DNA of 64,000 bases from Bacteroidota bacterium. Its GTDB lineage: Bacteria > Bacteroidota > Bacteroidia > Chitinophagales > Chitinophagaceae. The DNA lies in assembly GCA_018267955.1 (NCBI GenBank), contig JAFDXL010000010.1:310001-374000 (forward strand), written 5' to 3'. Below, piece by piece: positions 1 through 64,000 of this stretch. The translations under genes and the position numbers were made by a program. Under the pieces are notes generated by a model. That model searched no databases and had not been told where the DNA came from. It saw only the letters and a program-made list of their open reading frames with translations. The stretch's first letter is position 1. Each line of letters starts with the position of its first letter.

Positions 1-870
1 TTTGGTAATTCCATAAACATAATCACCTAGATTGCCCCCTATATACCCTGCCCACAATATAGCAGGGTCTATCACCAGGTCGCCGGCAACGTCGTTGCGT
101 GATACCAGCCTATAACTTAGTATGTTATCCTGCAATACAAAACGGCTGCTTACTGTTTCCTTAGTAACAGCATCATAGCTATAAGGTGCGTGTTCTGTAA
201 CGGTACCCATCGGGCTGGTAGCAGTCAAGGTACCATTCTCTGCAAGTTGCAGATTATCCGCACCTCCGTAGCTCAATTTAATATTGGCAGGGTTACCTCC
301 GGGGTGCACTATAAAATCATACTTCAGCCCGGCTGTTGCACCCTCGCTTATATACAATACCCAGTCTATCTGCGGATACACATTTCTATAGGTGATCTTT
401 TTATAGCTATGTGCCGTTACCCCATCCGGGCATTGTGGCAGGTAATAATTTTCTACATAGTCCTGCTCTTCGGTGGCTGTAACGGTTGCATTCTTATCTG
501 CACCTACCAGGGTCACATCCATACGGCTGTAACGGATGTCCGCAGGCTCCGCAGTATCCTTTCTAACGTCCCATAACCCTACATTTGATTTTTGTCCCGG
601 CTCAGCCGGGATGACTTTTGAATTTGCAATCCACTGATAATGCAATCGCCCATCTCCAATAAATAACTGCATATTCCCTGCATCCAGTTTATAATCTATA
701 TCGGTTCGGCGCTTGCCATCCTGGTCTACAACCTGCCCCTTGTTCTCTATAAACTGCAGGGGTTTCGTAAATGACAATGGATGGGCTGTTTTGTTAACAG
801 GTTCTTTGGCTAATAAATTGGCAGATAGCATTACACCAATACAGGTAATGCCCGTAAAGATCTTTTTCAT
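1..870 (-). CDS. Secreted SBBP/DUF7948-like beta-propeller protein, N-terminal part (runs off window)
   Basis: The minus-strand frame is open from the ATG at 868-870 to the window edge, giving 290 residues without a stop. The N-terminus is a signal peptide (MKKIFTGITCIGVMLSAN). After it comes FIENKGQVVDQDGKRRTDI, the characteristic opening of Bacteroidota surface proteins that carry an N-terminal all-beta domain (DUF7948) followed by SBBP-type beta-propeller repeats. The visible end (DPAILWAGYIGGNLGDYVYG) matches the start of SBBP repeats. Such proteins usually end in a T9SS sorting or gliding-type domain, but that end lies outside the window. Its first codons resemble those of the next gene (1015-1905), suggesting related leader regions. 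Function beyond surface export is unknown. Confidence 0.8.
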   Translation of the reverse strand, partial: MKKIFTGITCIGVMLSANLLAKEPVNKTAHPLSFTKPLQFIENKGQVVDQDGKRRTDIDYKLDAGNMQLFIGDGRLHYQWIANSKVIPAEPGQKSNVGLWDVRKDTAEPADIRYSRMDVTLVGADKNATVTATEEQDYVENYYLPQCPDGVTAHSYKKITYRNVYPQIDWVLYISEGATAGLKYDFIVHPGGNPANIKLSYGGADNLQLAENGTLTATSPMGTVTEHAPYSYDAVTKETVSSRFVLQDNILSYRLVSRNDVAGDLVIDPAILWAGYIGGNLGDYVYGITK

Positions 871-935
871 AGGATACATAATGGATATACAAATTACTGT
901 TTTTACATTACTAACACAACTCCCCAAAAACAAAA

Positions 936-960
936 CCGGCAGGGCAAACACCCCACCGGC
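936..960 (-). terminator. Probable intrinsic terminator after the 1015-1905 gene
   Basis: Read on the minus strand, an imperfect GC-rich hairpin (CCGG and GGG/CCC pairs) is followed by a T-rich run (TTTTGTTTTT). It lies about 55 bases downstream of the stop of the minus-strand gene at 1015. Confidence 0.4.
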
Positions 961-1014
961 TAATATCTTCAAAATCAACAATCACATCATCTAACCATCA
1001 CATCTACCAATCAA

Positions 1015-1905
1015 CTAATCAACCACCACCTTATAACCCACCTTCCTGCCATCGCTTGTAGTAAGTTGCAGCATATAGCTACCCGGTGCCAGGTTAGCAG
1101 TATTGATTGTTTCCTTATTCTTTGTTGCAGTAGCCTTATACACAACCCTGCCGTAGATATCATTTAGTTGTATTTGCGTTCCTTTGGTCAATCCATCAAT
1201 ATATAGTACACCGTTCACAGGGTTAGGATATACATGGAACGCGGCAGTACCTGCATCATCAATACCTGTTGCTATCTTCACCACTTTACAGGCCTTCACC
1301 GTTGCAGGTGTCGGGCATAAATAGCTGCTCGTCATCAGCACACATACACTATCGCCATTGCTCAGCGTGGTAGTACCCCAGTTGTCCGCAGTAGCTCCTA
1401 TTACATTCTGTCCGTTCACCATCCATTGATATTTAGGATAATTGCCAGCATTACCTGCAGTTGCATTATAGTTGATGAGTAATCCCGGCCATGCGTTACT
1501 GTCGCTGGCGGCTATAGTTACATAGGGCACCTGGTATTGCAATACGGTAATGGGTATTATATTGCTATGTACAGCCGTAGTACATGGCGCATCAGCACTC
1601 GGGGTTAGCAACAATTGATAACTATCTCCATCAAATACACTGAAGTCTTTATAGCTTATACTTGTAGCGCCTGGTATCGGGTTACCATTCTTTAGCCATT
1701 GGTAGGAAGGGGAACTGCCCGCATTGCCTATAATTGCCGTTACCGATACAGGCTTCCCATTGCAAATGCTGTCCCCGGGAGTTGGATATATCTTTGCATC
1801 GGGGCCTGAACATAATGTACTAATTTGTTGCTCTTGTGCAGATACTGTTAATGTATTCAGCAGCATTAAGCTAATGCAGGCTATGCCGTGTAAAATATTC
1901 TTCAT
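1015..1905 (-). CDS. Secreted Ig-like protein with T9SS type A sorting domain
   Basis: 296 residues. A signal peptide (about residues 1-23, ending SAQ) is followed by two similar Ig/PKD-like units (around 38-125 and 130-210), each with a YQW(L/M)xNG core. Residues about 222-296 form a T9SS type A sorting domain, recognised by the YPNPVNG start, the DIYGR middle and the LAPGSYMLQL end. It is therefore predicted to cross the outer membrane by type IX secretion and to be anchored or released at the surface. No catalytic motif is visible; a binding or structural role is an inference. The gene lies 144 bases upstream, in transcription order, of the SBBP-like gene and could share its transcript, although a possible terminator lies between them. 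Confidence 0.85.
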   Translation of the reverse strand: MKNILHGIACISLMLLNTLTVSAQEQQISTLCSGPDAKIYPTPGDSICNGKPVSVTAIIGNAGSSPSYQWLKNGNPIPGATSISYKDFSVFDGDSYQLLLTPSADAPCTTAVHSNIIPITVLQYQVPYVTIAASDSNAWPGLLINYNATAGNAGNYPKYQWMVNGQNVIGATADNWGTTTLSNGDSVCVLMTSSYLCPTPATVKACKVVKIATGIDDAGTAAFHVYPNPVNGVLYIDGLTKGTQIQLNDIYGRVVYKATATKNKETINTANLAPGSYMLQLTTSDGRKVGYKVVVD

Positions 1906-2146
1906 TGGTTAGATTATGGCATACAAATTAAATCATTGAATGTTTTTATCCAAGGTGGCGCATCAACTGCCATCGCTTTTTTCGTAACTTTACACCAGCT
2001 CTTTGACATCACTATGAAACAATTAGAAACAAAATCCCAAAACCTCAAAACAACTAGCAAAAACTAGCATTTTCTAACATTTCACCCTCTTTGCCCGCGC
2101 GGTTTACCTTTCGGTTTTCGTAATTTTAGCATATAAATTATTTGCA

Positions 2147-2515
2147 ATGAAACCCATCTTAGCCATATCCATTGCTTTGTTTGCTGCCGGCAGCGCATCT
2201 GCACAGGTAGATCTCGCGCATGATCCTGCAAAGCCTTTAGTAGCACCAACAAAATCCAATGCACAGTTATTGAAGGAATCGCAACCAGCGACTAATGCTA
2301 TCACGGATACTTCGCTGGCAGGCAAATACCACGCTGCCCCGTCGGCAACAGGCACCTACAACAATGGCTATATGAGCAATAACCCGCAGCCTATGAACGT
2401 ACAAAACCAGCAGTACAATATTGGCGGTGTAAAAGCCACAAATTCAGTCTATTACGACAATTCAGGCAAGGTACAGGGCAGCGGCACTACGCTGGATTTT
2501 GGCAAGAAGAAGTAA
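2147..2515 (+). CDS. Small secreted protein of unknown function
   Basis: 122 residues with a clear signal peptide (MKPILAISIALFAAGSASAQ). The mature part is polar, rich in Asn, Gln, Tyr and Thr, and has no recognisable domain; it ends in a basic FGKKK tail. A TAATTTTA element at about 2120, close to the Bacteroidota -7 box, lies just upstream. The signal peptide and spacing favour this frame over overlapping open frames on the other strand. I do not recognise the family. Confidence 0.65.
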   Translation: MKPILAISIALFAAGSASAQVDLAHDPAKPLVAPTKSNAQLLKESQPATNAITDTSLAGKYHAAPSATGTYNNGYMSNNPQPMNVQNQQYNIGGVKATNSVYYDNSGKVQGSGTTLDFGKKK

Positions 2516-2595
2516 TCCTAACATTTCTTTGACGCTACGGGCATAGTATTTTCCGTTATACGTACGTATTCACTCACATTTAAAAATATAGAGTT

Positions 2596-2979
2596 ATGGA
2601 AAATACAACAAAGAAATACGGTAAGGCTTTGAGTTTTCTGCCTCTCATCAGCTACTTGCTCTGGACGGTTTATTACACCATAGTCGCTTCTAAATCAAAC
2701 GGCCCATCCATCTCTTTCGATCACATGAATGTGATGAGCAATATGATGCACAATTATACAGGCCTATTCATCACCCTGGCGTTAGCAAGCATACTTACGG
2801 CTACAATACTTATCTATTTTATCGTACACATCGCCCGGCTAAAGGACATGATGCCCGAATATAAGATCGGCTGGATCGTATTTATGACCTTTGCGGCGCC
2901 TATAGCCTTCATAGTATTCTGGTACACCGAGCTGAAGAATGAACCTTCAGAGATCAACGTTTACCCCGATATAGCCTGA
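2596..2979 (+). CDS. Small three-helix inner-membrane protein, unknown
   Basis: 127 residues with three predicted transmembrane segments, at about residues 12-32, 54-78 and 91-109, and a short polar C-terminus. The third segment, with its FAAPIAFIVFWY run, is reminiscent of small PLDc_N/DUF-type membrane proteins, but I cannot assign a family. It is preceded by an 80-base gap and followed by a strong terminator, so it is probably a single-gene transcript. Confidence 0.7.
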   Translation: MENTTKKYGKALSFLPLISYLLWTVYYTIVASKSNGPSISFDHMNVMSNMMHNYTGLFITLALASILTATILIYFIVHIARLKDMMPEYKIGWIVFMTFAAPIAFIVFWYTELKNEPSEINVYPDIA

Positions 2980-3000
2980 CGACAAACTATATAATTTGTT

Positions 3001-3027
3001 AAAAAGCTGCCCTTGGGGTGGCTTTTT
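3001..3027 (+). terminator. Intrinsic terminator
   Basis: A 12-pair stem (AAAAAGCTGCCC with GGGTGGCTTTTT, two wobble pairs) with a TTG loop, ending in a T run. It is 22 bases after the membrane-protein stop. Confidence 0.85.
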
Positions 3028-3116
3028 CGCTGTATTACAAACCATTATCCGCTTATTTTGGTCTTACTAAATGCTTTAGGTTTTTTATCTTCATTGCGGA
3101 AATTGTAAACTAGAAT

Positions 3117-3731
3117 ATGAAACGCGGATTGATACTATTGTTCTCGGCGATGCTTGGTACTGCATCGCTCACTTATGCTGGCTCCGGTAATCTTAAACTC
3201 ATCATAGATGCGGGGCATGGCGGCACAGACGTGGGCTCCAAATCGAAAGCCGGTGACAAGGAAAGCGACATCTGCCTGCAGATCGCCGAAGCCATACAGG
3301 ATTATGCTAAGGAAAACGGCATTGCCACAGAAATGACGCGCACCAAGAAAAAGGAAACCTTGAGTTTCGATCAGCGCAGCGGCCATAAATCTGAGCCTGG
3401 TGTAAAAACGTTTTATATTTCCGTGCATTTCGACGAAGATAAAAAAGATCCAAGTGTTCATGGTGCCCGTGTTCGTTATAGCGATCATGCGCATTATTCC
3501 AATGAGTCCAGGAGACTGGCTCAGGCAATAGCCCAGTCGCTCGATAAGATCAACAACACCCCCACTAAGATCGAAACTGTGGATGCTATTGTGTTCATGA
3601 AGAATGACATGCCCGCTATAATGGTAGAGCCCGGCCGTATGAATTCAGCGGAAGACGTAAAGAACATCAAGGAAAAGGACTACAGGAAAGAAGTGGCAAT
3701 GTATATAGTACAGGCAGCAATGAATCAATAA
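3117..3731 (+). CDS. N-acetylmuramoyl-L-alanine amidase (Amidase_3 family), exported
   Basis: 204 residues with a signal peptide (about 1-21) and one Amidase_3 domain filling the rest. Expected zinc ligands and catalytic residues are present: H34 in IDAGHGG, E49 in KESDICL, H104 in ISVHFDE and E171 in VEPG. This family is a zinc-dependent hydrolase that cuts the bond between N-acetylmuramate and L-alanine in peptidoglycan. No LysM, SPOR or AMIN targeting domain is attached, so it is a minimal, compact member. The usual SxHxN motif is changed to SVHFD, and the usual VE-GF ending to VEPG. Its role in wall turnover or daughter-cell separation is inferred from the family. It has its own bidirectional terminator. 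Confidence 0.88.
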   Translation: MKRGLILLFSAMLGTASLTYAGSGNLKLIIDAGHGGTDVGSKSKAGDKESDICLQIAEAIQDYAKENGIATEMTRTKKKETLSFDQRSGHKSEPGVKTFYISVHFDEDKKDPSVHGARVRYSDHAHYSNESRRLAQAIAQSLDKINNTPTKIETVDAIVFMKNDMPAIMVEPGRMNSAEDVKNIKEKDYRKEVAMYIVQAAMNQ

Positions 3732-3758
3732 CAATAATTCATCATTTTGTATAAAAAT

Positions 3759-3783
3759 AAAAGCTGCCCGAAAGGCAGCTTTT
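3759..3783. terminator. Bidirectional intrinsic terminator
   Basis: A 10-pair perfect stem (AAAAGCTGCC with GGCAGCTTTT) around a CGAAA loop, with A- and T-rich flanks. It sits between the convergent amidase and PDH E2 genes and can serve both. Confidence 0.85.
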
Positions 3784-3805
3784 TATATTACTTGGTTCTT
3801 TAAGA

Positions 3806-5092
3806 TCATACCAGCATGGTTACCGGGTTTTCCAGGTAGTTCTTCAACGTCTGCAGGAAACGTGCACCCACTGCACCGTCCACTACCCTATGGTCACAGC
3901 TCAGCGTTAGCTTCAGCAACTGCCTTACTATTACCTGGCCGTTTTCTACAACAGGTGTAGCAGCTATCTTGCCTACAGCCAGTATGCAGCTGTCAGGTGG
4001 GTTAATGATGGCAGTAAATTCATCAATATCCATCATACCCAGGTTAGATATGGTAAAGGTGTTACCGGTAAACTCAGGCGGTTGCAGTTTCTTGTTCTTG
4101 GCTTTATCTGCCAGAGACTTAGCTTCTGCTGCTATTTGAGAAAGTGACTTCTGGTCGGCAAACTTCACTACAGGTACTATCAGGCCATCTTCAATGGCTA
4201 CTGCGGTACCAATATGTATATGCTGATTTGCGCGGATGAAATCACCTATCCAGCTGCTGTTTACTGCGGGATGCTGACGCAGTGCCATTGCACATGCCTT
4301 AATGATCAGGTCGTTGAAAGACACCTTTGCAGGCGATATATCGTTGATATGCTTCCGTGCTTCTATGGCATTATCCATAGTCACGGTCATACGCAGGTAG
4401 AAGTGCGGCGCGGTAAACTTGCTGTCAGATAAGCGCTGAGCAATTACCTTGCGCATTTGCGACAATGGCGTATCGGTATAGCCTTCCTGTCCCAATGGGG
4501 CAGCCTGCATTATAACAGGTGCTTTACCTGCAGCAGCAGATTGTGCAGTGGGCTGGTAACTATCTACATCACGCTTGATAATGCGGCCATTATCACCACT
4601 GCCTTTCACCTGGCTAATGTCAATACCTTTGTCTTCGGCCAGTTTCTTTGCCAGTGGAGAAGCCTTCACGCGTTCATCTGAAGATGTCGCTGGTGTCGCA
4701 GCTTCCTGTACCGGTTGCTGTGGCGCTGATTCCTGTGGTGCAGGTGCCGCTTGTTGTGGCTGTGCAGGTGCTGCAGGAGTTTCCTGTTTTGCAGCGGGAG
4801 CAGGTGCGCTACCACCTTTGCCTTCGGCATCCAGGATAGATTGGTAATCTTCGCCTTCTTTACCTATAATGGCCATGATGCCGTTTACAGGTACGGCTTT
4901 ACCTTTTTCAACGCCTATGTATAAAAGTGTACCATCCACATAAGGCATTACTTCCATAGTTGCCTTATCTGTTTCCACTTCAGCTATTACATCGTCTGAT
5001 TTTACTTTATCGCCCACTTTTTTGTGCCATTCTGCAATTACCCCTTCTTTCATGGTATCACTGAGTAACGGCATACGTATCGCTTCGGCCAT
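3806..5092 (-). CDS. pdhC: Pyruvate dehydrogenase complex E2, dihydrolipoamide acetyltransferase
   Basis: 428 residues with the full E2 layout. Residues 1-80 are a lipoyl domain with the lipoylation lysine K43 in ETDKATM. A long Ala/Pro/Gln linker follows (about 95-140). Next is the peripheral-subunit-binding domain (about 142-180, RVKASPLAKKLAEDKGID). Residues about 205-428 are the acyltransferase core, with the catalytic HxxxDG motif at H401 to G406 and the C-terminal NPVTMLV typical of pyruvate-type E2. It transfers acetyl groups from lipoamide to CoA to give acetyl-CoA. The E1 and E3 genes are not adjacent here. A branched-chain or 2-oxoglutarate E2 is less likely given the MPLLSDTMKEG start. 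Confidence 0.93.
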   Translation of the reverse strand: MAEAIRMPLLSDTMKEGVIAEWHKKVGDKVKSDDVIAEVETDKATMEVMPYVDGTLLYIGVEKGKAVPVNGIMAIIGKEGEDYQSILDAEGKGGSAPAPAAKQETPAAPAQPQQAAPAPQESAPQQPVQEAATPATSSDERVKASPLAKKLAEDKGIDISQVKGSGDNGRIIKRDVDSYQPTAQSAAAGKAPVIMQAAPLGQEGYTDTPLSQMRKVIAQRLSDSKFTAPHFYLRMTVTMDNAIEARKHINDISPAKVSFNDLIIKACAMALRQHPAVNSSWIGDFIRANQHIHIGTAVAIEDGLIVPVVKFADQKSLSQIAAEAKSLADKAKNKKLQPPEFTGNTFTISNLGMMDIDEFTAIINPPDSCILAVGKIAATPVVENGQVIVRQLLKLTLSCDHRVVDGAVGARFLQTLKNYLENPVTMLV

Positions 5093-5208
5093 AAGTTCTG
5101 TCTATTGATTTTTGATGTCCAAAAGTAACACAATATTGGTTGATTTGTTCATGGATGTTTACGCGTTATTAATATAGCAGTAGTCACTACATATTAATGA
5201 AATCGTTA

Positions 5209-7020
5209 TCAAAACTCAACCTGCAGGTTCAGCCCATCCCTAAGGCGCGCCAGTTGCGGATTTCTTTGCGCCATGGCATCAAATACCTCCTGTTTGCTTA
5301 GTACGGTAACCTGCTGTTCCTGCACCACACTCTTGTCCTCGCGTACCTCTGTGGTAATACGCACGCCGACCCCGGTTTTCTCCCGGAAATAGTCGATAAG
5401 CACATTACGTTGCTCACGGGCATATGTATGTGTAAAGTCTGTCGGGCAAATGATGCGGATCTCGTCCGGTGGTGCCACTTCCACGTTCATGAATAACAGT
5501 TGGGCATATAGTGCACTCCGGTTCATATCCTTAATACCTTGCCTGAACTGCTCCCAAAGCTGGGATACCATAGGCTGATTAAGCTCTCTTTTCTCATGTA
5601 CAGTTGCCTCCAGGGCCTTGATCTCATCATCTAGCCCATCTATCAACCCCTTCGATATCCTCTTACTTCCATTACCCGCCGGTGCTTTATAAGAGGGCCT
5701 GGTTGGGTTGGCCGGAGCAGGTGTTGTAGGGACTTCTGGAGCAGCAACCGGCGGAGCAGCCTTAGCTATAGCAGGTTCCGGCTCTGTCACCCTTTCCTGT
5801 ATCCCGGAGGGTGGTTCATAACCAACGGCTATTGGCGCAGGTGCCGGGGCTGCCTGATGTACCGCAGCAGGAATACCTAATGTATCAGAGTTTTTTTTTA
5901 CGTCATCTGCTGATGCAGATGTTGCCTGTAGCAGGTAGCATAGCCGTATCAGGCACATTTCTACATGCAGGCGTTTATTCGTGGCGTTCTTATAATTCAG
6001 CTCACTGTCGTTAATGACATTGAGTGCTGATATGATAAAAGATGGTGGCGTTTGATTGGCCTTTTCGTTATAGACGGGCTTATGGTCGTTAGGCACATCC
6101 AGTAACCTTGCCATGCGCGGATCTTTGCACAGCAGCAGGTTACGCATATGCTCTGCCAGCCCTTCTATAATCACATCCCCTTCAAAGCCGCGTTCTAATG
6201 CGCTATCCAGTTGTAGTAATGCATCGCTTACATTCTGGCTAAGCAGGTGATCCGTTAGCTTGAAGTAAAAATCGGCATCCAGCAGGTTCAGGTGCTCCAT
6301 AGTAGCCTGGTAAGTAAGCATACCATTGGTAAAACTTACTATCCTGTCGAGCATACTCAGGGCATCGCGCATGCAACCTTCGCTTTTTTGCGCAATCACA
6401 TGCAATGCGGCCTCCTGTGCTATTACGCCCTCTTTCGTGGCTATACTGTGCAGGTGATTTACGATATCGTGCGTGGTAATACGTTTGAAGTCGAATATCT
6501 GGCAACGGCTAAGGATGGTAGGTAGTATTTTATGCTTCTCCGTAGTAGCAAGGATGAATATGGCATACGGTGGTGGTTCTTCCAATGTCTTCAGGAAGGC
6601 ATTGAACGCAGCGGCGCTGAGCATATGCACCTCGTCTATGATATAGATCTTGTATTTACCGCTTTGTGGTGCAAAACGCACCTGGTCTGTAAGATTACGA
6701 ATGTCGTCTACCGAGTTATTACTCGCGGCATCCAGTTCAAATACGTTGAAAGAGGTGTTGTTCTTGAAACTTAGGCAGGTACTACATTCGCCACAGGCTT
6801 CCATATCGGGCGTAGGGTTCTCGCAATTGATAGTTTTTGCAAGGATACGCGCACAGGTGGTTTTACCAACACCACGTGGCCCGCAAAACAGGTAAGCGTG
6901 CGCCAGGTGCTGGTGCTTTATGGCATTTTTTAATGTGGTAGTGATATGCTCCTGCCCCACAACTGTATCGAAAGTCTGGGGACGATACTTACGCGCCGAA
7001 ACTATATAATTCTCTGACAT
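5209..7020 (-). CDS. dnaX: DNA polymerase III subunit gamma/tau (clamp loader ATPase)
   Basis: 603 residues from the ATG at 7018-7020; a TTG 33 bases further upstream is in frame, but the conserved family start is MSENYIVSARKYRPQTF, so the ATG is chosen. Domains: AAA+ module with Walker A GPRGVGKT (47-54), a four-Cys zinc finger (C66, C76, C79, C82), Walker B/DExx IIDEVHM (around 127-133), sensor 1 ATTEKHK and the SRC arginine finger (171-173). Clamp-loader collar domain III ends near residue 365. A Pro/Ala-rich linker and a C-terminal tau-specific region follow. An A9 run at codons 374-377 lies exactly at the gamma/tau boundary (separate entry). It loads the beta clamp and ties the polymerase cores together at the replication fork. 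Confidence 0.95.
   Translation of the reverse strand: MSENYIVSARKYRPQTFDTVVGQEHITTTLKNAIKHQHLAHAYLFCGPRGVGKTTCARILAKTINCENPTPDMEACGECSTCLSFKNNTSFNVFELDAASNNSVDDIRNLTDQVRFAPQSGKYKIYIIDEVHMLSAAAFNAFLKTLEEPPPYAIFILATTEKHKILPTILSRCQIFDFKRITTHDIVNHLHSIATKEGVIAQEAALHVIAQKSEGCMRDALSMLDRIVSFTNGMLTYQATMEHLNLLDADFYFKLTDHLLSQNVSDALLQLDSALERGFEGDVIIEGLAEHMRNLLLCKDPRMARLLDVPNDHKPVYNEKANQTPPSFIISALNVINDSELNYKNATNKRLHVEMCLIRLCYLLQATSASADDVKKNSDTLGIPAAVHQAAPAPAPIAVGYEPPSGIQERVTEPEPAIAKAAPPVAAPEVPTTPAPANPTRPSYKAPAGNGSKRISKGLIDGLDDEIKALEATVHEKRELNQPMVSQLWEQFRQGIKDMNRSALYAQLLFMNVEVAPPDEIRIICPTDFTHTYAREQRNVLIDYFREKTGVGVRITTEVREDKSVVQEQQVTVLSKQEVFDAMAQRNPQLARLRDGLNLQVEF
5891..5899 (-). promoter_or_regulatory. A9 slippage site in dnaX, predicted to yield the short gamma form
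   Basis: Nine consecutive A residues occur on the coding strand of dnaX at V374-K375-K376-N377, right after the clamp-loader domain III. Adding one A (or a -1 ribosomal shift) reads GTA AAA AAA AAA CTC TGA, a stop two codons past the run. Losing one A reads into TAG after ACT CTG ATA CAT. Both alternative frames therefore stop at once, giving a protein of about 378 residues, equal to a gamma subunit. Thermus thermophilus dnaX is known to make gamma by slippage on an A9 run; the equivalence here is inferred. Confidence 0.6.
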
Positions 7021-7192
7021 CTCTTGAATCAAAAATAACGAGGAAAATGCCAATAGAAAAATGAAGTTTCCGTTGTGTGGATTACACGGCTAATAATGTG
7101 ATTAGCATCTAAATACCAGATTTTAATAATTCTACAAAATCACTTTTTGAAGCATCATATAGAAATAATAACTTACAGTATATTTTATTCAT

Positions 7193-8899
7193 ATGAATAA
7201 AAGGAAGAACCCTGGCCTGAAAACCACCCATCCCAAAACGCTTCCAAAGCCTAAGATATGGGTATGGATAGCCGGCATCGTATTAATAACATTACTGGCT
7301 TACACCCCTGTTTTTTCTGACCTGAAGGAATTTACTAACTGGGATGATTATGCATATGCCACTGACCAGCCTTTGATAAAAAACCTGGATGGTGAAACTA
7401 TAGGTAATCTTTTTAAGCCATCGACCACTGTAATGCTTAATTATCATCCACTGACAATGATCTCACTAGCATGGGATTATCAGCAGGGATTTGATGATAC
7501 CAACAATACTCTAAGCATCACCCCATTTGTTCGCACCAATGTTGTACTGCATTTACTGAATACGGCACTTGTATTCCTGCTGTTATACCGCTTATCCCGA
7601 AGAAAGATATGGGCTGCAGCGCTTCCAGCCTTGCTATTCGGCATACATCCTATGCACGTGGAAAGCGTGGCGTGGATATCGGAGCGGAAAGATGTGTTAT
7701 ATTGTTTCTTTTTACTGGTAAGCAGTATCAGCTATCTGCAATACATTGATACTAAGAAAACATGGTGGTTAGGGCTTTCATTTATATTATTCATTGCATC
7801 ATGCCTTAGCAAGGCAATGGCGGTGCCACTACCCCTGGTTTTGTTACTTATAGATTATTTAGAAAACAGAAAGATCAACTTTAAAATATTACTCGAAAAA
7901 CTTCCCTTCGTTATAGTATCTATTATTTTGGGTATCATGGCCCTGCAGCCACAACGCCTTGCAATGGGTGGTGCTGCCGACACTCCGGCATTCTACAGAT
8001 TTTTATATGGCTGCTATGGGTTTGTCGTGTATTGGCTTAAGCTGATCGTGCCGATCAGGTTATCCGCCTTTTATCCCTACCCGGCCCTTACTAAATCCGG
8101 AGGGTTACCAGTTATCTATTACCTAATGTCTGTGATTGCGCTTGCAATAATTATCACTCCCTTTATCCTCATCAGGCGACGGAAAAATGCAAGAAATCAA
8201 GTGATATTATTTGGAGTGTTACTTTTTCTTGCTATGACTGTGCTTGTACTGCAATTCATCTCAGTAGGCCCGGCTATCATGGCAGACAGATATAGTTATG
8301 TCTCCTACATTGGCCCATTATTTATAGCAGGAGTATTTCTGCAGGATCTTGTTGAAAACCCTAAAACAAGGTCGATAATCCTGGGTATTGTTTCCGCTTA
8401 CTGTTTGCTATTAGCTATTACAACGTATAATCGTATCTCTGTATGGCAAAACAGCGAAACCCTATGGACCGATGTGATTAAAAAGTATCCATACGAAATA
8501 GAACAGGTTGGCAATAATACCGTAATAAAAAGGATAGGCGCTAAAACAGCTTATAAAAACCTGGCCGACTGGTATGCAGAACATCAGCAACTGGATAGTG
8601 CATACAACTATTATCATGTACTGGTACTAGCAGGCACTAAAGATGCAGAGGTATGGAGCAGTGTATGCAATATCTACGCCATGAAGGGACAACTACCAGA
8701 AGCATTGAATGCTATAAACAAAGCTATAAGTTATGACCCCAAAAATACTGACAACTATATTAAACGGGGCCTCGTACATATGCAACAGGGCAAAACAGAT
8801 GATGCAATAGCCGATATGAACATTGTCCTTGCCGCTGATCCATCAAACGCACAGGCAAAAGACCTTCGTAACAAATTCATGGAACATCACCCCAGGTAG
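7193..8899 (+). CDS. Polytopic membrane protein with C-terminal TPRs, GT-C/TMTC-like glycosyltransferase
   Basis: 568 residues. About ten to twelve hydrophobic segments fill residues 25-430. The first loop has NWDD(Y) at about 49-53, the acidic motif expected for the metal/donor site of GT-C enzymes. The motif HPMHVESVAWISERKDVL (about 160-177) is the signature of the TMTC/PMT-like family of membrane proteins with TPRs. Residues about 445-565 contain tetratricopeptide repeats (for example the GQLPEALNAINKAISYDPKN and GKTDDAIADMNIVLAADPSN units). Relatives in eukaryotes O-mannosylate proteins; a role in transferring sugar from a lipid donor to a surface acceptor is inferred only. It is divergent from dnaX with a 172-base gap and stands alone. 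Confidence 0.75.
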   Translation: MNKRKNPGLKTTHPKTLPKPKIWVWIAGIVLITLLAYTPVFSDLKEFTNWDDYAYATDQPLIKNLDGETIGNLFKPSTTVMLNYHPLTMISLAWDYQQGFDDTNNTLSITPFVRTNVVLHLLNTALVFLLLYRLSRRKIWAAALPALLFGIHPMHVESVAWISERKDVLYCFFLLVSSISYLQYIDTKKTWWLGLSFILFIASCLSKAMAVPLPLVLLLIDYLENRKINFKILLEKLPFVIVSIILGIMALQPQRLAMGGAADTPAFYRFLYGCYGFVVYWLKLIVPIRLSAFYPYPALTKSGGLPVIYYLMSVIALAIIITPFILIRRRKNARNQVILFGVLLFLAMTVLVLQFISVGPAIMADRYSYVSYIGPLFIAGVFLQDLVENPKTRSIILGIVSAYCLLLAITTYNRISVWQNSETLWTDVIKKYPYEIEQVGNNTVIKRIGAKTAYKNLADWYAEHQQLDSAYNYYHVLVLAGTKDAEVWSSVCNIYAMKGQLPEALNAINKAISYDPKNTDNYIKRGLVHMQQGKTDDAIADMNIVLAADPSNAQAKDLRNKFMEHHPR

Positions 8900-9000
8900 C
8901 ATCATAGATAACGCTGATGGGTATCAGTTTTTTACTATAATTAGTGGTATAGATTTGTGCATGCTAGTGTCCGATATAGGGCATTAAAAAAATACAACTA

Positions 9001-9762
9001 ATGAAAAAACTGGAAAACAAAACGGTGTTCATTACCGGTGGCCTGTCTGGCATAGGCAAGGCATGCGCAATATTAGCAGCCAGGGAAGGTGCTAACATTG
9101 CTATCGCAGACATACAATCAAACACTACTGAATCGGCAATGCAGGAAATTAAAGCGGTGAACTCAAAAGCTATATTCATCGCCTGTGATGTATCTGACTT
9201 TGCGCAGGTAGGTAACGCCATCAAAAAAACAATCGATACATTTTCTTCACTTGATGTAGCACTCAATAATGCGGGAATTGGCGGCGAAGCCAATGACGTT
9301 GGCGATATGACACAAGAAGCATGGCTGAGGGTAATAGGCATTAACCTGAACGGAGTCTTTTATTGTATGAAGCACGAACTGCAACAAATGGCGAAGCAGA
9401 AAAGCGGTGTGATCATCAATATGGCTTCGATACTGGGCAAGGTTGGATTTGCAAAATCAAGCCATTATGTTGCCGCTAAACACGGCGTGGTAGGATTAAC
9501 GCAAACGGCAGCTATGGAATACGCCACACAGGGAATCCGCATCAATGCGATATGCCCCGGTTTCATAGAAACGCCCTTATTGACAAAAGGCGGCATTGAG
9601 GAAGATAATGATGCAGGCAAATGGATCAAAAGCCTGCACCCAATGAAACGACTGGGTAGAGCAGAAGAAATCGCTGAAGCTTTCCTGTTTCTTGCATCCG
9701 AATCAGGCAGTTTCGTAACCGGTACGGCTATGGAGGTAGACGGCGGCTACCTGGCGCAATAA
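9001..9762 (+). CDS. Short-chain dehydrogenase/reductase (SDR), classical type
   Basis: 253 residues, the normal classical SDR length. The NAD(P) site is TGGLSGIG (12-19), NNAG is at 89-92, and the catalytic set is S143, Y156 and K160 in SHYVAAKHG. D37 after the second beta strand (IADIQ) points to NAD rather than NADP preference. The ending AMEVDGGYLAQ is the usual conserved SDR C-terminus. The substrate cannot be read from sequence; glucose/sorbitol-type dehydrogenases, cyclic alcohol dehydrogenases and 3-oxoacyl-ACP reductase-like enzymes all share this layout. It has its own terminator and no operon partners. Confidence 0.88.
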   Translation: MKKLENKTVFITGGLSGIGKACAILAAREGANIAIADIQSNTTESAMQEIKAVNSKAIFIACDVSDFAQVGNAIKKTIDTFSSLDVALNNAGIGGEANDVGDMTQEAWLRVIGINLNGVFYCMKHELQQMAKQKSGVIINMASILGKVGFAKSSHYVAAKHGVVGLTQTAAMEYATQGIRINAICPGFIETPLLTKGGIEEDNDAGKWIKSLHPMKRLGRAEEIAEAFLFLASESGSFVTGTAMEVDGGYLAQ

Positions 9763-9787
9763 ACTATTTAATACTTTTTAAAAACAG

Positions 9788-9816
9788 CAAAGCCTTTGTA
9801 TTAAACAAAGGCTTTG
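9788..9816. terminator. Bidirectional intrinsic terminator
   Basis: A perfect 12-pair stem (CAAAGCCTTTGT with ACAAAGGCTTTG) and a 5-base loop between the convergent SDR and cytochrome genes. Confidence 0.8.
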
Positions 9817-9848
9817 TTATCATATTGTTGACTGCAACTGATAGTCTT

Positions 9849-11351
9849 CTATCTCTTAAACTGGTTCCTGTTTTCTGCAGTTATGAGATTACCTTGGATA
9901 GACCATGCAAAATCCAGTTTTAAAGTTTGCTTATAGATCGGTGCATTGAGATCAATATAGGTATCACCGATATATTGGGGTTGATTCTTTTGTGCAACAG
10001 TTGATGGAGCATAATTGGCATGAGCATGGCAGCTCATGCAATTGGTACGCACACCCCAATTATTTTCTACAGGTTTGCCATTGGTAATTACAAATGCAGG
10101 ATCATTTAATGCAGCCTTGCCTATAGGTCCGAATGTAAAGGAGGCCTCTAGGTAGGGATTAAATGCATAGATAGAAGTCCCTTTATTATTACCACCCGTA
10201 TATGGCTGGTTAGGATAGATATAAGTGTAGGCTGGAGCCATTGCATAATGGCGTGGTGCACCGGTTAGCTCTTTAGGCCTTTGGGCGGCAACAGCTTTAG
10301 AGCTTGGCGCAGGCGGATTATCCGCATCAGGGGTCCACCAGTATGTTTGCCAGGTCCAGCGGAATGTTTCTTTAGTAGTAACGTGCATCGCTACCAGAAT
10401 GGCAATATCGCCTGCTTTAGCATTCCTGGTTTGCCCGGAAGCATTCAGTTCATTGGCAGTTTGCTGGTCTAACTTAAAGTGTATGAAATTATCTACGTTA
10501 TAAGTATTCTGCGGGTTCTTTCCCTGGCCGGTATCTACACCGCCATTTCCCTGTCCATTGTTTTTAGGATCTACATATACCCACCCTGGCCATGAACCTT
10601 CGCCATACGCTTTCGGAACGGAGGGTGTACCGGGCCATACATTCAGCTTGTAGCAACCACCCCATTGTTTAAAGGTATCTGCATCTACCTGGAATATTTC
10701 AAACACAGGCTTAATAGTAATACCCGTGTTGGGGAACTGCGGTATTTCTGTATTACCTGCATTTAGCATACCCTGGAGTACCGCAGAATCAAACAGCTTA
10801 TTCTTAACTGCAAATTGCGCTGCAGTAGGATCGTATTTTACGAAGCCGGTAATACGAGTGCTGTCCAGGCTATCAATATTGGTAATGCCCAGCATGCGTG
10901 CCGCCTGCTTTTCCTTGTGAAGAAACTGGTGTGGCCTATGCAGTGTACCTCTATGCGTTTTCACTTCTTCCATTGATAAGGCCTTGCCGTTATTTTCCTG
11001 GTAAACGATCATTTGCATCATATCATCAGGGGTAAGCCAGGTTTCAAAGATTCGTATATCCTGCCCTTCTGCCTGTTCACCGGAGTTCGTATTAAGTCCG
11101 GTCCAGACACCCCATGCGTGTGCAGCAATTTTATCATTATTCATACTATCGATCCAACCGTTAATCACATTTGAATCTTCCGGAAACCTAAAACCGGGTA
11201 TACCGGGATCGGGAAAATCTTTAGGAATGATAAAATTTGATTTCGGTTTGGCACCGGTGCTGGTTTCTTCACCTTTCTTAGGTTCGTTATTGCAGCGAAC
11301 ACAGGTGATCACAACTGCCAATAGCAGTAGAATCGGGATGCTTTTTTTCAT
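9849..11351 (-). CDS. Exported monohaem cytochrome c-type protein
   Basis: 500 residues. An N-terminal hydrophobic signal (about residues 3-20) ends in a Cys-rich CVRCNN stretch and may be a lipoprotein signal, although the lipobox is not canonical. One CxxCH haem-binding motif (C438, C441, H442 in NCMSCHAHANY) sits near the C-terminus. The long Trp- and Gly-rich region before it shows no standard electron-transfer domain. Large proteins with a single C-terminal CxxCH of this type occur in Bacteroidota and Proteobacteria as uncharacterised cytochrome c family proteins. It is probably periplasmic or surface exposed and needs a cytochrome c maturation system, none of which is seen in the window. 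The redox partner is unknown. Confidence 0.7.
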   Translation of the reverse strand: MKKSIPILLLLAVVITCVRCNNEPKKGEETSTGAKPKSNFIIPKDFPDPGIPGFRFPEDSNVINGWIDSMNNDKIAAHAWGVWTGLNTNSGEQAEGQDIRIFETWLTPDDMMQMIVYQENNGKALSMEEVKTHRGTLHRPHQFLHKEKQAARMLGITNIDSLDSTRITGFVKYDPTAAQFAVKNKLFDSAVLQGMLNAGNTEIPQFPNTGITIKPVFEIFQVDADTFKQWGGCYKLNVWPGTPSVPKAYGEGSWPGWVYVDPKNNGQGNGGVDTGQGKNPQNTYNVDNFIHFKLDQQTANELNASGQTRNAKAGDIAILVAMHVTTKETFRWTWQTYWWTPDADNPPAPSSKAVAAQRPKELTGAPRHYAMAPAYTYIYPNQPYTGGNNKGTSIYAFNPYLEASFTFGPIGKAALNDPAFVITNGKPVENNWGVRTNCMSCHAHANYAPSTVAQKNQPQYIGDTYIDLNAPIYKQTLKLDFAWSIQGNLITAENRNQFKR

Positions 11352-11597
11352 GTGTGTGTTGTGTTTTTATATGTGAATAGTTATAAACAACTGAATAAGT
11401 TTACATCACAAGACTTAACACCGGGGAATTATAGTTACGATGCGAAAGTAATAAACAAACTAATTGCAAACACCCGTTAAAACACTGTAAATCAAAAAAA
11501 ACTAACTCTTGCCAGTAACCTGCTTTCTCTTAACAATTCCAATCGTTCAGTATAAGAGCAGTACCGTTTGCTATAGACAAAAGTGCAGCCATACTAT

Positions 11598-11630
11598 AAA
11601 AATATTGCCCCAATTCGGGGCAATATTTTT
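11598..11630 (-). terminator. Strong intrinsic terminator, overlapping the stop codon of the lipoprotein gene
   Basis: A perfect 14-pair stem (AAAAATATTGCCCC with its complement) around AATTC, flanked by A and T runs. Its right edge touches the stop codon of the minus-strand lipoprotein gene at 11630. Confidence 0.85.
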
Positions 11631-12130
11631 TATTTGATCAAAGGAACGTAAAAAGTGCCTTCTGTTATGGTTACAGAATCCTTAGTCGGATCAAGCTTAT
11701 CATAAAGCTTACCGCTAAATTCTCCTTTAATGGTTGCGTTATCATCGGAAAGGATCTTAATAACAAAAGTTGAATCATCGTTCAGTGTCTGGTAACCATC
11801 TATATCATTGGTGTGCGATATAGCGATAACACCTTTTTTACGTCCGCCTGTGTAATTTCCTACACCGCTATAGTTATCGATACCAATAGAATAGCCATAA
11901 CTACCTCCCTTAAACGTTATAAAACAAGAGGCCGAAAGTAATACAGGCGTATCGGGACTTTTAGCTGCAAGAAACGTACTGCCATCGTACATAGTACCGT
12001 TTACCTTCGCCTTAAAATAATAACCAGGCGTGGTTGGCGTTGTGTTTGTGTTATTGTTATTATCTTTTTTGCTGCATGAAGCGGCAAAAATAATAACGGG
12101 GAGCATAAGAAGGGTAAAATGCTTTTTCAT
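11630..12130 (-). CDS. Small lipoprotein of unknown function
   Basis: 166 residues. The signal peptide ends in a lipobox-like FAASC with Cys at 20; the following SKKDNNNN is a polar tether usual for Bacteroidota lipoproteins. After the Asn/Thr linker, residues about 40-166 form an all-beta domain that starts GYYFKAKVNGTMYDGS. It is similar in style to DUF6252-type lipoproteins, which have the same xAKVNGxxW/Y opening. No enzymatic motif is present. The gene is alone, divergent from the M28 peptidase. Confidence 0.75.
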   Translation of the reverse strand: MKKHFTLLMLPVIIFAASCSKKDNNNNTNTTPTTPGYYFKAKVNGTMYDGSTFLAAKSPDTPVLLSASCFITFKGGSYGYSIGIDNYSGVGNYTGGRKKGVIAISHTNDIDGYQTLNDDSTFVIKILSDDNATIKGEFSGKLYDKLDPTKDSVTITEGTFYVPLIK

Positions 12131-12231
12131 ATAGATTTAGTGTTATTGGTAAAACAATGGGAATAAATATACTACCCTATTTCTTTTTTCATAGCAGATA
12201 TCTATCTTGTTCTTATCCAACTAAAATACTG

Positions 12232-13758
12232 ATGAGAAAAGCCATTCCACTCGTACTGCTTAGTGCAGCAACAATCTGCATATCCTTTAAAAGTGATCGT
12301 GTGAACCTGGGCATGATAACCAGGATAAAACAGGAAGGCTTTAATGATTCTAAAGTAATGCAGACGTTGTTTGAGCTAACAGATGTAAATGGCCCGCGCC
12401 TTACGGGATCAGCAGGCATGAAACATGCAGAAAAATGGGCGGTACAAAAATTAAAGGAATGGGGGTTGGAAAATGTACATACGGAACGCTGGGGTACATT
12501 TGGTAAAGGCTGGGAAATACAAAAATGTTATGTGGCGATGACGGTACCCTATTACCAGGCGCTGATTGCTGTGCCTAAGGCATGGACGCCCGGAACCGGC
12601 GGTAACATTGCTGCTGACGCAGTTCTTGTAAAAACAGACAGCCTGGACAAGTATGCCGGTAAATTAAACGGTAAGATTGTAGTGTTGGCTACCGGCGATG
12701 CCTACGACCAAAATATGGGATTGAAAGCAGATGCCAGCCGCTTGACAGAAGAAGATCTGCACAGGACAGCAATGGACCCTCATATTACCGATGCAGATAA
12801 CCCGAAAGGTGCACGAAATTATCGTCCTTATGTATCGCGTCAAAAAATAGACTCTTTCCTGATGGCAGAAGGTGCAAAGGCGGTGATAAGCTTGCGCAGG
12901 GGCAACATGGGCACTGTTTTTACCAGCAACGGCGCCAGCCGCGCATGGGATGCTAAACCTGTATTGCCGGAACTGGAAATGGGCTCGGAACATATATACA
13001 GACTGGAACGACTGCTGACAGCAGGCAAAAAAGTAAGCTTGGAGATGGATATAAAGACCAGCTTTTCTATGGCCGACAGCACAGAATATAATGTTGTGGG
13101 CGAAATACCCGGAACAGATAAGGAACTTAAAAATGAAATAGTGATGCTTGGTGCACACATGGACTCCTGGCATGCAGCTACCGGCACTACTGACAATGGC
13201 ACGGGCACTGTAGTAACCATGGAGGCAGTGCGTATTCTCAAAGCATTAAACATACATCCTAAACGCACGATACGCATTGTGCTATGGAGCGGCGAAGAGC
13301 AAGGGTTGCTTGGAAGCAGGGGCTATGTAAAAAAACATTTCGGCGATCGGCTGACAATGCAGCTAAAACCGGAACAGGAAATGGTAAGCGCTTATTACAA
13401 TCTTGATAACGGCGGAGGAAAGATCAGGGGCATCTATACCCAGAATAATGATGCGGTGTATCCAATCTTCGAACAATGGCTGCAGCCGTTCAAAGACCTG
13501 GATGCTACTACCGTTACTAACCGTAATACAGGTGGCACAGATCATCTATCTTTTGACGAGATAGGTATACCGGGATTCCAGTTTATACAAGACCCGCTGG
13601 AATATGGATCGCGCACGCACCACAGCAACATGGATACTTATGAAAGGGCAAACTCAAACGACCTGATGCAGGCATCTGTCATCATAGCCTCTTTTGTATA
13701 TAACACTGCTATGCGCGATGAGATGCTGCCACGCAAACCTTTGCCTAAGAAAAAATAA
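12232..13758 (+). CDS. Exported M28-family zinc aminopeptidase/carboxypeptidase
   Basis: 508 residues from the ATG at 12232, chosen because it begins a good signal peptide (MRKAIPLVLLSAATICISF); an earlier in-frame ATG at 12157 would put 25 unlikely residues in front. Residues about 110-250 form a PA-like inserted region. The M28 catalytic domain contains the paired-zinc ligands H309 and D311 (AHMDSW), D321 (TDNGTG), E355-E356 (SGEEQG) and a late His in the RTHHSNMDTYE region. The family removes residues from peptide ends. Likely periplasmic. The C-terminal PRKPLPKKK is basic. It is monocistronic or weakly linked to the following gene 40 bases away. Confidence 0.87.
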   Translation: MRKAIPLVLLSAATICISFKSDRVNLGMITRIKQEGFNDSKVMQTLFELTDVNGPRLTGSAGMKHAEKWAVQKLKEWGLENVHTERWGTFGKGWEIQKCYVAMTVPYYQALIAVPKAWTPGTGGNIAADAVLVKTDSLDKYAGKLNGKIVVLATGDAYDQNMGLKADASRLTEEDLHRTAMDPHITDADNPKGARNYRPYVSRQKIDSFLMAEGAKAVISLRRGNMGTVFTSNGASRAWDAKPVLPELEMGSEHIYRLERLLTAGKKVSLEMDIKTSFSMADSTEYNVVGEIPGTDKELKNEIVMLGAHMDSWHAATGTTDNGTGTVVTMEAVRILKALNIHPKRTIRIVLWSGEEQGLLGSRGYVKKHFGDRLTMQLKPEQEMVSAYYNLDNGGGKIRGIYTQNNDAVYPIFEQWLQPFKDLDATTVTNRNTGGTDHLSFDEIGIPGFQFIQDPLEYGSRTHHSNMDTYERANSNDLMQASVIIASFVYNTAMRDEMLPRKPLPKKK

Positions 13759-13798
13759 TAATAGATATTTTTTGTAATTTTTCGTACCAAACCTGAGT

Positions 13799-14572
13799 AT
13801 GAAAAATTTCCTATTATCCTTTCTCTGCTTATTAACAGCAACGGAAGCTGCGGCACAATCCAAGTACCGCAGTTCTTTACAGGACTATTATTTGGCTAAT
13901 TCTATTGACAACAACAGGTTTTGGAAAAGATTTTCTATAGCAGGTGGCCTACATTTTATTCCCGGCACTGCCGATCTGCATTTTATGGGATTTGCAGATT
14001 CCAGCTATATTGACACCGCTATATCTGCTACCATAAAAGCGAAGCAATCTTACGCATTTTACGTAGGCAGCTATTTCCCCATTGCCCTGATGTCTGATAA
14101 GAGTATGTTGGTGGCAGAGGTGGAATTGATGGCTTCTGTCAGCAAGCTTACTTACGATAGTATTCCGATAGCAGCAAAAACAAACATATCTGCACCTACT
14201 GATGTTTATAAAATAGGAATACCTATAAGCCTTGAGTACAGAAGCGGAGCCGATGTTCTGCTCAGCAAGGAAGCTAAATCTATGTTCAGCCTGGGTGCCG
14301 GATTTAATTTCTGCATCATCAATTCGAATGATTATGACCGGGTAACTCCGTTGAGGGCGTTACCATTTGTAAAAGCGGAACTGGGCTTCTTTGCCGGCAT
14401 TGGTTTCAAGATCAGGGGTGTTTATTATTTTGGTAATTCAGACTACAACTATACCATCAACTACAATGTTGCACACAGTGGCGGCGACCAATTAATATCT
14501 AAATTCAGAGGTTCTAATGGGTTTAACTTAACACTGGTACTCATGCCATTTTCGGTAAACTGGAGCCATTAA
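13799..14572 (+). CDS. Exported protein, probable outer-membrane beta barrel, unknown
   Basis: 257 residues with a signal peptide (about 1-19, ending AAAQ). The rest alternates short hydrophobic and polar strands with aromatic ends (for example FSIAGGLHFIPG, SYAFYVGSYFPIAL, KIRGVYYFGNSDYNYTINY), which suggests a small barrel. No named domain is visible. It lies 40 bases after the M28 peptidase and may be co-transcribed. Confidence 0.65.
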   Translation: MKNFLLSFLCLLTATEAAAQSKYRSSLQDYYLANSIDNNRFWKRFSIAGGLHFIPGTADLHFMGFADSSYIDTAISATIKAKQSYAFYVGSYFPIALMSDKSMLVAEVELMASVSKLTYDSIPIAAKTNISAPTDVYKIGIPISLEYRSGADVLLSKEAKSMFSLGAGFNFCIINSNDYDRVTPLRALPFVKAELGFFAGIGFKIRGVYYFGNSDYNYTINYNVAHSGGDQLISKFRGSNGFNLTLVLMPFSVNWSH

Positions 14573-14676
14573 GAAGCTACCCGCATCCGTACTGGCAGGT
14601 ATGTATAAATACGTGTACCGGGGTAAAGAGAACCAGCAATGATCGACTTTATTTTGTAACAAACTAATTCCTTGTT

Positions 14677-15858
14677 ATGAAAAAGATCTTTACCCTTTTC
14701 TTTCTATTGATTGTTTCCATTGCCAGCTACAGCCAAGCAACACTGTGCAGCGGTTTCGGGTTTATGGGAGGTATAGATGGCACTACCTATACCAGGACCA
14801 CCACATTTGGCACCCGCAACTATCAATATATATCTGCGGCCAACGACGGTTCACAATTTTACGCTGCCAGCTTTACAAGCAACAAATTGTATTGGGTCAG
14901 CACATCTTTTGCAATTACGGATTCCATGAATGTAACGTTATATGATATTGCTTCGTCCAACGAAGCCAATACGCTGTTTGGCCTCACGCAGTCTTCTATG
15001 TATCGCATCAATACAAGCAGCAAATCTATAACCGATACTATCGCTATTGCAAATCCTTTCAGGCTGGAAGAAAGGCCCGGAGCAAAAGAAGTATGGGTAT
15101 CGGGCGATAGTATGATCTACGTGGTAGATTATACATCAGGCCTCACTAAATCAAGCATACATATTTCTAACAATGCCGGTGATTACTACAATGTAAGGTT
15201 TACCAAAGGTGGCACCCTGGCTTATAAAATTGCTGCAGCCAGCAAAAAGATATTTAAGATAGATGCATCGACGAAGGCCAAACTGGACTCTGCAGACCTC
15301 GCCAACGCCAATGGTTATGATATAGAAGTATCTACCGATAGCAGCAAGATATTTGTGAGCATGCCAAACGATAAGAAGATCATGATATACCAGGCAAGCA
15401 ATATGGCGTTGGTGGATTCTATTGTTAGTCCGCGTGAGGTATTTAGTTTATACAGGCACCCGTCGCGCAAAGAACTTTGGGCAGTAAACCACTTCCAGGA
15501 TTCTATTACTGTATATGATGAGGATACTAAAGCTATGATCGCTGCAATACCTGCGGCATCCAGCCCCTTCCACCTTGCTTTTGCCAAAGGAAATGTATCG
15601 GTTGAGCATGTTACCTTAAACACCTATGGCCTTGTGGCTTACCCCAACCCTGCGTCAAACGAATTATTTCTAAAGTTCCCTAATGGTAACACGCACAAGA
15701 TTGTTGTGTCTGATATCAAGGGCCAGATACTGTCAACACGCAGCGAAACAAACAACCGGTCGATCATACAAACTGACAATTTAGTTCCCGGCAGCTACCA
15801 GCTATCTGTATATGAAGACGGAACTTTAAAGAGCACTATCCGCTTTTTGAAACAATAA
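14677..15858 (+). CDS. Secreted YVTN-like beta-propeller protein with T9SS type A sorting domain
   Basis: 393 residues. Signal peptide about 1-21. Residues about 30-310 repeat a blade pattern (for example VYDIASSNEANTLFG, IFKIDASTKAKLDSADL, ITVYDEDTKAMIAAIP), typical of YVTN-type beta-propellers. Residues about 318-393 are a T9SS type A sorting domain (VAYPNPASNELFLKF, SDIKGQILSTR, LVPGSYQLSVYEDG). It is therefore predicted to be exported to or through the cell surface. No active site is visible; a binding role is inferred from the fold. Confidence 0.82.
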   Translation: MKKIFTLFFLLIVSIASYSQATLCSGFGFMGGIDGTTYTRTTTFGTRNYQYISAANDGSQFYAASFTSNKLYWVSTSFAITDSMNVTLYDIASSNEANTLFGLTQSSMYRINTSSKSITDTIAIANPFRLEERPGAKEVWVSGDSMIYVVDYTSGLTKSSIHISNNAGDYYNVRFTKGGTLAYKIAAASKKIFKIDASTKAKLDSADLANANGYDIEVSTDSSKIFVSMPNDKKIMIYQASNMALVDSIVSPREVFSLYRHPSRKELWAVNHFQDSITVYDEDTKAMIAAIPAASSPFHLAFAKGNVSVEHVTLNTYGLVAYPNPASNELFLKFPNGNTHKIVVSDIKGQILSTRSETNNRSIIQTDNLVPGSYQLSVYEDGTLKSTIRFLKQ

Positions 15859-15882
15859 AGCCCCGATCCCTTTCAACCTAAA

Positions 15883-15910
15883 AAAGCCGTCCGTAACAAC
15901 GGGCGGCTTT
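15883..15910 (+). terminator. Intrinsic terminator
   Basis: An 11-pair stem (AAAGCCGTCCG with CGGGCGGCTTT, one wobble pair) and a TAACAA loop, 24 bases after the propeller gene. Confidence 0.8.
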
Positions 15911-15940
15911 ATAGTATCTGCATTTATTAGATCAGTAGTA

Positions 15941-15986
15941 GGTTGCACTTTTATTGCACTTGTCTTTATGCAATAAAAGTGCAACC
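15941..15986. repeat. 18-bp perfect inverted repeat plus adjoining small hairpin
   Basis: The arms GGTTGCACTTTTATTGCA (15941-15958) and its exact complement (15969-15986) flank a 10-base loop. A second small hairpin (CCGCAG/CTGCGG, 15985-16001) adjoins it. The element lies between the convergent propeller and RRM genes, about 40 bases past the RRM gene stop. It lacks a long T run, so it may act as a 3'-end stabiliser or terminator of the RRM transcript. Confidence 0.6.
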
Positions 15987-16022
15987 GCAGTGACCCTGCG
16001 GCTGCATATGAAATGATTTTGT

Positions 16023-16625
16023 TTACAGCTTGTTGAAGTCTTCGTCGTCGAGCTTGTTGAAATCGCGCTTATAACCGCCACGATTCTCATCACGATTGAA
16101 GTTGCTGTTACGATCGCGGTTGTAACCATTATCACGGTTGTAACCACCATTATCGCGATTATAGCCACCTTCACGATTATAACCACCGCCATTATTATCA
16201 CGGCTATAGCCACCACCGGAACTACGATCGCGGTTGTAACCACCACCGTTATCACGGTTATAGCCACCGCCAGAGCTACGGTCGCGATTGAAACCGCCGC
16301 CACCGCCACGGTTAAAACCACCGCCACCACCACGATTGCGGTTGAAACCGCCACCGCCGCCACGGCTATTGCCGCCCGGGCCATTCTTTGGTTTAGCTTC
16401 TTTTACAGAGATCACCTGCCCTTCAAAATAGGTCATGTCTATATTATCTATAGCATCAAGAGCGTGATATTTATCTGCCATTTCTACAAAGGCAAAACCT
16501 TTGGAAACCCCTGTTTCATTGTCACGAATAACTTTTACAGAGAGTAGTTCTCCAAATTCTGAAAATGCCTTTTCAAGGGATTGTTCGTTCGTTTCAGGCG
16601 ACAGATTACCTACAAATAAATTCAT
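16023..16625 (-). CDS. RRM RNA-binding protein with long Gly/Asn/Arg-rich tail
   Basis: 200 residues. One RRM domain fills residues 1-80, with RNP2 LFVGNL (3-8) and RNP1 KGFAFVEM (42-49). The remaining 120 residues are a low-complexity tail of GGGGFNR, GGGYNRD and NRDNGGYNRD units, like RGG boxes, ending in FNKLDDEDFNKL. Such single-RRM glycine-rich proteins occur in cyanobacteria and Bacteroidota and are often linked to cold stress and RNA chaperone activity. The tail suggests weak multivalent RNA binding. The coding DNA of the tail is itself repetitive. A second RRM protein lies at 27671-27964 but has only a short tail. Confidence 0.9.
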   Translation of the reverse strand: MNLFVGNLSPETNEQSLEKAFSEFGELLSVKVIRDNETGVSKGFAFVEMADKYHALDAIDNIDMTYFEGQVISVKEAKPKNGPGGNSRGGGGGFNRNRGGGGGFNRGGGGGFNRDRSSGGGYNRDNGGGYNRDRSSGGGYSRDNNGGGYNREGGYNRDNGGYNRDNGYNRDRNSNFNRDENRGGYKRDFNKLDDEDFNKL

Positions 16626-16801
16626 TATAATAGCTTATGGATACAAATATAATGTATTAAATTGTAAATAAGTGGTGGTTCGGATGGCATAAAATTTCAA
16701 AATATCAGTGATTTACCTATTCGTTAACATCCTCTTTTTCAATGGGATATGTGGCACCTCCGGAGGCATAGATTTTATCCCTACTTTTGAACGGGAGAAA
16801 T

Positions 16802-17734
16802 ATGGCTCAAATAAAGAAATCAGGCTGGATCAGTATCGTCATTATTGCAGTAGTAATTGCAGGCTTTTATATGGTCCGCAAATTGCCTGCTTTTGACAAA
16901 TTTCATGATTACTACGCTTATTATAATGGCGTAGCCGGTCTGCAACCTTCTTCTCCCGTAATGATAAAGGGCGTACGCGTTGGCAAGATCAAAGCCATAG
17001 ATCTGGGCGGCCCTAAGGTAAAAGTAACCATCTCTATAAACAAGGATATTGAATTGCCTGAGGATAGTAAAGCACTGCTTACATCTGGCGGATTGCTAAG
17101 TGATATGTCTATTGTGCTGAATATGGGCAACAGCAAAAACATATTGCCTAACAATGCACAAATAACAGCGGCATTAGATACCAGCGCTATGCCGGTATCT
17201 GTACGCATCACCCCTTACCTGGAAACTGGCAAATACATATTGAGCAGTTTTGATACGACCATCACCGGTATTGACTTCCTTACCAGTTCGGGGATGTTTA
17301 CCACTTTCATCAAACCACTCATGTCTGCGGAAAAGACATTGGGGCAATATGCTTCTGCATCGGCAAGCGCCTATAAAATGGTGAACGGTTTGAATAATAC
17401 CCTAAAAAACATGGATACCAGCGCCGCGCATCTTTCTGAACAAAGCCGGAAATGGAACAATAGCCTCGCCGGGCTAGATAAAAAGACCCGGTCGCTGGCG
17501 AATGATTCGTTCAACAAATCAATAAACCAGGTAGCAGCCCTGACCAGGAATTTATCGAAAGCTACCCAAACCGCTTCTGACCCCAAAAAGGCTACAGGTA
17601 AGCTTTTGAACGACAAAGCCGCATACGAAAACACCACTAAAAGCCTGGCTGACGTCAATGAATCTGCAATTGAATTGCAAAAGAATCCGCCCGGCTTTCG
17701 CCTGATTGGTAAAAACAAGAAAAAGAAGAAATGA
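16802..17734 (+). CDS. MCE/MlaD-family protein (lipid-transport substrate-binding component)
   Basis: 310 residues from the ATG at 16802, which has a good GGGAGA ribosome-binding site 5 bases upstream; an in-frame TTG at 16787 is rejected. A single N-terminal transmembrane anchor is at about 6-24. The MCE domain (about 33-115) carries the family pattern YYNGVAGLQPSSPVMIKGVRVGKI. A long helical region follows (about 150-290) and the tail is basic (KNKKKKK). MlaD-type proteins form hexameric rings that move phospholipids between the inner and outer membranes with an ABC transporter. The usual MlaE and MlaF genes are not next to it in this window. The downstream thioredoxin-like gene overlaps by 4 bases. 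Confidence 0.85.
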   Translation: MAQIKKSGWISIVIIAVVIAGFYMVRKLPAFDKFHDYYAYYNGVAGLQPSSPVMIKGVRVGKIKAIDLGGPKVKVTISINKDIELPEDSKALLTSGGLLSDMSIVLNMGNSKNILPNNAQITAALDTSAMPVSVRITPYLETGKYILSSFDTTITGIDFLTSSGMFTTFIKPLMSAEKTLGQYASASASAYKMVNGLNNTLKNMDTSAAHLSEQSRKWNNSLAGLDKKTRSLANDSFNKSINQVAALTRNLSKATQTASDPKKATGKLLNDKAAYENTTKSLADVNESAIELQKNPPGFRLIGKNKKKKK

Positions 17735-18231
17735 GAATACTGATTTTCTGCCTGTTATTAGCGGCAGCACCCATATTTGCACAATGCCAGGAAGAACATA
17801 AATCGAATATATACAACCCTGCTGCTGATGCCCGCAAAGACATAGATGCAGCAGTTACTTTAGCAAAGAAGGAACATAAAAACGTTTTCGTACAGGTGGG
17901 TGGTAACTGGTGTATCTGGTGCCAGCGTTTTCATAACCTGGTGGAAGGTGACGATACCTTGAAGCGGCTGATGAATGACAACTATGTTGTCGTGCATCTA
18001 AATTACAGCCCTGAGAATAAGAACGAAAAAGTATTGGCGCAACTGGGATATCCCCAGCGTTTCGGGTTTCCTGTATTTGTGATACTAGACGGCAAAGGCA
18101 GGCGCATACACACTCAAAACTCCGGCTACCTGGAAGAAGGTAAAGGACACAGTAAAAAGAAGGTGGCAGAATTCCTGCAGCAGTGGTCGCCCAAAGCATT
18201 AGACCCTGCAACTTATAAGAAGGAGCAATAA
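17731..18231 (+). CDS. Exported thioredoxin-like protein (CIWC active site)
   Basis: 166 residues with a signal peptide (about 1-18). A thioredoxin fold of the DUF255/thioredoxin_7 type carries the pair C61 and C64 in NWCIWCQRF; the cis-proline region is GFPVFVILD. It likely reduces or exchanges disulfides in the periplasm. Its start overlaps the MCE gene stop (ATGA), so the two are translationally coupled and probably co-expressed; a functional link with lipid transport is only inference. Confidence 0.85.
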   Translation: MRILIFCLLLAAAPIFAQCQEEHKSNIYNPAADARKDIDAAVTLAKKEHKNVFVQVGGNWCIWCQRFHNLVEGDDTLKRLMNDNYVVVHLNYSPENKNEKVLAQLGYPQRFGFPVFVILDGKGRRIHTQNSGYLEEGKGHSKKKVAEFLQQWSPKALDPATYKKEQ

Positions 18232-18912
18232 TTATTTGATCAGCTTGATCAGCCTCAGGGAAAATAAGCCATTGTACTGAGAGCCGCCGCCGAAGCCCAC
18301 CGGTATCTTATCTGCATCGCGAATGGTAGCCGCAGAATATTGATAGGTAGCATCGAGGAACCAGCCTGTATAAAACTGCATGGTGCCACTAATAATATAC
18401 TCTATATCCTGCTGATGAAACTGCTGCAATGACGCGTTGAAATAAGTAGGGACACTGCTAAATGCACCTTCACCGGAACTGAGCAGGCGCGCGTACGATG
18501 CACCACCACCTATCTGCCATTTATCATTCAGCAGAAAGTGCAGTACCAGCGGCACTTCTACATAATTCAGGTTCAGCCAGTATTTATCTATGGTAGTGCC
18601 GGTGTAATAAGAGTCGTACACAGTAACGCCCCTGCTGCCTTTCTGCGAATAAAGCAGGCTAAAACTCACCAACAGGCGTTTGGCAGGCTGTATATATACT
18701 ATACCGCCACCATTAAATCCTACTTTGTGATAGCCGCTGTATCCATCTCCATCAACTGTACTGAAATTCATACCTGCTACCAGGCCGCCATAGAAGACAC
18801 GGTTGTCATAATCTTCGCGTTTGAAAAATCCCCTGCCCTTGCCCGACTGTGCCGATGCTGATGTTGCCAGGAAGCATACTACCACCAACAATATTCCCCA
18901 CCTTTTGATCAT
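18232..18912 (-). CDS. PorT-like outer-membrane beta-barrel protein
   Basis: 226 residues with a signal peptide (about 1-22). It has the NGGGIVY and LLYSQKGSRG strand motifs of the PorT/OMP_b-brl_2 family and ends in LRLIKLIK. It is a diverged paralogue of the two barrels at 19451-20161 and 20161-20865: all share the (T/Q)VDGDxYxGYHKVGxNxGG block. The stop is directly adjacent to the end of the convergent thioredoxin gene. Its function is unknown; the family includes surface and secretion accessory barrels. Confidence 0.8.
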   Translation of the reverse strand: MIKRWGILLVVVCFLATSASAQSGKGRGFFKREDYDNRVFYGGLVAGMNFSTVDGDGYSGYHKVGFNGGGIVYIQPAKRLLVSFSLLYSQKGSRGVTVYDSYYTGTTIDKYWLNLNYVEVPLVLHFLLNDKWQIGGGASYARLLSSGEGAFSSVPTYFNASLQQFHQQDIEYIISGTMQFYTGWFLDATYQYSAATIRDADKIPVGFGGGSQYNGLFSLRLIKLIK

Positions 18913-18950
18913 AGCCTTATATTAAACGCTTATTAAGTAATGGTATTGCT

Positions 18951-19370
18951 TCAATATGTCTTTTGTTCCAGTTCTTCTATCAGCTTCCTCATATCAACAG
19001 GTACCGGTATCTTTTCGTTTTTGTTATAGTCATACATTACAATCACGTCTTCGGCTTCAGCGGCAAGCTCCCCGTCATCATTCAGCAACTGGTGTTTGAT
19101 GCCAAAGCTGGTGTTTTTAATATACGTAACACTGGCCTGTACGGTGATGTTGCCGGGGTATACCAACGGTTTGATGAACCTGCACCCTGTAGATAATAAT
19201 AAAGGCCCGGCAGATGCAGATTTAAAATCGCTGTTTATCCCTATGCGCTCCCAATAGTTGACGCGTGAAGCCTGTATGTACTTGAAGTAAGAAACATTAT
19301 TAATATGCCCGAACATATCCATCTCGCTCCAATCGAGGCGCAGCGAAAGCCTTACGGGAAAAATACTCAT
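18951..19370 (-). CDS. Acyl-CoA thioesterase, 4HBT/YbgC-FadM hotdog family
   Basis: 139 residues, the usual length. The N-terminal block LDWSEMDMFGHINNVSYFKYI carries the catalytic Asp and the GHINN signature of 4-hydroxybenzoyl-CoA-thioesterase-like hotdog proteins. The family hydrolyses acyl-CoA thioesters; the substrate is not predictable here. It lies 38 bases upstream, in transcription order, of the barrel gene at 18232 and may share its transcript. Confidence 0.87.
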   Translation of the reverse strand: MSIFPVRLSLRLDWSEMDMFGHINNVSYFKYIQASRVNYWERIGINSDFKSASAGPLLLSTGCRFIKPLVYPGNITVQASVTYIKNTSFGIKHQLLNDDGELAAEAEDVIVMYDYNKNEKIPVPVDMRKLIEELEQKTY

Positions 19371-19450
19371 TGGCCTAATTTATACCTAAAGGTAAGACTT
19401 GTGCCTAAAGCGAATGTTTAATGCCGGATATTTCTATGACAGGTGTATTA

Positions 19451-20161
19451 CTATCGATTCTTCGCCGGGTATTTATCGCCAAACAGATACTCAAACCTTA
19501 TCACGAAAGAATTATTGAACTGCTGCGAGCGCGCGAAACCAAGATAGGTATTGGTACGCACCGGTACCAGGGAATATTGGAAACGTAGATTAACAAAGAG
19601 GCCCTGGTATAAACGCAGGTTGCCGCCTATGATAAAATTTATATCGTATTTCTTAAATGGGTATCTATCAAAACTAGCCGTGTCGTTAAACCGCGGCACA
19701 TCAGATACAACAGTTTCTTTGGAGCTTACGAGCTGTGAATAAGAAAACCCGAAACCTGCATGGCTCCTTTGTTTATTAAACAAATGAAACATGATGGGCA
19801 CTTCTGCGTAATTAAGATCAATGCTATATTTATTTACCTGGCTGATGCCCGGCACATTCACCACGCCTTTGGGCCCATTGCTGCGGCTACCCCTCTGCGA
19901 ATAAAGGATCTCCATGCTGCCTGCAAAACTTTCACCGAAACGGGCATAGACGATGCCGCCTACGTTCATCCCCACTTTGTGATAACCGGCATAGTTATCG
20001 CCATCTACCTGCGAAAAATTGGCACCTACAACAGGGCCGCCAAAGAAGGTATTCTCATTTTCTACATAATAATTCTGCGCACCGGCAGTAAACGGGCATA
20101 TGATATACAATGCTATCGCCGCTACTAATCCTGCTATTTTGGGGGAATTCATTAACATCAT
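19451..20161 (-). CDS. Outer-membrane beta-barrel, second copy of a tandem pair
   Basis: 236 residues; the start is uncertain among three close in-frame ATGs (20161, 20158, 20152). Signal peptide ends about FTAGAQ. The mature part starts NYYVENENTFFGGPVVGANFSQVDG, almost identical to the neighbour encoded at 20161-20865, so the pair is a recent tandem duplication. Its ATG overlaps the upstream stop (TAATG), so translation is coupled. Strand motifs (LYSQRGSRSNG, LRFQYSLVPVRT, IRFEYLFGDKY) fit a PorT-like barrel. Ligand and role are unknown. Confidence 0.82.
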   Translation of the reverse strand: MMLMNSPKIAGLVAAIALYIICPFTAGAQNYYVENENTFFGGPVVGANFSQVDGDNYAGYHKVGMNVGGIVYARFGESFAGSMEILYSQRGSRSNGPKGVVNVPGISQVNKYSIDLNYAEVPIMFHLFNKQRSHAGFGFSYSQLVSSKETVVSDVPRFNDTASFDRYPFKKYDINFIIGGNLRLYQGLFVNLRFQYSLVPVRTNTYLGFARSQQFNNSFVIRFEYLFGDKYPAKNR

Positions 20162-20865
20162 TAATCGTTCTTCTTAGCATACTTGTCGCCAAATAAATAC
20201 TCTATGCGTACTACCCATGAGTTATTAAACTGCTGTGCCCTTGCAAAACCAAGGTAGGTATCCTTGCGAACAGGAGCTAAAGAATACTGGAAGCGTACAT
20301 TAAGGAATAATCCTTTGTAGAGGCGCAGGCTGCCGCCTATCAGAAAATTGACATCGTATTTCTTAAAAGGATACCTGTCGAACGTAGCGGTGTCGTTGAA
20401 TTTCTGCACGTCCGTCACCACGGTTTCTTTAGAGCTTACCAGCTGAGAATAGGAAAAACCAAAGCCTGCGTGGCTCCTGCGCTTGTCAAATATGTGAAAC
20501 ATCAGGGGCACTTCCGCATAATTCAGATCAATACCATATTTATTGATCTGGCTGACGCCAGGTACATTCACCACCCCTTTGGCCCCATTACTGCGGCTGC
20601 CCCTCTGCGAGTACAAAATCTCCATGCTGCCTGCAAAATTTTCACCGAAACGGGCATAGACTATGCCACCCACATTCATTCCTACTTTATGATAACCGGC
20701 GTAGTTATCACCATCTACCTGGGCAAAATTGGCGCCAACTACCGGCCCTCCAAAGAATGTATTTTCATTTTCTACGTAGTAACTCTGCGCCCTGGAAGTA
20801 GATGAAAACGAAGTAAATACGACTACTGCACCTACAAATCCTGCGAATTTTCTAATTTTAGACAT
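20161..20865 (-). CDS. Outer-membrane beta-barrel, first copy of a tandem pair
   Basis: 234 residues from the ATG at 20863-20865, chosen because it starts the signal peptide MSKIRKFAGFVGAVVVFTSF; 86 upstream in-frame residues overlap the divergent gene at 20888 and are rejected. Very high similarity to the next gene downstream over the whole mature chain, including the DNA level. Same PorT-like barrel motifs. Only 22 bases separate its start from the divergent gene at 20888, so promoters of the two must overlap. Confidence 0.85.
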   Translation of the reverse strand: MSKIRKFAGFVGAVVVFTSFSSTSRAQSYYVENENTFFGGPVVGANFAQVDGDNYAGYHKVGMNVGGIVYARFGENFAGSMEILYSQRGSRSNGAKGVVNVPGVSQINKYGIDLNYAEVPLMFHIFDKRRSHAGFGFSYSQLVSSKETVVTDVQKFNDTATFDRYPFKKYDVNFLIGGSLRLYKGLFLNVRFQYSLAPVRKDTYLGFARAQQFNNSWVVRIEYLFGDKYAKKND

Positions 20866-20887
20866 CGAAACCGGGAAATTGCAATAA

Positions 20888-21199
20888 ATGAACTTCAAAT
20901 ATACGCCAAACACCCTTAAAAAGCTGGAACAGCTTTTTGAGGAAGCCAAATACGTCATCAGGTACGAGAAGGGTACTTTCAATTCGGGGTACTGTATCCT
21001 TGAAGATAAGCGTGTGGCGGTTATCAATAAATTCCTGGCTATCGAAGGGCGCATTAATGCGCTGCTGGAAATTTTACCCTCCGTTGACGTAAATGAAGAC
21101 GAACTGAGCGGGGAAATGCTCAAATGGTACCGGCAATTGAAGGAGAATTCAGTTAACGCGACAGGCGATAATGCCCGGCAATCAGAAATAGACCTCTAA
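20888..21199 (+). CDS. Small conserved-looking cytoplasmic protein, unknown
   Basis: 103 residues, charged and mostly helical at the N-terminus (LKKLEQLFEEAKYVIRYEK), then a short beta part (GYCILEDKRVAVINKF) and a second helix. No signal peptide. Its TAA stop is directly followed by the GTG start of the metallo-hydrolase gene, which implies one transcript and coupling. I do not recognise a function. Confidence 0.75.
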   Translation: MNFKYTPNTLKKLEQLFEEAKYVIRYEKGTFNSGYCILEDKRVAVINKFLAIEGRINALLEILPSVDVNEDELSGEMLKWYRQLKENSVNATGDNARQSEIDL

Positions 21200-21964
21200 G
21201 TGAAGATCACATTTTTAGGTACAGGCACATCACAGGGTGTACCCTTTATAGGGTGCGATTGCGAGGTATGCACATCCAAAGACATACGCGATAACAGGCT
21301 GAGAAGCGCAGTATGGATAGAAACCCCGGAAGCAAGTATTGTAATAGACAGCGGCCCCGATTTTCGCCAGCAGATGCTACGCGCCCATGTGCGCAAGCTG
21401 GATGCCATTGTTTTTACTCACGGGCATAAAGATCATGTTGCCGGCATGGACGATGTACGGGCCTATAACTTTCATGATGGCAGGGCTATGGAAGTATACG
21501 CCACTAAGGAAACGCAGGAAACACTGAAGCGCGAATTTCAATATGTATTCAGCGGCCATAGCTATCCCGGCATTCCGCAGGTAAACCTGCATACCATTAA
21601 CGGAGATGAACCCTTTGAAATAAACGGATTGAAACTTACCCCCATCAGGGTATTGCATTATAAGATGGAGGTACTGGGTTTTCGCATAGGCGATTTTACC
21701 TATATCACAGATGCCAACTATATGGATGCGGATGAGATAGCAAAAGCCAAAGGCAGTAAAGTATTTGTACTGAACGCCCTGCGCCACCAGCAGCACCCAT
21801 CGCACTATACCTTATCCGAAGCCATTGATATAGCCCATGCGGTAGGCGCAGAGCAAACCTATTTTACACACATCAGCCACCAGCTGGGCCGGCACGAAGA
21901 TGTGGAGAAAACACTGCCTGCAGGTATGCACCTTGCCTACGATGGCCTTGTGATAAAAATGTAA
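21200..21964 (+). CDS. Metallo-beta-lactamase-fold hydrolase, PhnP/RNase Z-like
   Basis: 254 residues from a GTG start placed right after the previous stop. The opening MKITFLGTGTSQGVPFIGC and the C-x-C-x2-C cluster (GCDCEVC) are typical of the PhnP-like cyclic phosphodiesterase branch. The metal-binding motif THGHKDH gives H74, H76, D78 and H79; D202-like DAN and later ALRHQQHPSHYT and YFTHISHQLG supply the remaining His ligands. Members hydrolyse phosphodiester bonds in cyclic nucleotides or related phosphates. Substrate uncertain. Confidence 0.88.
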   Translation: MKITFLGTGTSQGVPFIGCDCEVCTSKDIRDNRLRSAVWIETPEASIVIDSGPDFRQQMLRAHVRKLDAIVFTHGHKDHVAGMDDVRAYNFHDGRAMEVYATKETQETLKREFQYVFSGHSYPGIPQVNLHTINGDEPFEINGLKLTPIRVLHYKMEVLGFRIGDFTYITDANYMDADEIAKAKGSKVFVLNALRHQQHPSHYTLSEAIDIAHAVGAEQTYFTHISHQLGRHEDVEKTLPAGMHLAYDGLVIKM

Positions 21965-22056
21965 TAATCACCCGCAGGGTTTGTGATATTATTAATAAAT
22001 AAGCCCCCTATCTTTAACCTTCTAAAAACTGTCTAAAAACGAGACATATTATTATA

Positions 22057-22614
22057 ATGAAAAAGCTTTTAGGTATAGCCGTGGCCATGTGCATCACCTT
22101 TGCGGCACATGCGCAATACGAAAATGAGAAAATACATGTAGGGCAAAAAGCGCCTGAACTTAGATTCCCTAACCCAAAGGGTGATACGCTCACCCTATCT
22201 GAATTGAATAAAAAGCGCATCATCCTGCTCGATTTCTGGGCATCGTGGTGCGGGCCTTGCCGCCATGCCAACCCAAGGCTGGTGCAGATATACGAACAAT
22301 ACAAGGATAAAAAGTTCAAAATGGCGAAGAATGGTTTTGACATAGTGAGTGTATCGCTGGATAAGGATAAGAACAATTGGGTAAAAGCTATTGAAAATGA
22401 TAAGCTTACGTGGCCAAACCATATGAGCGACCTGGGCGCATGGGACTCTAAAACAGCAGAGATATATGGAATAACCTTTATACCACAGGCATTTTTGATA
22501 GGGCCGGACGGTAAAATATGGAGAACCTATACCAATACCGAGGCTGTAGAGGCCGACCTGGACGCACTGTCTAAAGGCGTGAAGATATTTGACGACGGAG
22601 CGGGAAAGAACTAA
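22057..22614 (+). CDS. Exported TlpA/AhpC-like thioredoxin-family protein
   Basis: 185 residues with a signal peptide (1-20, ending HAQ). The redoxin domain contains the active site W-C65-G-P-C68 (DFWASWCGPCRH) and the cis-Pro loop FIPQAFLIGPDGKI. An insertion after the active site (KDKKFKMAKNGFD) is as in the TlpA/ResA group. These reduce periplasmic disulfides, for example in cytochrome c maturation. It stands alone with 92 bases in front and 115 behind. Confidence 0.88.
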   Translation: MKKLLGIAVAMCITFAAHAQYENEKIHVGQKAPELRFPNPKGDTLTLSELNKKRIILLDFWASWCGPCRHANPRLVQIYEQYKDKKFKMAKNGFDIVSVSLDKDKNNWVKAIENDKLTWPNHMSDLGAWDSKTAEIYGITFIPQAFLIGPDGKIWRTYTNTEAVEADLDALSKGVKIFDDGAGKN

Positions 22615-22645
22615 ATAGGTATTTTGATAATATTTGTTGATTTTT

Positions 22646-22675
22646 TTGAATAAAACCCGATTTTCTCTATCTTTG
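22646..22675 (+). promoter_or_regulatory. Bacteroidota sigma-type promoter for L31
   Basis: TTG (22646-22648), a 19-base spacer and TATCTTTG (22668-22675) match the Bacteroidota housekeeping consensus TTG-N19-TAnnTTTG. The L31 gene starts 54 bases downstream. Confidence 0.75.
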
Positions 22676-22729
22676 CACACTCTAATTAAAAAATGCATGG
22701 CCCAATCCATGCTCTAAAACGCAATAAAA

Positions 22730-22981
22730 ATGAAAAAAGGAATACATCCGGAAAGCTATCGCTTAGTAGTGTTCAAAGACATGTCTAACGATTATACTTT
22801 CATGACGCGCTCTACTGCAGCAACGAAAGAAACTATTGTTTGGGAAGATGGTAAAGAATACCCCCTGATAAAAGTGGAAATCTCTCACAAATCTCACCCT
22901 TTCTATACAGGTAAATCTGTATTTGTGGATACAGCAGGCCGTATCGACAAGTTCAAAAAACGTTACGAAAAGAAGAAATAA
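22730..22981 (+). CDS. rpmE2: 50S ribosomal protein L31 type B
   Basis: 83 residues. [21 protein letters not shown] and the [24 protein letters not shown] ending identify L31 type B. It lacks the CxxC zinc ribbon of type A L31 (no cysteine at all), so it does not need zinc. It is a component of the large ribosomal subunit, near the central protuberance. It has its own consensus promoter and a strong terminator and is therefore a single-gene unit. Confidence 0.95.
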
Positions 22982-23001
22982 TATCATTTGCAATACGCAT
23001 G

Positions 23002-23027
23002 AAAATCCCGATTTTTGTCGGGATTTT
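23002..23027 (+). terminator. Intrinsic terminator of rpmE2
   Basis: A perfect 10-pair stem (AAAATCCCGA with TCGGGATTTT) and a TTTTTG loop, then a T run, 20 bases past the stop. Confidence 0.88.
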
Positions 23028-23081
23028 TTATTGAATATATGAATCACATCATCTTATTCCTGCGGGCAGGTATTACAAAAG

Positions 23082-24299
23082 ATGGCAACGATCTATATGA
23101 GCTATATTCTCTTTGATAGTGATACCCGGTATCGCTTACTGCCATTCACACACACAAGGCCCATTGCAGATATACGCTGCGGCATATTTACCATGCGCGA
23201 AAGATGGGAACATCTGCTACAAGAAAAGACCTCTACCCTTACCGCTGCTTATCTGCAGGAAGTATATCCCGCTAAAACAGACCATAACAATATATACATA
23301 AATGCTGCTGTATTTGCTACAGAAGAATTAGCGCAGCAGATAAGCCACCTGCAAACCGGTGAATGCCTGGCAGTGGGCGATACTGTTATAGCGGTAAGTA
23401 CAGTTAATGGAATCGGGAGCATTGATGACATCACAAAGGCAATTGCGGGCTTAAAGCAAAAACAGATAGAAGGCGGGATCAAATGCCTGAATAATGTTTG
23501 GGATATATTTTCGCTGAATGACTATGCTATACGCGCCGATTATGAGATCGTGACCAAAGACCGCATCAGCGCTCCTATTCCGCAGCATATTACGGTAACC
23601 GGTAAATCGCACATCTTTATAGAAGAAGGTGCGGTGATCAATGCCGGCTGCATTATCAATGCCACTACCGGCCCTGTATATATTGGCAAGGATAGCGAGA
23701 TACTGGAAGGCAGCATCATACGCGGGCCGCTGGCGCTGTGCGAGCATAGCGTTATAAAAATGGGCGCCAAGATATATGGCGCTACCACCATAGGCAATGG
23801 CAGCAAAGTAGGCGGCGAGATAAGCAATGCCGTATTCTTTGCCAACAGCAATAAAGGGCATGATGGCTTCCTGGGCAATGCCGTGATAGGCGAATGGTGT
23901 AACCTGGGCGCAGATACCAACTGCTCGAACCTGAAGAACAACTACGACGAGGTAAAAATATGGGACGAGCATAATAACCGCTCTGTAAAAACCGGACTTA
24001 CCTTCTGCGGGCTGATGATGGGCGACCATTCTAAATGCGGCATTAATACCATGTTCAACACAGGTACGGTAGTAGGTGTATCCTCCAATATATTTGGCGC
24101 GGGCTTCCCGGAAAAATTCGTCCCTTCCTTCTGCTGGGGCGGAGCGGATGGCATGACCACGTATAGCTTTGAGCGTGCTATGGATACCGCTGCGCGCATG
24201 ATGGCCAGGCGCAATGTGCAGATGAGCGATGCCGAACGCAGCATGTACCAATACCTGTTTGCACATACCACCAAACAAAGAGAATTATTTGCACACTAA
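23082..24299 (+). CDS. GlmU-like sugar-nucleotidyltransferase / left-handed beta-helix protein
   Basis: 405 residues; an internal ATG at 23097 (MSYILFDSD) may be the true start. Residues about 1-190 are a degenerate nucleotidyltransferase-like domain (LLPFTHTRPIADIRCGI is the N-terminal signature seen in this Bacteroidota group). Residues about 190-370 have hexapeptide repeats (for example IEEGAVINAGCIINATTGPVYIG, IKMGAKIYGATTIGNGSKVGG), forming a left-handed beta-helix of the acyltransferase type. Bacteroidota annotate this family as GlmU-related, possibly in UDP-GlcNAc or other sugar-nucleotide metabolism. Substrate unproven. It lies 30 bases before tpiA, probably in one transcript. Confidence 0.82.
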   Translation: MATIYMSYILFDSDTRYRLLPFTHTRPIADIRCGIFTMRERWEHLLQEKTSTLTAAYLQEVYPAKTDHNNIYINAAVFATEELAQQISHLQTGECLAVGDTVIAVSTVNGIGSIDDITKAIAGLKQKQIEGGIKCLNNVWDIFSLNDYAIRADYEIVTKDRISAPIPQHITVTGKSHIFIEEGAVINAGCIINATTGPVYIGKDSEILEGSIIRGPLALCEHSVIKMGAKIYGATTIGNGSKVGGEISNAVFFANSNKGHDGFLGNAVIGEWCNLGADTNCSNLKNNYDEVKIWDEHNNRSVKTGLTFCGLMMGDHSKCGINTMFNTGTVVGVSSNIFGAGFPEKFVPSFCWGGADGMTTYSFERAMDTAARMMARRNVQMSDAERSMYQYLFAHTTKQRELFAH

Positions 24300-24329
24300 A
24301 TACATTTAAACTTAATCAACACAAGAAAA

Positions 24330-25097
24330 ATGCGCAAAAAAATAGTAGCCGGAAACTGGAAGATGAATATGAACCTGGACGAAGGCCATGAGCTGGTAGC
24401 AGGCATATTGAAAGGATTACCGGCCCTGAATAATGATAAGATAGTGGTGATAGCTCCGCCATTCATCAACATACAACATAGCTATTACCAGGTAGAAGAT
24501 ACAGACCATGTATATATAGCCGCACAAAACTGCAGCACAGAAAACTCGGGCGCATATACTGGCGAGGTTGCTGCATCTATGATAAAACATGCAGGTGCAT
24601 CTTATGTGATCATTGGCCACTCTGAACGCCGCGAATACTTCAACGAAACAGACGCGATACTATCTAAGAAAACAGATACCGCGCTGGACAATGGCCTGAA
24701 GGTGATCTTCTGCTGCGGTGAAAGCCTGGAAGTGCGCGATGCAGGTACACAGAACGAATATGTAGAAGCACAACTGAAAGCAGGGCTCTTTCACCTGCAC
24801 AAACACCAGCTGGCAAACATTGTAGTAGCGTATGAACCAATATGGGCTATTGGCACAGGGCGCACAGCTACCAGCCAGCAGGCACAGGATATGCACGCAC
24901 ACATACGCAGTGTATTTGCAGCGCAATACGGACAGAACATTGCAGATGATCTTACCATATTATACGGCGGCAGTTGCAAGCCATCAAACGCTGCAGAACT
25001 GTTTGCATGTGCTGATGTGGATGGCGGCCTGATAGGTGGTGCATCGCTGAAAGCATCAGAGTTTTTAGGCATTATAGAAGCGATGATGCATGCGTAA
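24330..25097 (+). CDS. tpiA: Triosephosphate isomerase
   Basis: 255 residues, full length. Active-site residues are present: N9 and K11 (AGNWKMN), H97 (IIGHSERR) and E169 (YEPIWAIGTG); the phosphate loop YGGSCKPSNA and GGASLK are intact. It interconverts dihydroxyacetone phosphate and glyceraldehyde 3-phosphate in glycolysis and gluconeogenesis. Likely co-transcribed with the GlmU-like gene. Confidence 0.96.
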   Translation: MRKKIVAGNWKMNMNLDEGHELVAGILKGLPALNNDKIVVIAPPFINIQHSYYQVEDTDHVYIAAQNCSTENSGAYTGEVAASMIKHAGASYVIIGHSERREYFNETDAILSKKTDTALDNGLKVIFCCGESLEVRDAGTQNEYVEAQLKAGLFHLHKHQLANIVVAYEPIWAIGTGRTATSQQAQDMHAHIRSVFAAQYGQNIADDLTILYGGSCKPSNAAELFACADVDGGLIGGASLKASEFLGIIEAMMHA

Positions 25098-25117
25098 AAA
25101 AATTCTGTAAAAAGTTT

Positions 25118-25147
25118 TTGCAGAAAAGAAAAACACTGCTATCTTTG
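25118..25147 (+). promoter_or_regulatory. Bacteroidota promoter for tRNA-Glu
   Basis: TTG (25118-25120), 19-base spacer and TATCTTTG (25140-25147), identical in spacing and -7 sequence to the L31 promoter. The tRNA begins 21 bases after the -7 box. Confidence 0.75.
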
Positions 25148-25167
25148 CACTCCCAAACAGGGAATAC

Positions 25168-25242
25168 GGCGCGTTGGTCAATCGGCTAAGACGCCTCCCT
25201 TTCACGGAGGAATGACGGGTTCGACTCCCGTACGTGCTACCA
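25168..25242 (+). tRNA. tRNA-Glu (anticodon TTC)
   Basis: A 75-base cloverleaf with encoded CCA. The acceptor GGCGCGT pairs with ACGTGCT (two G-T wobbles); the anticodon arm is CCTCC-CTTTCAC-GGAGG with anticodon TTC; the T arm is ACGGG-TTCGACT-CCCGT. A consensus promoter precedes and a hairpin terminator directly follows. The 3' end is a probable integration site, as decayed copies of it and its terminator lie downstream. Confidence 0.92.
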
Positions 25243-25280
25243 AACGGGAACTTTCGAGATCAAAATCGAAGTTCCCGTTT
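25243..25280 (+). terminator. Terminator of tRNA-Glu
   Basis: An interrupted stem of AACGGGAACTTTCGA with TCGAAGTTCCCGTT immediately after the tRNA, followed by TTTTGCTTT. Two degenerate copies occur at 25591 and 27222. Confidence 0.8.
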
Positions 25281-25303
25281 TGCTTTATTAGGGCCTTGCT
25301 TCC

Positions 25304-25492
25304 TTATAATATCATTGTTGAATTTTTGTTATCATCCTTGTGCAATGGAATTGTTTTAGTTCTATTCAACTGTTCCTCTTTATAAATCTTTCTCTGCTTA
25401 CGCATTCCATAATACACACCCAATCTAAATGTGATAAGAAGTGGAATTAAAACAACAACAATTACAAATACATCTGTCTGGTCAATGTTCAT
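25304..25492 (-). CDS. Small single-pass membrane protein, unknown
   Basis: 62 residues from the ATG at 25490-25492; a TTG 6 bases upstream is also in frame. One transmembrane helix (about 9-30, VFVIVVVLIPLLITFRLGVYYG), followed by a basic cytoplasmic segment (MRKQRKIYKEEQ) and a polar tail. It lies between the tRNA-Glu terminator and the first decayed terminator copy, inside the A+T-rich insertion. No family recognised; reading of so short an open frame carries some risk. Confidence 0.5.
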   Translation of the reverse strand: MNIDQTDVFVIVVVLIPLLITFRLGVYYGMRKQRKIYKEEQLNRTKTIPLHKDDNKNSTMIL

Positions 25493-25590
25493 TTTCAACT
25501 AATAATCAGTTAACAACATAATCAGCTTAGTTTAAAACGATGCCAGCACCGCTGATAAATAGCACAAAGGGTGAAAAAACGGTATGGGAT

Positions 25591-25629
25591 GTGAACTTTC
25601 GAGATTAAAATGGGAGTTGGTGCTTTTGC
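25591..25629 (+). repeat. Degenerate copy of the tRNA-Glu terminator
   Basis: GAACTTTCGAGAT followed by AAAAT, G-AGTT and TTTTGC reproduces the tRNA-Glu terminator region (25250-25282) with a handful of changes. The remainder of 25493-25857 has no coding frame of note; it also holds the tRNA-Arg-like palindrome at 25677-25713. Confidence 0.7.
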
Positions 25630-25676
25630 ATTGGGGGAATCTGCAGACTAAAATTCAAACAATAAAATACGATGGC

Positions 25677-25713
25677 TCAGGTTCGATTCTTGTCGGGAAT
25701 CGAACCTGAATCT
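25677..25713. repeat. Palindrome holding a tRNA-Arg-like variable-loop/T-arm relic
   Basis: A 13-bp perfect inverted repeat (TCAGGTTCGATTC, 7-base loop, complement) at 25677-25709. On the minus strand 25696-25713 is an 18-base exact match (AGATTCAGGTTCGATTCC) to positions 31444-31461 of the tRNA-Arg gene, covering the variable loop and T arm. It is too long a match to be only the common T-loop consensus. No complete tRNA can be folded here. Confidence 0.65.
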
Positions 25714-25857
25714 AGGCATTTTAAAGGAGGGTGTTTTAACGCTTGACAGTAAATACGCCAAGACGTATATTAGAACAAAAATCGTTCGAATGCAACATTA
25801 ATTGGCGTACTGTTTGTTACTGTACGAAACTAAAATAGCATAATACATATATTTGAC

Positions 25858-26763
25858 ATGAATCTTCGTAGAAACATTAGCAATCTTATCCAAGCACTAG
25901 AGCTATTACCTGCCTTTAATAGCATTTATGACACTAGTATGGGATCGGACAAACCATACTTAGTAAAAGGAATAAAAAAATTAAAAGAAGCGGTTATTGA
26001 ACTCGAAGAAACAGGATACTTTCAAGGTGAAATCTCAGAATTACGCAGGTCATTTTTGTATCAAACTAATGAAGATTCTCTTCGTACTACAAGTAGTCTA
26101 ATATTGCCTATTGAAAGGCTGGTTAACGAATTAATAGTTGGGTTGCGCTACCTCGTTGGATATATAGCGCAACTTCCTAAACTTGTTGCAACAAACAACA
26201 TAGACATTAGGCTTCCTGAAACAAAAGACTTTGACCATCTCTCAAAGGTTGCGAATGAATTTAAAAAAGTGATTGACATCCCCGTTTCAGATTTGCCAGA
26301 TGGTGAGCCAATTGAAATAATTTCAGCAGAGCCAGGCTCAATTTGGTTGACTGTAGCTTTGCATACAGGAGCAGCGATAGGACTTGTTGGGGCAATTTGT
26401 AAAGCTGCTGTATACCTAAAGCAAAAGAATGCGGCAGCAAACACTTTTATAGAATACGCTAAAGGCCTACACAATCATAATGACTATCTTAAAGCTATAC
26501 AGGACGGACAAAAAAAACTAATTGATGAGTACGTAGCAACAACAACAGCAGAGATATCAAACGATTTCTACCAAGATCTAAATATTGAAAAACAAAATAG
26601 GCTAAAACTTGCTATTGAAACAATGGAAAATTTATATCAAAAAGGGGCGATAGTTTTACCAAGTGCAAATGACCTTGCACTGCAAAAGCAATTTCCAACT
26701 ATGTCAGAAATACAACTGTTAACGTCAGGTATGAATCAAATTGAAAATCCTGAAAAACAATAA
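25858..26763 (+). CDS. Unknown protein with one central hydrophobic segment (island gene 1)
   Basis: 301 residues. No signal peptide. The first 150 residues are helical and charged. A short ISAEPGSIWLTV motif at about 154-165 leads into a hydrophobic helix (about 162-187, VALHTGAAIGLVGAICKAAVYL), then a long charged helical C-terminal half. The DNA is visibly richer in A+T than the flanks. It is followed 2 bases later by a four-helix membrane protein, so the two are an operon. The layout (soluble helical domain, single membrane segment, membrane partner) is seen in some phage-defence and toxin modules, but no known motif supports that and I do not assign a function. Confidence 0.75.
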   Translation: MNLRRNISNLIQALELLPAFNSIYDTSMGSDKPYLVKGIKKLKEAVIELEETGYFQGEISELRRSFLYQTNEDSLRTTSSLILPIERLVNELIVGLRYLVGYIAQLPKLVATNNIDIRLPETKDFDHLSKVANEFKKVIDIPVSDLPDGEPIEIISAEPGSIWLTVALHTGAAIGLVGAICKAAVYLKQKNAAANTFIEYAKGLHNHNDYLKAIQDGQKKLIDEYVATTTAEISNDFYQDLNIEKQNRLKLAIETMENLYQKGAIVLPSANDLALQKQFPTMSEIQLLTSGMNQIENPEKQ

Positions 26764-26765
26764 TT

Positions 26766-27215
26766 ATGGAATCAGGTTTGTTAAAACTGTCAGTTAGTAA
26801 AATCACCCACATCCTAATAATAGTTATATCAATTGTAAGTTCTGGCGTATTGACAATTTTTTCTTTAAACAAATCATTCTTTGCATCACAGGATACATTA
26901 AAACTTGCATTGTTAGCTTGTGCTATTACAACACCGGTATGGGCTTTTAACTCATTACTAATTGCTATACTGAAAAATCGTTTATTCTATACATCAGAAA
27001 TTCATTTGATGTTTGCTGGTTTCTTCGGAGCAATTGCAACTTTGACAGTTTTCTATTTACCTGCTATTCTTGCAGCTTTACATTATATCCACTCTGTAAA
27101 AAATTTTGCATTAGCAACAGCTGTTTTTGAAATTTCGATAGTATTCTGGCTAGTCCTAACGAAAAAACTGGTGACGGTTGAAAGAAAAAGGATGCATGAT
27201 AACTTGCACAAATAG
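26766..27215 (+). CDS. Four-helix membrane protein of unknown function (island gene 2)
   Basis: 149 residues with four predicted transmembrane segments (about 12-33, 44-68, 77-100, 108-132) and a basic C-terminus (KKLVTVERKRMHDNLHK). It starts 2 bases after the preceding stop, so it is translated with the 301-residue protein. No family recognised. Confidence 0.75.
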   Translation: MESGLLKLSVSKITHILIIVISIVSSGVLTIFSLNKSFFASQDTLKLALLACAITTPVWAFNSLLIAILKNRLFYTSEIHLMFAGFFGAIATLTVFYLPAILAALHYIHSVKNFALATAVFEISIVFWLVLTKKLVTVERKRMHDNLHK

Positions 27216-27221
27216 TTCTCG

Positions 27222-27274
27222 CGTGGTGCCAACGCGGAACTTTGGAAAATAATTAAAGGTCCCGTTTTACTTTA
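27222..27274 (+). repeat. Degenerate copy of tRNA-Glu 3' end and terminator
   Basis: CGTGGTGCCAACGCGGAACTTT matches 17 of 22 bases of the tRNA-Glu 3' end plus terminator start (CGTGCTACCAAACGGGAAC...), and CCCGTTTTACTTTA further on matches the terminator end. It closes the A+T-rich insertion and looks like a decayed attachment-site duplicate. Confidence 0.6.
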
Positions 27275-27351
27275 GACATTTACACGCTCCCCTTTCTTTA
27301 ATTAACATTTCTTACCCTTTTAAAAGCGTACATTCAGGAAAATAATGATGA

Positions 27352-27573
27352 ATGAGTAATGCAAATGAAGTACATCGTAAAATCAAAGAGATAAGCAGCC
27401 GTGTGGCCAATCCACGCCCTGCCGTGGCTATACTGGGTGTGGCTAATGAACTAATGATAAACAGGGAACAACTGATGCCGTTTTTGAAAGAACTCCAAAG
27501 CCTGCGCCTGATAAAACTGGAAGGGACAGAAGCGTTACGATTAACGCTACTAGGCGGCGCGGTAAAGAGATAA
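27352..27573 (+). CDS. Small helical, winged-helix-like protein, unknown
   Basis: 73 residues. Predicted helices (NEVHRKIKEISSRV, PAVAILGVANELM, REQLMPFLKELQSLRLIKLEG) with a final beta-like stretch (ALRLTLLGG) resemble a small winged-helix fold. No signal peptide. Single-gene unit with a terminator. Function unknown. Confidence 0.6.
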   Translation: MSNANEVHRKIKEISSRVANPRPAVAILGVANELMINREQLMPFLKELQSLRLIKLEGTEALRLTLLGGAVKR

Positions 27574-27599
27574 CGTTTACAATATTTATATAAAAAGAT

Positions 27600-27620
27600 A
27601 AAGGCCGCAATGCGGCCTTT
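27600..27620. terminator. Intrinsic terminator between convergent genes
   Basis: A perfect 9-pair stem (AAAGGCCGC with GCGGCCTTT) around AAT, followed by CTTTAT. Confidence 0.8.
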
Positions 27621-27670
27621 CTTTATAGGGGTATATTATCTCTTAAGAGCAAATCACCCGCTACAATCAC

Positions 27671-27964
27671 TTAATATCTGTTGTTAAAGCTTCTTCTCGG
27701 AGCATCGCGCCTGTCACGGTCGGCACGGGGGCGTGCTTCATTTACCGTCATCGCTGTCTGAAACATGAGTGTGTTGTTCAGTTTTTCGATAGCCTGCGCT
27801 GCTTGTGCGTCATCGCTCATTTCTACAAATGCAAAGCCACGTGAGCGGCCTGAATAATTATCCATAATGATCTTGGCAGATGTAACATTGCCAAATTGAG
27901 AAAATGCTTTTTGCAGATCTTCTTCTGTAGCCTGGTAGCTCAGGTTGCCAACAAAAATGTTCAT
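27671..27964 (-). CDS. RRM RNA-binding protein (short tail)
   Basis: 97 residues from the ATG at 27962-27964, since MNIFVGNLSYQATEEDL is the conserved RRM start; 41 extra in-frame residues upstream are low-complexity hydrophobic and rejected. RNP2 is IFVGNL (3-8) and RNP1 is RGFAFVEM (42-49). A 17-residue Arg/Asp-rich tail (RADRDRRDAPRRSFNNRY) ends it. Probable RNA chaperone; divergent from two cold-shock genes, which suggests shared cold or stress response. The 346-base gap in front holds pyrimidine-rich leader DNA. Confidence 0.9.
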   Translation of the reverse strand: MNIFVGNLSYQATEEDLQKAFSQFGNVTSAKIIMDNYSGRSRGFAFVEMSDDAQAAQAIEKLNNTLMFQTAMTVNEARPRADRDRRDAPRRSFNNRY

Positions 27965-28191
27965 AATAAAAAAAATAAAAAAGATGAAAAATATATGGCA
28001 ATCGTGACGCGAAGACTGAAGAAGAGAATGTACGGAATACAGAAACAGTATCAGAAATAGCAAAAGCAAAGAGCCATTGTCTTGCAATGAAGGTAGTCTT
28101 ATAAACCCATTATATCAAAATAATAAAAGGTATTTGGGAATGTTTTATCATTTTTTTTAACATGAAAAGAAAATTATTCAGTAAATAATCA

Positions 28192-28199
28192 TATCTTTG
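28192..28199 (+). promoter_or_regulatory. Probable -7 box for the cold-shock genes
   Basis: TATCTTTG matches the Bacteroidota -7 box; the expected TTG at the -33 spacing is not clear. It lies in the 346-base gap 27965-28310 and implies a leader of about 110 bases before the 28311 start, as is common for cold-shock mRNAs. The rest of the gap shows no coding frame. Confidence 0.5.
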
Positions 28200-28310
28200 C
28201 ATCTGATAGGCGCCTGCCTTTGCCTCTTCTGAGTACAGTACGGATTATTTCCTTTCACATTCAGTCTTCGCTTTTCCAGTTGCCATTTTTAATTAAAACC
28301 ATAGTATAGC

Positions 28311-28748
28311 ATGAGTGAAACTTTTTCGAAAAAAGAAAAAGCAAAGAAAAAAGCAAAGAGCAAACAAGACAAGGCCGAGAAAATGAAGGAGCGTAAAGCC
28401 AACAACAATAAAGGCAAAAGCCTGGAAGATATGATGGCCTACGTAGATGAGTACGGTAACTTAACAGACACACCGCCTGTTCCTACAAGAGAAAGAAAGG
28501 AAATAGCACTGGAAGACATTCAGCTTGGAGCAGCGCCAATTGTACAGGAAGACCCGGAAAGAAAAGGAGTGGTATCTTTCTTTAACGAAGACAAAGGTTA
28601 CGGCTTCATCATTGATGACAAAACCAAAGAAAACATCTTCTTTCACTTCAAACAACTAACACAACCTGTAAAAGAAAAAGACAGGGTGAGCTTTGAAAGA
28701 GAGAAAACAGAACGCGGATACAGCGCCATACAGATCAAAAAAATTTAA
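28311..28748 (+). CDS. Cold-shock-domain protein with charged N-terminal extension
   Basis: 145 residues. The first 40 residues are very Lys/Glu-rich (SKKEKAKKKAKSKQDKAEKM), helical and basic. Residues about 84-145 form a cold-shock domain: KGVVSFFNEDKGYGFIIDD with RNP1 GYGFI, and RNP2 NIFFHF. It is a single-stranded nucleic-acid binder, plausibly an RNA chaperone. Fusion of a basic helix to CSD is seen in Bacteroidota. Co-transcribed with the small CspA-like gene 30 bases downstream. Confidence 0.9.
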   Translation: MSETFSKKEKAKKKAKSKQDKAEKMKERKANNNKGKSLEDMMAYVDEYGNLTDTPPVPTRERKEIALEDIQLGAAPIVQEDPERKGVVSFFNEDKGYGFIIDDKTKENIFFHFKQLTQPVKEKDRVSFEREKTERGYSAIQIKKI

Positions 28749-28778
28749 TCAAATATTTTTATTTTAAAATCAAATACA

Positions 28779-28973
28779 ATGCAAGAAGGAACAGTTAAAT
28801 TCTTCAACAACACTAAAGGATTCGGATTCATTACCCCAGCTAATGGCGGTGAAGACATATTTGTACACGTATCTGGCCTTTACGACGAAATCCGCGAAAA
28901 TGACAAAGTTACTTTCGAGGTACAAAACGGTAAAAAAGGACTGAACGCTGTTAATGTGCGTGTAGCTCACTAA
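28779..28973 (+). CDS. CspA-like cold-shock protein
   Basis: 64 residues, one cold-shock domain. RNP1 is KGFGFI and RNP2 is DIFVHV. It binds single-stranded RNA or DNA and melts secondary structure. 30 bases after the previous CSD gene, so likely one operon, ending at the terminator at 29002. Confidence 0.95.
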   Translation: MQEGTVKFFNNTKGFGFITPANGGEDIFVHVSGLYDEIRENDKVTFEVQNGKKGLNAVNVRVAH

Positions 28974-29001
28974 TTAGCAACGGTTATTATACCTGACTTA
29001 A

Positions 29002-29034
29002 AAAAACGGAGTTTCTTAGCGAAACTCCGTTTTT
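29002..29034 (+). terminator. Strong intrinsic terminator of the cold-shock operon
   Basis: A 14-pair perfect stem (AAAAACGGAGTTTC and complement) with a TTAGC loop and a T run, 28 bases past the stop. Confidence 0.9.
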
Positions 29035-29101
29035 CTTTTTGGGGGAAGGCAATGGAGTTGCCATTCCGCAGTATTTTTGGGCTACTAAACCATGAGCAGC
29101 T

Positions 29102-29497
29102 ATGAGCAATAATACCTCAGATACAATAGACACCTTCTTCAACTCCCTGCCAGAGCCCAATAAAGGAATATGTACTGCCCTGCGCAAAGTGATACTTGCC
29201 AATATGCCCGGCACCATAGAGATCATAGCACATGGCGTGCCTGGCTATACCATCACCGGCAAATCGTCTGACAGGATCGTGTACATTGCCCCGCAAAACG
29301 GATGGGTAAACCTGGGTTTCTTCTTTGGCGCTGATATTCCCGACCCGGAAGGCCTGGTAACGGGCGAAGGAAAGAGGATGCGGCATATAAAGATCACCGA
29401 TAAAAAACAAGCAGCCAGCCCCGCCATAAAAGAAATAATCAAACATGCCTGGGCTAAGGCGCCAGGCGATATAGCCTCGCTGAAGGCGAAGAAGTAA
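29102..29497 (+). CDS. DUF1801-domain protein
   Basis: 131 residues, no signal peptide. The NGWVNLGFFFGADIPDPEGLVTGEGKRMRHIKI block and the KGICTALRKVILANMPG opening match the DUF1801 (YdhG/YdeI-type) family of small proteins; no enzyme activity is established for them. It ends in KAKK. It follows a 68-base gap after the cold-shock terminator, so is a separate unit. Downstream, 29498-29912 (415 bases) has no coding gene but carries a promoter-terminator pair (small-RNA candidate) and a duplicated motif. Confidence 0.8.
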   Translation: MSNNTSDTIDTFFNSLPEPNKGICTALRKVILANMPGTIEIIAHGVPGYTITGKSSDRIVYIAPQNGWVNLGFFFGADIPDPEGLVTGEGKRMRHIKITDKKQAASPAIKEIIKHAWAKAPGDIASLKAKK

Positions 29498-29565
29498 GAG
29501 CTTGCAATCGCCTGCCTAAATACAGGGAATAGACATTAAAAACTGCTTAAATATCTGGCGTACTA

Positions 29566-29595
29566 TTGTGCAGGGCATATAGCTACTTACATTTG
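29566..29595 (+). promoter_or_regulatory. Consensus promoter in a non-coding gap
   Basis: TTG (29566-29568), 19-base spacer, TACATTTG (29588-29595): a full match to TTG-N19-TAnnTTTG. No open reading frame with an ATG starts between it and the terminator at 29693. Confidence 0.65.
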
Positions 29596-29600
29596 TTTTG

Positions 29601-29727
29601 TCTCTGGTAAGACAAAAACATATTCAGCATCCTGATAAGGTAGTATCTACCCTCAAGCATATTAAAAACTCGTTTCTCTCGACAAACACAAAAAAACGCG
29701 CCTCAATACTGGGCGCGTTTTACATTA
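29601..29727 (+). ncRNA. Candidate small non-coding RNA
   Basis: Transcription from the consensus promoter at 29566 would begin near 29601 and end at the hairpin 29693-29721 (AAAACGCGCC with GGCGCGTTTT). The stretch has no ATG, and it contains two local hairpins (TTTTGTCT/AGACAAAA near 29598-29622 and GGTAG/CTACC near 29638-29651). Size about 125 bases. No match to a known RNA family is recognised. Confidence 0.4.
29693..29721 (+). terminator. Intrinsic terminator
   Basis: A 10-pair perfect stem (AAAACGCGCC with GGCGCGTTTT) and a 9-base loop; the final T run is short (TTTTAC). Confidence 0.7.
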
Positions 29728-29787
29728 CATTATCAAACATGGTAATAATTGGCAAATGCTGGTAATCATTTCTTTAGGTTTTGATTT

Positions 29788-29827
29788 GTTAATAACTGGT
29801 TAACCGGATGCAAAACCAGTGTTAAGC
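29788..29827 (+). promoter_or_regulatory. Duplicated upstream element, copy A
   Basis: A 40-base block 85 bases upstream of the pilin-like gene 29913 agrees at 32 of 40 positions with 30608-30647, upstream of the paralogue. It starts GTTAATAACTGGTTAAC and ends GTTAAGC, with an inner TGCAAAAC. The first 17 bases also resemble 45071-45087 in the usher-like locus (14 of 17). Probably a shared regulator site or part of the duplicated unit. Confidence 0.5.
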
Positions 29828-29912
29828 GGCGGTAAATATTCGTTAACAACTGCTGCTTTGAGCAATATTTGCATCACAAACCAACATTAACTGCACTCAA
29901 AACAATTACTAC

Positions 29913-30542
29913 ATGAAAAAACTTATCATCCTTTCTGCTTTTATCAGTTCTGCCTTTGTTGCATCTGCAGACAATCACTGGCATGGCCACGGCCACGGTG
30001 GTGGTAATAGTGGCGGCGGTACCGGTACGGGTGGAACTACAAGCGGCGCCAGCGAAAGCGGATCTGCTGCGCAAACAACTAACCTAAACCTATCTGACGC
30101 TATTGAGATCACATTTACAGGAAGCGGCAATGCAACCGGTAATGATGTAAACATGGCATTTAATACCGTTAACGATTACGCAAATGGTGTAACATCCGGC
30201 GAGCAGGAAATGGTGGTACGTTCTAACAAGAATTTTGCCGTTTCTGTAAAGGCTAACTCCAGCCAGTTTAGCTATACAGGCACTGCTACCCCTACGCCCA
30301 ACATGCCGGTTTCTTCTGTATTGAATATAAAAGTAACGGCTAACAGCACAGGCGGTACTGTATCTAATCCGTTCTCTACCACCGATTATACCAATATTAC
30401 ACCGGCCAGCCGCACTATGATATCTAATGGCAGCAGGGGCGGAAATCAAACTTTCTCTATCAAGTACATGGCAGACCCTGGTTTTAACTATCCGGCAGGT
30501 ACTTATTCTGCAGATGTAGTTTATACAGCAACACAGATATAA
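29913..30542 (+). CDS. Secreted pilin-like beta-sandwich protein with His/Gly-rich N-terminus
   Basis: 209 residues. Signal peptide (1-19, ending ASA), then a His/Gly-rich stretch (DNHWHGHGHGGGNSGGG) that its paralogue lacks. The rest (about 55-209) is a single beta domain: LNLSDAIEITF, VNDYANGVTSG, EMVVRSNKNFAVSVKANSS, and a last strand AGTYSADVVYTATQI. That end resembles the last strand of spore-coat-U/DUF4402-type fimbrial subunits. The 45540 and 46025 proteins share the same pattern. Export is clear; assembly into a fibre is inferred from the chaperone- and usher-like genes at 41-48 kb. Confidence 0.75.
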   Translation: MKKLIILSAFISSAFVASADNHWHGHGHGGGNSGGGTGTGGTTSGASESGSAAQTTNLNLSDAIEITFTGSGNATGNDVNMAFNTVNDYANGVTSGEQEMVVRSNKNFAVSVKANSSQFSYTGTATPTPNMPVSSVLNIKVTANSTGGTVSNPFSTTDYTNITPASRTMISNGSRGGNQTFSIKYMADPGFNYPAGTYSADVVYTATQI

Positions 30543-30564
30543 TTCAGACACTATAACAACGTAT

Positions 30565-30596
30565 AATAAGAGCACCGCTTGCGCGGTGCTCTTATT
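30565..30596 (+). terminator. Strong intrinsic terminator between the two pilin-like genes
   Basis: A perfect 14-pair stem (AATAAGAGCACCGC and complement) around TTGC with a TTATTATTT tail, so the two paralogues are separate transcripts. Confidence 0.88.
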
Positions 30597-30607
30597 ATTT
30601 AGCACTT

Positions 30608-30647
30608 ATTAATAGCTGGTTAAGCGGTTGCAAAACGGAGGTTAAGC
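30608..30647 (+). promoter_or_regulatory. Duplicated upstream element, copy B
   Basis: Matches copy A (29788-29827) at 32 of 40 bases. It lies 81 bases before the 30728 start; a TTAACAA and an ATATTTGCA (-7-like) also recur at similar distances before both starts. Confidence 0.5.
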
Positions 30648-30727
30648 ATATCCACTTTTTTCATTAACAATGTTTACATGTGCATATTTGCAACAACAAA
30701 CCAAAACAATTACACAAAACAACAAAC

Positions 30728-31276
30728 ATGAAAAAACTGATTGTACTCACAGCCCTTATAGCAGCAACCTGCCAGGCAAATGCGCAGGTATCTTCATCCG
30801 CTTCGCAAACCACCCGCCTGAATCTTTCTGATGCTATTGAGATCACATTTACAGGAACCGGAAATGCTACCGGTAGCGATGTAAACATGAACTTCAGCAC
30901 TGTAAATGATTATGCAAATGGTGTAACATCGGGCGACCAGGAAATGGTAGTACGTTCCAATAAAAACTTCTCGGTTTCTGTAAAGGCAAACTCCAGCCAG
31001 TTTACTTATACAGGTTCTGCCTCCCCGGCGCCTCACATGTCTGTAGCTTCTGTGCTCAATATCAAAGTATCAGCAAATGGTACCGGTGGCTCCGTGCGTA
31101 ATCCATTCTCCACAACTTCATTTACCAATGTAAACCCCGGAGACCGTACGATAATATCTAATGGCACCAGGGGCGGCAACCAAACATTCTCTATCAAATA
31201 TATGGCCGACCCGGGCTTCGACTTCCCGGCCGGTACTTATACTACAGATGTAGTTTTTACTGCTACGCAAATGTAG
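30728..31276 (+). CDS. Secreted pilin-like protein, tandem paralogue
   Basis: 182 residues from the ATG at 30728, which begins the signal peptide MKKLIVLTALIAATCQANAQ; 16 upstream in-frame residues are rejected. The domain is closely similar to the 29913 protein over its whole length (LNLSDAIEITFTGTGNATG, GDQEMVVRSNKNFSVSVKA, AGTYTTDVVFTATQM), but there is no His/Gly-rich insert. Predicted to be secreted to the periplasm or surface; no cysteine in the mature domain. Own terminator. Confidence 0.78.
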   Translation: MKKLIVLTALIAATCQANAQVSSSASQTTRLNLSDAIEITFTGTGNATGSDVNMNFSTVNDYANGVTSGDQEMVVRSNKNFSVSVKANSSQFTYTGSASPAPHMSVASVLNIKVSANGTGGSVRNPFSTTSFTNVNPGDRTIISNGTRGGNQTFSIKYMADPGFDFPAGTYTTDVVFTATQM

Positions 31277-31300
31277 TTTGTTGTACTTATTTCGAATTTT

Positions 31301-31322
31301 AAAGCGCCATGAATGGCGCTTT
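31301..31322 (+). terminator. Intrinsic terminator
   Basis: A 9-10 pair stem (AAAGCGCCA with TGGCGCTTT) with a TGAA loop and a short T run, 24 bases past the stop. Confidence 0.75.
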
Positions 31323-31400
31323 TGTGCTTTTAATAAAGGGTACTGTATACACAAAAATGTTTATCCGATTAATGTAGTATATTGCGCCCCCGTAGCAATT

Positions 31401-31475
31401 GGCCTCGTAGTACAATGGATAGTATAAGAGTTTCCGAAGCTCCAGATTCAGGTTCGATTCCTGACGAGGCTACCA
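31401..31475 (+). tRNA. tRNA-Arg (anticodon CCG)
   Basis: A 75-base cloverleaf with encoded CCA. Acceptor GGCCTCG/CGAGGCT, D arm GTAC/GTAT, anticodon loop TTCCGAA (CCG) and T arm TCAGG-TTCGATT-CCTGA. The outermost anticodon-stem pair (27-43) is an A-C mismatch, which is unusual. It serves CGG codons. A hairpin terminator follows at 31484. Confidence 0.88.
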
Positions 31476-31483
31476 GTAATTTG

Positions 31484-31506
31484 AAACCCGCACTTTGAGC
31501 GGGTTT
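31484..31506 (+). terminator. Terminator of tRNA-Arg
   Basis: An 8-pair stem (AAACCCGC with GCGGGTTT), 7-base loop and a TTTTAT tail. Confidence 0.75.
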
Positions 31507-31542
31507 TATACTATAAAGGGAGTTTCATCCTTATTGAGCTCA

Positions 31543-32505
31543 TCATGTCTTGCTATATTGCTTTGGCTTCATACCTATATGTTCCTTAAAAACTCTTGAA
31601 AAATGCCCCAGGTTAGTAAAACCTAATTCGTACCCCACTTCCGAAACAGATAATTTTTCTTCCTTCAGCAAACGGGCAGCCTCTTTCATTCTGAACTCCT
31701 GGTAATAATTGAAAATGCTGTTACCAAATATCTGTCTGAATATACGTTTCAGTTTTGTCGGGCTCATATGGGCATATGCTGCCAGTTCATCAATAACCGG
31801 CGGATCGGATAAATGAGCGAGGATGCGCTCCTTCACCTCGTATATTGCCTGTATATCCTTATTATTGAGCGCATAAAGATGTTTTTCGTCTCGTTTCTCT
31901 AATTCCATCAATAGGCGACAAATCAATTCTTCTGCTTTTATTCTGAAAAAGAACAACTCAAAATTGTCATTAACCTGATCCGTTAGTATTTCATCTACAA
32001 TTTTTTGCAGCGAAGGATAAACGATCTGCTCAAACAGTAAAGGATGGGAAGCATTGAGCAGGCCTTGTAATACCATGGATGTCTCAGATATCCGAAACAA
32101 CCCGCGCAGATAATCTGCATCTACTTCTATGTTGATAACAGAAGTATTTGAATGAATAGAAATGATATCATCCGTATTGATGCGACTGGTAGCAATTAGT
32201 ACAGAGGGTGTCTGTATTGGTTGCTTGTCGTTAAACAATGTTCCGGATTCGGGGAATATGTTTTGAAACTTAAAAAATATCGTCTTCCTTGATGTATCGA
32301 CCTCCGTATTTTCAATTGTCAGATCGTGATACAATTCGTAATTGCAAATGAGCATCCGCATTTGCTCATTAAATACGAATCCGGAACAATAGCCATTACC
32401 AAATTTCTCCGGGATTTCTAATTTTCTATTCTTCAGCTTAGTATGCAAGGAGCGGGCAAGCTCCAATAGCACTTTAGGAATGGTTTGTTGTTTGTTTGTA
32501 CTCAT
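31543..32505 (-). CDS. AraC-family transcriptional regulator
   Basis: 320 residues. The N-terminal 200 residues are a variable sensing region. The C-terminal AraC DNA-binding domain (about 215-320) has two helix-turn-helix motifs: AAYAHMSPTKLKRIFRQIFG and the conserved LSVSEVGYELGFTNLGHFSRVF, ending MKPKQYSKT. Activator or repressor of nearby genes by DNA binding; the divergent MFS and DoxX genes 87 bases away are the obvious candidates. The effector is unknown. Confidence 0.9.
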   Translation of the reverse strand: MSTNKQQTIPKVLLELARSLHTKLKNRKLEIPEKFGNGYCSGFVFNEQMRMLICNYELYHDLTIENTEVDTSRKTIFFKFQNIFPESGTLFNDKQPIQTPSVLIATSRINTDDIISIHSNTSVINIEVDADYLRGLFRISETSMVLQGLLNASHPLLFEQIVYPSLQKIVDEILTDQVNDNFELFFFRIKAEELICRLLMELEKRDEKHLYALNNKDIQAIYEVKERILAHLSDPPVIDELAAYAHMSPTKLKRIFRQIFGNSIFNYYQEFRMKEAARLLKEEKLSVSEVGYELGFTNLGHFSRVFKEHIGMKPKQYSKT

Positions 32506-32592
32506 AAAAGTCTGATACGACTATTTTAATGCCTAATGTAGGTATTATAACCATAATAGATCACACAATTTTGCATAAAAGTTAGTTGGACG

Positions 32593-33792
32593 ATGAAACG
32601 GAAACAAAGCAGACTATGGATCATCATCATGATCGTATCGTTGAATTCAATTGGCATGTCTGTGGTACTGCCATTGTTACCTTTTATAGTGGGCAAATAT
32701 CTAGCCCCGCAGCATATAGCAGCCGGAATGGGCATGTTAATGTCGGTATTTGCAGCGTCTACATTTTTTACCGCTCCTGTATTCGGGGCATTAAGTGATA
32801 AACATGGCCGCAAGGGCATACTTGTTATCAGCTTGCTGGGATCCGTCATCGGCTATATTTTATTTGGCATCGGAGGAGCGTTATGGGTGCTTTTCCTGGG
32901 TCGTATTATTGATGGGCTTACCGCGGGAAATATCACCGTCTTGTTTGCCTATATATCTGATAGCACAGAACCTAACGACAGGGCAAAATGGTTTAGCTAT
33001 ATAGGCGCAGCAATGGGCATAGGAAAAATTGGCGGGCCGGCATTAGGAGGATTGCTGGGAAATATATCAATAGGATTGCCTTTTTTTATAACAGCAGGAT
33101 TAATATTGCTTTCCATGCTGGCAATTATTTTCCTGTTACCCGAATCATTGCCTCTTGAGAAGAGAAATAAACATTTAATTACCGGCAGTTTCAATGCCTT
33201 TTCGCATTTTAAGGAGATCTTCAGTATAAAAGAAGTAAAATTGATGTTAATAACGGGTACGCTGTTTTATGCAGGGCTCGGCATTTTTCAATTCAACTTC
33301 ACCCTATTTTTAAAGGATATCTACAAATGGGGCCCGGCTGTTATTGGCAGCGTGCTTACGATTGTAGGTATATGTGAAATAGTATCGCGGGCCTTATTAT
33401 TGCCCTGGTTATTGAGGCGTTTAAAGGAAAGAAGTATTGTAATTACAGGATTGACTATGCTTGGTTTAGGGTTAGGATTAATCCTTATAAGTACTTATAT
33501 ACATTCTATAGTCATTATTGTGTTCGCTATAATACTCATAATTTTTGGTGAGGGCTTATTTGAACCAACTTACATCGATAAACTATCACAGTCGGTTGGT
33601 GAAAACCAGCAAGGAAAGCTGCAGGGGGTAAATCAAAGTTTACAGTCCGCAAACAACGTACTTATTCCGTTAATTGCCGCAGCCATTTATTTTATCAGTG
33701 CAGGAATGCTTTATGCAACCGCATCGCTCGCTATATTCACAGCATTCCTGATGTATAGGAGAAAAACATCAAAAGCACCTTCCAACCAATGA
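32593..33792 (+). CDS. MFS transporter, drug/tetracycline-resistance type
   Basis: 399 residues with about 12 membrane helices. The loop 2-3 motif GALSDKHGRKGIL matches the MFS motif A (GxLSDRxGRRxxL), and the periodic Gly-rich helices fit the TetA/MdtG-type subfamily. Exports small hydrophobic compounds with protons; the substrate is unknown. The DoxX gene overlaps its stop by 4 bases. Divergent from an AraC regulator, which may control it. Confidence 0.87.
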   Translation: MKRKQSRLWIIIMIVSLNSIGMSVVLPLLPFIVGKYLAPQHIAAGMGMLMSVFAASTFFTAPVFGALSDKHGRKGILVISLLGSVIGYILFGIGGALWVLFLGRIIDGLTAGNITVLFAYISDSTEPNDRAKWFSYIGAAMGIGKIGGPALGGLLGNISIGLPFFITAGLILLSMLAIIFLLPESLPLEKRNKHLITGSFNAFSHFKEIFSIKEVKLMLITGTLFYAGLGIFQFNFTLFLKDIYKWGPAVIGSVLTIVGICEIVSRALLLPWLLRRLKERSIVITGLTMLGLGLGLILISTYIHSIVIIVFAIILIIFGEGLFEPTYIDKLSQSVGENQQGKLQGVNQSLQSANNVLIPLIAAAIYFISAGMLYATASLAIFTAFLMYRRKTSKAPSNQ

Positions 33793-34160
33793 ATACTTTG
33801 CTTTGGACAATACAAATTTTACTTGCACTTTTCTTTATTATGCCCGGTTGGGGAAAGATAAGTGCAAGCAAAGAACAGCATATAGCCGACGGGCACATAA
33901 AGCCCGGAGCATCTGTTGTTCCCATCCGGATCCTTGGTGCACTGGAATGGCTTGGATGTATTGGCATTGTTGTACCTTGGCTTACAGGTATGTGCCGGGT
34001 GCTGACGCCCATCGCAGCATGTGGCTTTTGCATCATTATGGCCGCAGGTATTATCAATCATACATTAAGGAAAGAATATAAAATGCTACCCATGTTAATC
34101 GTTGTTCTTGCTCTCGGGACCGCAGTTGCTTATTTTAGATTCAAACAGTTGTATTGGTAA
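33789..34160 (+). CDS. DoxX-like small membrane protein
   Basis: 123 residues with four membrane helices (about 6-23, 45-66, 71-91, 97-117). The WTIQILLALFFIMPGWGKI start and the later LEWLGCIGIVVPW are typical of the DoxX/SURF4-like family. Start overlaps the MFS gene (ATGA), so the two form an operon. Function of the family is unclear; some members act in redox or stress defence. Confidence 0.82.
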   Translation: MNTLLWTIQILLALFFIMPGWGKISASKEQHIADGHIKPGASVVPIRILGALEWLGCIGIVVPWLTGMCRVLTPIAACGFCIIMAAGIINHTLRKEYKMLPMLIVVLALGTAVAYFRFKQLYW

Positions 34161-34187
34161 AACCCACATTGCGCATCTATTATACCG

Positions 34188-35957
34188 CTAAGCAGGGATA
34201 TTGATATATAATAATTCTCCTTCTGCCTTGCATAGATCATTTTGCATAGATAAGACAAAGGCTTGCGTTAGCTTTTTATAATACCCTATACCGCTCAGTA
34301 AGTTGTCTCTAAAACTCACCAGGTATTTGCTCCGTTTCGCATCCGGCGTAAAATCTTTGACCGCTTTTTTCAGGTAATCGATATATAAATTCAGCTCATT
34401 GACAAACATGTGCGGTCGTCGTAATGAATTGAGCAGATTCTTCCTACCGTAGATATGATCTACCATATCAGACAAAGAAAAGATGCCTGAAAAATACGCG
34501 AGGTTGGGGCCTGGGCATATACTTACCGCTTTTAACCGATGCGGTATCGGGATATCTTCTTTGAGCAGGGCCGGGGCTGTAAGGCCTTCGCAAAGGCAAT
34601 CCTTTTCGATGATCTTATTGTATTCTTTATTGTATAGCTCCACCGGCAAATTTTGCTCTTTCAGTTGCCTGATCTTTAAATGCTGGTATTGGCGCGATGC
34701 CGTGCAGATGGGTTCATCCGTAAACTCGGTATTAGACACTAGTAGCTTCTTGTAACAGGGGCTTCCCGGCCTGCCTTTGTCCGCCCTTTCCTGCCGCTGC
34801 TTCTCTGCACTACTCTTTCTGAAGTTGTTGAAAGGCACACCAAGGGGAGAGGCATCGCTCAAATAATAATCCTGCTGTTGTGCTGTTGCCAGTTGCTGTA
34901 ATGTACTATCATCTACATTGGTAGCTTCGGGTACAAGTAAGAAGGGGCTACCCCAGCCTGTCGCATCCACCTCGTAATATTCACGCAGGAAGTCCTGCTC
35001 GGCAGCCGTGCCGATGCCACCTTGTACGGTTATCTTCAGCATCGGCGGATTAGTGAAAGTGGGTATGTTTCTGCGGCAATGTGCATCACAACACAATGCA
35101 TATAACTCGGCAACAAGCGCCTGCCGATTTTTTTTAAACTCTTCCAGGATCGGCCCCATCAATATGCCATCTGTTGCAAAGGCATGGCCGCCACAGTTAA
35201 GACCCGATTCTATCCTGAATTCAGAAACCCATACACCTTTTTTAGCCAGTATTTTTCCCTGCACATAGGCGGAGCGATAATCGCTCACCTTAATGATGAT
35301 CTTCTTTTTCAATTGCCCTTTATCATCCGGAAAAAGCTCCCCGCATGTTTCCATATATGCATACAAACGCGGGTTATAGCCTGCTGATAACACTACTGAT
35401 GATGAGAGATCACTATTAGCAAAGCCACGAAACGCCGCTATGGCATCAGAGTAGTCGGAAGGTAAAGGAAGGCCTGTTTTATCTTTATTGAGTTTGTCCA
35501 CCTTCACCATAATGTTTACATCTATATCACCGGGTTTGACCTCCTTTCTAAGTTCTTGCTGAAGGCTTTCTTTATCTGACCCTTCGGGTAATGCTTTCAT
35601 CTGCCTGTATTTCCCTTTCAGTGCTGAACGGCCCGGCAATAGTTCAAAATACTTATCGAGGTCATTACCGGCTTCAAATGGCAGTTGCTTAATAGCAGCT
35701 ATTTGTGTGGTCACCATATCTTTCATAAGATCCAGGTAAGCGGTGATCCTGCGGGCCCTGCTATCATGTTCATCAGCGTGAATACCCGTAAAAGGCATTT
35801 CCATTTTATGGCAATAAAATCGTCGCATCTGTTCCAGCAATTCATCATCCATAACAGAGATAACAGATGATATACCAAAGCGTGCCACCTTAGCAGGTGT
35901 ATCTATAGAGTATCCTAGCCCTAAGACAGGGATATGGAAGGAATGTAATTGAGACAT
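34188..35957 (-). CDS. Large Cys-rich cytoplasmic protein, unknown; TIM-barrel/FMN-oxidoreductase-like traits
   Basis: 589 residues without signal peptide. Many cysteines fall in short groups: GLNCGGHAF, LCCDAHCRRN, PICTA, KDCLCEGL and SICPGPN, which suggests metal or Fe-S binding. The middle contains TVQGGIGTAAEQDFLREYY, similar to the GGIGTAxE loop of nitronate monooxygenase-like FMN TIM barrels, and ends in a helical region. The start HIPVLGLGYSIDTPAKVARFGISSV also fits a (beta/alpha) start. I do not recognise a named family; a redox enzyme is an inference. It is divergent from the thioesterase gene, with an operator-like palindrome between. Confidence 0.6.
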   Translation of the reverse strand: MSQLHSFHIPVLGLGYSIDTPAKVARFGISSVISVMDDELLEQMRRFYCHKMEMPFTGIHADEHDSRARRITAYLDLMKDMVTTQIAAIKQLPFEAGNDLDKYFELLPGRSALKGKYRQMKALPEGSDKESLQQELRKEVKPGDIDVNIMVKVDKLNKDKTGLPLPSDYSDAIAAFRGFANSDLSSSVVLSAGYNPRLYAYMETCGELFPDDKGQLKKKIIIKVSDYRSAYVQGKILAKKGVWVSEFRIESGLNCGGHAFATDGILMGPILEEFKKNRQALVAELYALCCDAHCRRNIPTFTNPPMLKITVQGGIGTAAEQDFLREYYEVDATGWGSPFLLVPEATNVDDSTLQQLATAQQQDYYLSDASPLGVPFNNFRKSSAEKQRQERADKGRPGSPCYKKLLVSNTEFTDEPICTASRQYQHLKIRQLKEQNLPVELYNKEYNKIIEKDCLCEGLTAPALLKEDIPIPHRLKAVSICPGPNLAYFSGIFSLSDMVDHIYGRKNLLNSLRRPHMFVNELNLYIDYLKKAVKDFTPDAKRSKYLVSFRDNLLSGIGYYKKLTQAFVLSMQNDLCKAEGELLYINIPA

Positions 35958-36019
35958 AATTGATATTGAAAATACTTACCGCGCAAAACGCAAATATGAC
36001 CTTATTGCATGATTGCGTT

Positions 36020-36035
36020 CATGACGGATGTCATG
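36020..36035. promoter_or_regulatory. Palindromic operator candidate (Crp/Fnr-like)
   Basis: CATGAC-GGAT-GTCATG, a perfect 6-bp inverted repeat with 4-base centre in the gap between the divergent Cys-rich and thioesterase genes. The inner TGAC-N4-GTCA resembles Crp/Fnr/DNR-type sites (TTGAC-N4-GTCAA). Confidence 0.4.
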
Positions 36036-36118
36036 TTTCAGAACTTAGTGAGAAAATGACAATGGTCATAGACCTTAAGAAAAATCCTGTTCAACTTTAT
36101 ACATATCGCTCTGATGAA

Positions 36119-36595
36119 ATGAAAAAACTTAACAACCGGGCAGAAAAAACTCCTGCCATGTCAGAAACTATTATGACGGAAGTGGTTTACCCGAATGATG
36201 CTAACCCAATGGGCATGTTGCAAGGTGGCCGCCTTGTGCAATGGATGGATACTGCTTCTGCCATCTGTGCCCAGACACATGCAGGCAGGATAGCCGTTAC
36301 CGCATCCATCGATCATGTAACGTTTAAAAAACCGGCTAAAGTGGGAGACATCATTTCTATAAACGCCAAGGTTACGAGGGCTTTTGCACGATCTATAGAA
36401 GTGTATGTGCATGCATCTTCACGAAAAGTGATAAGCGGCGAAATACACCCTGTATCCGAAGCATTTTTTGTATTTGTCGCACTGGATGATAATGCGCATC
36501 CTACGGCTGTACCTAAAGTAAAACCCGAAAGCTCTTTTGAAAAGAAACATTATAAACATGCACTATTAAGAAAAGAGGGCAAGAAACCTGCATAG
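36119..36595 (+). CDS. Acyl-CoA thioesterase (hotdog, BACH/YciA-like)
   Basis: 158 residues from the ATG at 36119, since the hotdog domain begins within 15 residues (AEKTPAMSETIMTEVVYPNDANPMG); longer in-frame starts upstream would add unrelated sequence and cover the palindrome. NPMGMLQGGRLVQWMD is the hallmark of BACH-type acyl-CoA thioesterases, with the catalytic Asn/Asp region and the DHVTFKKPAKVGDII core. Cleaves acyl-CoA to free fatty acid and CoA. A basic tail (KKHYKHALLRKEGKKPA) follows. The oxidase-like gene lies 18 bases downstream and is likely co-transcribed. Confidence 0.85.
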   Translation: MKKLNNRAEKTPAMSETIMTEVVYPNDANPMGMLQGGRLVQWMDTASAICAQTHAGRIAVTASIDHVTFKKPAKVGDIISINAKVTRAFARSIEVYVHASSRKVISGEIHPVSEAFFVFVALDDNAHPTAVPKVKPESSFEKKHYKHALLRKEGKKPA

Positions 36596-36612
36596 AATTA
36601 TAAGGTATCGAC

Positions 36613-37038
36613 ATGCAGAAGGAAATACAGGAATTTTTACGCACGAACCAGGTAGCTACTATATGCTATGTAATAGATAGCTTACCTAATTGCTTTAATT
36701 GCGTGTACACTACTTTACCAGATGCTGAAGGCATTGTATTTAAGTCCTCCGGATCATCTTTACATAGCCGGGTGATGCAGGATGAAACACCGGTTGCCGG
36801 TACCATATACTATGCCTCCAACAGTGGATTAAATAACTGCGGTGTACAGTTTATTGGCAGGGTTGCTGCGAATGATGATATGTATGCAGTTGCAAAAACG
36901 GCTTATTATAAACGCTTCCCTATGGCATTAGTAATACCAGGGAACATATTCACCATAATTTTTAGCAGTATAAAATTTTCGCAAACCACAAATGGAATAA
37001 GATACAAACTAAACTGGGAAAGGGGGCTATACGAATGA
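36613..37038 (+). CDS. PNPOx-like FMN-binding split-barrel protein
   Basis: 141 residues. The opening MQKEIQEFLRTNQVATICYV and the HSRVMQDETPVAGTIYY core follow the pyridoxamine-phosphate-oxidase-like split barrel. This fold binds FMN or haem and is used in diverse redox reactions. It follows the thioesterase gene closely. Exact reaction not known. Confidence 0.68.
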   Translation: MQKEIQEFLRTNQVATICYVIDSLPNCFNCVYTTLPDAEGIVFKSSGSSLHSRVMQDETPVAGTIYYASNSGLNNCGVQFIGRVAANDDMYAVAKTAYYKRFPMALVIPGNIFTIIFSSIKFSQTTNGIRYKLNWERGLYE

Positions 37039-37190
37039 CTATATATTCGAAAGCCGATAAGCTATCCTTCCATGTAAGGCACAGGCCCTGATTATCCGCT
37101 AAAAACCCTGATATTATTTTTTTGAATCTATGGTTTATTTATTATATTCGTGTTCCGATAGCGCAAATAATAAAACTTTACAATTGAGCC

Positions 37191-37220
37191 ACACCCGCAA
37201 TCATGCGGGTGTTATTTTTT
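37191..37220 (+). terminator. Intrinsic terminator
   Basis: A perfect 8-pair stem (ACACCCGC with GCGGGTGT), AATCAT loop and TTATTTTTT. It is oriented for the oxidase-like gene; the convergent T9SS gene starts its stop at 37232. Confidence 0.75.
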
Positions 37221-37231
37221 ATAGTCTTTTC

Positions 37232-38572
37232 TTATTTCACTATGTTGAATCCCTTTATTACTACGCCGGAAGATGACGATAATTTTAACCAATACATGCC
37301 GGTCGGTAAGTCTTCAGTTGATATAGTAGTTTCATTGGTTCCTGTAGCGATTATCTCGTTCCATTGCCGCACCAACCTACCCTGCATATCAATAATAACA
37401 AAATTACACTCCATAGTTTTTGCAAAATATGTCTTCAAATGAATAATATTTTGTGCCGGAGAAGGATATAAGCTGAGTTGGTTTTCATACTTTGCACCCT
37501 CTACAGTGGTGGGGAAGGGATAATAATGATAATATGTAGCGCTTCTGGGCAGCTTCCATTTATTTGCTATCGAATCATAGTCACTATACTTAACTACTTC
37601 TGGATTATTATCGTTATTATAGGTATAATCTGTTTTCAACAATTTGTGCCATACTCCCAAAGAGTCTATTATCTCACTAGTCATAACAGCAAGGTTCCCT
37701 TTCGAATCATATTGAAAGTTCCAGTGTATATTGAATGGATATTTCCCCATGAATGGGCCTGAATAAAGACCATATATAAGACCTGCATAACGGCCAAATC
37801 TATCCGTCAGGATATTTCCCTTGTATACATTACTGTCATAGTATTCATTGTAAATAAGAGTGCCAAGGCTACCATAGGTCCAACGATTATACCTCTGTGT
37901 AAGTAATTTCTGATTATTATAAATCGCAGAATATTTAGTTTCCAACTGCCACGATCCTGAAGTAAATGTATAATATGTTTCACTAGTCATATCATTACCA
38001 GACCATGCATATTCAGCCTTAGAGATATCGCCAGATTGATATGTGATTACATTCGATAGCAACTGCCCATTTGCATTATAAGTATATACATTGCGCTGCC
38101 CGTTAAAGCTATCGACAGCTGTACTATGCTCAACATGGTAACTGGCAATTAACCGGTTAGCTGAGTAAATGAAAGTGTCTACTGCAACAGCATACGATGT
38201 CCATGAAGAAGTATTGAAATCCCAGGAATACTTTCTCGATCCAAGAAGATCATTATTACTGCTATACACTCGTACAGTCATAGAACTGTCTGCATGTATA
38301 GATGAATTATGATCAATTGCCCATGTAGTATCTGCAGAACTACCATCGAGAAAATAAGTATACTCTGTAAGCCCAACCCGAACGGGGTGTGTGATTACAG
38401 AACCTCTGTTCCCAGAAAAATTCTGCCAATATGCATTATTAATGGTTGCTCTCCCCAAAGTATCTAAGCGAACATTTTCATAACCAATAAGCCTCGTTTT
38501 TGACTGGGCATTGCAAATTTGAAAAGATAAAACCAAAATCATTGAGGTGAGTAGAATAATACGTTTACGCAT
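37232..38572 (-). CDS. Secreted repeat-type protein with T9SS type A sorting domain
   Basis: 446 residues. Signal peptide about 1-22. Residues about 60-350 repeat YxYNxxGQL/YDSKGNL-like units (YTYNANGQLLSNV, YAWSGNDMTSETYYTF, FQYDSKGNLAVMTSEI), close in style to YD/RHS-like repeats. The C-terminal residues about 365-446 are a T9SS sorting domain (LSLYPSPAQNIIHL, IDMQGRLVRQW, LPTGMYWLKL). Predicted cell-surface or secreted protein. No enzymatic motif. Confidence 0.8.
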   Translation of the reverse strand: MRKRIILLTSMILVLSFQICNAQSKTRLIGYENVRLDTLGRATINNAYWQNFSGNRGSVITHPVRVGLTEYTYFLDGSSADTTWAIDHNSSIHADSSMTVRVYSSNNDLLGSRKYSWDFNTSSWTSYAVAVDTFIYSANRLIASYHVEHSTAVDSFNGQRNVYTYNANGQLLSNVITYQSGDISKAEYAWSGNDMTSETYYTFTSGSWQLETKYSAIYNNQKLLTQRYNRWTYGSLGTLIYNEYYDSNVYKGNILTDRFGRYAGLIYGLYSGPFMGKYPFNIHWNFQYDSKGNLAVMTSEIIDSLGVWHKLLKTDYTYNNDNNPEVVKYSDYDSIANKWKLPRSATYYHYYPFPTTVEGAKYENQLSLYPSPAQNIIHLKTYFAKTMECNFVIIDMQGRLVRQWNEIIATGTNETTISTEDLPTGMYWLKLSSSSGVVIKGFNIVK

Positions 38573-38714
38573 CGCATGATAATTTAGGTGATTGGAGAAT
38601 TAATAATTATTCAGATGTATCTAAACAATATCCATGCCGAATAATTATTAGGCTCAAAACATTACGTCAAACTACATAATAATATGACTTAGCTTTGACA
38701 TATAACCTTGCAAT

Positions 38715-39089
38715 ATGAATTTCACTTGTCTTGTACCTAATGTATTTTATACCGATATCAGTATAGGTATACAATTGTTTGTAGATTGTCTGGGGTTTAC
38801 AATTACCTACGATGACCGCGCATCTCTCCATCAGCCATTTTGCGTAGTAGTAAACGACAACCTGAAAGTACACCTGGTAGAAAACGCAGAATTTGCCGCC
38901 AAAGACCGGCCGGAGCTTCGCCTGGAAACAAATGACATAGACTCAGTTTACCAAACAATAAGCGCTAGTCATCCCCAACTGCTACACCCCAACCTCAGTA
39001 CTGTTACCCTTCGCCCCTGGAATGCTAAAGAGTTTGCATTGGTGGATGCCTCGGGTGTATGTATCATCATTCAGCAATGGATGAAGTAG
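38715..39089 (+). CDS. Glyoxalase/bleomycin-resistance fold protein
   Basis: 124 residues, small vicinal-oxygen-chelate fold. LVPNVFYTDISIGIQLFVDCLGFTI is the usual first beta-alpha-beta unit; LRPWNAKEFALVDASGVCIIIQQW is the usual last. Members include glyoxalase I, dioxygenases and antibiotic-binding proteins. Metal ligands are not obvious, so a binding role is possible. The following 143 bases to 39232 hold no gene. Confidence 0.78.
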   Translation: MNFTCLVPNVFYTDISIGIQLFVDCLGFTITYDDRASLHQPFCVVVNDNLKVHLVENAEFAAKDRPELRLETNDIDSVYQTISASHPQLLHPNLSTVTLRPWNAKEFALVDASGVCIIIQQWMK

Positions 39090-39232
39090 ATTACCTGAAT
39101 TAAAAGGCGCGACATACCTGCTATACAGGAAACCTGACGAGAAGCCAACTCTATACGTGCCGACCTGGAAGAGTTAAACGAAGAATAAGGCGGAAACTGA
39201 ATCCTGCCCTATCCTGTTTATGATGGAGCTAT

Positions 39233-39841
39233 CTAATCGAGCGGGTTGTATTTTTTAATTAGCAGGGTCTTTGCCTCGAATATCTCTTTAGCCATTTTGC
39301 GAAACAGGCCTTGCCCTGTTTTTTCAGAAGCGTACTGTTTATTACCTTCCTGGCTTTCAAAACCACCTACCATATGTAGGCCTGTTTCTTTATTGGTCAT
39401 TTTCCAGTGGAGCAATTTGTTCTCGGAAAGGAAAATAAGATCTGCATCTTTTATCGGGAAGACATTGTTCTGCATAAAGCCAATGCTCTTGTTATTATAC
39501 AGGAAAGTGAATTCCATCTTTACATCATTCTCAAAATAAAAAGTGATAGTATCATCTTTCTTCAGCGGGAATGATTTGTAGGTAGAATAGAACTGAATAT
39601 AGTTATTGTACCTGTAAGCGCTAAAACCTATACCCAGGAACGATCTCTTTTTAATGGGGGGCAATTCGTCCTTGATTGTATTAAAGGCCGTGTAGTTTCT
39701 TCTGTCTAATGTAAAGGGGAAGGTACGGATGAATTCATCGCCTTGTATGCCGGCGAGCTGGGTTATCTTCACCACATAACGTTCAATCTCTGCAGTACCC
39801 TCATTAATGATGGATGATTTTGCGTTGTACGTAATTGGCAT
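39233..39841 (-). CDS. Protein of unknown function, all-beta and basic
   Basis: 202 residues, no signal peptide, with alternating beta segments (YVVKITQLAG, FLGIGFSAYRYNNYIQFYSTY, TITFYFENDVKMEFTFLY) and a basic C-terminus (FRKMAKEIFEAKTLLIKKYNPLD). I do not recognise a family. Alone between two gaps; the gap behind it (39842-40239, 398 bases) holds a possible small RNA and a terminator. Confidence 0.65.
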   Translation of the reverse strand: MPITYNAKSSIINEGTAEIERYVVKITQLAGIQGDEFIRTFPFTLDRRNYTAFNTIKDELPPIKKRSFLGIGFSAYRYNNYIQFYSTYKSFPLKKDDTITFYFENDVKMEFTFLYNNKSIGFMQNNVFPIKDADLIFLSENKLLHWKMTNKETGLHMVGGFESQEGNKQYASEKTGQGLFRKMAKEIFEAKTLLIKKYNPLD

Positions 39842-40117
39842 TAGGTGTGTTTTTTATTTCCTCAAATATGCCACAGCTTAATATCAAAAAAAAGAAAACA
39901 GCATCGATTAACGAGCTGTTTAAAATTGCTTAACTACCAATTAAGACGTTAAAGGATTACAGTGCAGAAAGTCACCGCAAAAACACTGGCCACACTACCT
40001 GGCATCTGCAACCATTTATATACTACAATAAGCTGTTTTACAATTAATTATACGGATTCTAAAAATATATTAACGTGTTAGATTACAATATTTGTTATGC
40101 AATTCTAAACTTTTAAT

Positions 40118-40220
40118 TAATTTTGGCGCAGAACGATTTTTTCATTGTTTTACCATAAAGTCTTTTATTAGTAAAACACTAAAAAATTAAAGAGCCGTTG
40201 TCTAGCGGCTCTTTACTATT
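40118..40220 (+). ncRNA. Weak small-RNA candidate in a 398-base gap
   Basis: TAATTTTG (40118-40125) matches the -7 box, but no TTG lies at the right -33 distance. Downstream is an inverted pair GTTTTAC/GTAAAAC and then the terminator at 40189. A transcript of about 85 bases would have no coding frame. The rest of 39842-40239 shows nothing I can name. Confidence 0.25.
40189..40214. terminator. Terminator-like hairpin
   Basis: A 9-pair stem (AAAGAGCCG with CGGCTCTTT) with an 8-base loop. It also lies 25 bases beyond the stop of the minus-strand gene at 40240, which it could terminate. Confidence 0.7.
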
Positions 40221-40239
40221 TTATGGCAGTATGTAGATT

Positions 40240-40617
40240 TTACATCGCTTCGTTGTACGGGATTGCCGGACGTTGATTTACCCGGATGGCAGTGATTGTT
40301 TTAGACTGGCGCAGATACTCGTTTACCGAGTTCTTAATAATACGCTTGCAGCCGGTGGTGAGCTTAATGGAACGGTATCCCCTGCCCTCTTTGTAATCTT
40401 CGCGTATCCATTCGGCACGCATGGTTAGTTCTGTGGTAAGCGCCTTTACCTTCTCCATCATTTCTTCAAATGAAGGGGGTACACCATAGTTTTCTATATG
40501 GTTGTATATCTCCTGGATATATTCCCGGGTGATTGTCTTAGCCATTTGCTCAAAAAGGTCCTGGAATTGCTTCCCATAAACCCTTTGACCAAAGAATTCG
40601 GATATGGATGCTAACAT
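40240..40617 (-). CDS. Protein of unknown function, helical
   Basis: 125 residues from the ATG at 40615-40617 (an in-frame TTG 24 bases upstream is rejected). Predicted long helices rich in Glu and Lys (FQDLFEQMAKTITREYIQEIYNHIENYG, FEEMMEKVKALTTELTMRAEWIREDYKEG) and a basic end (IKLTTGCKRIIKNSVNEYLRQSK). No signal peptide. Perhaps a DNA- or RNA-associated or regulatory factor, but this is a guess. Function unknown. Confidence 0.65.
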   Translation of the reverse strand: MLASISEFFGQRVYGKQFQDLFEQMAKTITREYIQEIYNHIENYGVPPSFEEMMEKVKALTTELTMRAEWIREDYKEGRGYRSIKLTTGCKRIIKNSVNEYLRQSKTITAIRVNQRPAIPYNEAM

Positions 40618-40727
40618 AGGTGTTGGTTGGGGGTTGATCAATAATGCTATAATTTAAAGGAGGTTATAAATTATTAGCTTACTATCAGGTAACAAATATA
40701 GAGTTTTTTAACGTAAAAGTCAATAAC

Positions 40728-41087
40728 CTATGGCTTATTAACAGCTACTATGTCATTTGCCTTTATCTGGTAATAATAGGCCACATTAAACTTGTTGATC
40801 TGCACGGCTACCAGGTCGGTAGCGTCATAGATGCATTGTACGGTTCCGCCGTTGGTGCGATACAGGTTGTCGCCGATCTGCTTTTTCAGTTTATATTTTT
40901 TAAAGTCTACAGATACACGGTCTTGCTTCACCAATATAGTACCTGATCTTTTTTTCGTTACCTGGTTGCTGAAACCGAAACCATCTCCGCCTTTCTCGGC
41001 AATGATCACTGTGTTGTACCTATACGACTGCGCAAATGAAGAGGCAGCGATACATAACAGAATAATGAGGAATAGAATGTTTTTCAT
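40728..41087 (-). CDS. Small secreted protein downstream of the usher-like gene
   Basis: 119 residues with a signal peptide (1-19, FAQ end). The mature part is beta-rich and basic (VTKKRSGTILVKQDRVSVDFKKYKLKKQIG). It follows the usher-like gene by 12 bases on the same strand and is probably translated from the same transcript. Unknown; a periplasmic accessory to the barrel is inferred from position. Confidence 0.7.
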   Translation of the reverse strand: MKNILFLIILLCIAASSFAQSYRYNTVIIAEKGGDGFGFSNQVTKKRSGTILVKQDRVSVDFKKYKLKKQIGDNLYRTNGGTVQCIYDATDLVAVQINKFNVAYYYQIKANDIVAVNKP

Positions 41088-41099
41088 GTGCTTAGTATT

Positions 41100-43838
41100 T
41101 TATTGATTCAGGAATCTGATCTTGCGTTTCTTTTGTTTGATCTCGAAAACAACGTAGCTGTTATCATGGCTGTATAAATCGATGGTATAGGATACCTTTG
41201 CAGGTTTGAAATCGGTATCTGCAAATGATGCTTCGTTGATAGAAACCGTATATATGCCCTCTGATACAAACAGATTGAAATTGCCATTCTCATCAGTAAA
41301 AGTCTTGTACTTGTGGCCACTGGTATCTTCAGCAGTCACCTCTATCATATTGGCACCATATTTATAGTTGCTATAATTATCTGAGATAACTTTAATATTA
41401 CCATTGATGGCGCGTCCTTTCTTAAATGGCACCTGGTAAGTAGTATTATTTTTAATAGTAATAGATTGAATAAGGCCATCAACCGGAACTAAGTCATCCA
41501 TCTTACTATTTGCAAGATCAAGTTTGTAATTACCTTCCTGGATATTTTCATAGTCCACCACACCATTTTCGTCCGTCATCATGATCTCGTCATTGATGCC
41601 CATATTCACAGCACCAAGCGATTTCTCATCTTTATCGCGTATGTTGTTACTGTTTGCATCGTAGTAAACAATAACCTTGAGATCATAATATTTTCTGTGA
41701 GTAATTACAGGTATCTTTAAGTTTTGACTTAATGTTACGTATCCATACCTTGATTGATTTAATGGAAGTCCCTGAATATTTCCATTGTCCTTGATCGGCA
41801 TATACGCTCCAAGTTGAAGAAAAGTACCCGTTCTTAAAGTATTATATCCAATATTTGCGTCAACGCCTGTTCTAGTATAATTATCTCTAACCGTTTTGAA
41901 AAACATATATTTAACAGTCCCTGTCAGAGTTTTTCTAAAAAATGCAAAACTTACGTATGGACCACCATTAAGGGTTTCACTATATTTTGCTACAGTGTTC
42001 CCATTTGCATCAGCTTCATAAGTTGGTGTTCGAACATACGACCCCGTCACGCCAAAAAACTTATAATTGGCTGATGCCATATTACTTGTCACTAATGAGC
42101 TTATTGAATTACTGTATGTATTTTGCGAAATGAGGTTTATTTTACTTGAGCCATCCTTATCAAGCTTTCTTTCGAAATTGAAATCACTATAATAGTAGTG
42201 ATTTGTATTGTACATATTAGAATAGCCTTTCTGTTTGAATATACCAGCCCCTGCCATTATACTGATTCTGCCGTTATTATACCCTCCAGTAAAACCATAT
42301 TTCTGGGTATTATAGGACAATATGTCTGTGTTAAACAATGTATCTCTCAAGAAATTCTTACGTATTTCGTTCAGGCTATATAACACACCGACATATCCTT
42401 TTCCTATTGCATAAACTATTGAGTGATTTTGCATATCCAGGCCTTTTTTGTAGCCTGGAAAATTTTTTCCGTGGAAATCAATATACGAGCTGAATGCCCA
42501 TTTATGCAAATTGTAATAAAAATCATAGCCCAGATTAATATCTCCATCCACAACATTAGTATTCTTATTATTTTCAACTCCACCGCCAATATTTGCTGAC
42601 AACTGCATATCATCCCTCTTAATAACCTGCACATTGTTGTTTACAACAATGGCATCCACATTATTTATTTTGTCAGAATTTGCCTCTATGGCATTTGTAA
42701 CAACAAATTTATCAACGCCGTATTTAGCTTTTGCAGCAATCTCATCGCTTTGAAAAACACTCATAGTGGGATTATGTATAACCACGCCAAGTGAATATTC
42801 TTTCTTATCGCTTTCCCGATACGTAATTTTAGCACCGTTTCCAATAGCCAAAAAGTTATCAGTAATGCTTGTTTGGCCAAGCTGAGCATGCCAATTGCGA
42901 TAATCATAACCTGCCATTAAATAATTTCTCTGGAGTGTGTTAGGAATATTGCCGAATTGTTTGCTCTTATAGGTAAAAGAAAAGAGATGCTCTCCAAAAT
43001 GTAATTGACCTCTCGCACCAAAATTATAAGTTTTGTAATTTCCTAAAATCATGGCCCCTCCTTCTATTGTTACAGGAATATTATTATATGGGGACTCATT
43101 CTGCTTTAAAGAACTTTGAGGCCTGTTTATATTATATTCTAAATAGGCATTATCATTAGATGAAGTAATATATAAGCGTATTGTTTCTTTGTATAATTTA
43201 TTCCACTGCGTATTATTCAATTTTAAAGGGTAGTAGTACACAGTATCTTTACCTGGCGATAAGAAAATCTTTTGCCCAATATCTATTTTTAAACTATAAT
43301 TTTTCCACTGCAAAGTGTACGTGTCTGCTACATTGCCTGTATTTTTTAAGTGAACACCAAGGTGCATAACTTCAGGCTTTTCCATAAGTGTTATGTCTTG
43401 TGTTAGTTGATCAGTTCTAAAACGATTTTCTGCCTCAACACTAATATTGTAGAAATATTTTTGGGTATCCCCTTTATTAGGCTCCCAAAATGAAAAATTT
43501 ACTTTCTGCCATAATGCTGCAACATTTAATTGTCGCATGATATTTACAGGGATATTCCTAATACTTGCGGGTGGTATCTGAATGGAAATATTATCAAGAT
43601 TGCCGCCAAGGCTTTTCCATCCTTTGGGCAAAGACACAAATCCGTTAACAACAATCGTATCATTGGACGTGTTGTTAACAAAAATATTATTATAAAGTAT
43701 TTTGTTGCTTTTGTTGGATATCAGGGAATCCCTGAAACTAACTGTAAACGTGGAATCCTGGTGTGAAAATGCTGCTGCCCTTAAGGCAATAATCATCAGT
43801 AAACAGATGAACAGCAGGAGATGTTGTGTTTTTTTCAC
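41100..43838 (-). CDS. Usher-like outer-membrane barrel with Ig and SdrD-B/CNA-B-like domains
   Basis: 912 residues from the GTG at 43836-43838, which starts a good signal peptide (KKTQHLLLFICLLMIIALRAAAFS). Two N-terminal Ig-like domains (about 27-135 and 150-250, with a GKDTVYYYPLKLN strand) precede a long barrel-like region (about 255-730) of aromatic-capped strands (HLFSFTYKSKQF, YLMAGYDYRNWHAQLGQ, YVSFAFFRKTLTGTVKYMFF). The end has an SdrD-B-like unit (VYYDANSNNIRDKDEKSLG) and a CNA-B/carboxypeptidase-regulatory-like unit (YKTFTDENGNFNLFVSEGIYTV), and closes VVFEIKQKKRKIRFLNQ. This layout (N-terminal domains, pore, C-terminal plug-like domains) recalls fimbrial ushers, although there is no clear sequence identity I can state. 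Neighbour to pilin- and chaperone-like genes. Function inferred. Confidence 0.68.
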   Translation of the reverse strand: MKKTQHLLLFICLLMIIALRAAAFSHQDSTFTVSFRDSLISNKSNKILYNNIFVNNTSNDTIVVNGFVSLPKGWKSLGGNLDNISIQIPPASIRNIPVNIMRQLNVAALWQKVNFSFWEPNKGDTQKYFYNISVEAENRFRTDQLTQDITLMEKPEVMHLGVHLKNTGNVADTYTLQWKNYSLKIDIGQKIFLSPGKDTVYYYPLKLNNTQWNKLYKETIRLYITSSNDNAYLEYNINRPQSSLKQNESPYNNIPVTIEGGAMILGNYKTYNFGARGQLHFGEHLFSFTYKSKQFGNIPNTLQRNYLMAGYDYRNWHAQLGQTSITDNFLAIGNGAKITYRESDKKEYSLGVVIHNPTMSVFQSDEIAAKAKYGVDKFVVTNAIEANSDKINNVDAIVVNNNVQVIKRDDMQLSANIGGGVENNKNTNVVDGDINLGYDFYYNLHKWAFSSYIDFHGKNFPGYKKGLDMQNHSIVYAIGKGYVGVLYSLNEIRKNFLRDTLFNTDILSYNTQKYGFTGGYNNGRISIMAGAGIFKQKGYSNMYNTNHYYYSDFNFERKLDKDGSSKINLISQNTYSNSISSLVTSNMASANYKFFGVTGSYVRTPTYEADANGNTVAKYSETLNGGPYVSFAFFRKTLTGTVKYMFFKTVRDNYTRTGVDANIGYNTLRTGTFLQLGAYMPIKDNGNIQGLPLNQSRYGYVTLSQNLKIPVITHRKYYDLKVIVYYDANSNNIRDKDEKSLGAVNMGINDEIMMTDENGVVDYENIQEGNYKLDLANSKMDDLVPVDGLIQSITIKNNTTYQVPFKKGRAINGNIKVISDNYSNYKYGANMIEVTAEDTSGHKYKTFTDENGNFNLFVSEGIYTVSINEASFADTDFKPAKVSYTIDLYSHDNSYVVFEIKQKKRKIRFLNQ

Positions 43839-43930
43839 GGGGGCAAATTGAAGACGATACGGGTCGCTTAGCGTTGACAATGTGTTTTTTACCTCCCCTT
43901 CTCTTTCCTTATTTCTTCGTGGTGATATTG

Positions 43931-43968
43931 AAATTAAGCCCTCCCTAAAGGAAGGAAGGGCTTAATTT
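43931..43968 (-). terminator. Intrinsic terminator of the 43985-44608 gene
   Basis: Arms AAATTAAGCCCT and AGGGCTTAATTT form a 12-pair stem; read on the minus strand it follows the stop at 43985 by about 20 bases, with T-rich ends. Confidence 0.7.
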
Positions 43969-43984
43969 GTATGCTAACAATCAA

Positions 43985-44608
43985 TTATTGCAGTGTAGCA
44001 GTGAAGGTAACAGTACCATAATAAGTACCGCCGTTCAGGTTTTGAGTGTAATAAGCACCAGCACCATCGTGTTTAAACGCACCGATCATCGGTTGAAGAC
44101 GACGCAGATACATACCTTGGTTGCTAGTGTAGCAAGTTTGGTTTGCACCTGTCAGGTGGTCGATTTGATTCCAAGAATCAGAAAAACCAGAACCAGTAAC
44201 AGTTTGAGAAATGTTTCCAGCAACTGAGCTAGATTGCTCTAATGACAAGTAGCTAGCTGGGAAATACCAACCTGAACCAGCACCAGCAGTTGGGTGTAAA
44301 GCTTCTCTAACATCAGTAGATTTTATAGCTACTTTACATTTACGAGAAGCTGACAGGTTAAAAATACCATAACCTACATTCCAACCATTATTCAGGTCAG
44401 ACCAAGCATCAGGTTGAGTGCTGATAAGCAGGTTGTTTTCGTTGTCAATGTCAATCCAGTCGTGCAGGTGCATCATTATTGTCAGATTAGCTGCATCTTC
44501 TTGACGATCTACTGTTGAAGGATTAGTAGATGGATTAGAAGGGAATGATTGTGCGTTTGCTGCGAAAGAAGCGAAAGCCAGCGCAGATGCGAGAACGATT
44601 TTTTTCAT
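43985..44608 (-). CDS. Secreted pilin-like protein
   Basis: 207 residues with a signal peptide (1-19, ANA end). A beta domain follows: LTIMMHLHDWIDIDNE, GIFNLSASRKCKVAIKSTDV and the last strand GGTYYGTVTFTATLQ, matching the end of the 29913/30728 proteins. Two Cys residues in the mature domain may form a disulfide. It is upstream of the usher-like gene on the same strand, separated by a terminator, so it may be expressed at a higher level than the usher, as is common for major subunits. Subunit function is inferred. Confidence 0.7.
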   Translation of the reverse strand: MKKIVLASALAFASFAANAQSFPSNPSTNPSTVDRQEDAANLTIMMHLHDWIDIDNENNLLISTQPDAWSDLNNGWNVGYGIFNLSASRKCKVAIKSTDVREALHPTAGAGSGWYFPASYLSLEQSSSVAGNISQTVTGSGFSDSWNQIDHLTGANQTCYTSNQGMYLRRLQPMIGAFKHDGAGAYYTQNLNGGTYYGTVTFTATLQ

Positions 44609-44988
44609 TGTTTTTGATTTTTAAATGGTTAAAAAAAGTTTGTATTGCAAATCTCTAACAAAACCTTAACGGATGTAAACTCATTTACTCACCCGATAAC
44701 CACAAAACCACATGCAAAGGGCACATCAATGATGTGAATTACTATTTTCCGCACTCAAAACAAGCATACCTACGAGCTTTAAAGTGTCCTAAAATGCTTG
44801 GTTGTCGCTACTTACAAAGAAAATACAGATGATAAATAACAGGTTTAAAAGAACAAGATGTTACACCTGTAATCAAACAGATATTAGCTTTCGAATACAT
44901 CTTATTGAAAATGTCAACCACAGGATATCCACATTTTCGATAAAAAGAATGAAACACAGCCACTTTTATCAATCAATTATAAATTAGC

Positions 44989-45024
44989 AAATTGATTTAT
45001 AATCAATTGATTATAAATCAATTT
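44989..45024. repeat. 36-bp perfect palindrome
   Basis: The 18-base left half (AAATTGATTTATAATCAA) is followed at once by its exact reverse complement. It is A+T-rich and lies in the 660-base gap 44609-45268 between divergent pilin-like and small secreted genes. A weaker TCAATCAATTATAAATTA-like copy precedes it at about 44969. Candidate operator or cruciform. Confidence 0.8.
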
Positions 45025-45070
45025 ACTATGATTAAAAAAAGATTCGTAAGAAATATTGAATTTACAAATG

Positions 45071-45087
45071 GTTAATAACCAGATAAC
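45071..45087 (+). promoter_or_regulatory. GTTAATAAC-type motif, third copy
   Basis: GTTAATAACCAGATAAC agrees at 14 of 17 bases with the start of the duplicated elements at 29788 and 30608. It lies between the palindrome and the small secreted gene. The rest of the 44609-45268 gap shows no coding frame. Confidence 0.35.
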
Positions 45088-45268
45088 ATATCAACCGGGA
45101 GATGCAGTTTATAGACATGGTTATACACATGAATTAACAGGAAATGCACATATTCAGAATAAAATTCAAAAAAACTATTATAAGTTTTGAAGAAGAAAAA
45201 GCCCTGAAAAGTGAAGAAAAACGAGCTTAACGTATTACAACACCCTTATATTTGTGCAAAATAAGGCA

Positions 45269-45463
45269 ATGAAATACATCATATGGTTAATTTTACTCAT
45301 CCCTTTCATAAGTTTAGCTATCCCTCAAGTGGAAAGATCAAGCACAAGCACCTCTATAACCACAACTTTTACAGTTCCGGGAGATGCATCCCATTATACA
45401 GATACTACCAATAAAACTATGCCGCCTGTATCTAAGGATAGTACAGACCATGGTAATAAATAA
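45269..45463 (+). CDS. Small secreted peptide, Thr/Ser-rich
   Basis: 64 residues from the ATG at 45269 with an AAGG site 4 bases in front; an in-frame GTG at 45254 overlaps the -7 box and is rejected. Signal peptide (about 1-18), then a Ser/Thr-rich mature part of about 45 residues (VERSSTSTSITTTFTVPGDA). TATATTTG at 45247-45254 may be its -7 box. No family; it shares the locus of the usher-like system. Confidence 0.55.
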   Translation: MKYIIWLILLIPFISLAIPQVERSSTSTSITTTFTVPGDASHYTDTTNKTMPPVSKDSTDHGNK

Positions 45464-45493
45464 TACTAGCTGCTAAAATGCAGGTAATAGTAA

Positions 45494-45518
45494 AAAGGCA
45501 GAGCTATGCTCTGCCTTT
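45494..45518. terminator. Bidirectional intrinsic terminator
   Basis: An 11-pair perfect stem (AAAGGCAGAGC and complement) around TAT between the convergent small secreted gene and the 45540 gene. Confidence 0.85.
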
Positions 45519-45539
45519 AATATGAAATGATATATATAA

Positions 45540-46028
45540 TTACTGTGCCGAAATAGAAAATATCAAGTTCAAGCCATATTGCCCCCCCTCAGCATTCCAT
45601 GGAGTTGCCATTTTCAAATCCAGAGTATATTGATTAATCACATCGTCATTATTACTAATAATCAACGGAGTTAATACATTCGATACAGGTGTATAAGCGA
45701 CACTGCGGGATTCTTTCAAACTAATAATATCAGGTGAAATAATTGATTTGCCAGAAGATTGTGCACTGAACATGTTATCCCTGCTTTTTACGCTCACCAC
45801 CCAGGGGCAATTGCTTTTTACAGATAAATTAATGCAGTTACGATATTCCTTACCATGAGCAAATTCTTCTAAATTATCAAAACCTATTTGCAGATTATTA
45901 GGATAGGTTACCTCCAGGTCTATCAATGAAGGCATACTTACATTTCCCTGCACCGTAGCATTTTGACTGTAACCAATCAATGGCAATAAAAGCGATAACA
46001 ATATTATATAGGTATACCTAAATATCAT
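45540..46028 (-). CDS. Secreted pilin-like protein
   Basis: 162 residues with a signal peptide (about 1-21, GYSQ end). The domain matches the 30728 type: DLEVTYPNNLQIGFDNLEEFAHG aligns with EITFTG...VNDYANG, and INLSVKSNCPWVVSVKS aligns with EMVVRSNKNFSVSVKA; two Cys are close together here. Its start overlaps the stop of the 46025 gene (ATGA), so the two are translationally coupled. Probable subunit of the same surface structure. Confidence 0.7.
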   Translation of the reverse strand: MIFRYTYIILLSLLLPLIGYSQNATVQGNVSMPSLIDLEVTYPNNLQIGFDNLEEFAHGKEYRNCINLSVKSNCPWVVSVKSRDNMFSAQSSGKSIISPDIISLKESRSVAYTPVSNVLTPLIISNNDDVINQYTLDLKMATPWNAEGGQYGLNLIFSISAQ

Positions 46029-46543
46029 GGCTTGGTCATTGTGAATTTGATCGTGAAATTATAGTTATCCGGGCGAACGTGCTTTGTTAAGGGGTTTAGT
46101 ATAACATTATATACAAAGGAATAAGTATTATTTCCCGGAACCGGGGGCTGCGTAATCAGCAACATAGGGTAACTGGATAATGCCACCGGGCTATTATCGA
46201 TTATAGCTGTGTTGGACGTGGTATTAAATAACTTCAGCGATAACCAGCCTTCAGGCACCAATCTTCTTTTATTTGAAAAGTCTATCTGTGCAAATACCCT
46301 GGTATTCTCATGAGGGGAAGCCTTGAAGCTTAATTGAAAAGCATTAGTAACTACCTTAGGCTGCAATAACTCATCCACATTGGTATACGTGAAATATGCC
46401 GGGTTATTTATCTGAACATTTATATCATAGGAGTTACCTACTCCGTTTGAATTGCCGGGATTAGCAGGAGGGCCACCATAGGCAACCTGAGCATGACTTG
46501 CTGCAGGCAGTAATAATGATAATAGGAATATAATTTTTTTCAT
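46025..46543 (-). CDS. Secreted pilin-like protein
   Basis: 172 residues with a signal peptide (1-18, SHAQ end). The mature part starts YGGPPANPGNSNG and contains YDINVQINNPAYFTYTNVDEL and LSFKASPHENTRVFAQIDF, the same core order as in the 45540 and 30728 proteins, and ends NYNFTIKFTMTKP. It is the first gene of the coupled pair and is divergent from the chaperone-like gene by 88 bases. Probable minor or major subunit; inferred. Confidence 0.68.
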   Translation of the reverse strand: MKKIIFLLSLLLPAASHAQVAYGGPPANPGNSNGVGNSYDINVQINNPAYFTYTNVDELLQPKVVTNAFQLSFKASPHENTRVFAQIDFSNKRRLVPEGWLSLKLFNTTSNTAIIDNSPVALSSYPMLLITQPPVPGNNTYSFVYNVILNPLTKHVRPDNYNFTIKFTMTKP

Positions 46544-46631
46544 AAGAATTATGCCAAAAAGAGTAAATTCGCCTGCACTAAAATTAATTTTTAAATTATC
46601 TGACGAAAGTCCATTACAAATATAACTATCA

Positions 46632-47522
46632 ATGCCAACGAAAAATCATTTATTATTATTATTTTTTTGCTGTGTAACTATAACAAGTTTTGGTCAAGTA
46701 AACAAGGGGAAAGACAGCACAGAGAAAGTTCCAACCGCAGCCGACACCCTAGCAGCGCGTCATCTAAATGATTCATTAAAGCAAAAAAAAGTAGTTTCTT
46801 TCGGCCCAGCTTCATTTGATTTTAACCTGGATAGAGGGAAGACAGGAAAACAAAACTTCTATATCATAAATAGAAAAGATAAACCCTACCCAATTAACCT
46901 TACCATCAAAGATTTTATGAGAGATTCAGTAGGAAATATCGTTTTCTATGAAGCAAATACTACCAAGAACTCATGCGCCAACTGGATAACACTTGACAAA
47001 ACTTACCTGGAAGTACCGCCGGGCAAAATAGGCACAGTAGTAGTAACAGTTAATGTTCCGGACTCCGTTGACATGAGTGAAATGAAATGGGCTATGCTGA
47101 TAGCCGATGTCCCAAAAGAAAAACTTCCTGAGCATAAAGCGGGTAATATCACTACCGTTTTAGAAAATCAAATAAAGATTGGCTCACATATTTATGTAAA
47201 CTTACCCGGGTTAAGTAAGGAATTAAAAATGCTAAGTTTCAAACGTTCGAATGATTCGACTTATTTAATGTGCATAAAAAATATAGGCGGTGCGCAAATT
47301 AGATGCAATGTTTCGGTGGAAATATCTTCTCAATCTACGGGCGAAAAGAAAACCTTTAATCAAGACGACGTACCTTTGTTTCCTGAGCAAATACGATACT
47401 TACAATTTAAACTAGCTAAAGGCACATTAACACCTGGTAAATATACCTTCGTCGCCTTGGCAGATGCAATGGACGACGACGTTCCCCTGGAAGCAGCCCA
47501 ACTGGAAGTTGAAATAAAATAA
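46632..47522 (+). CDS. Periplasmic two-Ig-domain protein, chaperone-like
   Basis: 296 residues with a signal peptide (about 1-22). The first Ig-like domain (about 55-165) reads SFDFNLDRGKTGKQNFYIINRKD...SCANWITLDKTYLEVPPGKIGTVVVTVNVPD. The PPGK-type strand and the following VxVxVP resemble periplasmic fimbrial chaperones and DUF916-type Ig proteins. A second beta domain (about 195-296) follows. Invariant PapD residues are not recognisable. It is co-transcribed with the membrane protein 2 bases downstream, and divergent from the pilin-like pair. Chaperone function is inference. Confidence 0.65.
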   Translation: MPTKNHLLLLFFCCVTITSFGQVNKGKDSTEKVPTAADTLAARHLNDSLKQKKVVSFGPASFDFNLDRGKTGKQNFYIINRKDKPYPINLTIKDFMRDSVGNIVFYEANTTKNSCANWITLDKTYLEVPPGKIGTVVVTVNVPDSVDMSEMKWAMLIADVPKEKLPEHKAGNITTVLENQIKIGSHIYVNLPGLSKELKMLSFKRSNDSTYLMCIKNIGGAQIRCNVSVEISSQSTGEKKTFNQDDVPLFPEQIRYLQFKLAKGTLTPGKYTFVALADAMDDDVPLEAAQLEVEIK

Positions 47523-47524
47523 CA

Positions 47525-48370
47525 ATGAACCCCAGGAAAGACCCTCTATTTGTTTCGCTGATAATCGTTCTGTTTTGCGTTATAGTAGTAGGTGGTTATT
47601 ACTATGGCAGGCATAAACTTAGCTTGTGGATAAATGGAGAGCCTATTAATCAGCACATTACCGGTAATGCAAAGAAAGATATATCCGAAAATTCAACTGT
47701 TTCTATGTCCGGAGTCCCCGTTGATTCCGGACAATTTCTGCAGCCATCAGAAAATACCAGCGAGGTCGCTGGTAAACCTGCCAACGGCGACGATGCCGCA
47801 ACTAAAGGAAACAAAAGTGCAGCTAACCCACCTGCCAACAACATTATCAATATTATTCCACGTACCGATACCCCGGACTTTGGCAAATCTATAAAAGCAA
47901 TGACCTCGCCGTCAACCAACGATAACGAGGAGGAAACTGCTGATAATACACCCTTGATATCTGTATCTGACAACAACGATGTGGTATGCCAGCTAAAGAA
48001 CGGTAAAACGCACAAACTGCTGGTTTACCCTGCTCATTCGGGCTGGCGTAGTATTTACGTGATAGCCCCTGTTGCAGATAGAAAAAACCTGCCGAAAAAA
48101 AGTATTATACAACCTGAATTTGAAGGAGTTAGCTATCCTACATTTAAGGGTCTGCACTTATTTTTCAAAGGAAAAAAGTATGATGTTGTACAGATCTCCT
48201 TTCAGTCAACATCCGTAGATCTAAAACATCAATATAGCATTCTTCTGCAGTCAAATCCCAGCTTTCTGATCTTCGGAGAGCAAAAAAATTCAGATATGTA
48301 TGTATTTGAAAATGGACGCGTTACAAAATTCACCCCTACTGCAGACAATTTTAATTTGACGGATAATTAA
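47525..48370 (+). CDS. Membrane-anchored periplasmic protein, unknown partner of the chaperone-like gene
   Basis: 281 residues. One transmembrane helix near the N-terminus (about 7-27, LFVSLIIVLFCVIVVGGYYYG), then a low-complexity linker rich in Ser, Asn, Pro and Lys (about 40-150), then a beta domain of about 125 residues (VVCQLKNGKTHKLLVYPAHSGWR ... KNSDMYVFENGRVTKFTP). No match recognised. Its 2-base spacing to the chaperone-like gene suggests that both act in the same envelope process, perhaps as an energy or anchor component. Unknown. Confidence 0.7.
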   Translation: MNPRKDPLFVSLIIVLFCVIVVGGYYYGRHKLSLWINGEPINQHITGNAKKDISENSTVSMSGVPVDSGQFLQPSENTSEVAGKPANGDDAATKGNKSAANPPANNIINIIPRTDTPDFGKSIKAMTSPSTNDNEEETADNTPLISVSDNNDVVCQLKNGKTHKLLVYPAHSGWRSIYVIAPVADRKNLPKKSIIQPEFEGVSYPTFKGLHLFFKGKKYDVVQISFQSTSVDLKHQYSILLQSNPSFLIFGEQKNSDMYVFENGRVTKFTPTADNFNLTDN

Positions 48371-48407
48371 AATTCTGTTATTTGCCGTCCTTAACTCTTT
48401 TTTAATA

Positions 48408-48436
48408 AAAAAGAGGACTTTTTAAATCCTCTTTTT
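48408..48436 (+). terminator. Intrinsic terminator
   Basis: A 10-pair stem (AAAAAGAGGA with TCCTCTTTTT) with a 9-base loop, 37 bases past the operon end. The remaining 48437-48762 (326 bases) is A+T-rich, with TTGTTGATTATTTGTGG near 48685 as the nearest promoter-like text; no gene is visible. Confidence 0.8.
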
Positions 48437-48762
48437 CTATTCACATGGAATAAATGGTTTACCAACCCTCTTAACCATTAAAGCTGCAAATGTAAAGCAT
48501 AGTTTACGTTCCAACCCAGATTTTGCATTATTTTTTATTTACACGTGTTTAAACGTGTTGTTTTTTTGGTGATTACTATCAGAATATCAATCACTAAAAG
48601 GTAATAATTTATTGATATAAACTCTTGATTTATTAAAACAGATAATATAATTTAGCAAATCTAACCTAGCGAAACACACGATTTTGTTGATTATTTGTGG
48701 ATAAAGAGAGAGTACTTTAATAGAGGATTAAAAAGTACTAAGAACAAACAAACCATTACCAG

Positions 48763-51700
48763 ATGGCTTACAAAAGAATCGCATTACTCCTATGCGCGTG
48801 CATTTTCGTCTTTGCACGGGTACAGGCACAAACAAGCTGTCCCACCAATATTGATTTTGAGCTGGGTAATTTTACAAATTGGAACCTGTATACAGGTTTT
48901 TGCTGTCCTATAAGCACCCCTACTCCGGGGCAGGTTACGGGGCGGCATACCATTACCAGCGGCACTGCTACAGATCCGTTTGGCGGTTTCCCCGTTGTGG
49001 CGCCGGCCAGCGGAGTGTATTCGCTAAAGCTTGGCAATAGCAATACCAATGCAGAAGCAGAACGTGCCCGTTATTATGTGCACGTGCCAAGCGGCGTTAA
49101 TAATTACAGCGTCATCTTCAGGTATGCTGTAGTGTTTGAAGATCCGGGGCACAATGCGGCCGATCAGCCAAGATTTGAGGTAAAAGCTTTTGACTCAGCC
49201 ACTAATACAATAGTGAACTGCAGCCAGTTTACTTATGTGGCAGCTTCCAACCTACCGGGTTTTGCACTTTCTACCGTCAGGAATAACACTTATTACAAAT
49301 CATGGTCAACTGCCAGCCTCAATCTTACGGGATATGCAGGCCGTACCGTTGCTATAGATTTCGCTTCCGGCGACTGTTCCCTGGGTGCACACTTTGGCTA
49401 TGGCTATGTGGATATGAATTGTGGCCTCTTCCAGATACAAACATTATTAAATTGTGATACCGCAAGCACCATTAGTTTGTCGGCCCCTCCCGGCTTTGAT
49501 ACTTATGTATGGAGGGATTCTGCCACCATGTCTTATATAACAAGCGGACAAAGTGTAAATATCACCAAACCAACACATACTACCACTTACGCAGTTATAC
49601 TCACCCCATTTTCAGGCTTCGGCTGTCCGGACACATTATATACAACAGTCAAAGTCAATAATTTATCTGTTGATGCCGGCAGAGATACTTCCTTTTGCAG
49701 CGCCGCATCTACCCAGTTGCATGCTACAGGCACAGGTACAGCTATACCGCTTACGTATTCATGGACGCCCACTACCGGCCTTAGCTGCAGCACCTGCGTA
49801 AACCCTGTGGCAACGGTATCTGCGACAAAAACTTATTATGTAACGGTAAAGGATGCAGACAATTGCAGCAAAACCGATAGTGTAAAGATCAGCATAAGTA
49901 CACTTGCAATAAACCCCTCTAATGATACCACTATATGCAATGGCAGCAGTGTGCAACTGAATGCCGGCGCCACGGGCAATGCCCCGGCCTTTACTTACAA
50001 CTGGACGCCTAATACAGCATTGAGCTGTACTACATGCGCCAGCCCTGTAAGCAGTACCACTGTCGATCGTACTTATTACGTAACAGTCACAGATACCTTT
50101 CATTGCACTAAATCAGATTCGGTAAAAATAATCTTCAGTAATCCATCGCTTGCTGTCAGCGGGCAAAACCTCTCTTGCTTTAATGCGCAAAATGGCTCGG
50201 CAACAGCAGTCGGCAGCAATGGCCATTCGCCATATACTTATAGCTGGAATACCAGCCCGACGCGTACTACCTCTACGATCACCAGCCTGGCTGCAGGTAA
50301 ATATATTGTAACACTCACCGACAGTGTCGGCTGTACCCGCAGGGATAGTGTTACGCTGACACAACCTAATTTATTGATAGCCAGCACCTCTGCAACAACC
50401 AATGTAAGTTGCAACAATGGCAATAATGGCACCGCAACAGTATCGGCAACAGGCGGCACTACGCCTTATACTTATAGCTGGAACACAACGCCAACACAAA
50501 CCGGCACAACAGCAACCGGGCTCGCCGCAGGCAATTATATAGTTACGGTAAGGGATAGCAACGGATGTTCCGATACTGCATTGGCCATAATTACAGAACC
50601 CGTAAAACTGGTGGCAAGCGTAACGGCTACAACTAATGTTAGCTGTCATAGCGGGAATAATGGTGCGGCAACAGTAAGCACTACCGGTGGCACCGGCTCT
50701 TATACTTACAGGTGGAACACAAGCCCAGCACAAACCACAGCGACAGCCACAGGGCTTACTGCCGGTAGCTATATTGTTACCGTAACAGATAGTAACGGGT
50801 GCTCTGATACTGCATTGGCTGTTATAACGGAACCAACTGCACTGGATGCATCCATCTACTCTACCACCCAGGTAAGCTGCAATGGAGGCAACAACGGTAT
50901 AGCAGTTGCAACAGCCACAGGGGGCACACCTAATTATACTTATAGCTGGAATACAAGCCCTGCACAGACAACAGCAACGGCAACAGGATTAACGGCCGGT
51001 GTATATACCATAACGGTGACGGATGCCCATGGATGTACCGATACTGCCCTGGCAACCATTTCTCAATCTACCTCTCTTGTAGCTTCCATCGCTTCCAGTA
51101 CAAATATTGCCTGCTATGGAGGAACGAATGGTGCAGCATCGGTTTCTGTATCAGGAGGCACGCCATCATATACTTATAGCTGGAATACCACACCGGCACG
51201 CACTACTTCTTCTGTTACAGGGCTGGCAACCGGCAACTATACGGTAACCGTTACCGATGCCAAAGGCTGCTCCAGTTTTGCTACAGTTGCCATCACACAA
51301 CCGGCACAGTTAGATGCTGTTATTGACTCCATAAAAAATGTGAACTGCGCAAATGGTAACGATGGCACACTCTCTGTTTATGTATCGGGCGGCACACCGG
51401 CATATACTTATAGCTGGAATACAACGCCGGCAAAAACCACAGCTTTGGTTACCGGTTTAACTGCAGGTACCTATACCGTGGTGGTTACCGATGCTCATGG
51501 CTGTACAGATACGGCCACACGAGCTATCACACAACCTACCCCATTAGTAGCAGGTATTGCTTCAACAGCTAATGTGAACTGCTATGGCGACAATAATGGT
51601 ACCGCCTCTGCAAATGTTACAGGTGGCACTCCGGGCTATACCTATAGCTGGAGTACAACACCTACGCAAACAACACAAGCCGCCCACAACCTCGCTGCCG

Positions 51701-54390
51701 GTAATTACATTGTTACCGTTACAGATGCAAAAGGTTGCGTTGATACTGCATTAGCTACTATCACCCAGCCAACATTGCTCAACGGATACATCAGCAGCTA
51801 TCAGAATGTTAGTTGTAACGGCGCGAATAACGGTACCGCTACGGTAGCCGCAAATGGTGGTACAGCACCATATACCTATAGCTGGAGTACAACCCCGGCA
51901 CAAACTACCGCTACAATAACAGGCCTTGCAACCGGAACTTATACTGCCACTGTAACTGACGCGCATGGATGTACAGATACTGCTATTGTAGTAATAACAG
52001 AACCTAATGTGTTAGTGGCTACTATGGGCACGGTTACCAATCCTAACTGTAATAACGGTAACGGAAGCGCTACTGTTGTAGTTACAGGTGGCACCCCGTC
52101 TTATACTTATAGCTGGAACACTACACCTGTGCAAACAACATCAACTGCAACCCTTTCAGGCAACGGAACATATATCGTTACTGTAACAGATAGTCATGGT
52201 TGCACAGATACAGCAATGGCAACCATAACACAGCCTGCCCTGCTTACCGCTGCCATTACAAGTACAACGAACGTCAGCTGCTACAATGGCAGCAACGGAG
52301 CAGCTACTGTATTGGCCAACGGCGGTACACCGGGATATACTTATAGCTGGAACACCACCCCGGCACAAACAACGGCTACAGCTACGGGACTTACCGCAGG
52401 AACAAAGACTGTGACCGTTACAGATAGCAAAGGCTGTACTTACCAGGTTTCAGCCACTATTACACAACCTACTGCGCTTATTGCCAGTACAAGCAGTACC
52501 AATAATGTTGATTGCAACGGAAATAAAACCGGCGCGGCAACTGTCAGTGTAAATGGCGGTACGCCGGGATATACTTATACCTGGAACACGGTACCGGCGC
52601 AAACAACATCTGCTGCTACAGGTTTGGGTGCAGGATATTATATAGTTACCGTGCTGGATGCGCATGGCTGTAGTGATACTGCTACGGCCACCATCACACA
52701 ACCTACTGCTTTGGCAGCTATACCTACTACCGTAGATGTAGGATGCTTTGGCGGCAACACCGGGCATGCAGGTGTAACCGTTTCCGGAGGAACACCAACC
52801 TACACCTATAGCTGGAACACAACACCGGCACAAACAACAGCTACAACAACCGGCTTACCTGCCGGCAGCTATACTGTTGTAGTAACAGATAAAAACGGGT
52901 GCAGGGATACTGCTGTTTCTATAATCGGGCAGCCATCTAAATTGATGGTATCAATTGACAGCAGCAATAATGTAAAATGTTATGATGGCAATGATGGTAG
53001 CGCAATAGCCAGCGCGTCTGGTGGCGCCGCGCCATATGCTTATAACTGGAATACCAGTCCTGCGCAAAAAAATGCCTTGGCTACTACCCTGCCTGCGGGC
53101 AAATACATGGTGACAGTCACAGACAAAAATGGTTGTATTAACAGCGATACTGTTACGATAAGCCAACCAGCGCCTTTTATTGCTACTGCACAGGCCCTGA
53201 GCAAAACCTGCATCGGGTCAGCAGGCGGCGAAGTGGAAGGCTATGCTACAGGTGGCGTATCGCCATACACATATACATGGAATACTACCCCCGTACAAAC
53301 CGGAACGAATGCAACCGGGCTTGGCGCCGGCAGCTATACGCTGACAATAAAAGATGCCAACGGATGTGTCGCCTCTGCTACTACCGACATCTTTAATTTC
53401 CCTGCTATGCAATTGGATCTAACTCCATCATCCAATTTATGCCAGGACAAAGATTTCCAGTTATACGTAAGTGGTGGTAATTCCTATGTTTGGAACGATA
53501 GCAGCACGCTTTCTTGTGGCTCATGCAGCAGCCCTGTGGCACACCCTAAAATAACTACTACCTACCAGGTAATAGCCACTGATACAAATGGCTGCCGCGA
53601 TACCGGTGCAGTAACGCTATCTATCATTACACGCCAGGATATTACCAAGGGGCCAAACCAGGATATTTGTGATGGTTCCTCTGCCCAGCTGCACGCTGCC
53701 GGGGGCATCAGCTATGAATGGTCCCCTGCCGGTTCGCTTAACAATGCAAGCATTCCCGACCCGGTAACCAGCATACACGAATCGACTACCTTCCGTGTGA
53801 TCATTAAAGAAAATGAATGCTTTACCGATACATTGTACCAGACGATAAACGTACACCCTATGCCAACAATTGACCTGGGGCCGGACAGGAAAGTTTCGCC
53901 GGGGACACCAATACAGCTACATGCGGCGGTTACCAATGCCAATAATATTAAATGGACTCCCGCTACATACCTGAGTTGCGATGATTGCATAGATCCGGTT
54001 GCAACTTTGGACAAAACCATGAGATACAATGCTAAGGTAACCAATGAAGCAGGCTGTACTGCCGAAGACGATATCCTCCTGACTGTTAGCTGTGATGGTA
54101 CGGTGATGTTTGTACCAAATACATTTACACCTAATGGCGATGGCGTTAATGATGTATTCCTTCCTTCTGTAACCGGGATAAGGACTATCACCCACATGGC
54201 AGTGTACAACCGATGGGGGCAAATAGTGTATGAAGTGAACAATGCCCCCGCAAACGATCAGCGATATGGCTGGGACGGAACCTTCAAAGGGCAGGAATTA
54301 ACGCCGGATGTATATGTATATATGATAAACGCATTCTGTACAAACGGAGAACCTATTAATGTAAAAGGCGATATTTCACTGATACGTTAG
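48763..54390 (+). CDS. SprB-repeat adhesin with gliding-motility-type (T9SS type B) C-terminal domain
   Basis: 1875 residues with signal peptide (1-22). An N-terminal jelly-roll-like domain (about 25-225, CPTNIDFELGNFTNW) is followed by two PKD/Ig-like units (about 290-460, each with a DTxFCxxxSxQLxAxG opening). Residues about 469-1542 are 14 tandem SprB repeats of about 78 residues, each NVSCxxGNNGxAxVxxxGGTPxYTYSWNTTPAQTT...GLxAGxYxVTVTDxxGCxDTAxxxITQP. After two further Cys-rich units, residues about 1782-1875 are the gliding-motility-associated C-terminal domain (FVPNTFTPNGDGVNDVF, VYNRWGQIVYE, DGTFKGQELTPDVYVYMI). It is predicted to be secreted by T9SS and act as a motile or fixed surface adhesin. 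The gene lies 392 bases after the chaperone-like operon. Confidence 0.9.
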   Translation: MAYKRIALLLCACIFVFARVQAQTSCPTNIDFELGNFTNWNLYTGFCCPISTPTPGQVTGRHTITSGTATDPFGGFPVVAPASGVYSLKLGNSNTNAEAERARYYVHVPSGVNNYSVIFRYAVVFEDPGHNAADQPRFEVKAFDSATNTIVNCSQFTYVAASNLPGFALSTVRNNTYYKSWSTASLNLTGYAGRTVAIDFASGDCSLGAHFGYGYVDMNCGLFQIQTLLNCDTASTISLSAPPGFDTYVWRDSATMSYITSGQSVNITKPTHTTTYAVILTPFSGFGCPDTLYTTVKVNNLSVDAGRDTSFCSAASTQLHATGTGTAIPLTYSWTPTTGLSCSTCVNPVATVSATKTYYVTVKDADNCSKTDSVKISISTLAINPSNDTTICNGSSVQLNAGATGNAPAFTYNWTPNTALSCTTCASPVSSTTVDRTYYVTVTDTFHCTKSDSVKIIFSNPSLAVSGQNLSCFNAQNGSATAVGSNGHSPYTYSWNTSPTRTTSTITSLAAGKYIVTLTDSVGCTRRDSVTLTQPNLLIASTSATTNVSCNNGNNGTATVSATGGTTPYTYSWNTTPTQTGTTATGLAAGNYIVTVRDSNGCSDTALAIITEPVKLVASVTATTNVSCHSGNNGAATVSTTGGTGSYTYRWNTSPAQTTATATGLTAGSYIVTVTDSNGCSDTALAVITEPTALDASIYSTTQVSCNGGNNGIAVATATGGTPNYTYSWNTSPAQTTATATGLTAGVYTITVTDAHGCTDTALATISQSTSLVASIASSTNIACYGGTNGAASVSVSGGTPSYTYSWNTTPARTTSSVTGLATGNYTVTVTDAKGCSSFATVAITQPAQLDAVIDSIKNVNCANGNDGTLSVYVSGGTPAYTYSWNTTPAKTTALVTGLTAGTYTVVVTDAHGCTDTATRAITQPTPLVAGIASTANVNCYGDNNGTASANVTGGTPGYTYSWSTTPTQTTQAAHNLAAGNYIVTVTDAKGCVDTALATITQPTLLNGYISSYQNVSCNGANNGTATVAANGGTAPYTYSWSTTPAQTTATITGLATGTYTATVTDAHGCTDTAIVVITEPNVLVATMGTVTNPNCNNGNGSATVVVTGGTPSYTYSWNTTPVQTTSTATLSGNGTYIVTVTDSHGCTDTAMATITQPALLTAAITSTTNVSCYNGSNGAATVLANGGTPGYTYSWNTTPAQTTATATGLTAGTKTVTVTDSKGCTYQVSATITQPTALIASTSSTNNVDCNGNKTGAATVSVNGGTPGYTYTWNTVPAQTTSAATGLGAGYYIVTVLDAHGCSDTATATITQPTALAAIPTTVDVGCFGGNTGHAGVTVSGGTPTYTYSWNTTPAQTTATTTGLPAGSYTVVVTDKNGCRDTAVSIIGQPSKLMVSIDSSNNVKCYDGNDGSAIASASGGAAPYAYNWNTSPAQKNALATTLPAGKYMVTVTDKNGCINSDTVTISQPAPFIATAQALSKTCIGSAGGEVEGYATGGVSPYTYTWNTTPVQTGTNATGLGAGSYTLTIKDANGCVASATTDIFNFPAMQLDLTPSSNLCQDKDFQLYVSGGNSYVWNDSSTLSCGSCSSPVAHPKITTTYQVIATDTNGCRDTGAVTLSIITRQDITKGPNQDICDGSSAQLHAAGGISYEWSPAGSLNNASIPDPVTSIHESTTFRVIIKENECFTDTLYQTINVHPMPTIDLGPDRKVSPGTPIQLHAAVTNANNIKWTPATYLSCDDCIDPVATLDKTMRYNAKVTNEAGCTAEDDILLTVSCDGTVMFVPNTFTPNGDGVNDVFLPSVTGIRTITHMAVYNRWGQIVYEVNNAPANDQRYGWDGTFKGQELTPDVYVYMINAFCTNGEPINVKGDISLIR
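50167..53390 (+). repeat. Fourteen tandem about 234-bp coding repeats (SprB)
   Basis: Each unit repeats at the DNA level, especially around the TATACTTATAGCTGGAA block that encodes YTYSW. Copies drift by synonymous and other changes and are not identical. Such arrays can change number by recombination or mis-assembly. Confidence 0.88.
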
Positions 54391-54419
54391 TATATTAGCA
54401 TTACCATAAATCGTTAAGT

Positions 54420-54992
54420 ATGACAAAATATTTTTTATCTGCCGTTCTGATGCTTACCACCGCAAGCGCTATAGCCCAAACTTCCGTATCTAAGAAGAAT
54501 GGTAAAATAGTGCTGCAAAACGGCAGCACACAAACGGTTGTTACCGACAGTAAAGATGCAGGTACACCCTACCTGTATAACAATAAAGTTTATTACCTGC
54601 AAAAATCTGCAGTTAACGGCAATACCAAGATCACATCCTACGATGTAGTGAGCAATCAAAATACAGATGTAATACGCATTGGAATGAAATCTGACGACGG
54701 GTATACGGTAAAATCAGACATTACCAATATGATACTCAATGCCAATAAAGGACTGATATATTTTACTACGCTCGATACCTATAATGGTACACCCTACTCG
54801 CTTACGTGGTTATATAATATTAACGATGGCAAGTATAAAGTTTTCAGCGATGGTAGGCTCGATAATATAGACTACGAAAACAATGTAACTGTTGTGTTTG
54901 AAGGCATAGACCCGAAAGGCCATTATACGCAAATGGCACATTATACCATAGACCACGACCTTATAAAAATGGACGACAGGCTATATAAATAA
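54420..54992 (+). CDS. Secreted protein of unknown function next to the adhesin
   Basis: 190 residues with signal peptide (1-20). Beta-rich, with propeller-like repeats (YLYNNKVYYLQKSAVNGNTKITSYDVVSNQ; LIYFTTLDTYNGTPYSLTWLYNINDGKYKVFSDG). It is 29 bases after the adhesin and likely co-transcribed. Possible role in adhesin export or anchoring by position only. Confidence 0.75.
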   Translation: MTKYFLSAVLMLTTASAIAQTSVSKKNGKIVLQNGSTQTVVTDSKDAGTPYLYNNKVYYLQKSAVNGNTKITSYDVVSNQNTDVIRIGMKSDDGYTVKSDITNMILNANKGLIYFTTLDTYNGTPYSLTWLYNINDGKYKVFSDGRLDNIDYENNVTVVFEGIDPKGHYTQMAHYTIDHDLIKMDDRLYK

Positions 54993-55026
54993 TACGCCTC
55001 AGGCTCTGCAAGTGGTTATTGTACGA

Positions 55027-56895
55027 TCACTTGTAGAGCTGCAGGCATAGGTCATCTACATATGCCTCGTGCTGATAATTGTTCCACACATCCAGTATGA
55101 TCTCGTCCCCCTCTTTTAAATCATCGGGTATCTTCACAAAATAATACACCTCACCCCACCGGCGGTGCTCGTAATGATTGAGGTCAAAATTATCAGGCGC
55201 ATGTTTACAGGTGCCATCGGCAAGCCCTATCTTGTTATCTGCCCGGCAACCCTTCCAGAGAACAAATTTATCTCCGCGCTTGATGCCCAGCTCCAGTAAC
55301 AATTTCGTGCTTGCGGGCCATGTAGGGAACATAAACCTGCCGCTGCATCTAAACCATTTCGCATCGCCAAACATTCCTTTATGGTACTGCATTTTCAATG
55401 CACCCTCCAGGTATTCTTCCCCCTCCCGCACATGGTAAATATATTTGGTACCTGCTATTGAGTCCGGTATAAAGTGATCAGATGTAGAGTCCTCAAATCC
55501 CTGGCATCCCAGCGATTTTACAAATTGAACACTTCCTTTTCGTGGTTGCCATTCTCCTACATCAAGCGTAACCAAATCGTTATAAAGCAGTTTTGATTGA
55601 TACAATACTCCCAGGTTATACCACATGTTCGATTCCTCGCTTCTCATAAGGCTTTGAGATTGCAACATGCTCCATGAATAGTTGACAGAGAAAAAGAATA
55701 TACAACAGGCAGCAAATACTGTTTTAACAATGGCACCTTTTCTTCCTATGTATTGAATAAAAGCAGCCAGGGGAATTGCCAGCAATGGATACATATGCAG
55801 CATAGGGCGGCTGCCATAGCCATTGATGTAATTATAGCAATACCAGGCATAGATCAGGTAAGTATATAGAGGCATTATTACGAGGATGCTGAATATCCAT
55901 CTGTTGATCTTTTTATACAGCAGCAGGCCAGCGATGGCAAATATCATTACCGGTGCATAGGGCAGCCAGCCATTTGAGAAATAAAACAACCCCTCTATTA
56001 TCTTCGGGTGCCGCCAATGAAAACCCTGGTTTCCATAACTGTAGAAAACATATTGTCCCGTTGCCATCTTCCAATAGGCAAATTGCGGCAGGAACGGAAT
56101 TAAGGCTCCTAAAGCGCAGATGAATAATCCCCACTTGTTAGCTGCCAGGAATCTAAGCTTTTGCATGAATGTTTCCCGGTTGTAAACATTGTAGCAAAGT
56201 GGAATAAATACACAAACAATATCGGTGGGCCTTGTTACGACGATCATGCCGGCGATCATCCCTAATAATAAAAAACGGCCAGATGACGGTTTTTCATGAA
56301 CCTTTACTGTAAGCAATAACAACCAGGCATATAAGAAAAACAATATCGTATGGCTCATCCCCGGCTGATATACTACAAACCAGAACAAGTTCGTCCCCAG
56401 GTAAAGGATCACCACTGCTGCTACCGATACTATCTCATCAAAATACTTTCGCAAAAGGTGGTACACTAATAGTAGCCCCAGTAAACCATAAAATGCAGTA
56501 GATATTCGCATCCAGGTATTATAAGTATCTGAATACCCGTTGGCTGGCAACCCTTTTGCTTTTTCGATAGCATGTGCTACCAGGAAGAAGGGCATTTCCA
56601 TACACGCTACGCCATAAGTGTATTGATCTACAACTATTCCTTTTTTACTCCGCACGCCTTCATCCCGCATTTCGCCGGCATACCTCATTACAGAAAAAGG
56701 TATATCCCTATCCTCCGGCAATTGCTCCGGCCGGTCAAGGTTATGATAGATAAATACAGATGGCAGGTACATATAGTATCCCAGCGCATCTCCGTACAAT
56801 ACAGATGAATGTTGGGTATAGCGTGCATTAAACAGCAGGGACACCCCTGCTGCCAACACTAACAATATGCTTATAAAAACTTTTTTTAGCAGCAT
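55027..56895 (-). CDS. Polytopic membrane protein, GT-C/GT39-like glycosyltransferase
   Basis: 622 residues with about 10-12 membrane helices in residues 5-420 and a large extracytoplasmic C-terminal beta domain (about 440-622). Loop 1 has an acidic segment (YGDALGYYMYLPSVFIYHNLDRPEQL), like the donor-site acidic loops of GT-C proteins. A role in adding sugars to surface polymers or proteins using lipid donors is inferred. It is convergent with the adhesin operon; a hairpin (about 55004-55038) covers its stop. Confidence 0.72.
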   Translation of the reverse strand: MLLKKVFISILLVLAAGVSLLFNARYTQHSSVLYGDALGYYMYLPSVFIYHNLDRPEQLPEDRDIPFSVMRYAGEMRDEGVRSKKGIVVDQYTYGVACMEMPFFLVAHAIEKAKGLPANGYSDTYNTWMRISTAFYGLLGLLLVYHLLRKYFDEIVSVAAVVILYLGTNLFWFVVYQPGMSHTILFFLYAWLLLLTVKVHEKPSSGRFLLLGMIAGMIVVTRPTDIVCVFIPLCYNVYNRETFMQKLRFLAANKWGLFICALGALIPFLPQFAYWKMATGQYVFYSYGNQGFHWRHPKIIEGLFYFSNGWLPYAPVMIFAIAGLLLYKKINRWIFSILVIMPLYTYLIYAWYCYNYINGYGSRPMLHMYPLLAIPLAAFIQYIGRKGAIVKTVFAACCIFFFSVNYSWSMLQSQSLMRSEESNMWYNLGVLYQSKLLYNDLVTLDVGEWQPRKGSVQFVKSLGCQGFEDSTSDHFIPDSIAGTKYIYHVREGEEYLEGALKMQYHKGMFGDAKWFRCSGRFMFPTWPASTKLLLELGIKRGDKFVLWKGCRADNKIGLADGTCKHAPDNFDLNHYEHRRWGEVYYFVKIPDDLKEGDEIILDVWNNYQHEAYVDDLCLQLYK

Positions 56896-56939
56896 GGCGG
56901 TAATGTACTACAGATGGTACAAACCCCCAAATATGGCTT

Positions 56940-57530
56940 TTATTGTATCAATAGCTTTTGTGAAAATACATCCTGCCCATCGGTAGCATACACAATATAG
57001 CGGCCGGGTTGCAGGTTAGATACATTCAAATCAGCTTCCTGCACATCTTCAAATGCTCCCTTCCAAACTATGGCGCCGGTAATATCAGCAATGTAAACAG
57101 ATACGAATTGCAGGTCTTTATTAAACCTTACATGCGCTGACGACCGGGCCGGATTAGGCCAAAAACCAAACACTACATTGCTGGCAACTTTGTTTACACT
57201 TGTAGCAGGGCTTACGGTAAAGCTGCCCGTCATGCCCATGGAAGCATGTGGCGTGCATTGGTAGTTGTAAGTACCCACAACGGCAGGTACATATACAAAT
57301 GTCTGCTGCCCGTGATCTAGAGGATTATCCCACGCAATTGCGCTATCGGGTATGGTGGTGCTTGTAGTGGTATGGGTACCGGTTGCCCATAAAAACATGA
57401 CGGTATCACCAAGATAAACGGTTGCCTGCGCAGGATCAAACTCATAATCTTTAGCGATGATGGTTAGTTTATTCGCGCGTCCTGCAAAAGAAATCAGTAC
57501 TAAAACAGCAAAGAGTACATAACGTTTCAT
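56940..57530 (-). CDS. Cupredoxin (plastocyanin-like) fused to a T9SS sorting domain
   Basis: 196 residues from the ATG at 57528-57530, which has GGAGAG 4 bases in front; 9 further in-frame residues are rejected. Signal peptide about 1-19. The cupredoxin domain (20-110) carries the type 1 copper ligands H53, C92, H95 and M100 in GTHTT and QCTPHASMGMTG. Residues about 120-196 are a T9SS sorting domain (FWPNPARSSAHVRF, DITGAIVWKG, LQPGRYIVYATDGQ). So a one-electron copper carrier is predicted at the cell surface rather than in the periplasm. It is divergent from the M4 peptidase. Confidence 0.85.
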   Translation of the reverse strand: MKRYVLFAVLVLISFAGRANKLTIIAKDYEFDPAQATVYLGDTVMFLWATGTHTTTSTTIPDSAIAWDNPLDHGQQTFVYVPAVVGTYNYQCTPHASMGMTGSFTVSPATSVNKVASNVVFGFWPNPARSSAHVRFNKDLQFVSVYIADITGAIVWKGAFEDVQEADLNVSNLQPGRYIVYATDGQDVFSQKLLIQ

Positions 57531-57657
57531 AATTCTCTCCTTTTTTAAACGACACAAGAGAAAAAGTTATGCCCCTGGGAAAATTACCGGATAGCTAAAG
57601 AACAAATTGTAAAATTTAACTTCATGTATTATATTGGGCACTATCTGAATGTAGTTT

Positions 57658-60600
57658 ATGAAAAAAATACGATTTACCCTGAAGGGCTTCGCTTTTGTAC
57701 TTTGTACATTAGCGTTTACCCCGGCGATTGCAAAGCAATCCACAGACGTTTCTTCTCTTGCAAGAAATCCCATTGACCAGACAATAACTGACATTAACTT
57801 CTTACCAACTGCGGGACTGAAAATAGCGAACAGTGCGGAGGTTTTGAAAAGCTACCTGGAATTGGACGACCCAAATCAGCAGCTTGTTTCTGCATATACG
57901 CAGCATCCGGGAGATGGCCTTGCGGTGCAGCGATTCGAGCAATGGTATAAAGGTATTAAAGTAGCGCATGGTTCTTTTTCTGTTGCAGCAAAAAATGGCA
58001 TTATTACCTATGCTCATGGTAATATCTTCAGGCCGGCAACTGAATTGTCTACTGTCGCTACGCTTTCCGAAAGCCAGGCCTTACAAAAGGCATTGGATTT
58101 TATCAATGCGCAGGATTACATGTGGCAGAATCCTAAACAGGAAAAAATGCTGCGTGAAGTAATGAAAGATCCTAATGCCACCTACTTCCCTAAAGGAACA
58201 ATGGTATGGGTGGAAGATTTTAGTTCAACAGCGCGGAATAAGCAGCTGCACCTGGCCTATTGTTTCAATATATATGCAGAAGCGCCGCTGAGCAGAAACC
58301 TGGTATATATTGATGCCAACACGGGCAATGTGCTATTAAAGGACCCGGTGATCAAACATATCACGGCAACCGGAAAAAGCGTATACAGCGGTAACGTATC
58401 CTTCGAGACGGATCTCTCTGGTTCCTCTTATATCCTTTACGATAATACCCGTGGTGTATATACCGGCTCTTTTCACAATGGCACCACTACGCAATACGAT
58501 GTCGACAATTCATCCACAACATGGGCTACAAACCAGGCAATTGACGCACATTGGGGCGCAGTGAATGTATATGACTACTGGGGCAAAGAACAAGCGCGCG
58601 CCAGTTATGATGGCATCGGATCTGCGCTTAACAGTTTTGTTAATTATGATGTAGGTTATAATAACGCTTTCTGGAACGGAGCATGGATGACATACGGTGA
58701 TGGCACCGGTATATTGAATGGTGGCTTCGACCCGCTTACAGCGCAGGATGTATGTGCGCATGAAATAGGCCATGGCGTATGCCAGACAACCTGCGGGCTG
58801 GTATATCAAAGCGAATCCGGTGGTATGAATGAAGGCTTTAGCGACATATGGGGAGAAACCATAGAGCACTACGCATCGCCTGAAAAACCAATGTGGCAGG
58901 TAGGTGCAGAAATTGCACGCGTACCGCTAAGGAGTATGCGCATCCCAAAACAATACGGAAATCCGGATACTTATAATGGTACATATTGGGTTACTACCGG
59001 TAGCAGTTGCACTTCATCTAATGACTATTGCGGCGTACATACCAACAGTGGTGTACTCAACAAATGGTATTATCTATTGACAGACGGTGGAAGTGGTACA
59101 AATGATGCCAGCATCAGCTATGTAGTTGGTGGCATTGGCCTGCAAAAAGCAGCAAGGATAGCTTATGGTACAGAACTTTTGTTGAACAATACAGACAACT
59201 ATGCTGCCTGCAGAACTACAAGCATTGGTGTTGCCACTACTATATATGGTGCATGCTCACCGGAAGTAGAAGCCGTAACCCGCGCCTGGAGGGCAGTAAA
59301 CGTAGGCGCTGCATTTGCACCTTGCGGTCCGCAGATAGGTTTTGTAAACCATGATACTGTGGTAAACAAAGTATCCGGCAGCACAGCGTGTCCTGCATAC
59401 AAGACTATTGATATACCCATCACCATCAACGCAGCAGCGACAGGTAGCAACCCGATCGTTACTGTTACCGGTACGGGTACGGCAGTATTAGGTACCGATT
59501 ATAGCTTTGTGAACAATACAGTAACATTCACAGCAGGTACGATATCTACTGAGCATATATTATTGAACATATTGGATAACGGCGTTACCACTACCGATAA
59601 AGATCTGACACTAACATTCAGCATATCACCGGGTAATGATGCAACTATTGGGGATGTTTACCATGAATATCAGATCACTATCAAAGGCAATAGCACAGTG
59701 CCACAGGTAGCAGGAGATGTAGATTACTATGCCGGAGATGCTAATTTATATACTAAAATAGCTACACCGTTTTTTGGTGCTGCACAATCTGCCAGGACAC
59801 AGTTTATCATAAGTGCCGCAGACCTGAAAGCTTCCGGTGTTAAACCTAATACTCCTATTTCTGTAATGAGCTTTAATGTTGTAGATAAGAAATCAACCAA
59901 AGTGTATTCTAACTACACTGTTAAACTTGGTCTCACAACACAGGCACTATTTAACGGATCACAAGGCTTTGTAGGTTCAGGGCTTACTACCTATTTCAGC
60001 GGCCCGTTTGTCAGTGCAGCAGGATGGAACAAAATAATACTTAGCTCTCCTTTTACATGGGATGGATTAAGCAATGTTGTTTGCGAAATATGTTTCGCAA
60101 ATTCAGCCGCAGCAACATCTGCGGATAGCAACGATCGCGTAGAAGCATCCAACAGCATTAATAACATTACTGCTTACAACTTCCAAACATCCGGTACTAG
60201 TGCGTGTGCCCTTAGTTTCAGCACTTCTAAACTATCCAACTCCAGGCCAAGGGTTGCATTTACACAATCAGTAGTCAATACAGAAGCAGAAACCGCAGCG
60301 CCATCTGACCGTAGCTGGGATGTACATGCCAACCAGGATGTATATTTCTATAGCAGTACTAACAACAAGCTGATAGCACAATTGAACCTGCCATCACAAG
60401 ATCTTGGATGTGTTACTACAAGCGTATCAAAGCAGGGTAATGGATTTTCGCCATTTGCACTGGGCCAGGGAGCCAACAGGTCTTCGAAGGAATTCAACAT
60501 CCAGGCAACTACAAATGGCAATACTGCAACCAGCAACACCACCATTTATTTTGATACGGCAGAACTGGGCAATGTAATAACAGGTAATGTCCGTATTATC

Positions 60601-61041
60601 AAAACCACAGCAGCCAAAGATTCTGATATTAACGTGCTGAACACGCAACTGGTAACGCCGACAGTGATAACTACAAGTGCCAACTTCAAAGGCTTTGCAG
60701 GCAACTTCACCGGTTTCTCCCGCTTTTTCCTCGTAGATAAAGATGTGGTTTTGCCAACTGTAGGTATTAAGCAGGTGAATAAGATCAATAGCATGAACGT
60801 GGACAATAACCCTTTCAGCAATACGATCTTTATCAGCTATAGCATTAACTCTGATACTAAAGCAACCATCCACCTGTTTGACATTACAGGAAAGGTTCTT
60901 TACAACAGTGATTTACTGCTGATGAGCGGCCAAAACAGGTTTAGCATCGATGTAAGCAACCTTTCACTTACCCCGGGACAATATGTCCTTCAGATCATTA
61001 CACCAACAGATGTATTGACCAGGAAGATGGTAAAACAGTAA
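57658..61041 (+). CDS. Secreted M4-family (thermolysin-like) zinc metallopeptidase with T9SS sorting domain
   Basis: 1127 residues. Signal peptide (about 1-22); propeptide with FTP-like region (about 60-230); catalytic M4 domain (about 235-565) with HEIGH (H368, E369, H372), zinc ligand E392 in GGMNEGFSDIWGE and the catalytic His H461 in GVHTNSGVLN. A Calx-beta-like domain (about 585-680) and two further beta domains follow. Residues about 1045-1127 form the T9SS type A sorting domain (NPFSNTIFISY, LFDITGKVLYN, LTPGQYVLQI). It digests proteins outside the cell. The C-terminal domains are longer than in the basic M4 enzymes. Confidence 0.9.
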   Translation: MKKIRFTLKGFAFVLCTLAFTPAIAKQSTDVSSLARNPIDQTITDINFLPTAGLKIANSAEVLKSYLELDDPNQQLVSAYTQHPGDGLAVQRFEQWYKGIKVAHGSFSVAAKNGIITYAHGNIFRPATELSTVATLSESQALQKALDFINAQDYMWQNPKQEKMLREVMKDPNATYFPKGTMVWVEDFSSTARNKQLHLAYCFNIYAEAPLSRNLVYIDANTGNVLLKDPVIKHITATGKSVYSGNVSFETDLSGSSYILYDNTRGVYTGSFHNGTTTQYDVDNSSTTWATNQAIDAHWGAVNVYDYWGKEQARASYDGIGSALNSFVNYDVGYNNAFWNGAWMTYGDGTGILNGGFDPLTAQDVCAHEIGHGVCQTTCGLVYQSESGGMNEGFSDIWGETIEHYASPEKPMWQVGAEIARVPLRSMRIPKQYGNPDTYNGTYWVTTGSSCTSSNDYCGVHTNSGVLNKWYYLLTDGGSGTNDASISYVVGGIGLQKAARIAYGTELLLNNTDNYAACRTTSIGVATTIYGACSPEVEAVTRAWRAVNVGAAFAPCGPQIGFVNHDTVVNKVSGSTACPAYKTIDIPITINAAATGSNPIVTVTGTGTAVLGTDYSFVNNTVTFTAGTISTEHILLNILDNGVTTTDKDLTLTFSISPGNDATIGDVYHEYQITIKGNSTVPQVAGDVDYYAGDANLYTKIATPFFGAAQSARTQFIISAADLKASGVKPNTPISVMSFNVVDKKSTKVYSNYTVKLGLTTQALFNGSQGFVGSGLTTYFSGPFVSAAGWNKIILSSPFTWDGLSNVVCEICFANSAAATSADSNDRVEASNSINNITAYNFQTSGTSACALSFSTSKLSNSRPRVAFTQSVVNTEAETAAPSDRSWDVHANQDVYFYSSTNNKLIAQLNLPSQDLGCVTTSVSKQGNGFSPFALGQGANRSSKEFNIQATTNGNTATSNTTIYFDTAELGNVITGNVRIIKTTAAKDSDINVLNTQLVTPTVITTSANFKGFAGNFTGFSRFFLVDKDVVLPTVGIKQVNKINSMNVDNNPFSNTIFISYSINSDTKATIHLFDITGKVLYNSDLLLMSGQNRFSIDVSNLSLTPGQYVLQIITPTDVLTRKMVKQ

Positions 61042-61059
61042 AACATATACAGAAAGAAT

Positions 61060-61089
61060 AAAAAGTGGCCTCAATGCAGGCCACTTTTT
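61060..61089 (+). terminator. Intrinsic terminator of the M4 peptidase gene
   Basis: A perfect 12-pair stem (AAAAAGTGGCCT and complement), CAATGC loop and T run, 18 bases past the stop. Confidence 0.88.
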
Positions 61090-61150
61090 ATTTTCCATTA
61101 TTTGTAAATGGATTTTCCCGATTATGAAACCATTCATTTATATCGGAACC

Positions 61151-61236
61151 TAGTTTTGTATCACTTTAACAAAGACGATCGTATAAAGGCCTTACCAGAC
61201 AAAGCAACTCCTCCCCGTAAGGCCTTTATTTTTTCT
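61151..61236 (+). ncRNA. Candidate small RNA with C-rich loop
   Basis: TAGTTTTG (61151-61158) matches the -7 box (no good TTG at -33). About 25 bases on, a 12-pair perfect hairpin (TAAAGGCCTTAC, 61184-61195 and 61217-61228) is followed by TTTTTTCTTC. The 21-base loop contains CTCCTCCCC, complementary to a Shine-Dalgarno core GGAGG. Transcript about 70 bases. The rest of the gap 61090-61351 has nothing recognisable. Confidence 0.35.
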
Positions 61237-61351
61237 TCTGACTGCTCTTTAACCTAATAACTACCCTTTGAGGCAGCACAAACGCAAACTTTACAGGATA
61301 TTATAGTACATTCATAGTCAAGGCACAGTATTTTATAACCTACACTATAAC

Positions 61352-63799
61352 ATGCCTCGGTGGACTAAAATTTTACTCAAAATCCTTGCGATCCTTATCG
61401 GGATATTGCTGGTCTTATGGATAGCGCTTGCTTGCTATATCACTTACAATAAAAAATCACTTTTAAAAACGGTTACCGCCGAGCTAAAGGATAAAGTAAA
61501 TGGCGAACTGAAGATCGGGAGCATAGACCTGGAAGTATTCAGCAGCTTCCCTAACATGTCGGTAGCATTGAAAGATATTGCTGTCAGAGATAGCCTCTGG
61601 CATACACATAAACATGACCTTGTAAATGCTCGTTTCCTGTACGTAGATATTGACCTTAAATCGATTGTCAAGGGCAAACCTGTAATCAACGATATCAGGC
61701 TGAAGGATGGTAACATATATCTCTTTACAGACAGTACCGATTACAGCAATACATCTGCCATAAAAAAGAAAGACCCTAACAAGAAAAAGAAAGGGAATAC
61801 GCCCGAATTTGAAAATATAGAACTAACCAACATCAGGTTTACCATAGAGAACCAGCCTAAATTCAAACTATTCAATATTCTTATTAAAAGCCTTGATGGC
61901 AGCGCAGATTATGCACTGAATGGCGACTGGGATGCCAAACTTTATGCAAATGCCTTTATAAAGAATTTTTGCTTTAACAGTACCCGTGGCAGCTTTTTGC
62001 AAAATAAGACGCTGAAGGGAAAGATCTTATTGCACTTCGACAATGCAAAGAAGCATATGGAATTGCCGGAACAAACACTGTCTATTGACGGTAATCCTAT
62101 TACCCTAAAAGGTGTGTTTGATTTCTCTGTAAAACAAGGACCATTTCATCTGTTTATCGGGGCTAAACGCATTATGCTGCGGGAGGCGACCGCTATGCTT
62201 ACAAAGCCCATCTCAGGTAAGATAAACCTCGTGAACCTCGATAATCCTGTTGATGCACATGCCTTCCTGGTAGGGCGTATGAAGTTTAGAGATACTCCAT
62301 GGGTACGCGCCTACTGGACGGTGCCAGAGAATACGTTACGCACTCCTGAAGGGGCCATTAATAATTGTTCGTTTACCGGTTTTTATACAAACCAGGTCAC
62401 ATTAGGCGGCAACCATGGCGATGACAACTCTGCAATACACCTATACAATATGAAAGGAGCCTGGAACGAAATCCCTTTTTTCATAGACTCTGCCAATATG
62501 CTCAACCTCAAAAACCCTGTGCTGGAAGGACGCCTTCGCAGTGCCTTTCCGCTGACCAAAATAAACCCGATAACCAGCGGCAATACATTCAACTTTACTA
62601 AGGGAGATGCAAAAGTAAACCTGCTATTCAAAGTAAATCTTGTGGAAAATGATACAACAGTGCCTTATATCTACGGAACTGTAAAAGTAGCTCACGCGGG
62701 CATTACCTATACACCAAGGAACCTGGCATTCACCAACTCCAGCGGTACGCTCAATTTCACAGGCAGCGACCTGGGCTTTGCAGACATACACCTGCAAAGC
62801 AAGGGTAGCATCATGAATATGGAAGGCGATATCAAAGATTTCCTCCATCTTTTTTACACCTCTCCTGAAAAAGCGGTGATCAACTGGCACATCAAAAGTC
62901 CGAAAATTGATGTCGGCGATTTCCTTGCATTTACATCAAGGGCAAAATATGCGGTGCAAGCGGGGCCGTCTCATCCCAAGATCAAAAAGATGATCGCCAG
63001 GCTAAACACTTTGCTGGACAAAGGAAGTGCCAACCTGGACATACATATAGACCAGGTGAGCTACAGGCATTTTACATCATCAGATGTAAAGGCAGACATC
63101 GCACTAAACAGTACAGATGTAACCCTAAACAATATACAATTAAAACATGCTGATGGCTTGCTGCAACTAAAAGGAAAATTGCAGCCGGGCAATACAACTA
63201 CGCCATTCTCACTCAATGCAGACATATCGCATGTGCATGTAGGGCAGCTCTTTTATGCATTTGATAACTTTGGGCAGGATGCCATCACCTCTGAAAATAT
63301 ACAGGGTATACTTACCGCAGAAACAAATGTTACGGGCACAATGCGCAATAATGGGCAGATCGTACCCCACTCTATCAACGGACAGGTTTCTTTTTACCTG
63401 ACTGATGGTGCGCTTGTGCATTTTGATCCGTTGGAACGCATGGGCAGGATCATCTTCAGAAATCGCGACATGTCGCACATTACCTTTAAAAAGATCGAAA
63501 ATAAATTGCAAATACAGGGCAGTAAAATTGTTATTGATCCTATGGCTATCGAATCAAGCGTGCTGAATGTGTACCTGAAAGGTGTATACAGCCTGGATAC
63601 CGGCACACATATCGATATGGAAATTCCATTGCGTAATCCTAAAAAAGATGAATTGATAGTAGATGAGGAGAAGAAGGAAGAAAAACGCCACAAGGGTATC
63701 ATTCTATACCTGCAGGCCACAGATGGCGACAATGGCAAGGTGAAAATAAAATGGACACCTTTCAAAGGAAAGAAAATAGCAGCCGATAGTTCGCTTTAA
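61352..63799 (+). CDS. AsmA-family envelope protein
   Basis: 815 residues. One N-terminal transmembrane helix (about 7-30), then a very long beta-rich chain typical of AsmA: AELKDKVNGELKIGSIDLEVFSSFPNMSVALKDIAVRDSLW at the start, and repeated LxGxIxL-like strands, ending in IPLRNPKKDELIVDEEKKEEKRHKG and KWTPFKGKKIAAD. AsmA-like proteins bridge the envelope and may transport or position lipids. The C-terminal portion resembles AsmA_2. It is followed 24 bases later by a membrane protein on the same strand. Confidence 0.88.
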   Translation: MPRWTKILLKILAILIGILLVLWIALACYITYNKKSLLKTVTAELKDKVNGELKIGSIDLEVFSSFPNMSVALKDIAVRDSLWHTHKHDLVNARFLYVDIDLKSIVKGKPVINDIRLKDGNIYLFTDSTDYSNTSAIKKKDPNKKKKGNTPEFENIELTNIRFTIENQPKFKLFNILIKSLDGSADYALNGDWDAKLYANAFIKNFCFNSTRGSFLQNKTLKGKILLHFDNAKKHMELPEQTLSIDGNPITLKGVFDFSVKQGPFHLFIGAKRIMLREATAMLTKPISGKINLVNLDNPVDAHAFLVGRMKFRDTPWVRAYWTVPENTLRTPEGAINNCSFTGFYTNQVTLGGNHGDDNSAIHLYNMKGAWNEIPFFIDSANMLNLKNPVLEGRLRSAFPLTKINPITSGNTFNFTKGDAKVNLLFKVNLVENDTTVPYIYGTVKVAHAGITYTPRNLAFTNSSGTLNFTGSDLGFADIHLQSKGSIMNMEGDIKDFLHLFYTSPEKAVINWHIKSPKIDVGDFLAFTSRAKYAVQAGPSHPKIKKMIARLNTLLDKGSANLDIHIDQVSYRHFTSSDVKADIALNSTDVTLNNIQLKHADGLLQLKGKLQPGNTTTPFSLNADISHVHVGQLFYAFDNFGQDAITSENIQGILTAETNVTGTMRNNGQIVPHSINGQVSFYLTDGALVHFDPLERMGRIIFRNRDMSHITFKKIENKLQIQGSKIVIDPMAIESSVLNVYLKGVYSLDTGTHIDMEIPLRNPKKDELIVDEEKKEEKRHKGIILYLQATDGDNGKVKIKWTPFKGKKIAADSSL

Positions 63800-63822
63800 T
63801 ACTTCTCTTACCTTTACATTGT

Positions 63823-64000
63823 ATGAAACGCCAGTTGCCCATCATAGCTATATTAGCTGCTTTTGCTCTGATCTCCGGGTATATGATCCATAAGATGAGC
63901 TGGCTTGCAAAGGTTGGTATTCGCTGGGTTTACAGGGAATATGATATTTTCAAAAGCTGGCCCAAAACTTCCTTGCTGGAGTTTGTGGTGTTGATGCTAC
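63823..64000 (+). CDS. Start of a membrane protein (runs off window)
   Basis: 59 residues are visible from the ATG at 63823: MKRQLPIIAILAAFALISGYMIHKM, a membrane or signal anchor, then SWLAKVGIRWVYREYDIFKSWPKTSLLEFVVLML, entering a second hydrophobic segment. Not identifiable so far. It is on the same strand as the AsmA-like gene and probably co-transcribed. Confidence 0.6.
   Translation, partial: MKRQLPIIAILAAFALISGYMIHKMSWLAKVGIRWVYREYDIFKSWPKTSLLEFVVLML

Follow-up and report, generated by a model that had tools for sequence, protein, structure and literature searches.

The window analyzed here is a stretch of 64,000 nucleotides from a Bacteroidota bacterium (GenBank assembly GCA_018267955.1, contig JAFDXL010000010.1, positions 310,001 to 374,000). 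It encodes three related pilin-like subunits, a chaperone-like protein with two Ig domains, and a large outer-membrane barrel, accompanied by several small proteins whose contribution is less certain (Table 1). The six proteins that had been pointed out in a preliminary description (the barrel, a two-Ig exported protein, three small exported beta-sandwich proteins and a membrane-anchored partner) are all present as long open reading frames, and this observation is therefore confirmed. The LEVPPGK strand of the chaperone-like protein is also present. This gene set is more than a chance association, since it recurs in many genera. The membrane-anchored protein, however, is rarely found in the loci compared and is not a core part of the system.

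Table 1. Genes of the predicted pilus assembly locus and of its immediate vicinity, in window coordinates.
Position	Strand	Product	Length	Observations
41100..43838	-	Usher-like outer-membrane barrel	912 aa from a GTG start; 926 aa from an upstream TTG	Signal peptide, two N-terminal Ig-like blocks, ~26 predicted strands in the barrel region, two small C-terminal beta domains (SdrD_B-like, CarboxypepD_reg-like); AF2 pLDDT 77.7, pTM 0.46
43985..44608	-	Pilin-like subunit C	207 aa	Just upstream of the barrel; C-terminal strand GGTYYGTVTFTATLQ; profile A5 (23 sequences)
45540..46028	-	Pilin-like subunit B	162 aa	Overlaps subunit A by 4 bp; profile A6, hhalign probability 99.8 against A5
46025..46543	-	Pilin-like subunit A	172 aa	Ends FTMTKP; profile A7, hhalign probability 98.4 against A6
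46632..47522	+	Two-Ig-domain periplasmic chaperone-like protein	296 aa	Divergent from subunits A-B; AF2 pLDDT 85.4
47525..48370	+	Membrane-anchored protein, possible accessory	281 aa	Clustered in 5 loci only; no Pfam or NCBIfam hit
40728..41087	-	Exported protein, possible accessory	119 aa	Directly downstream of the barrel; cluster of 8 loci; no Pfam hit
40240..40641	-	Protein of unknown role	133 aa	Cluster of 10 loci near barrel loci
39233..39841	-	Protein of unknown role	202 aa	Cluster of 11 proteins in 9 loci near barrel loci

The profile of subunit C matches the chains of PDB entries 9ikj and 9ikk (TLP-1 and TLP-2, 16 chains each) with an E-value of 6.4e-12, and the profile of subunit B matches TLP-2 with an E-value of 1.6e-4. 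A subunit of a relative, encoded between the chaperone and barrel genes in a locus designated L057, matches TLP-2 at E=7.5e-48 over residues 35-270. The C-terminal strand motif expected of chaperone-usher subunits was also found. A Gly-x-[YFI] motif with its glycine 14 or 15 residues from the C-terminus is present in 90 of 119 subunits, and the motif falls within the -18 to -10 stretch in 98 of 119 subunits versus 27 of 405 other ORFs, although these subunits were picked by profiles that contain this very region. The direct profile comparison with the K-12 pilins is weak. A probability of 79.4% was obtained over the last 50 columns with the pooled 130-member cluster, but only 56, 32 and 16% with the separate A7, A6 and A5 alignments, while the chaperone alignment reaches 31.6% through its signal peptide.

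The two-Ig protein is PapD-like by profile. Its alignment matches seven K-12 chaperones of the PapD family with an hhalign probability of 86.6%, which rises to 93.4% with the 50-member cluster. Among the 14 best of the 31 rows compared in the latter case, the next are the Ig-bearing barrel family (26.8%, and 16.7% for a second alignment of it, A1), and all the others score 2% or less. By fold, the model of this protein is closest to the Gram-positive WxLIP (Foldseek ranks 1-3), then to the chaperones CfaA (rank 5), CsuC (ranks 6 and 7), Caf1M, FimC and PapD. Unrelated Ig proteins stand among these matches with lower TM-scores (Vpr fibril at rank 4, CEP192 at rank 8, a transglutaminase at rank 16), and the Arg-Lys anchor of PapD was not evident. 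The best PDB sequence match is likewise WxLIP from E. faecium. The Pfam WxLIP_PGBD domain was detected at E<=0.1 in 10 of 15 family members (best 1.9e-6), but the window protein scores 19.5 bits, below the cut-off of 27.3.

The case of the barrel is more ambiguous. Its two N-terminal Ig-like domains are supported by two strand-rich blocks in the AF2 model and by Ig-type Pfam hits at E<=0.1 in some of 24 family members (FixG_C in 9, NPCBM_assoc in 4). At the C-terminus, SdrD_B and CarboxypepD_reg hits at E<=0.1 were found in 21 and 23 of these 24 members respectively, both being below the Pfam cut-off in the window protein itself. A TonB-type fold had been named in advance as an outcome that would contradict an usher-like reading, and it is not favored by the Pfam search or by the fold search. 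The ten best Foldseek matches in the PDB are all FimD/PapC usher entries (E-values of 2.8e-13 to 2.2e-10, over 751-811 alignment columns), and the first TonB-type barrel, BtuB, appears only at rank 21 (6e-7). The query-normalized TM-scores of these ten ushers are nevertheless low (0.24-0.32) with an rmsd of 18-25 A and, given the low pTM of the model, the domain arrangement is uncertain. Furthermore, the usher entries limited to the barrel (ranks 19 and 28) score no better than BtuB, so that the preference for ushers rests on the whole domain order. Taken with the negative profile comparisons described below, these matches leave undecided whether the protein is an usher-type barrel with N- and C-terminal periplasmic domains.

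No sequence homology to ushers was shown. The profile comparison with five K-12 ushers gave 22.5%, limited to the C-terminal region, and 6.7% when 69 members were used. Thirteen overlapping slices of the 68-member alignment scored at most 4.7%, the barrel part reaching 0.2%, and no local similarity was significant. The Pfam usher family PF00577 has no hit in the window protein, nor among the 25 of 26 Pfam families listed for 24 family members, and it was found in 0 of 395 genomes of the class while the E. coli control was detected. No Pfam PapD or SCPU hit was listed for the proteins of this locus or, with 25 of 26 Pfam families covered for the barrel family, for the family members examined. 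A plug domain inserted in the barrel was also sought. The largest insertion relative to the window protein inside the barrel region of 67 relatives is 34 aa, in one protein, and the window model shows no gap of 20 residues or more between the strands of the barrel region, even if a very small plug built from some of the short strands at 259-329 is not excluded. No plug-size insertion was therefore seen.

The co-occurrence of these genes in related genomes, the other condition on which the initial reading had been made to depend, was examined at several levels. In the 395 genomes sampled from the class, the barrel occurs in 53, the chaperone in 58 and both in 51 (hypergeometric p 7e-54, not corrected for kinship). 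Of 34 distant loci selected by the barrel alone, in 33 of these 53 genomes, a subunit is present in 34 and a chaperone in 32. A chaperone is also present in 25 of 26 relatives with a barrel match, the exception being a stop-ridden 54-aa frame. Seven of the 58 chaperone genomes had no barrel match at E<=0.001, one of these, genome G484, being a miss of the genome search. Clustering is less strict among nearer relatives, since in 33 barrel loci a chaperone lies in the same stretch in only 16 and a subunit in 29, and four show neither. Their genomes do carry a chaperone elsewhere.

Several additional searches gave no further candidates. No relative was found in viral contigs among 160 pattern matches, and no Rfam family reached its gathering score between positions 38000 and 50000. 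A 947-aa neighbor of a third chaperone locus of the same genome (L131), suspected to be another type of usher, proved to be an M16 peptidase. The part of the literature that was searched showed no paper on a chaperone-usher system of Bacteroidota with these parts, and the survey of PMC4793230 leaves chaperone-usher systems out.

On the basis of these results, the locus is best explained, with fairly good confidence, as a divergent chaperone-usher-type pathway of Bacteroidota building TLP-type donor-strand pili. In this view, subunits A, B and C would be exported to the periplasm, where the two-Ig chaperone would hold each of them by pairing with its C-terminal beta strand region. The usher-like barrel, with its N-terminal Ig domains as docking platform, its large barrel as pore and its two C-terminal beta domains as hand-over or gate, would then release the subunits outward as they polymerize, each subunit completing the incomplete Ig fold of its neighbor with its N-terminal strand. 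The product would be a TLP-1-type filament, in which subunit C-like proteins are the main building block and A and B (or, in other genomes, multi-domain subunits of 345-493 aa) form tip or base parts. The analysis itself demonstrates the conservation and co-occurrence of the genes, the PapD/WxLIP-like nature of the chaperone, the usher-like domain order in a predicted model and the homology of the subunits to the solved TLP chains, whereas the binding of subunits by the chaperone, their translocation through the barrel, filament formation and the division of labor among A, B and C are inferred. Donor-strand exchange was not measured here and is likewise inferred, from the homology to the TLP chains and from their reported description.

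The proposal is that this system works like a chaperone-usher pathway, and it does not require the barrel to be a homolog of FimD; filing it in the classical family fails on the usher profile and on the plug. The preliminary interpretation, according to which these genes are a distant or convergent counterpart of chaperone-usher systems, is largely supported, and its caution that no PapD-, FimD- or SCPU-level identity could be claimed was also right. Between these two alternatives, the chaperone speaks for distant homology and the barrel is undecided. The links to the TLP chains and to WxLIP are new to the present analysis.

Among the alternatives, the one that survives best is a version of the same explanation and is possible, although less likely than not. 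The PapD-like chaperone and the TLP-type pilins would be genuine, but the barrel would be an unrelated outer-membrane exporter with Ig-like flanks, resembling ushers only by domain order as a result of convergence. The absence of profile homology, the absence of a plug-size insertion and the fact that the barrel alone is no closer to ushers than to BtuB are in favor of this view, while the top ten structural matches and a gene company identical to that of ushers argue against it. A WxL/WxLIP-like surface complex, in which the 296-aa protein is a scaffold that stays bound to small surface proteins decorating the cell rather than polymerizing, and the barrel is a secretion pore or anchor, is unlikely. 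It relies on the fold, PDB and WxLIP_PGBD matches described above, but no WxL-domain Pfam hit was found in 23 subunit-C members nor in subunits A and B of the window, the chaperone matches the PapD-family profile, the subunits are homologous to chains of PDB entries with 16 copies each, reportedly filaments, and an outer-membrane barrel has no counterpart in the WxL clusters. Finally, an adhesin-display operon serving gliding/T9SS and the neighboring giant SprB-repeat protein rather than making pili (a 1875-aa SprB/CHU_C protein lies next to the locus, and cluster-3 proteins lie near barrel loci of several relatives) is very unlikely, as the recurring set in the 34 distant loci, which were not scanned for SprB repeats, is chaperone, subunits and barrel.

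A bolder possibility, about as likely as not, is that Bacteroidota have their own branch of the chaperone-usher superfamily, with a plug-less usher and a chaperone intermediate between PapD and the Gram-positive WxLIP, and that this branch assembles the TLP filaments found in pond water; WxLIP-WxL, PapD-pilin and this system would then share one ancestor. More generally, the locus offers a gene set, and thus testable organisms, for a filament reportedly known only from cryo-EM of pond water. It also proposes how a class of bacteria in which no Pfam usher was found builds donor-strand pili, and it may tie the pilus chaperones of Proteobacteria to the WxLIP proteins of Gram-positive bacteria.

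Four known systems are close to this locus. The first is represented by TLP-1 and TLP-2, reportedly the CryoSeek pond-water fibrils of Wang et al. 2024, with which the subunit family is shared. The pond-water filaments of Wang et al. could not be conclusively identified according to a review (PMC12967142), whereas the family described here has a chaperone and a barrel beside it. The second is WxLIP (DUF916/DUF3324; PDB 9i1y and 9i25, the latter being WxLIP bound to a WxL protein), which is the closest solved fold and sequence to the chaperone. The WxL clusters also pair this protein with small partners (PMC10599100), but they are Gram-positive, the subunits studied here lack a WxL hit, and no mention of chaperone, PapD or donor strand was found in the text of PMC10599100. 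The third, the type V pili of Bacteroidia (FimA/Mfa1), are donor-strand type pili of the same phylum; they use no chaperone-usher pair, and the subunits of this locus have no Pfam match to those families. The fourth is the chaperone-usher pathway itself (PapD/FimC-PapC/FimD, with the archaic CsuC and the alpha CfaA). The present locus differs from it by the lack of a Pfam usher match and of a plug-size insertion, and by a barrel with two Ig-like N-terminal blocks and SdrD_B/CarboxypepD_reg-like C-terminal domains, but shares with it a two-Ig chaperone, an usher-like domain order in a predicted model, small subunits with a C-terminal Gly-containing strand, and the grouping of these genes in a cluster.

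On the minus strand of the window lie the genes of subunits A and B, with a 4-bp overlap, followed by a 931-bp gap, subunit C, the 912-aa barrel and a 119-aa protein. The chaperone and a 281-aa anchored protein are encoded divergently, on the plus strand. None of these proteins is named as fimbrial by Pfam or NCBIfam. Two features of the gap were noted. The sequence directly upstream of subunit C is conserved (78-82% between loci) in the loci L032, L035 and L037, while the rest of the gap matches only in the near relative L032. No Rfam match was found, and this segment is perhaps a promoter and leader. The gap also contains a perfect palindrome, and no other exact palindrome of 24 bp or more is present in the window. 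The coordinates of these and of the other features observed in the course of the analysis are collected in the table below.

Features observed in the window and in related loci (L, a fetched locus)
Location	Coordinates	Feature
Window	44609-44707	About 100 bp directly upstream of subunit C
Window	44989-45024	Perfect 36-bp palindrome between subunits B and C
Window	48763-54390	1875-aa protein with 14 SprB repeat stretches and a CHU_C type IX secretion domain, beside the locus
Window	57658-61041	Thermolysin-type M4 peptidase with a Por_Secre_tail sorting domain and a weak Calx-beta match
L131 (own genome, contig 10)	8230-10746	Third chaperone, with A-, B- and short C-type subunits
L098	10990-12405	Protein ending in a subunit domain
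L109	5545-6981	Protein ending in a subunit domain
L110	9908-11248	Protein ending in a subunit domain
L111	6029-7066	Protein ending in a subunit domain
L112	10221-11657	Protein ending in a subunit domain
L116	10976-12349	Protein ending in a subunit domain
L118	5834-7267	Protein ending in a subunit domain
L059	13246-14727	Protein ending in a subunit domain

The barrel protein has matches in 27 of 149 genomes, its own included. One of these, in genome G075, is spurious (a 54-aa frame with six stops), and some others are partial. A barrel 53% identical to that of the window is carried by a contig (L067) recorded under the name Azovibrio restrictus, although a contig of the same length, C9 of genome G012, is placed in the genus of the window; the record may be a misnamed bin. 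A profile of the N-terminal and barrel part finds 53 of 395 genomes of the class, in 37 of 197 genera, and 10 of 296 genomes in a phylum-wide draw, three of these being outside the class and weak. The genome of the window itself has two barrels and three chaperones, and the third chaperone locus (L131) shows no barrel match in its 19 kb. The 1875-aa SprB-repeat protein lies beside the locus, and proteins of the family designated cluster 3 lie near the barrel loci of several relatives.

In 33 barrel loci of relatives, covering stretches of 4.6 to 22 kb, profile search finds a chaperone in 16, a subunit in 29 and both in 16, whereas L018, L043, L045 and L058 show neither. The genomes concerned nevertheless carry the chaperone somewhere, since it is present in 25 of the 26 relatives with a barrel match, G075 being the exception. 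Among 34 further loci chosen only by the barrel (from 33 of the 53 genomes of the class, stretches of 10.5 to 18 kb), a subunit is found in 34 and a chaperone in 32, one chaperone being in two fragments and one being cut by the end of the stretch. Both misses have a chaperone on another contig. Genome-wide, the barrel is found in 53, the chaperone (E<=1e-10) in 58 and both in 51 of the 395 genomes. Of the seven genomes with a chaperone only, one (G484) has a barrel that was missed by the genome search even at E<=10 but was found in its locus by hmmsearch, and the genome counts are therefore lower bounds.

The AF2 model of the chaperone, built with 7 sequences, has a mean pLDDT of 85.4 and shows two Ig-like domains. 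With Foldseek, ranks 1-3 are occupied by WxLIP of E. faecium (E 9e-13 to 2.8e-12), followed by CfaA (rank 5), CsuC (ranks 6 and 7), Caf1M, FimC and PapD (rank 42); other Ig proteins stand among them (ranks 4, 8 and 16), with lower TM-scores. At the sequence level, WxLIP chains are matched at E 7e-4, and comparison by hhalign with seven PapD-family chaperones of K-12 gives 86.6%. As a control, 25 family clusters of at least four members from the fetched neighborhoods and six alignments made for this study were run against the same profile. The chaperone cluster reaches 93.4%, the chaperone alignment (A2) 86.6%, the barrel cluster 26.8% and the barrel alignment (A1) 16.7%, the others among the 14 best of these 31 comparisons remaining at 2% or less.

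For the barrel, the AF2 model was built with 9 sequences (pLDDT 77.7, pTM 0.46) and predicts two N-terminal strand-rich blocks, 26 strands at mature residues 228-685 and two C-terminal beta blocks. Foldseek ranks 1-10 are FimD or PapC entries (E 2.8e-13 to 2.2e-10), and the first other outer-membrane barrel is at rank 21. The TM-scores are low, however, and single-barrel usher entries rank with BtuB, so the likeness lies in the full domain order. Profile comparison with five K-12 ushers is negative, with the whole protein as well as in slices. In 67 family members aligned with the window protein, the largest insertion inside the barrel region is 34 aa, in one protein, and the large length differences lie at the ends. 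The model has no gap of 20 residues or more between barrel-region strands. An usher-size plug is therefore absent, although a tiny one is not excluded in the absence of coordinates.

Subunits A, B and C are homologous. Subunit C matches the TLP-1/TLP-2 chains (E 6.4e-12) and subunit B does so more weakly (1.6e-4), while A was not searched against the PDB. In the locus L057 of a relative, the order is chaperone, TLP-like subunit, a second small gene and barrel, all on one strand, and that subunit matches TLP-2 at 7.5e-48. The paper on the filament describes the N-terminal strand of protomer n+4 completing protomer n and suggests an uncharacterised bacterial pilus. A Gly-x-[YFI] motif begins 14 or 15 residues from the C-terminus in 90 of 119 subunits; FimA has a Gly at -14. 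Profile comparison with 15 K-12 pilins is suggestive only, with 79.4% for the pooled subunits but 56, 32 and 16% for the separate alignments of A (A7), B (A6) and C (A5), against a background of up to 31.6%. In eight loci, a protein of 345-493 aa ends in a subunit domain, most of them with weaker domain matches upstream, and these proteins are by inference candidate tip adhesins.

Taken together, these results indicate a system that works like a chaperone-usher system and most likely shares its chaperone by descent, even if binding, polymerisation and translocation were not demonstrated here. No Pfam usher was found in the 395 genomes of the class, so this may be the class's own version. With respect to the chaperone-usher systems, it is not filed as a member because the usher profile and plug tests fail.
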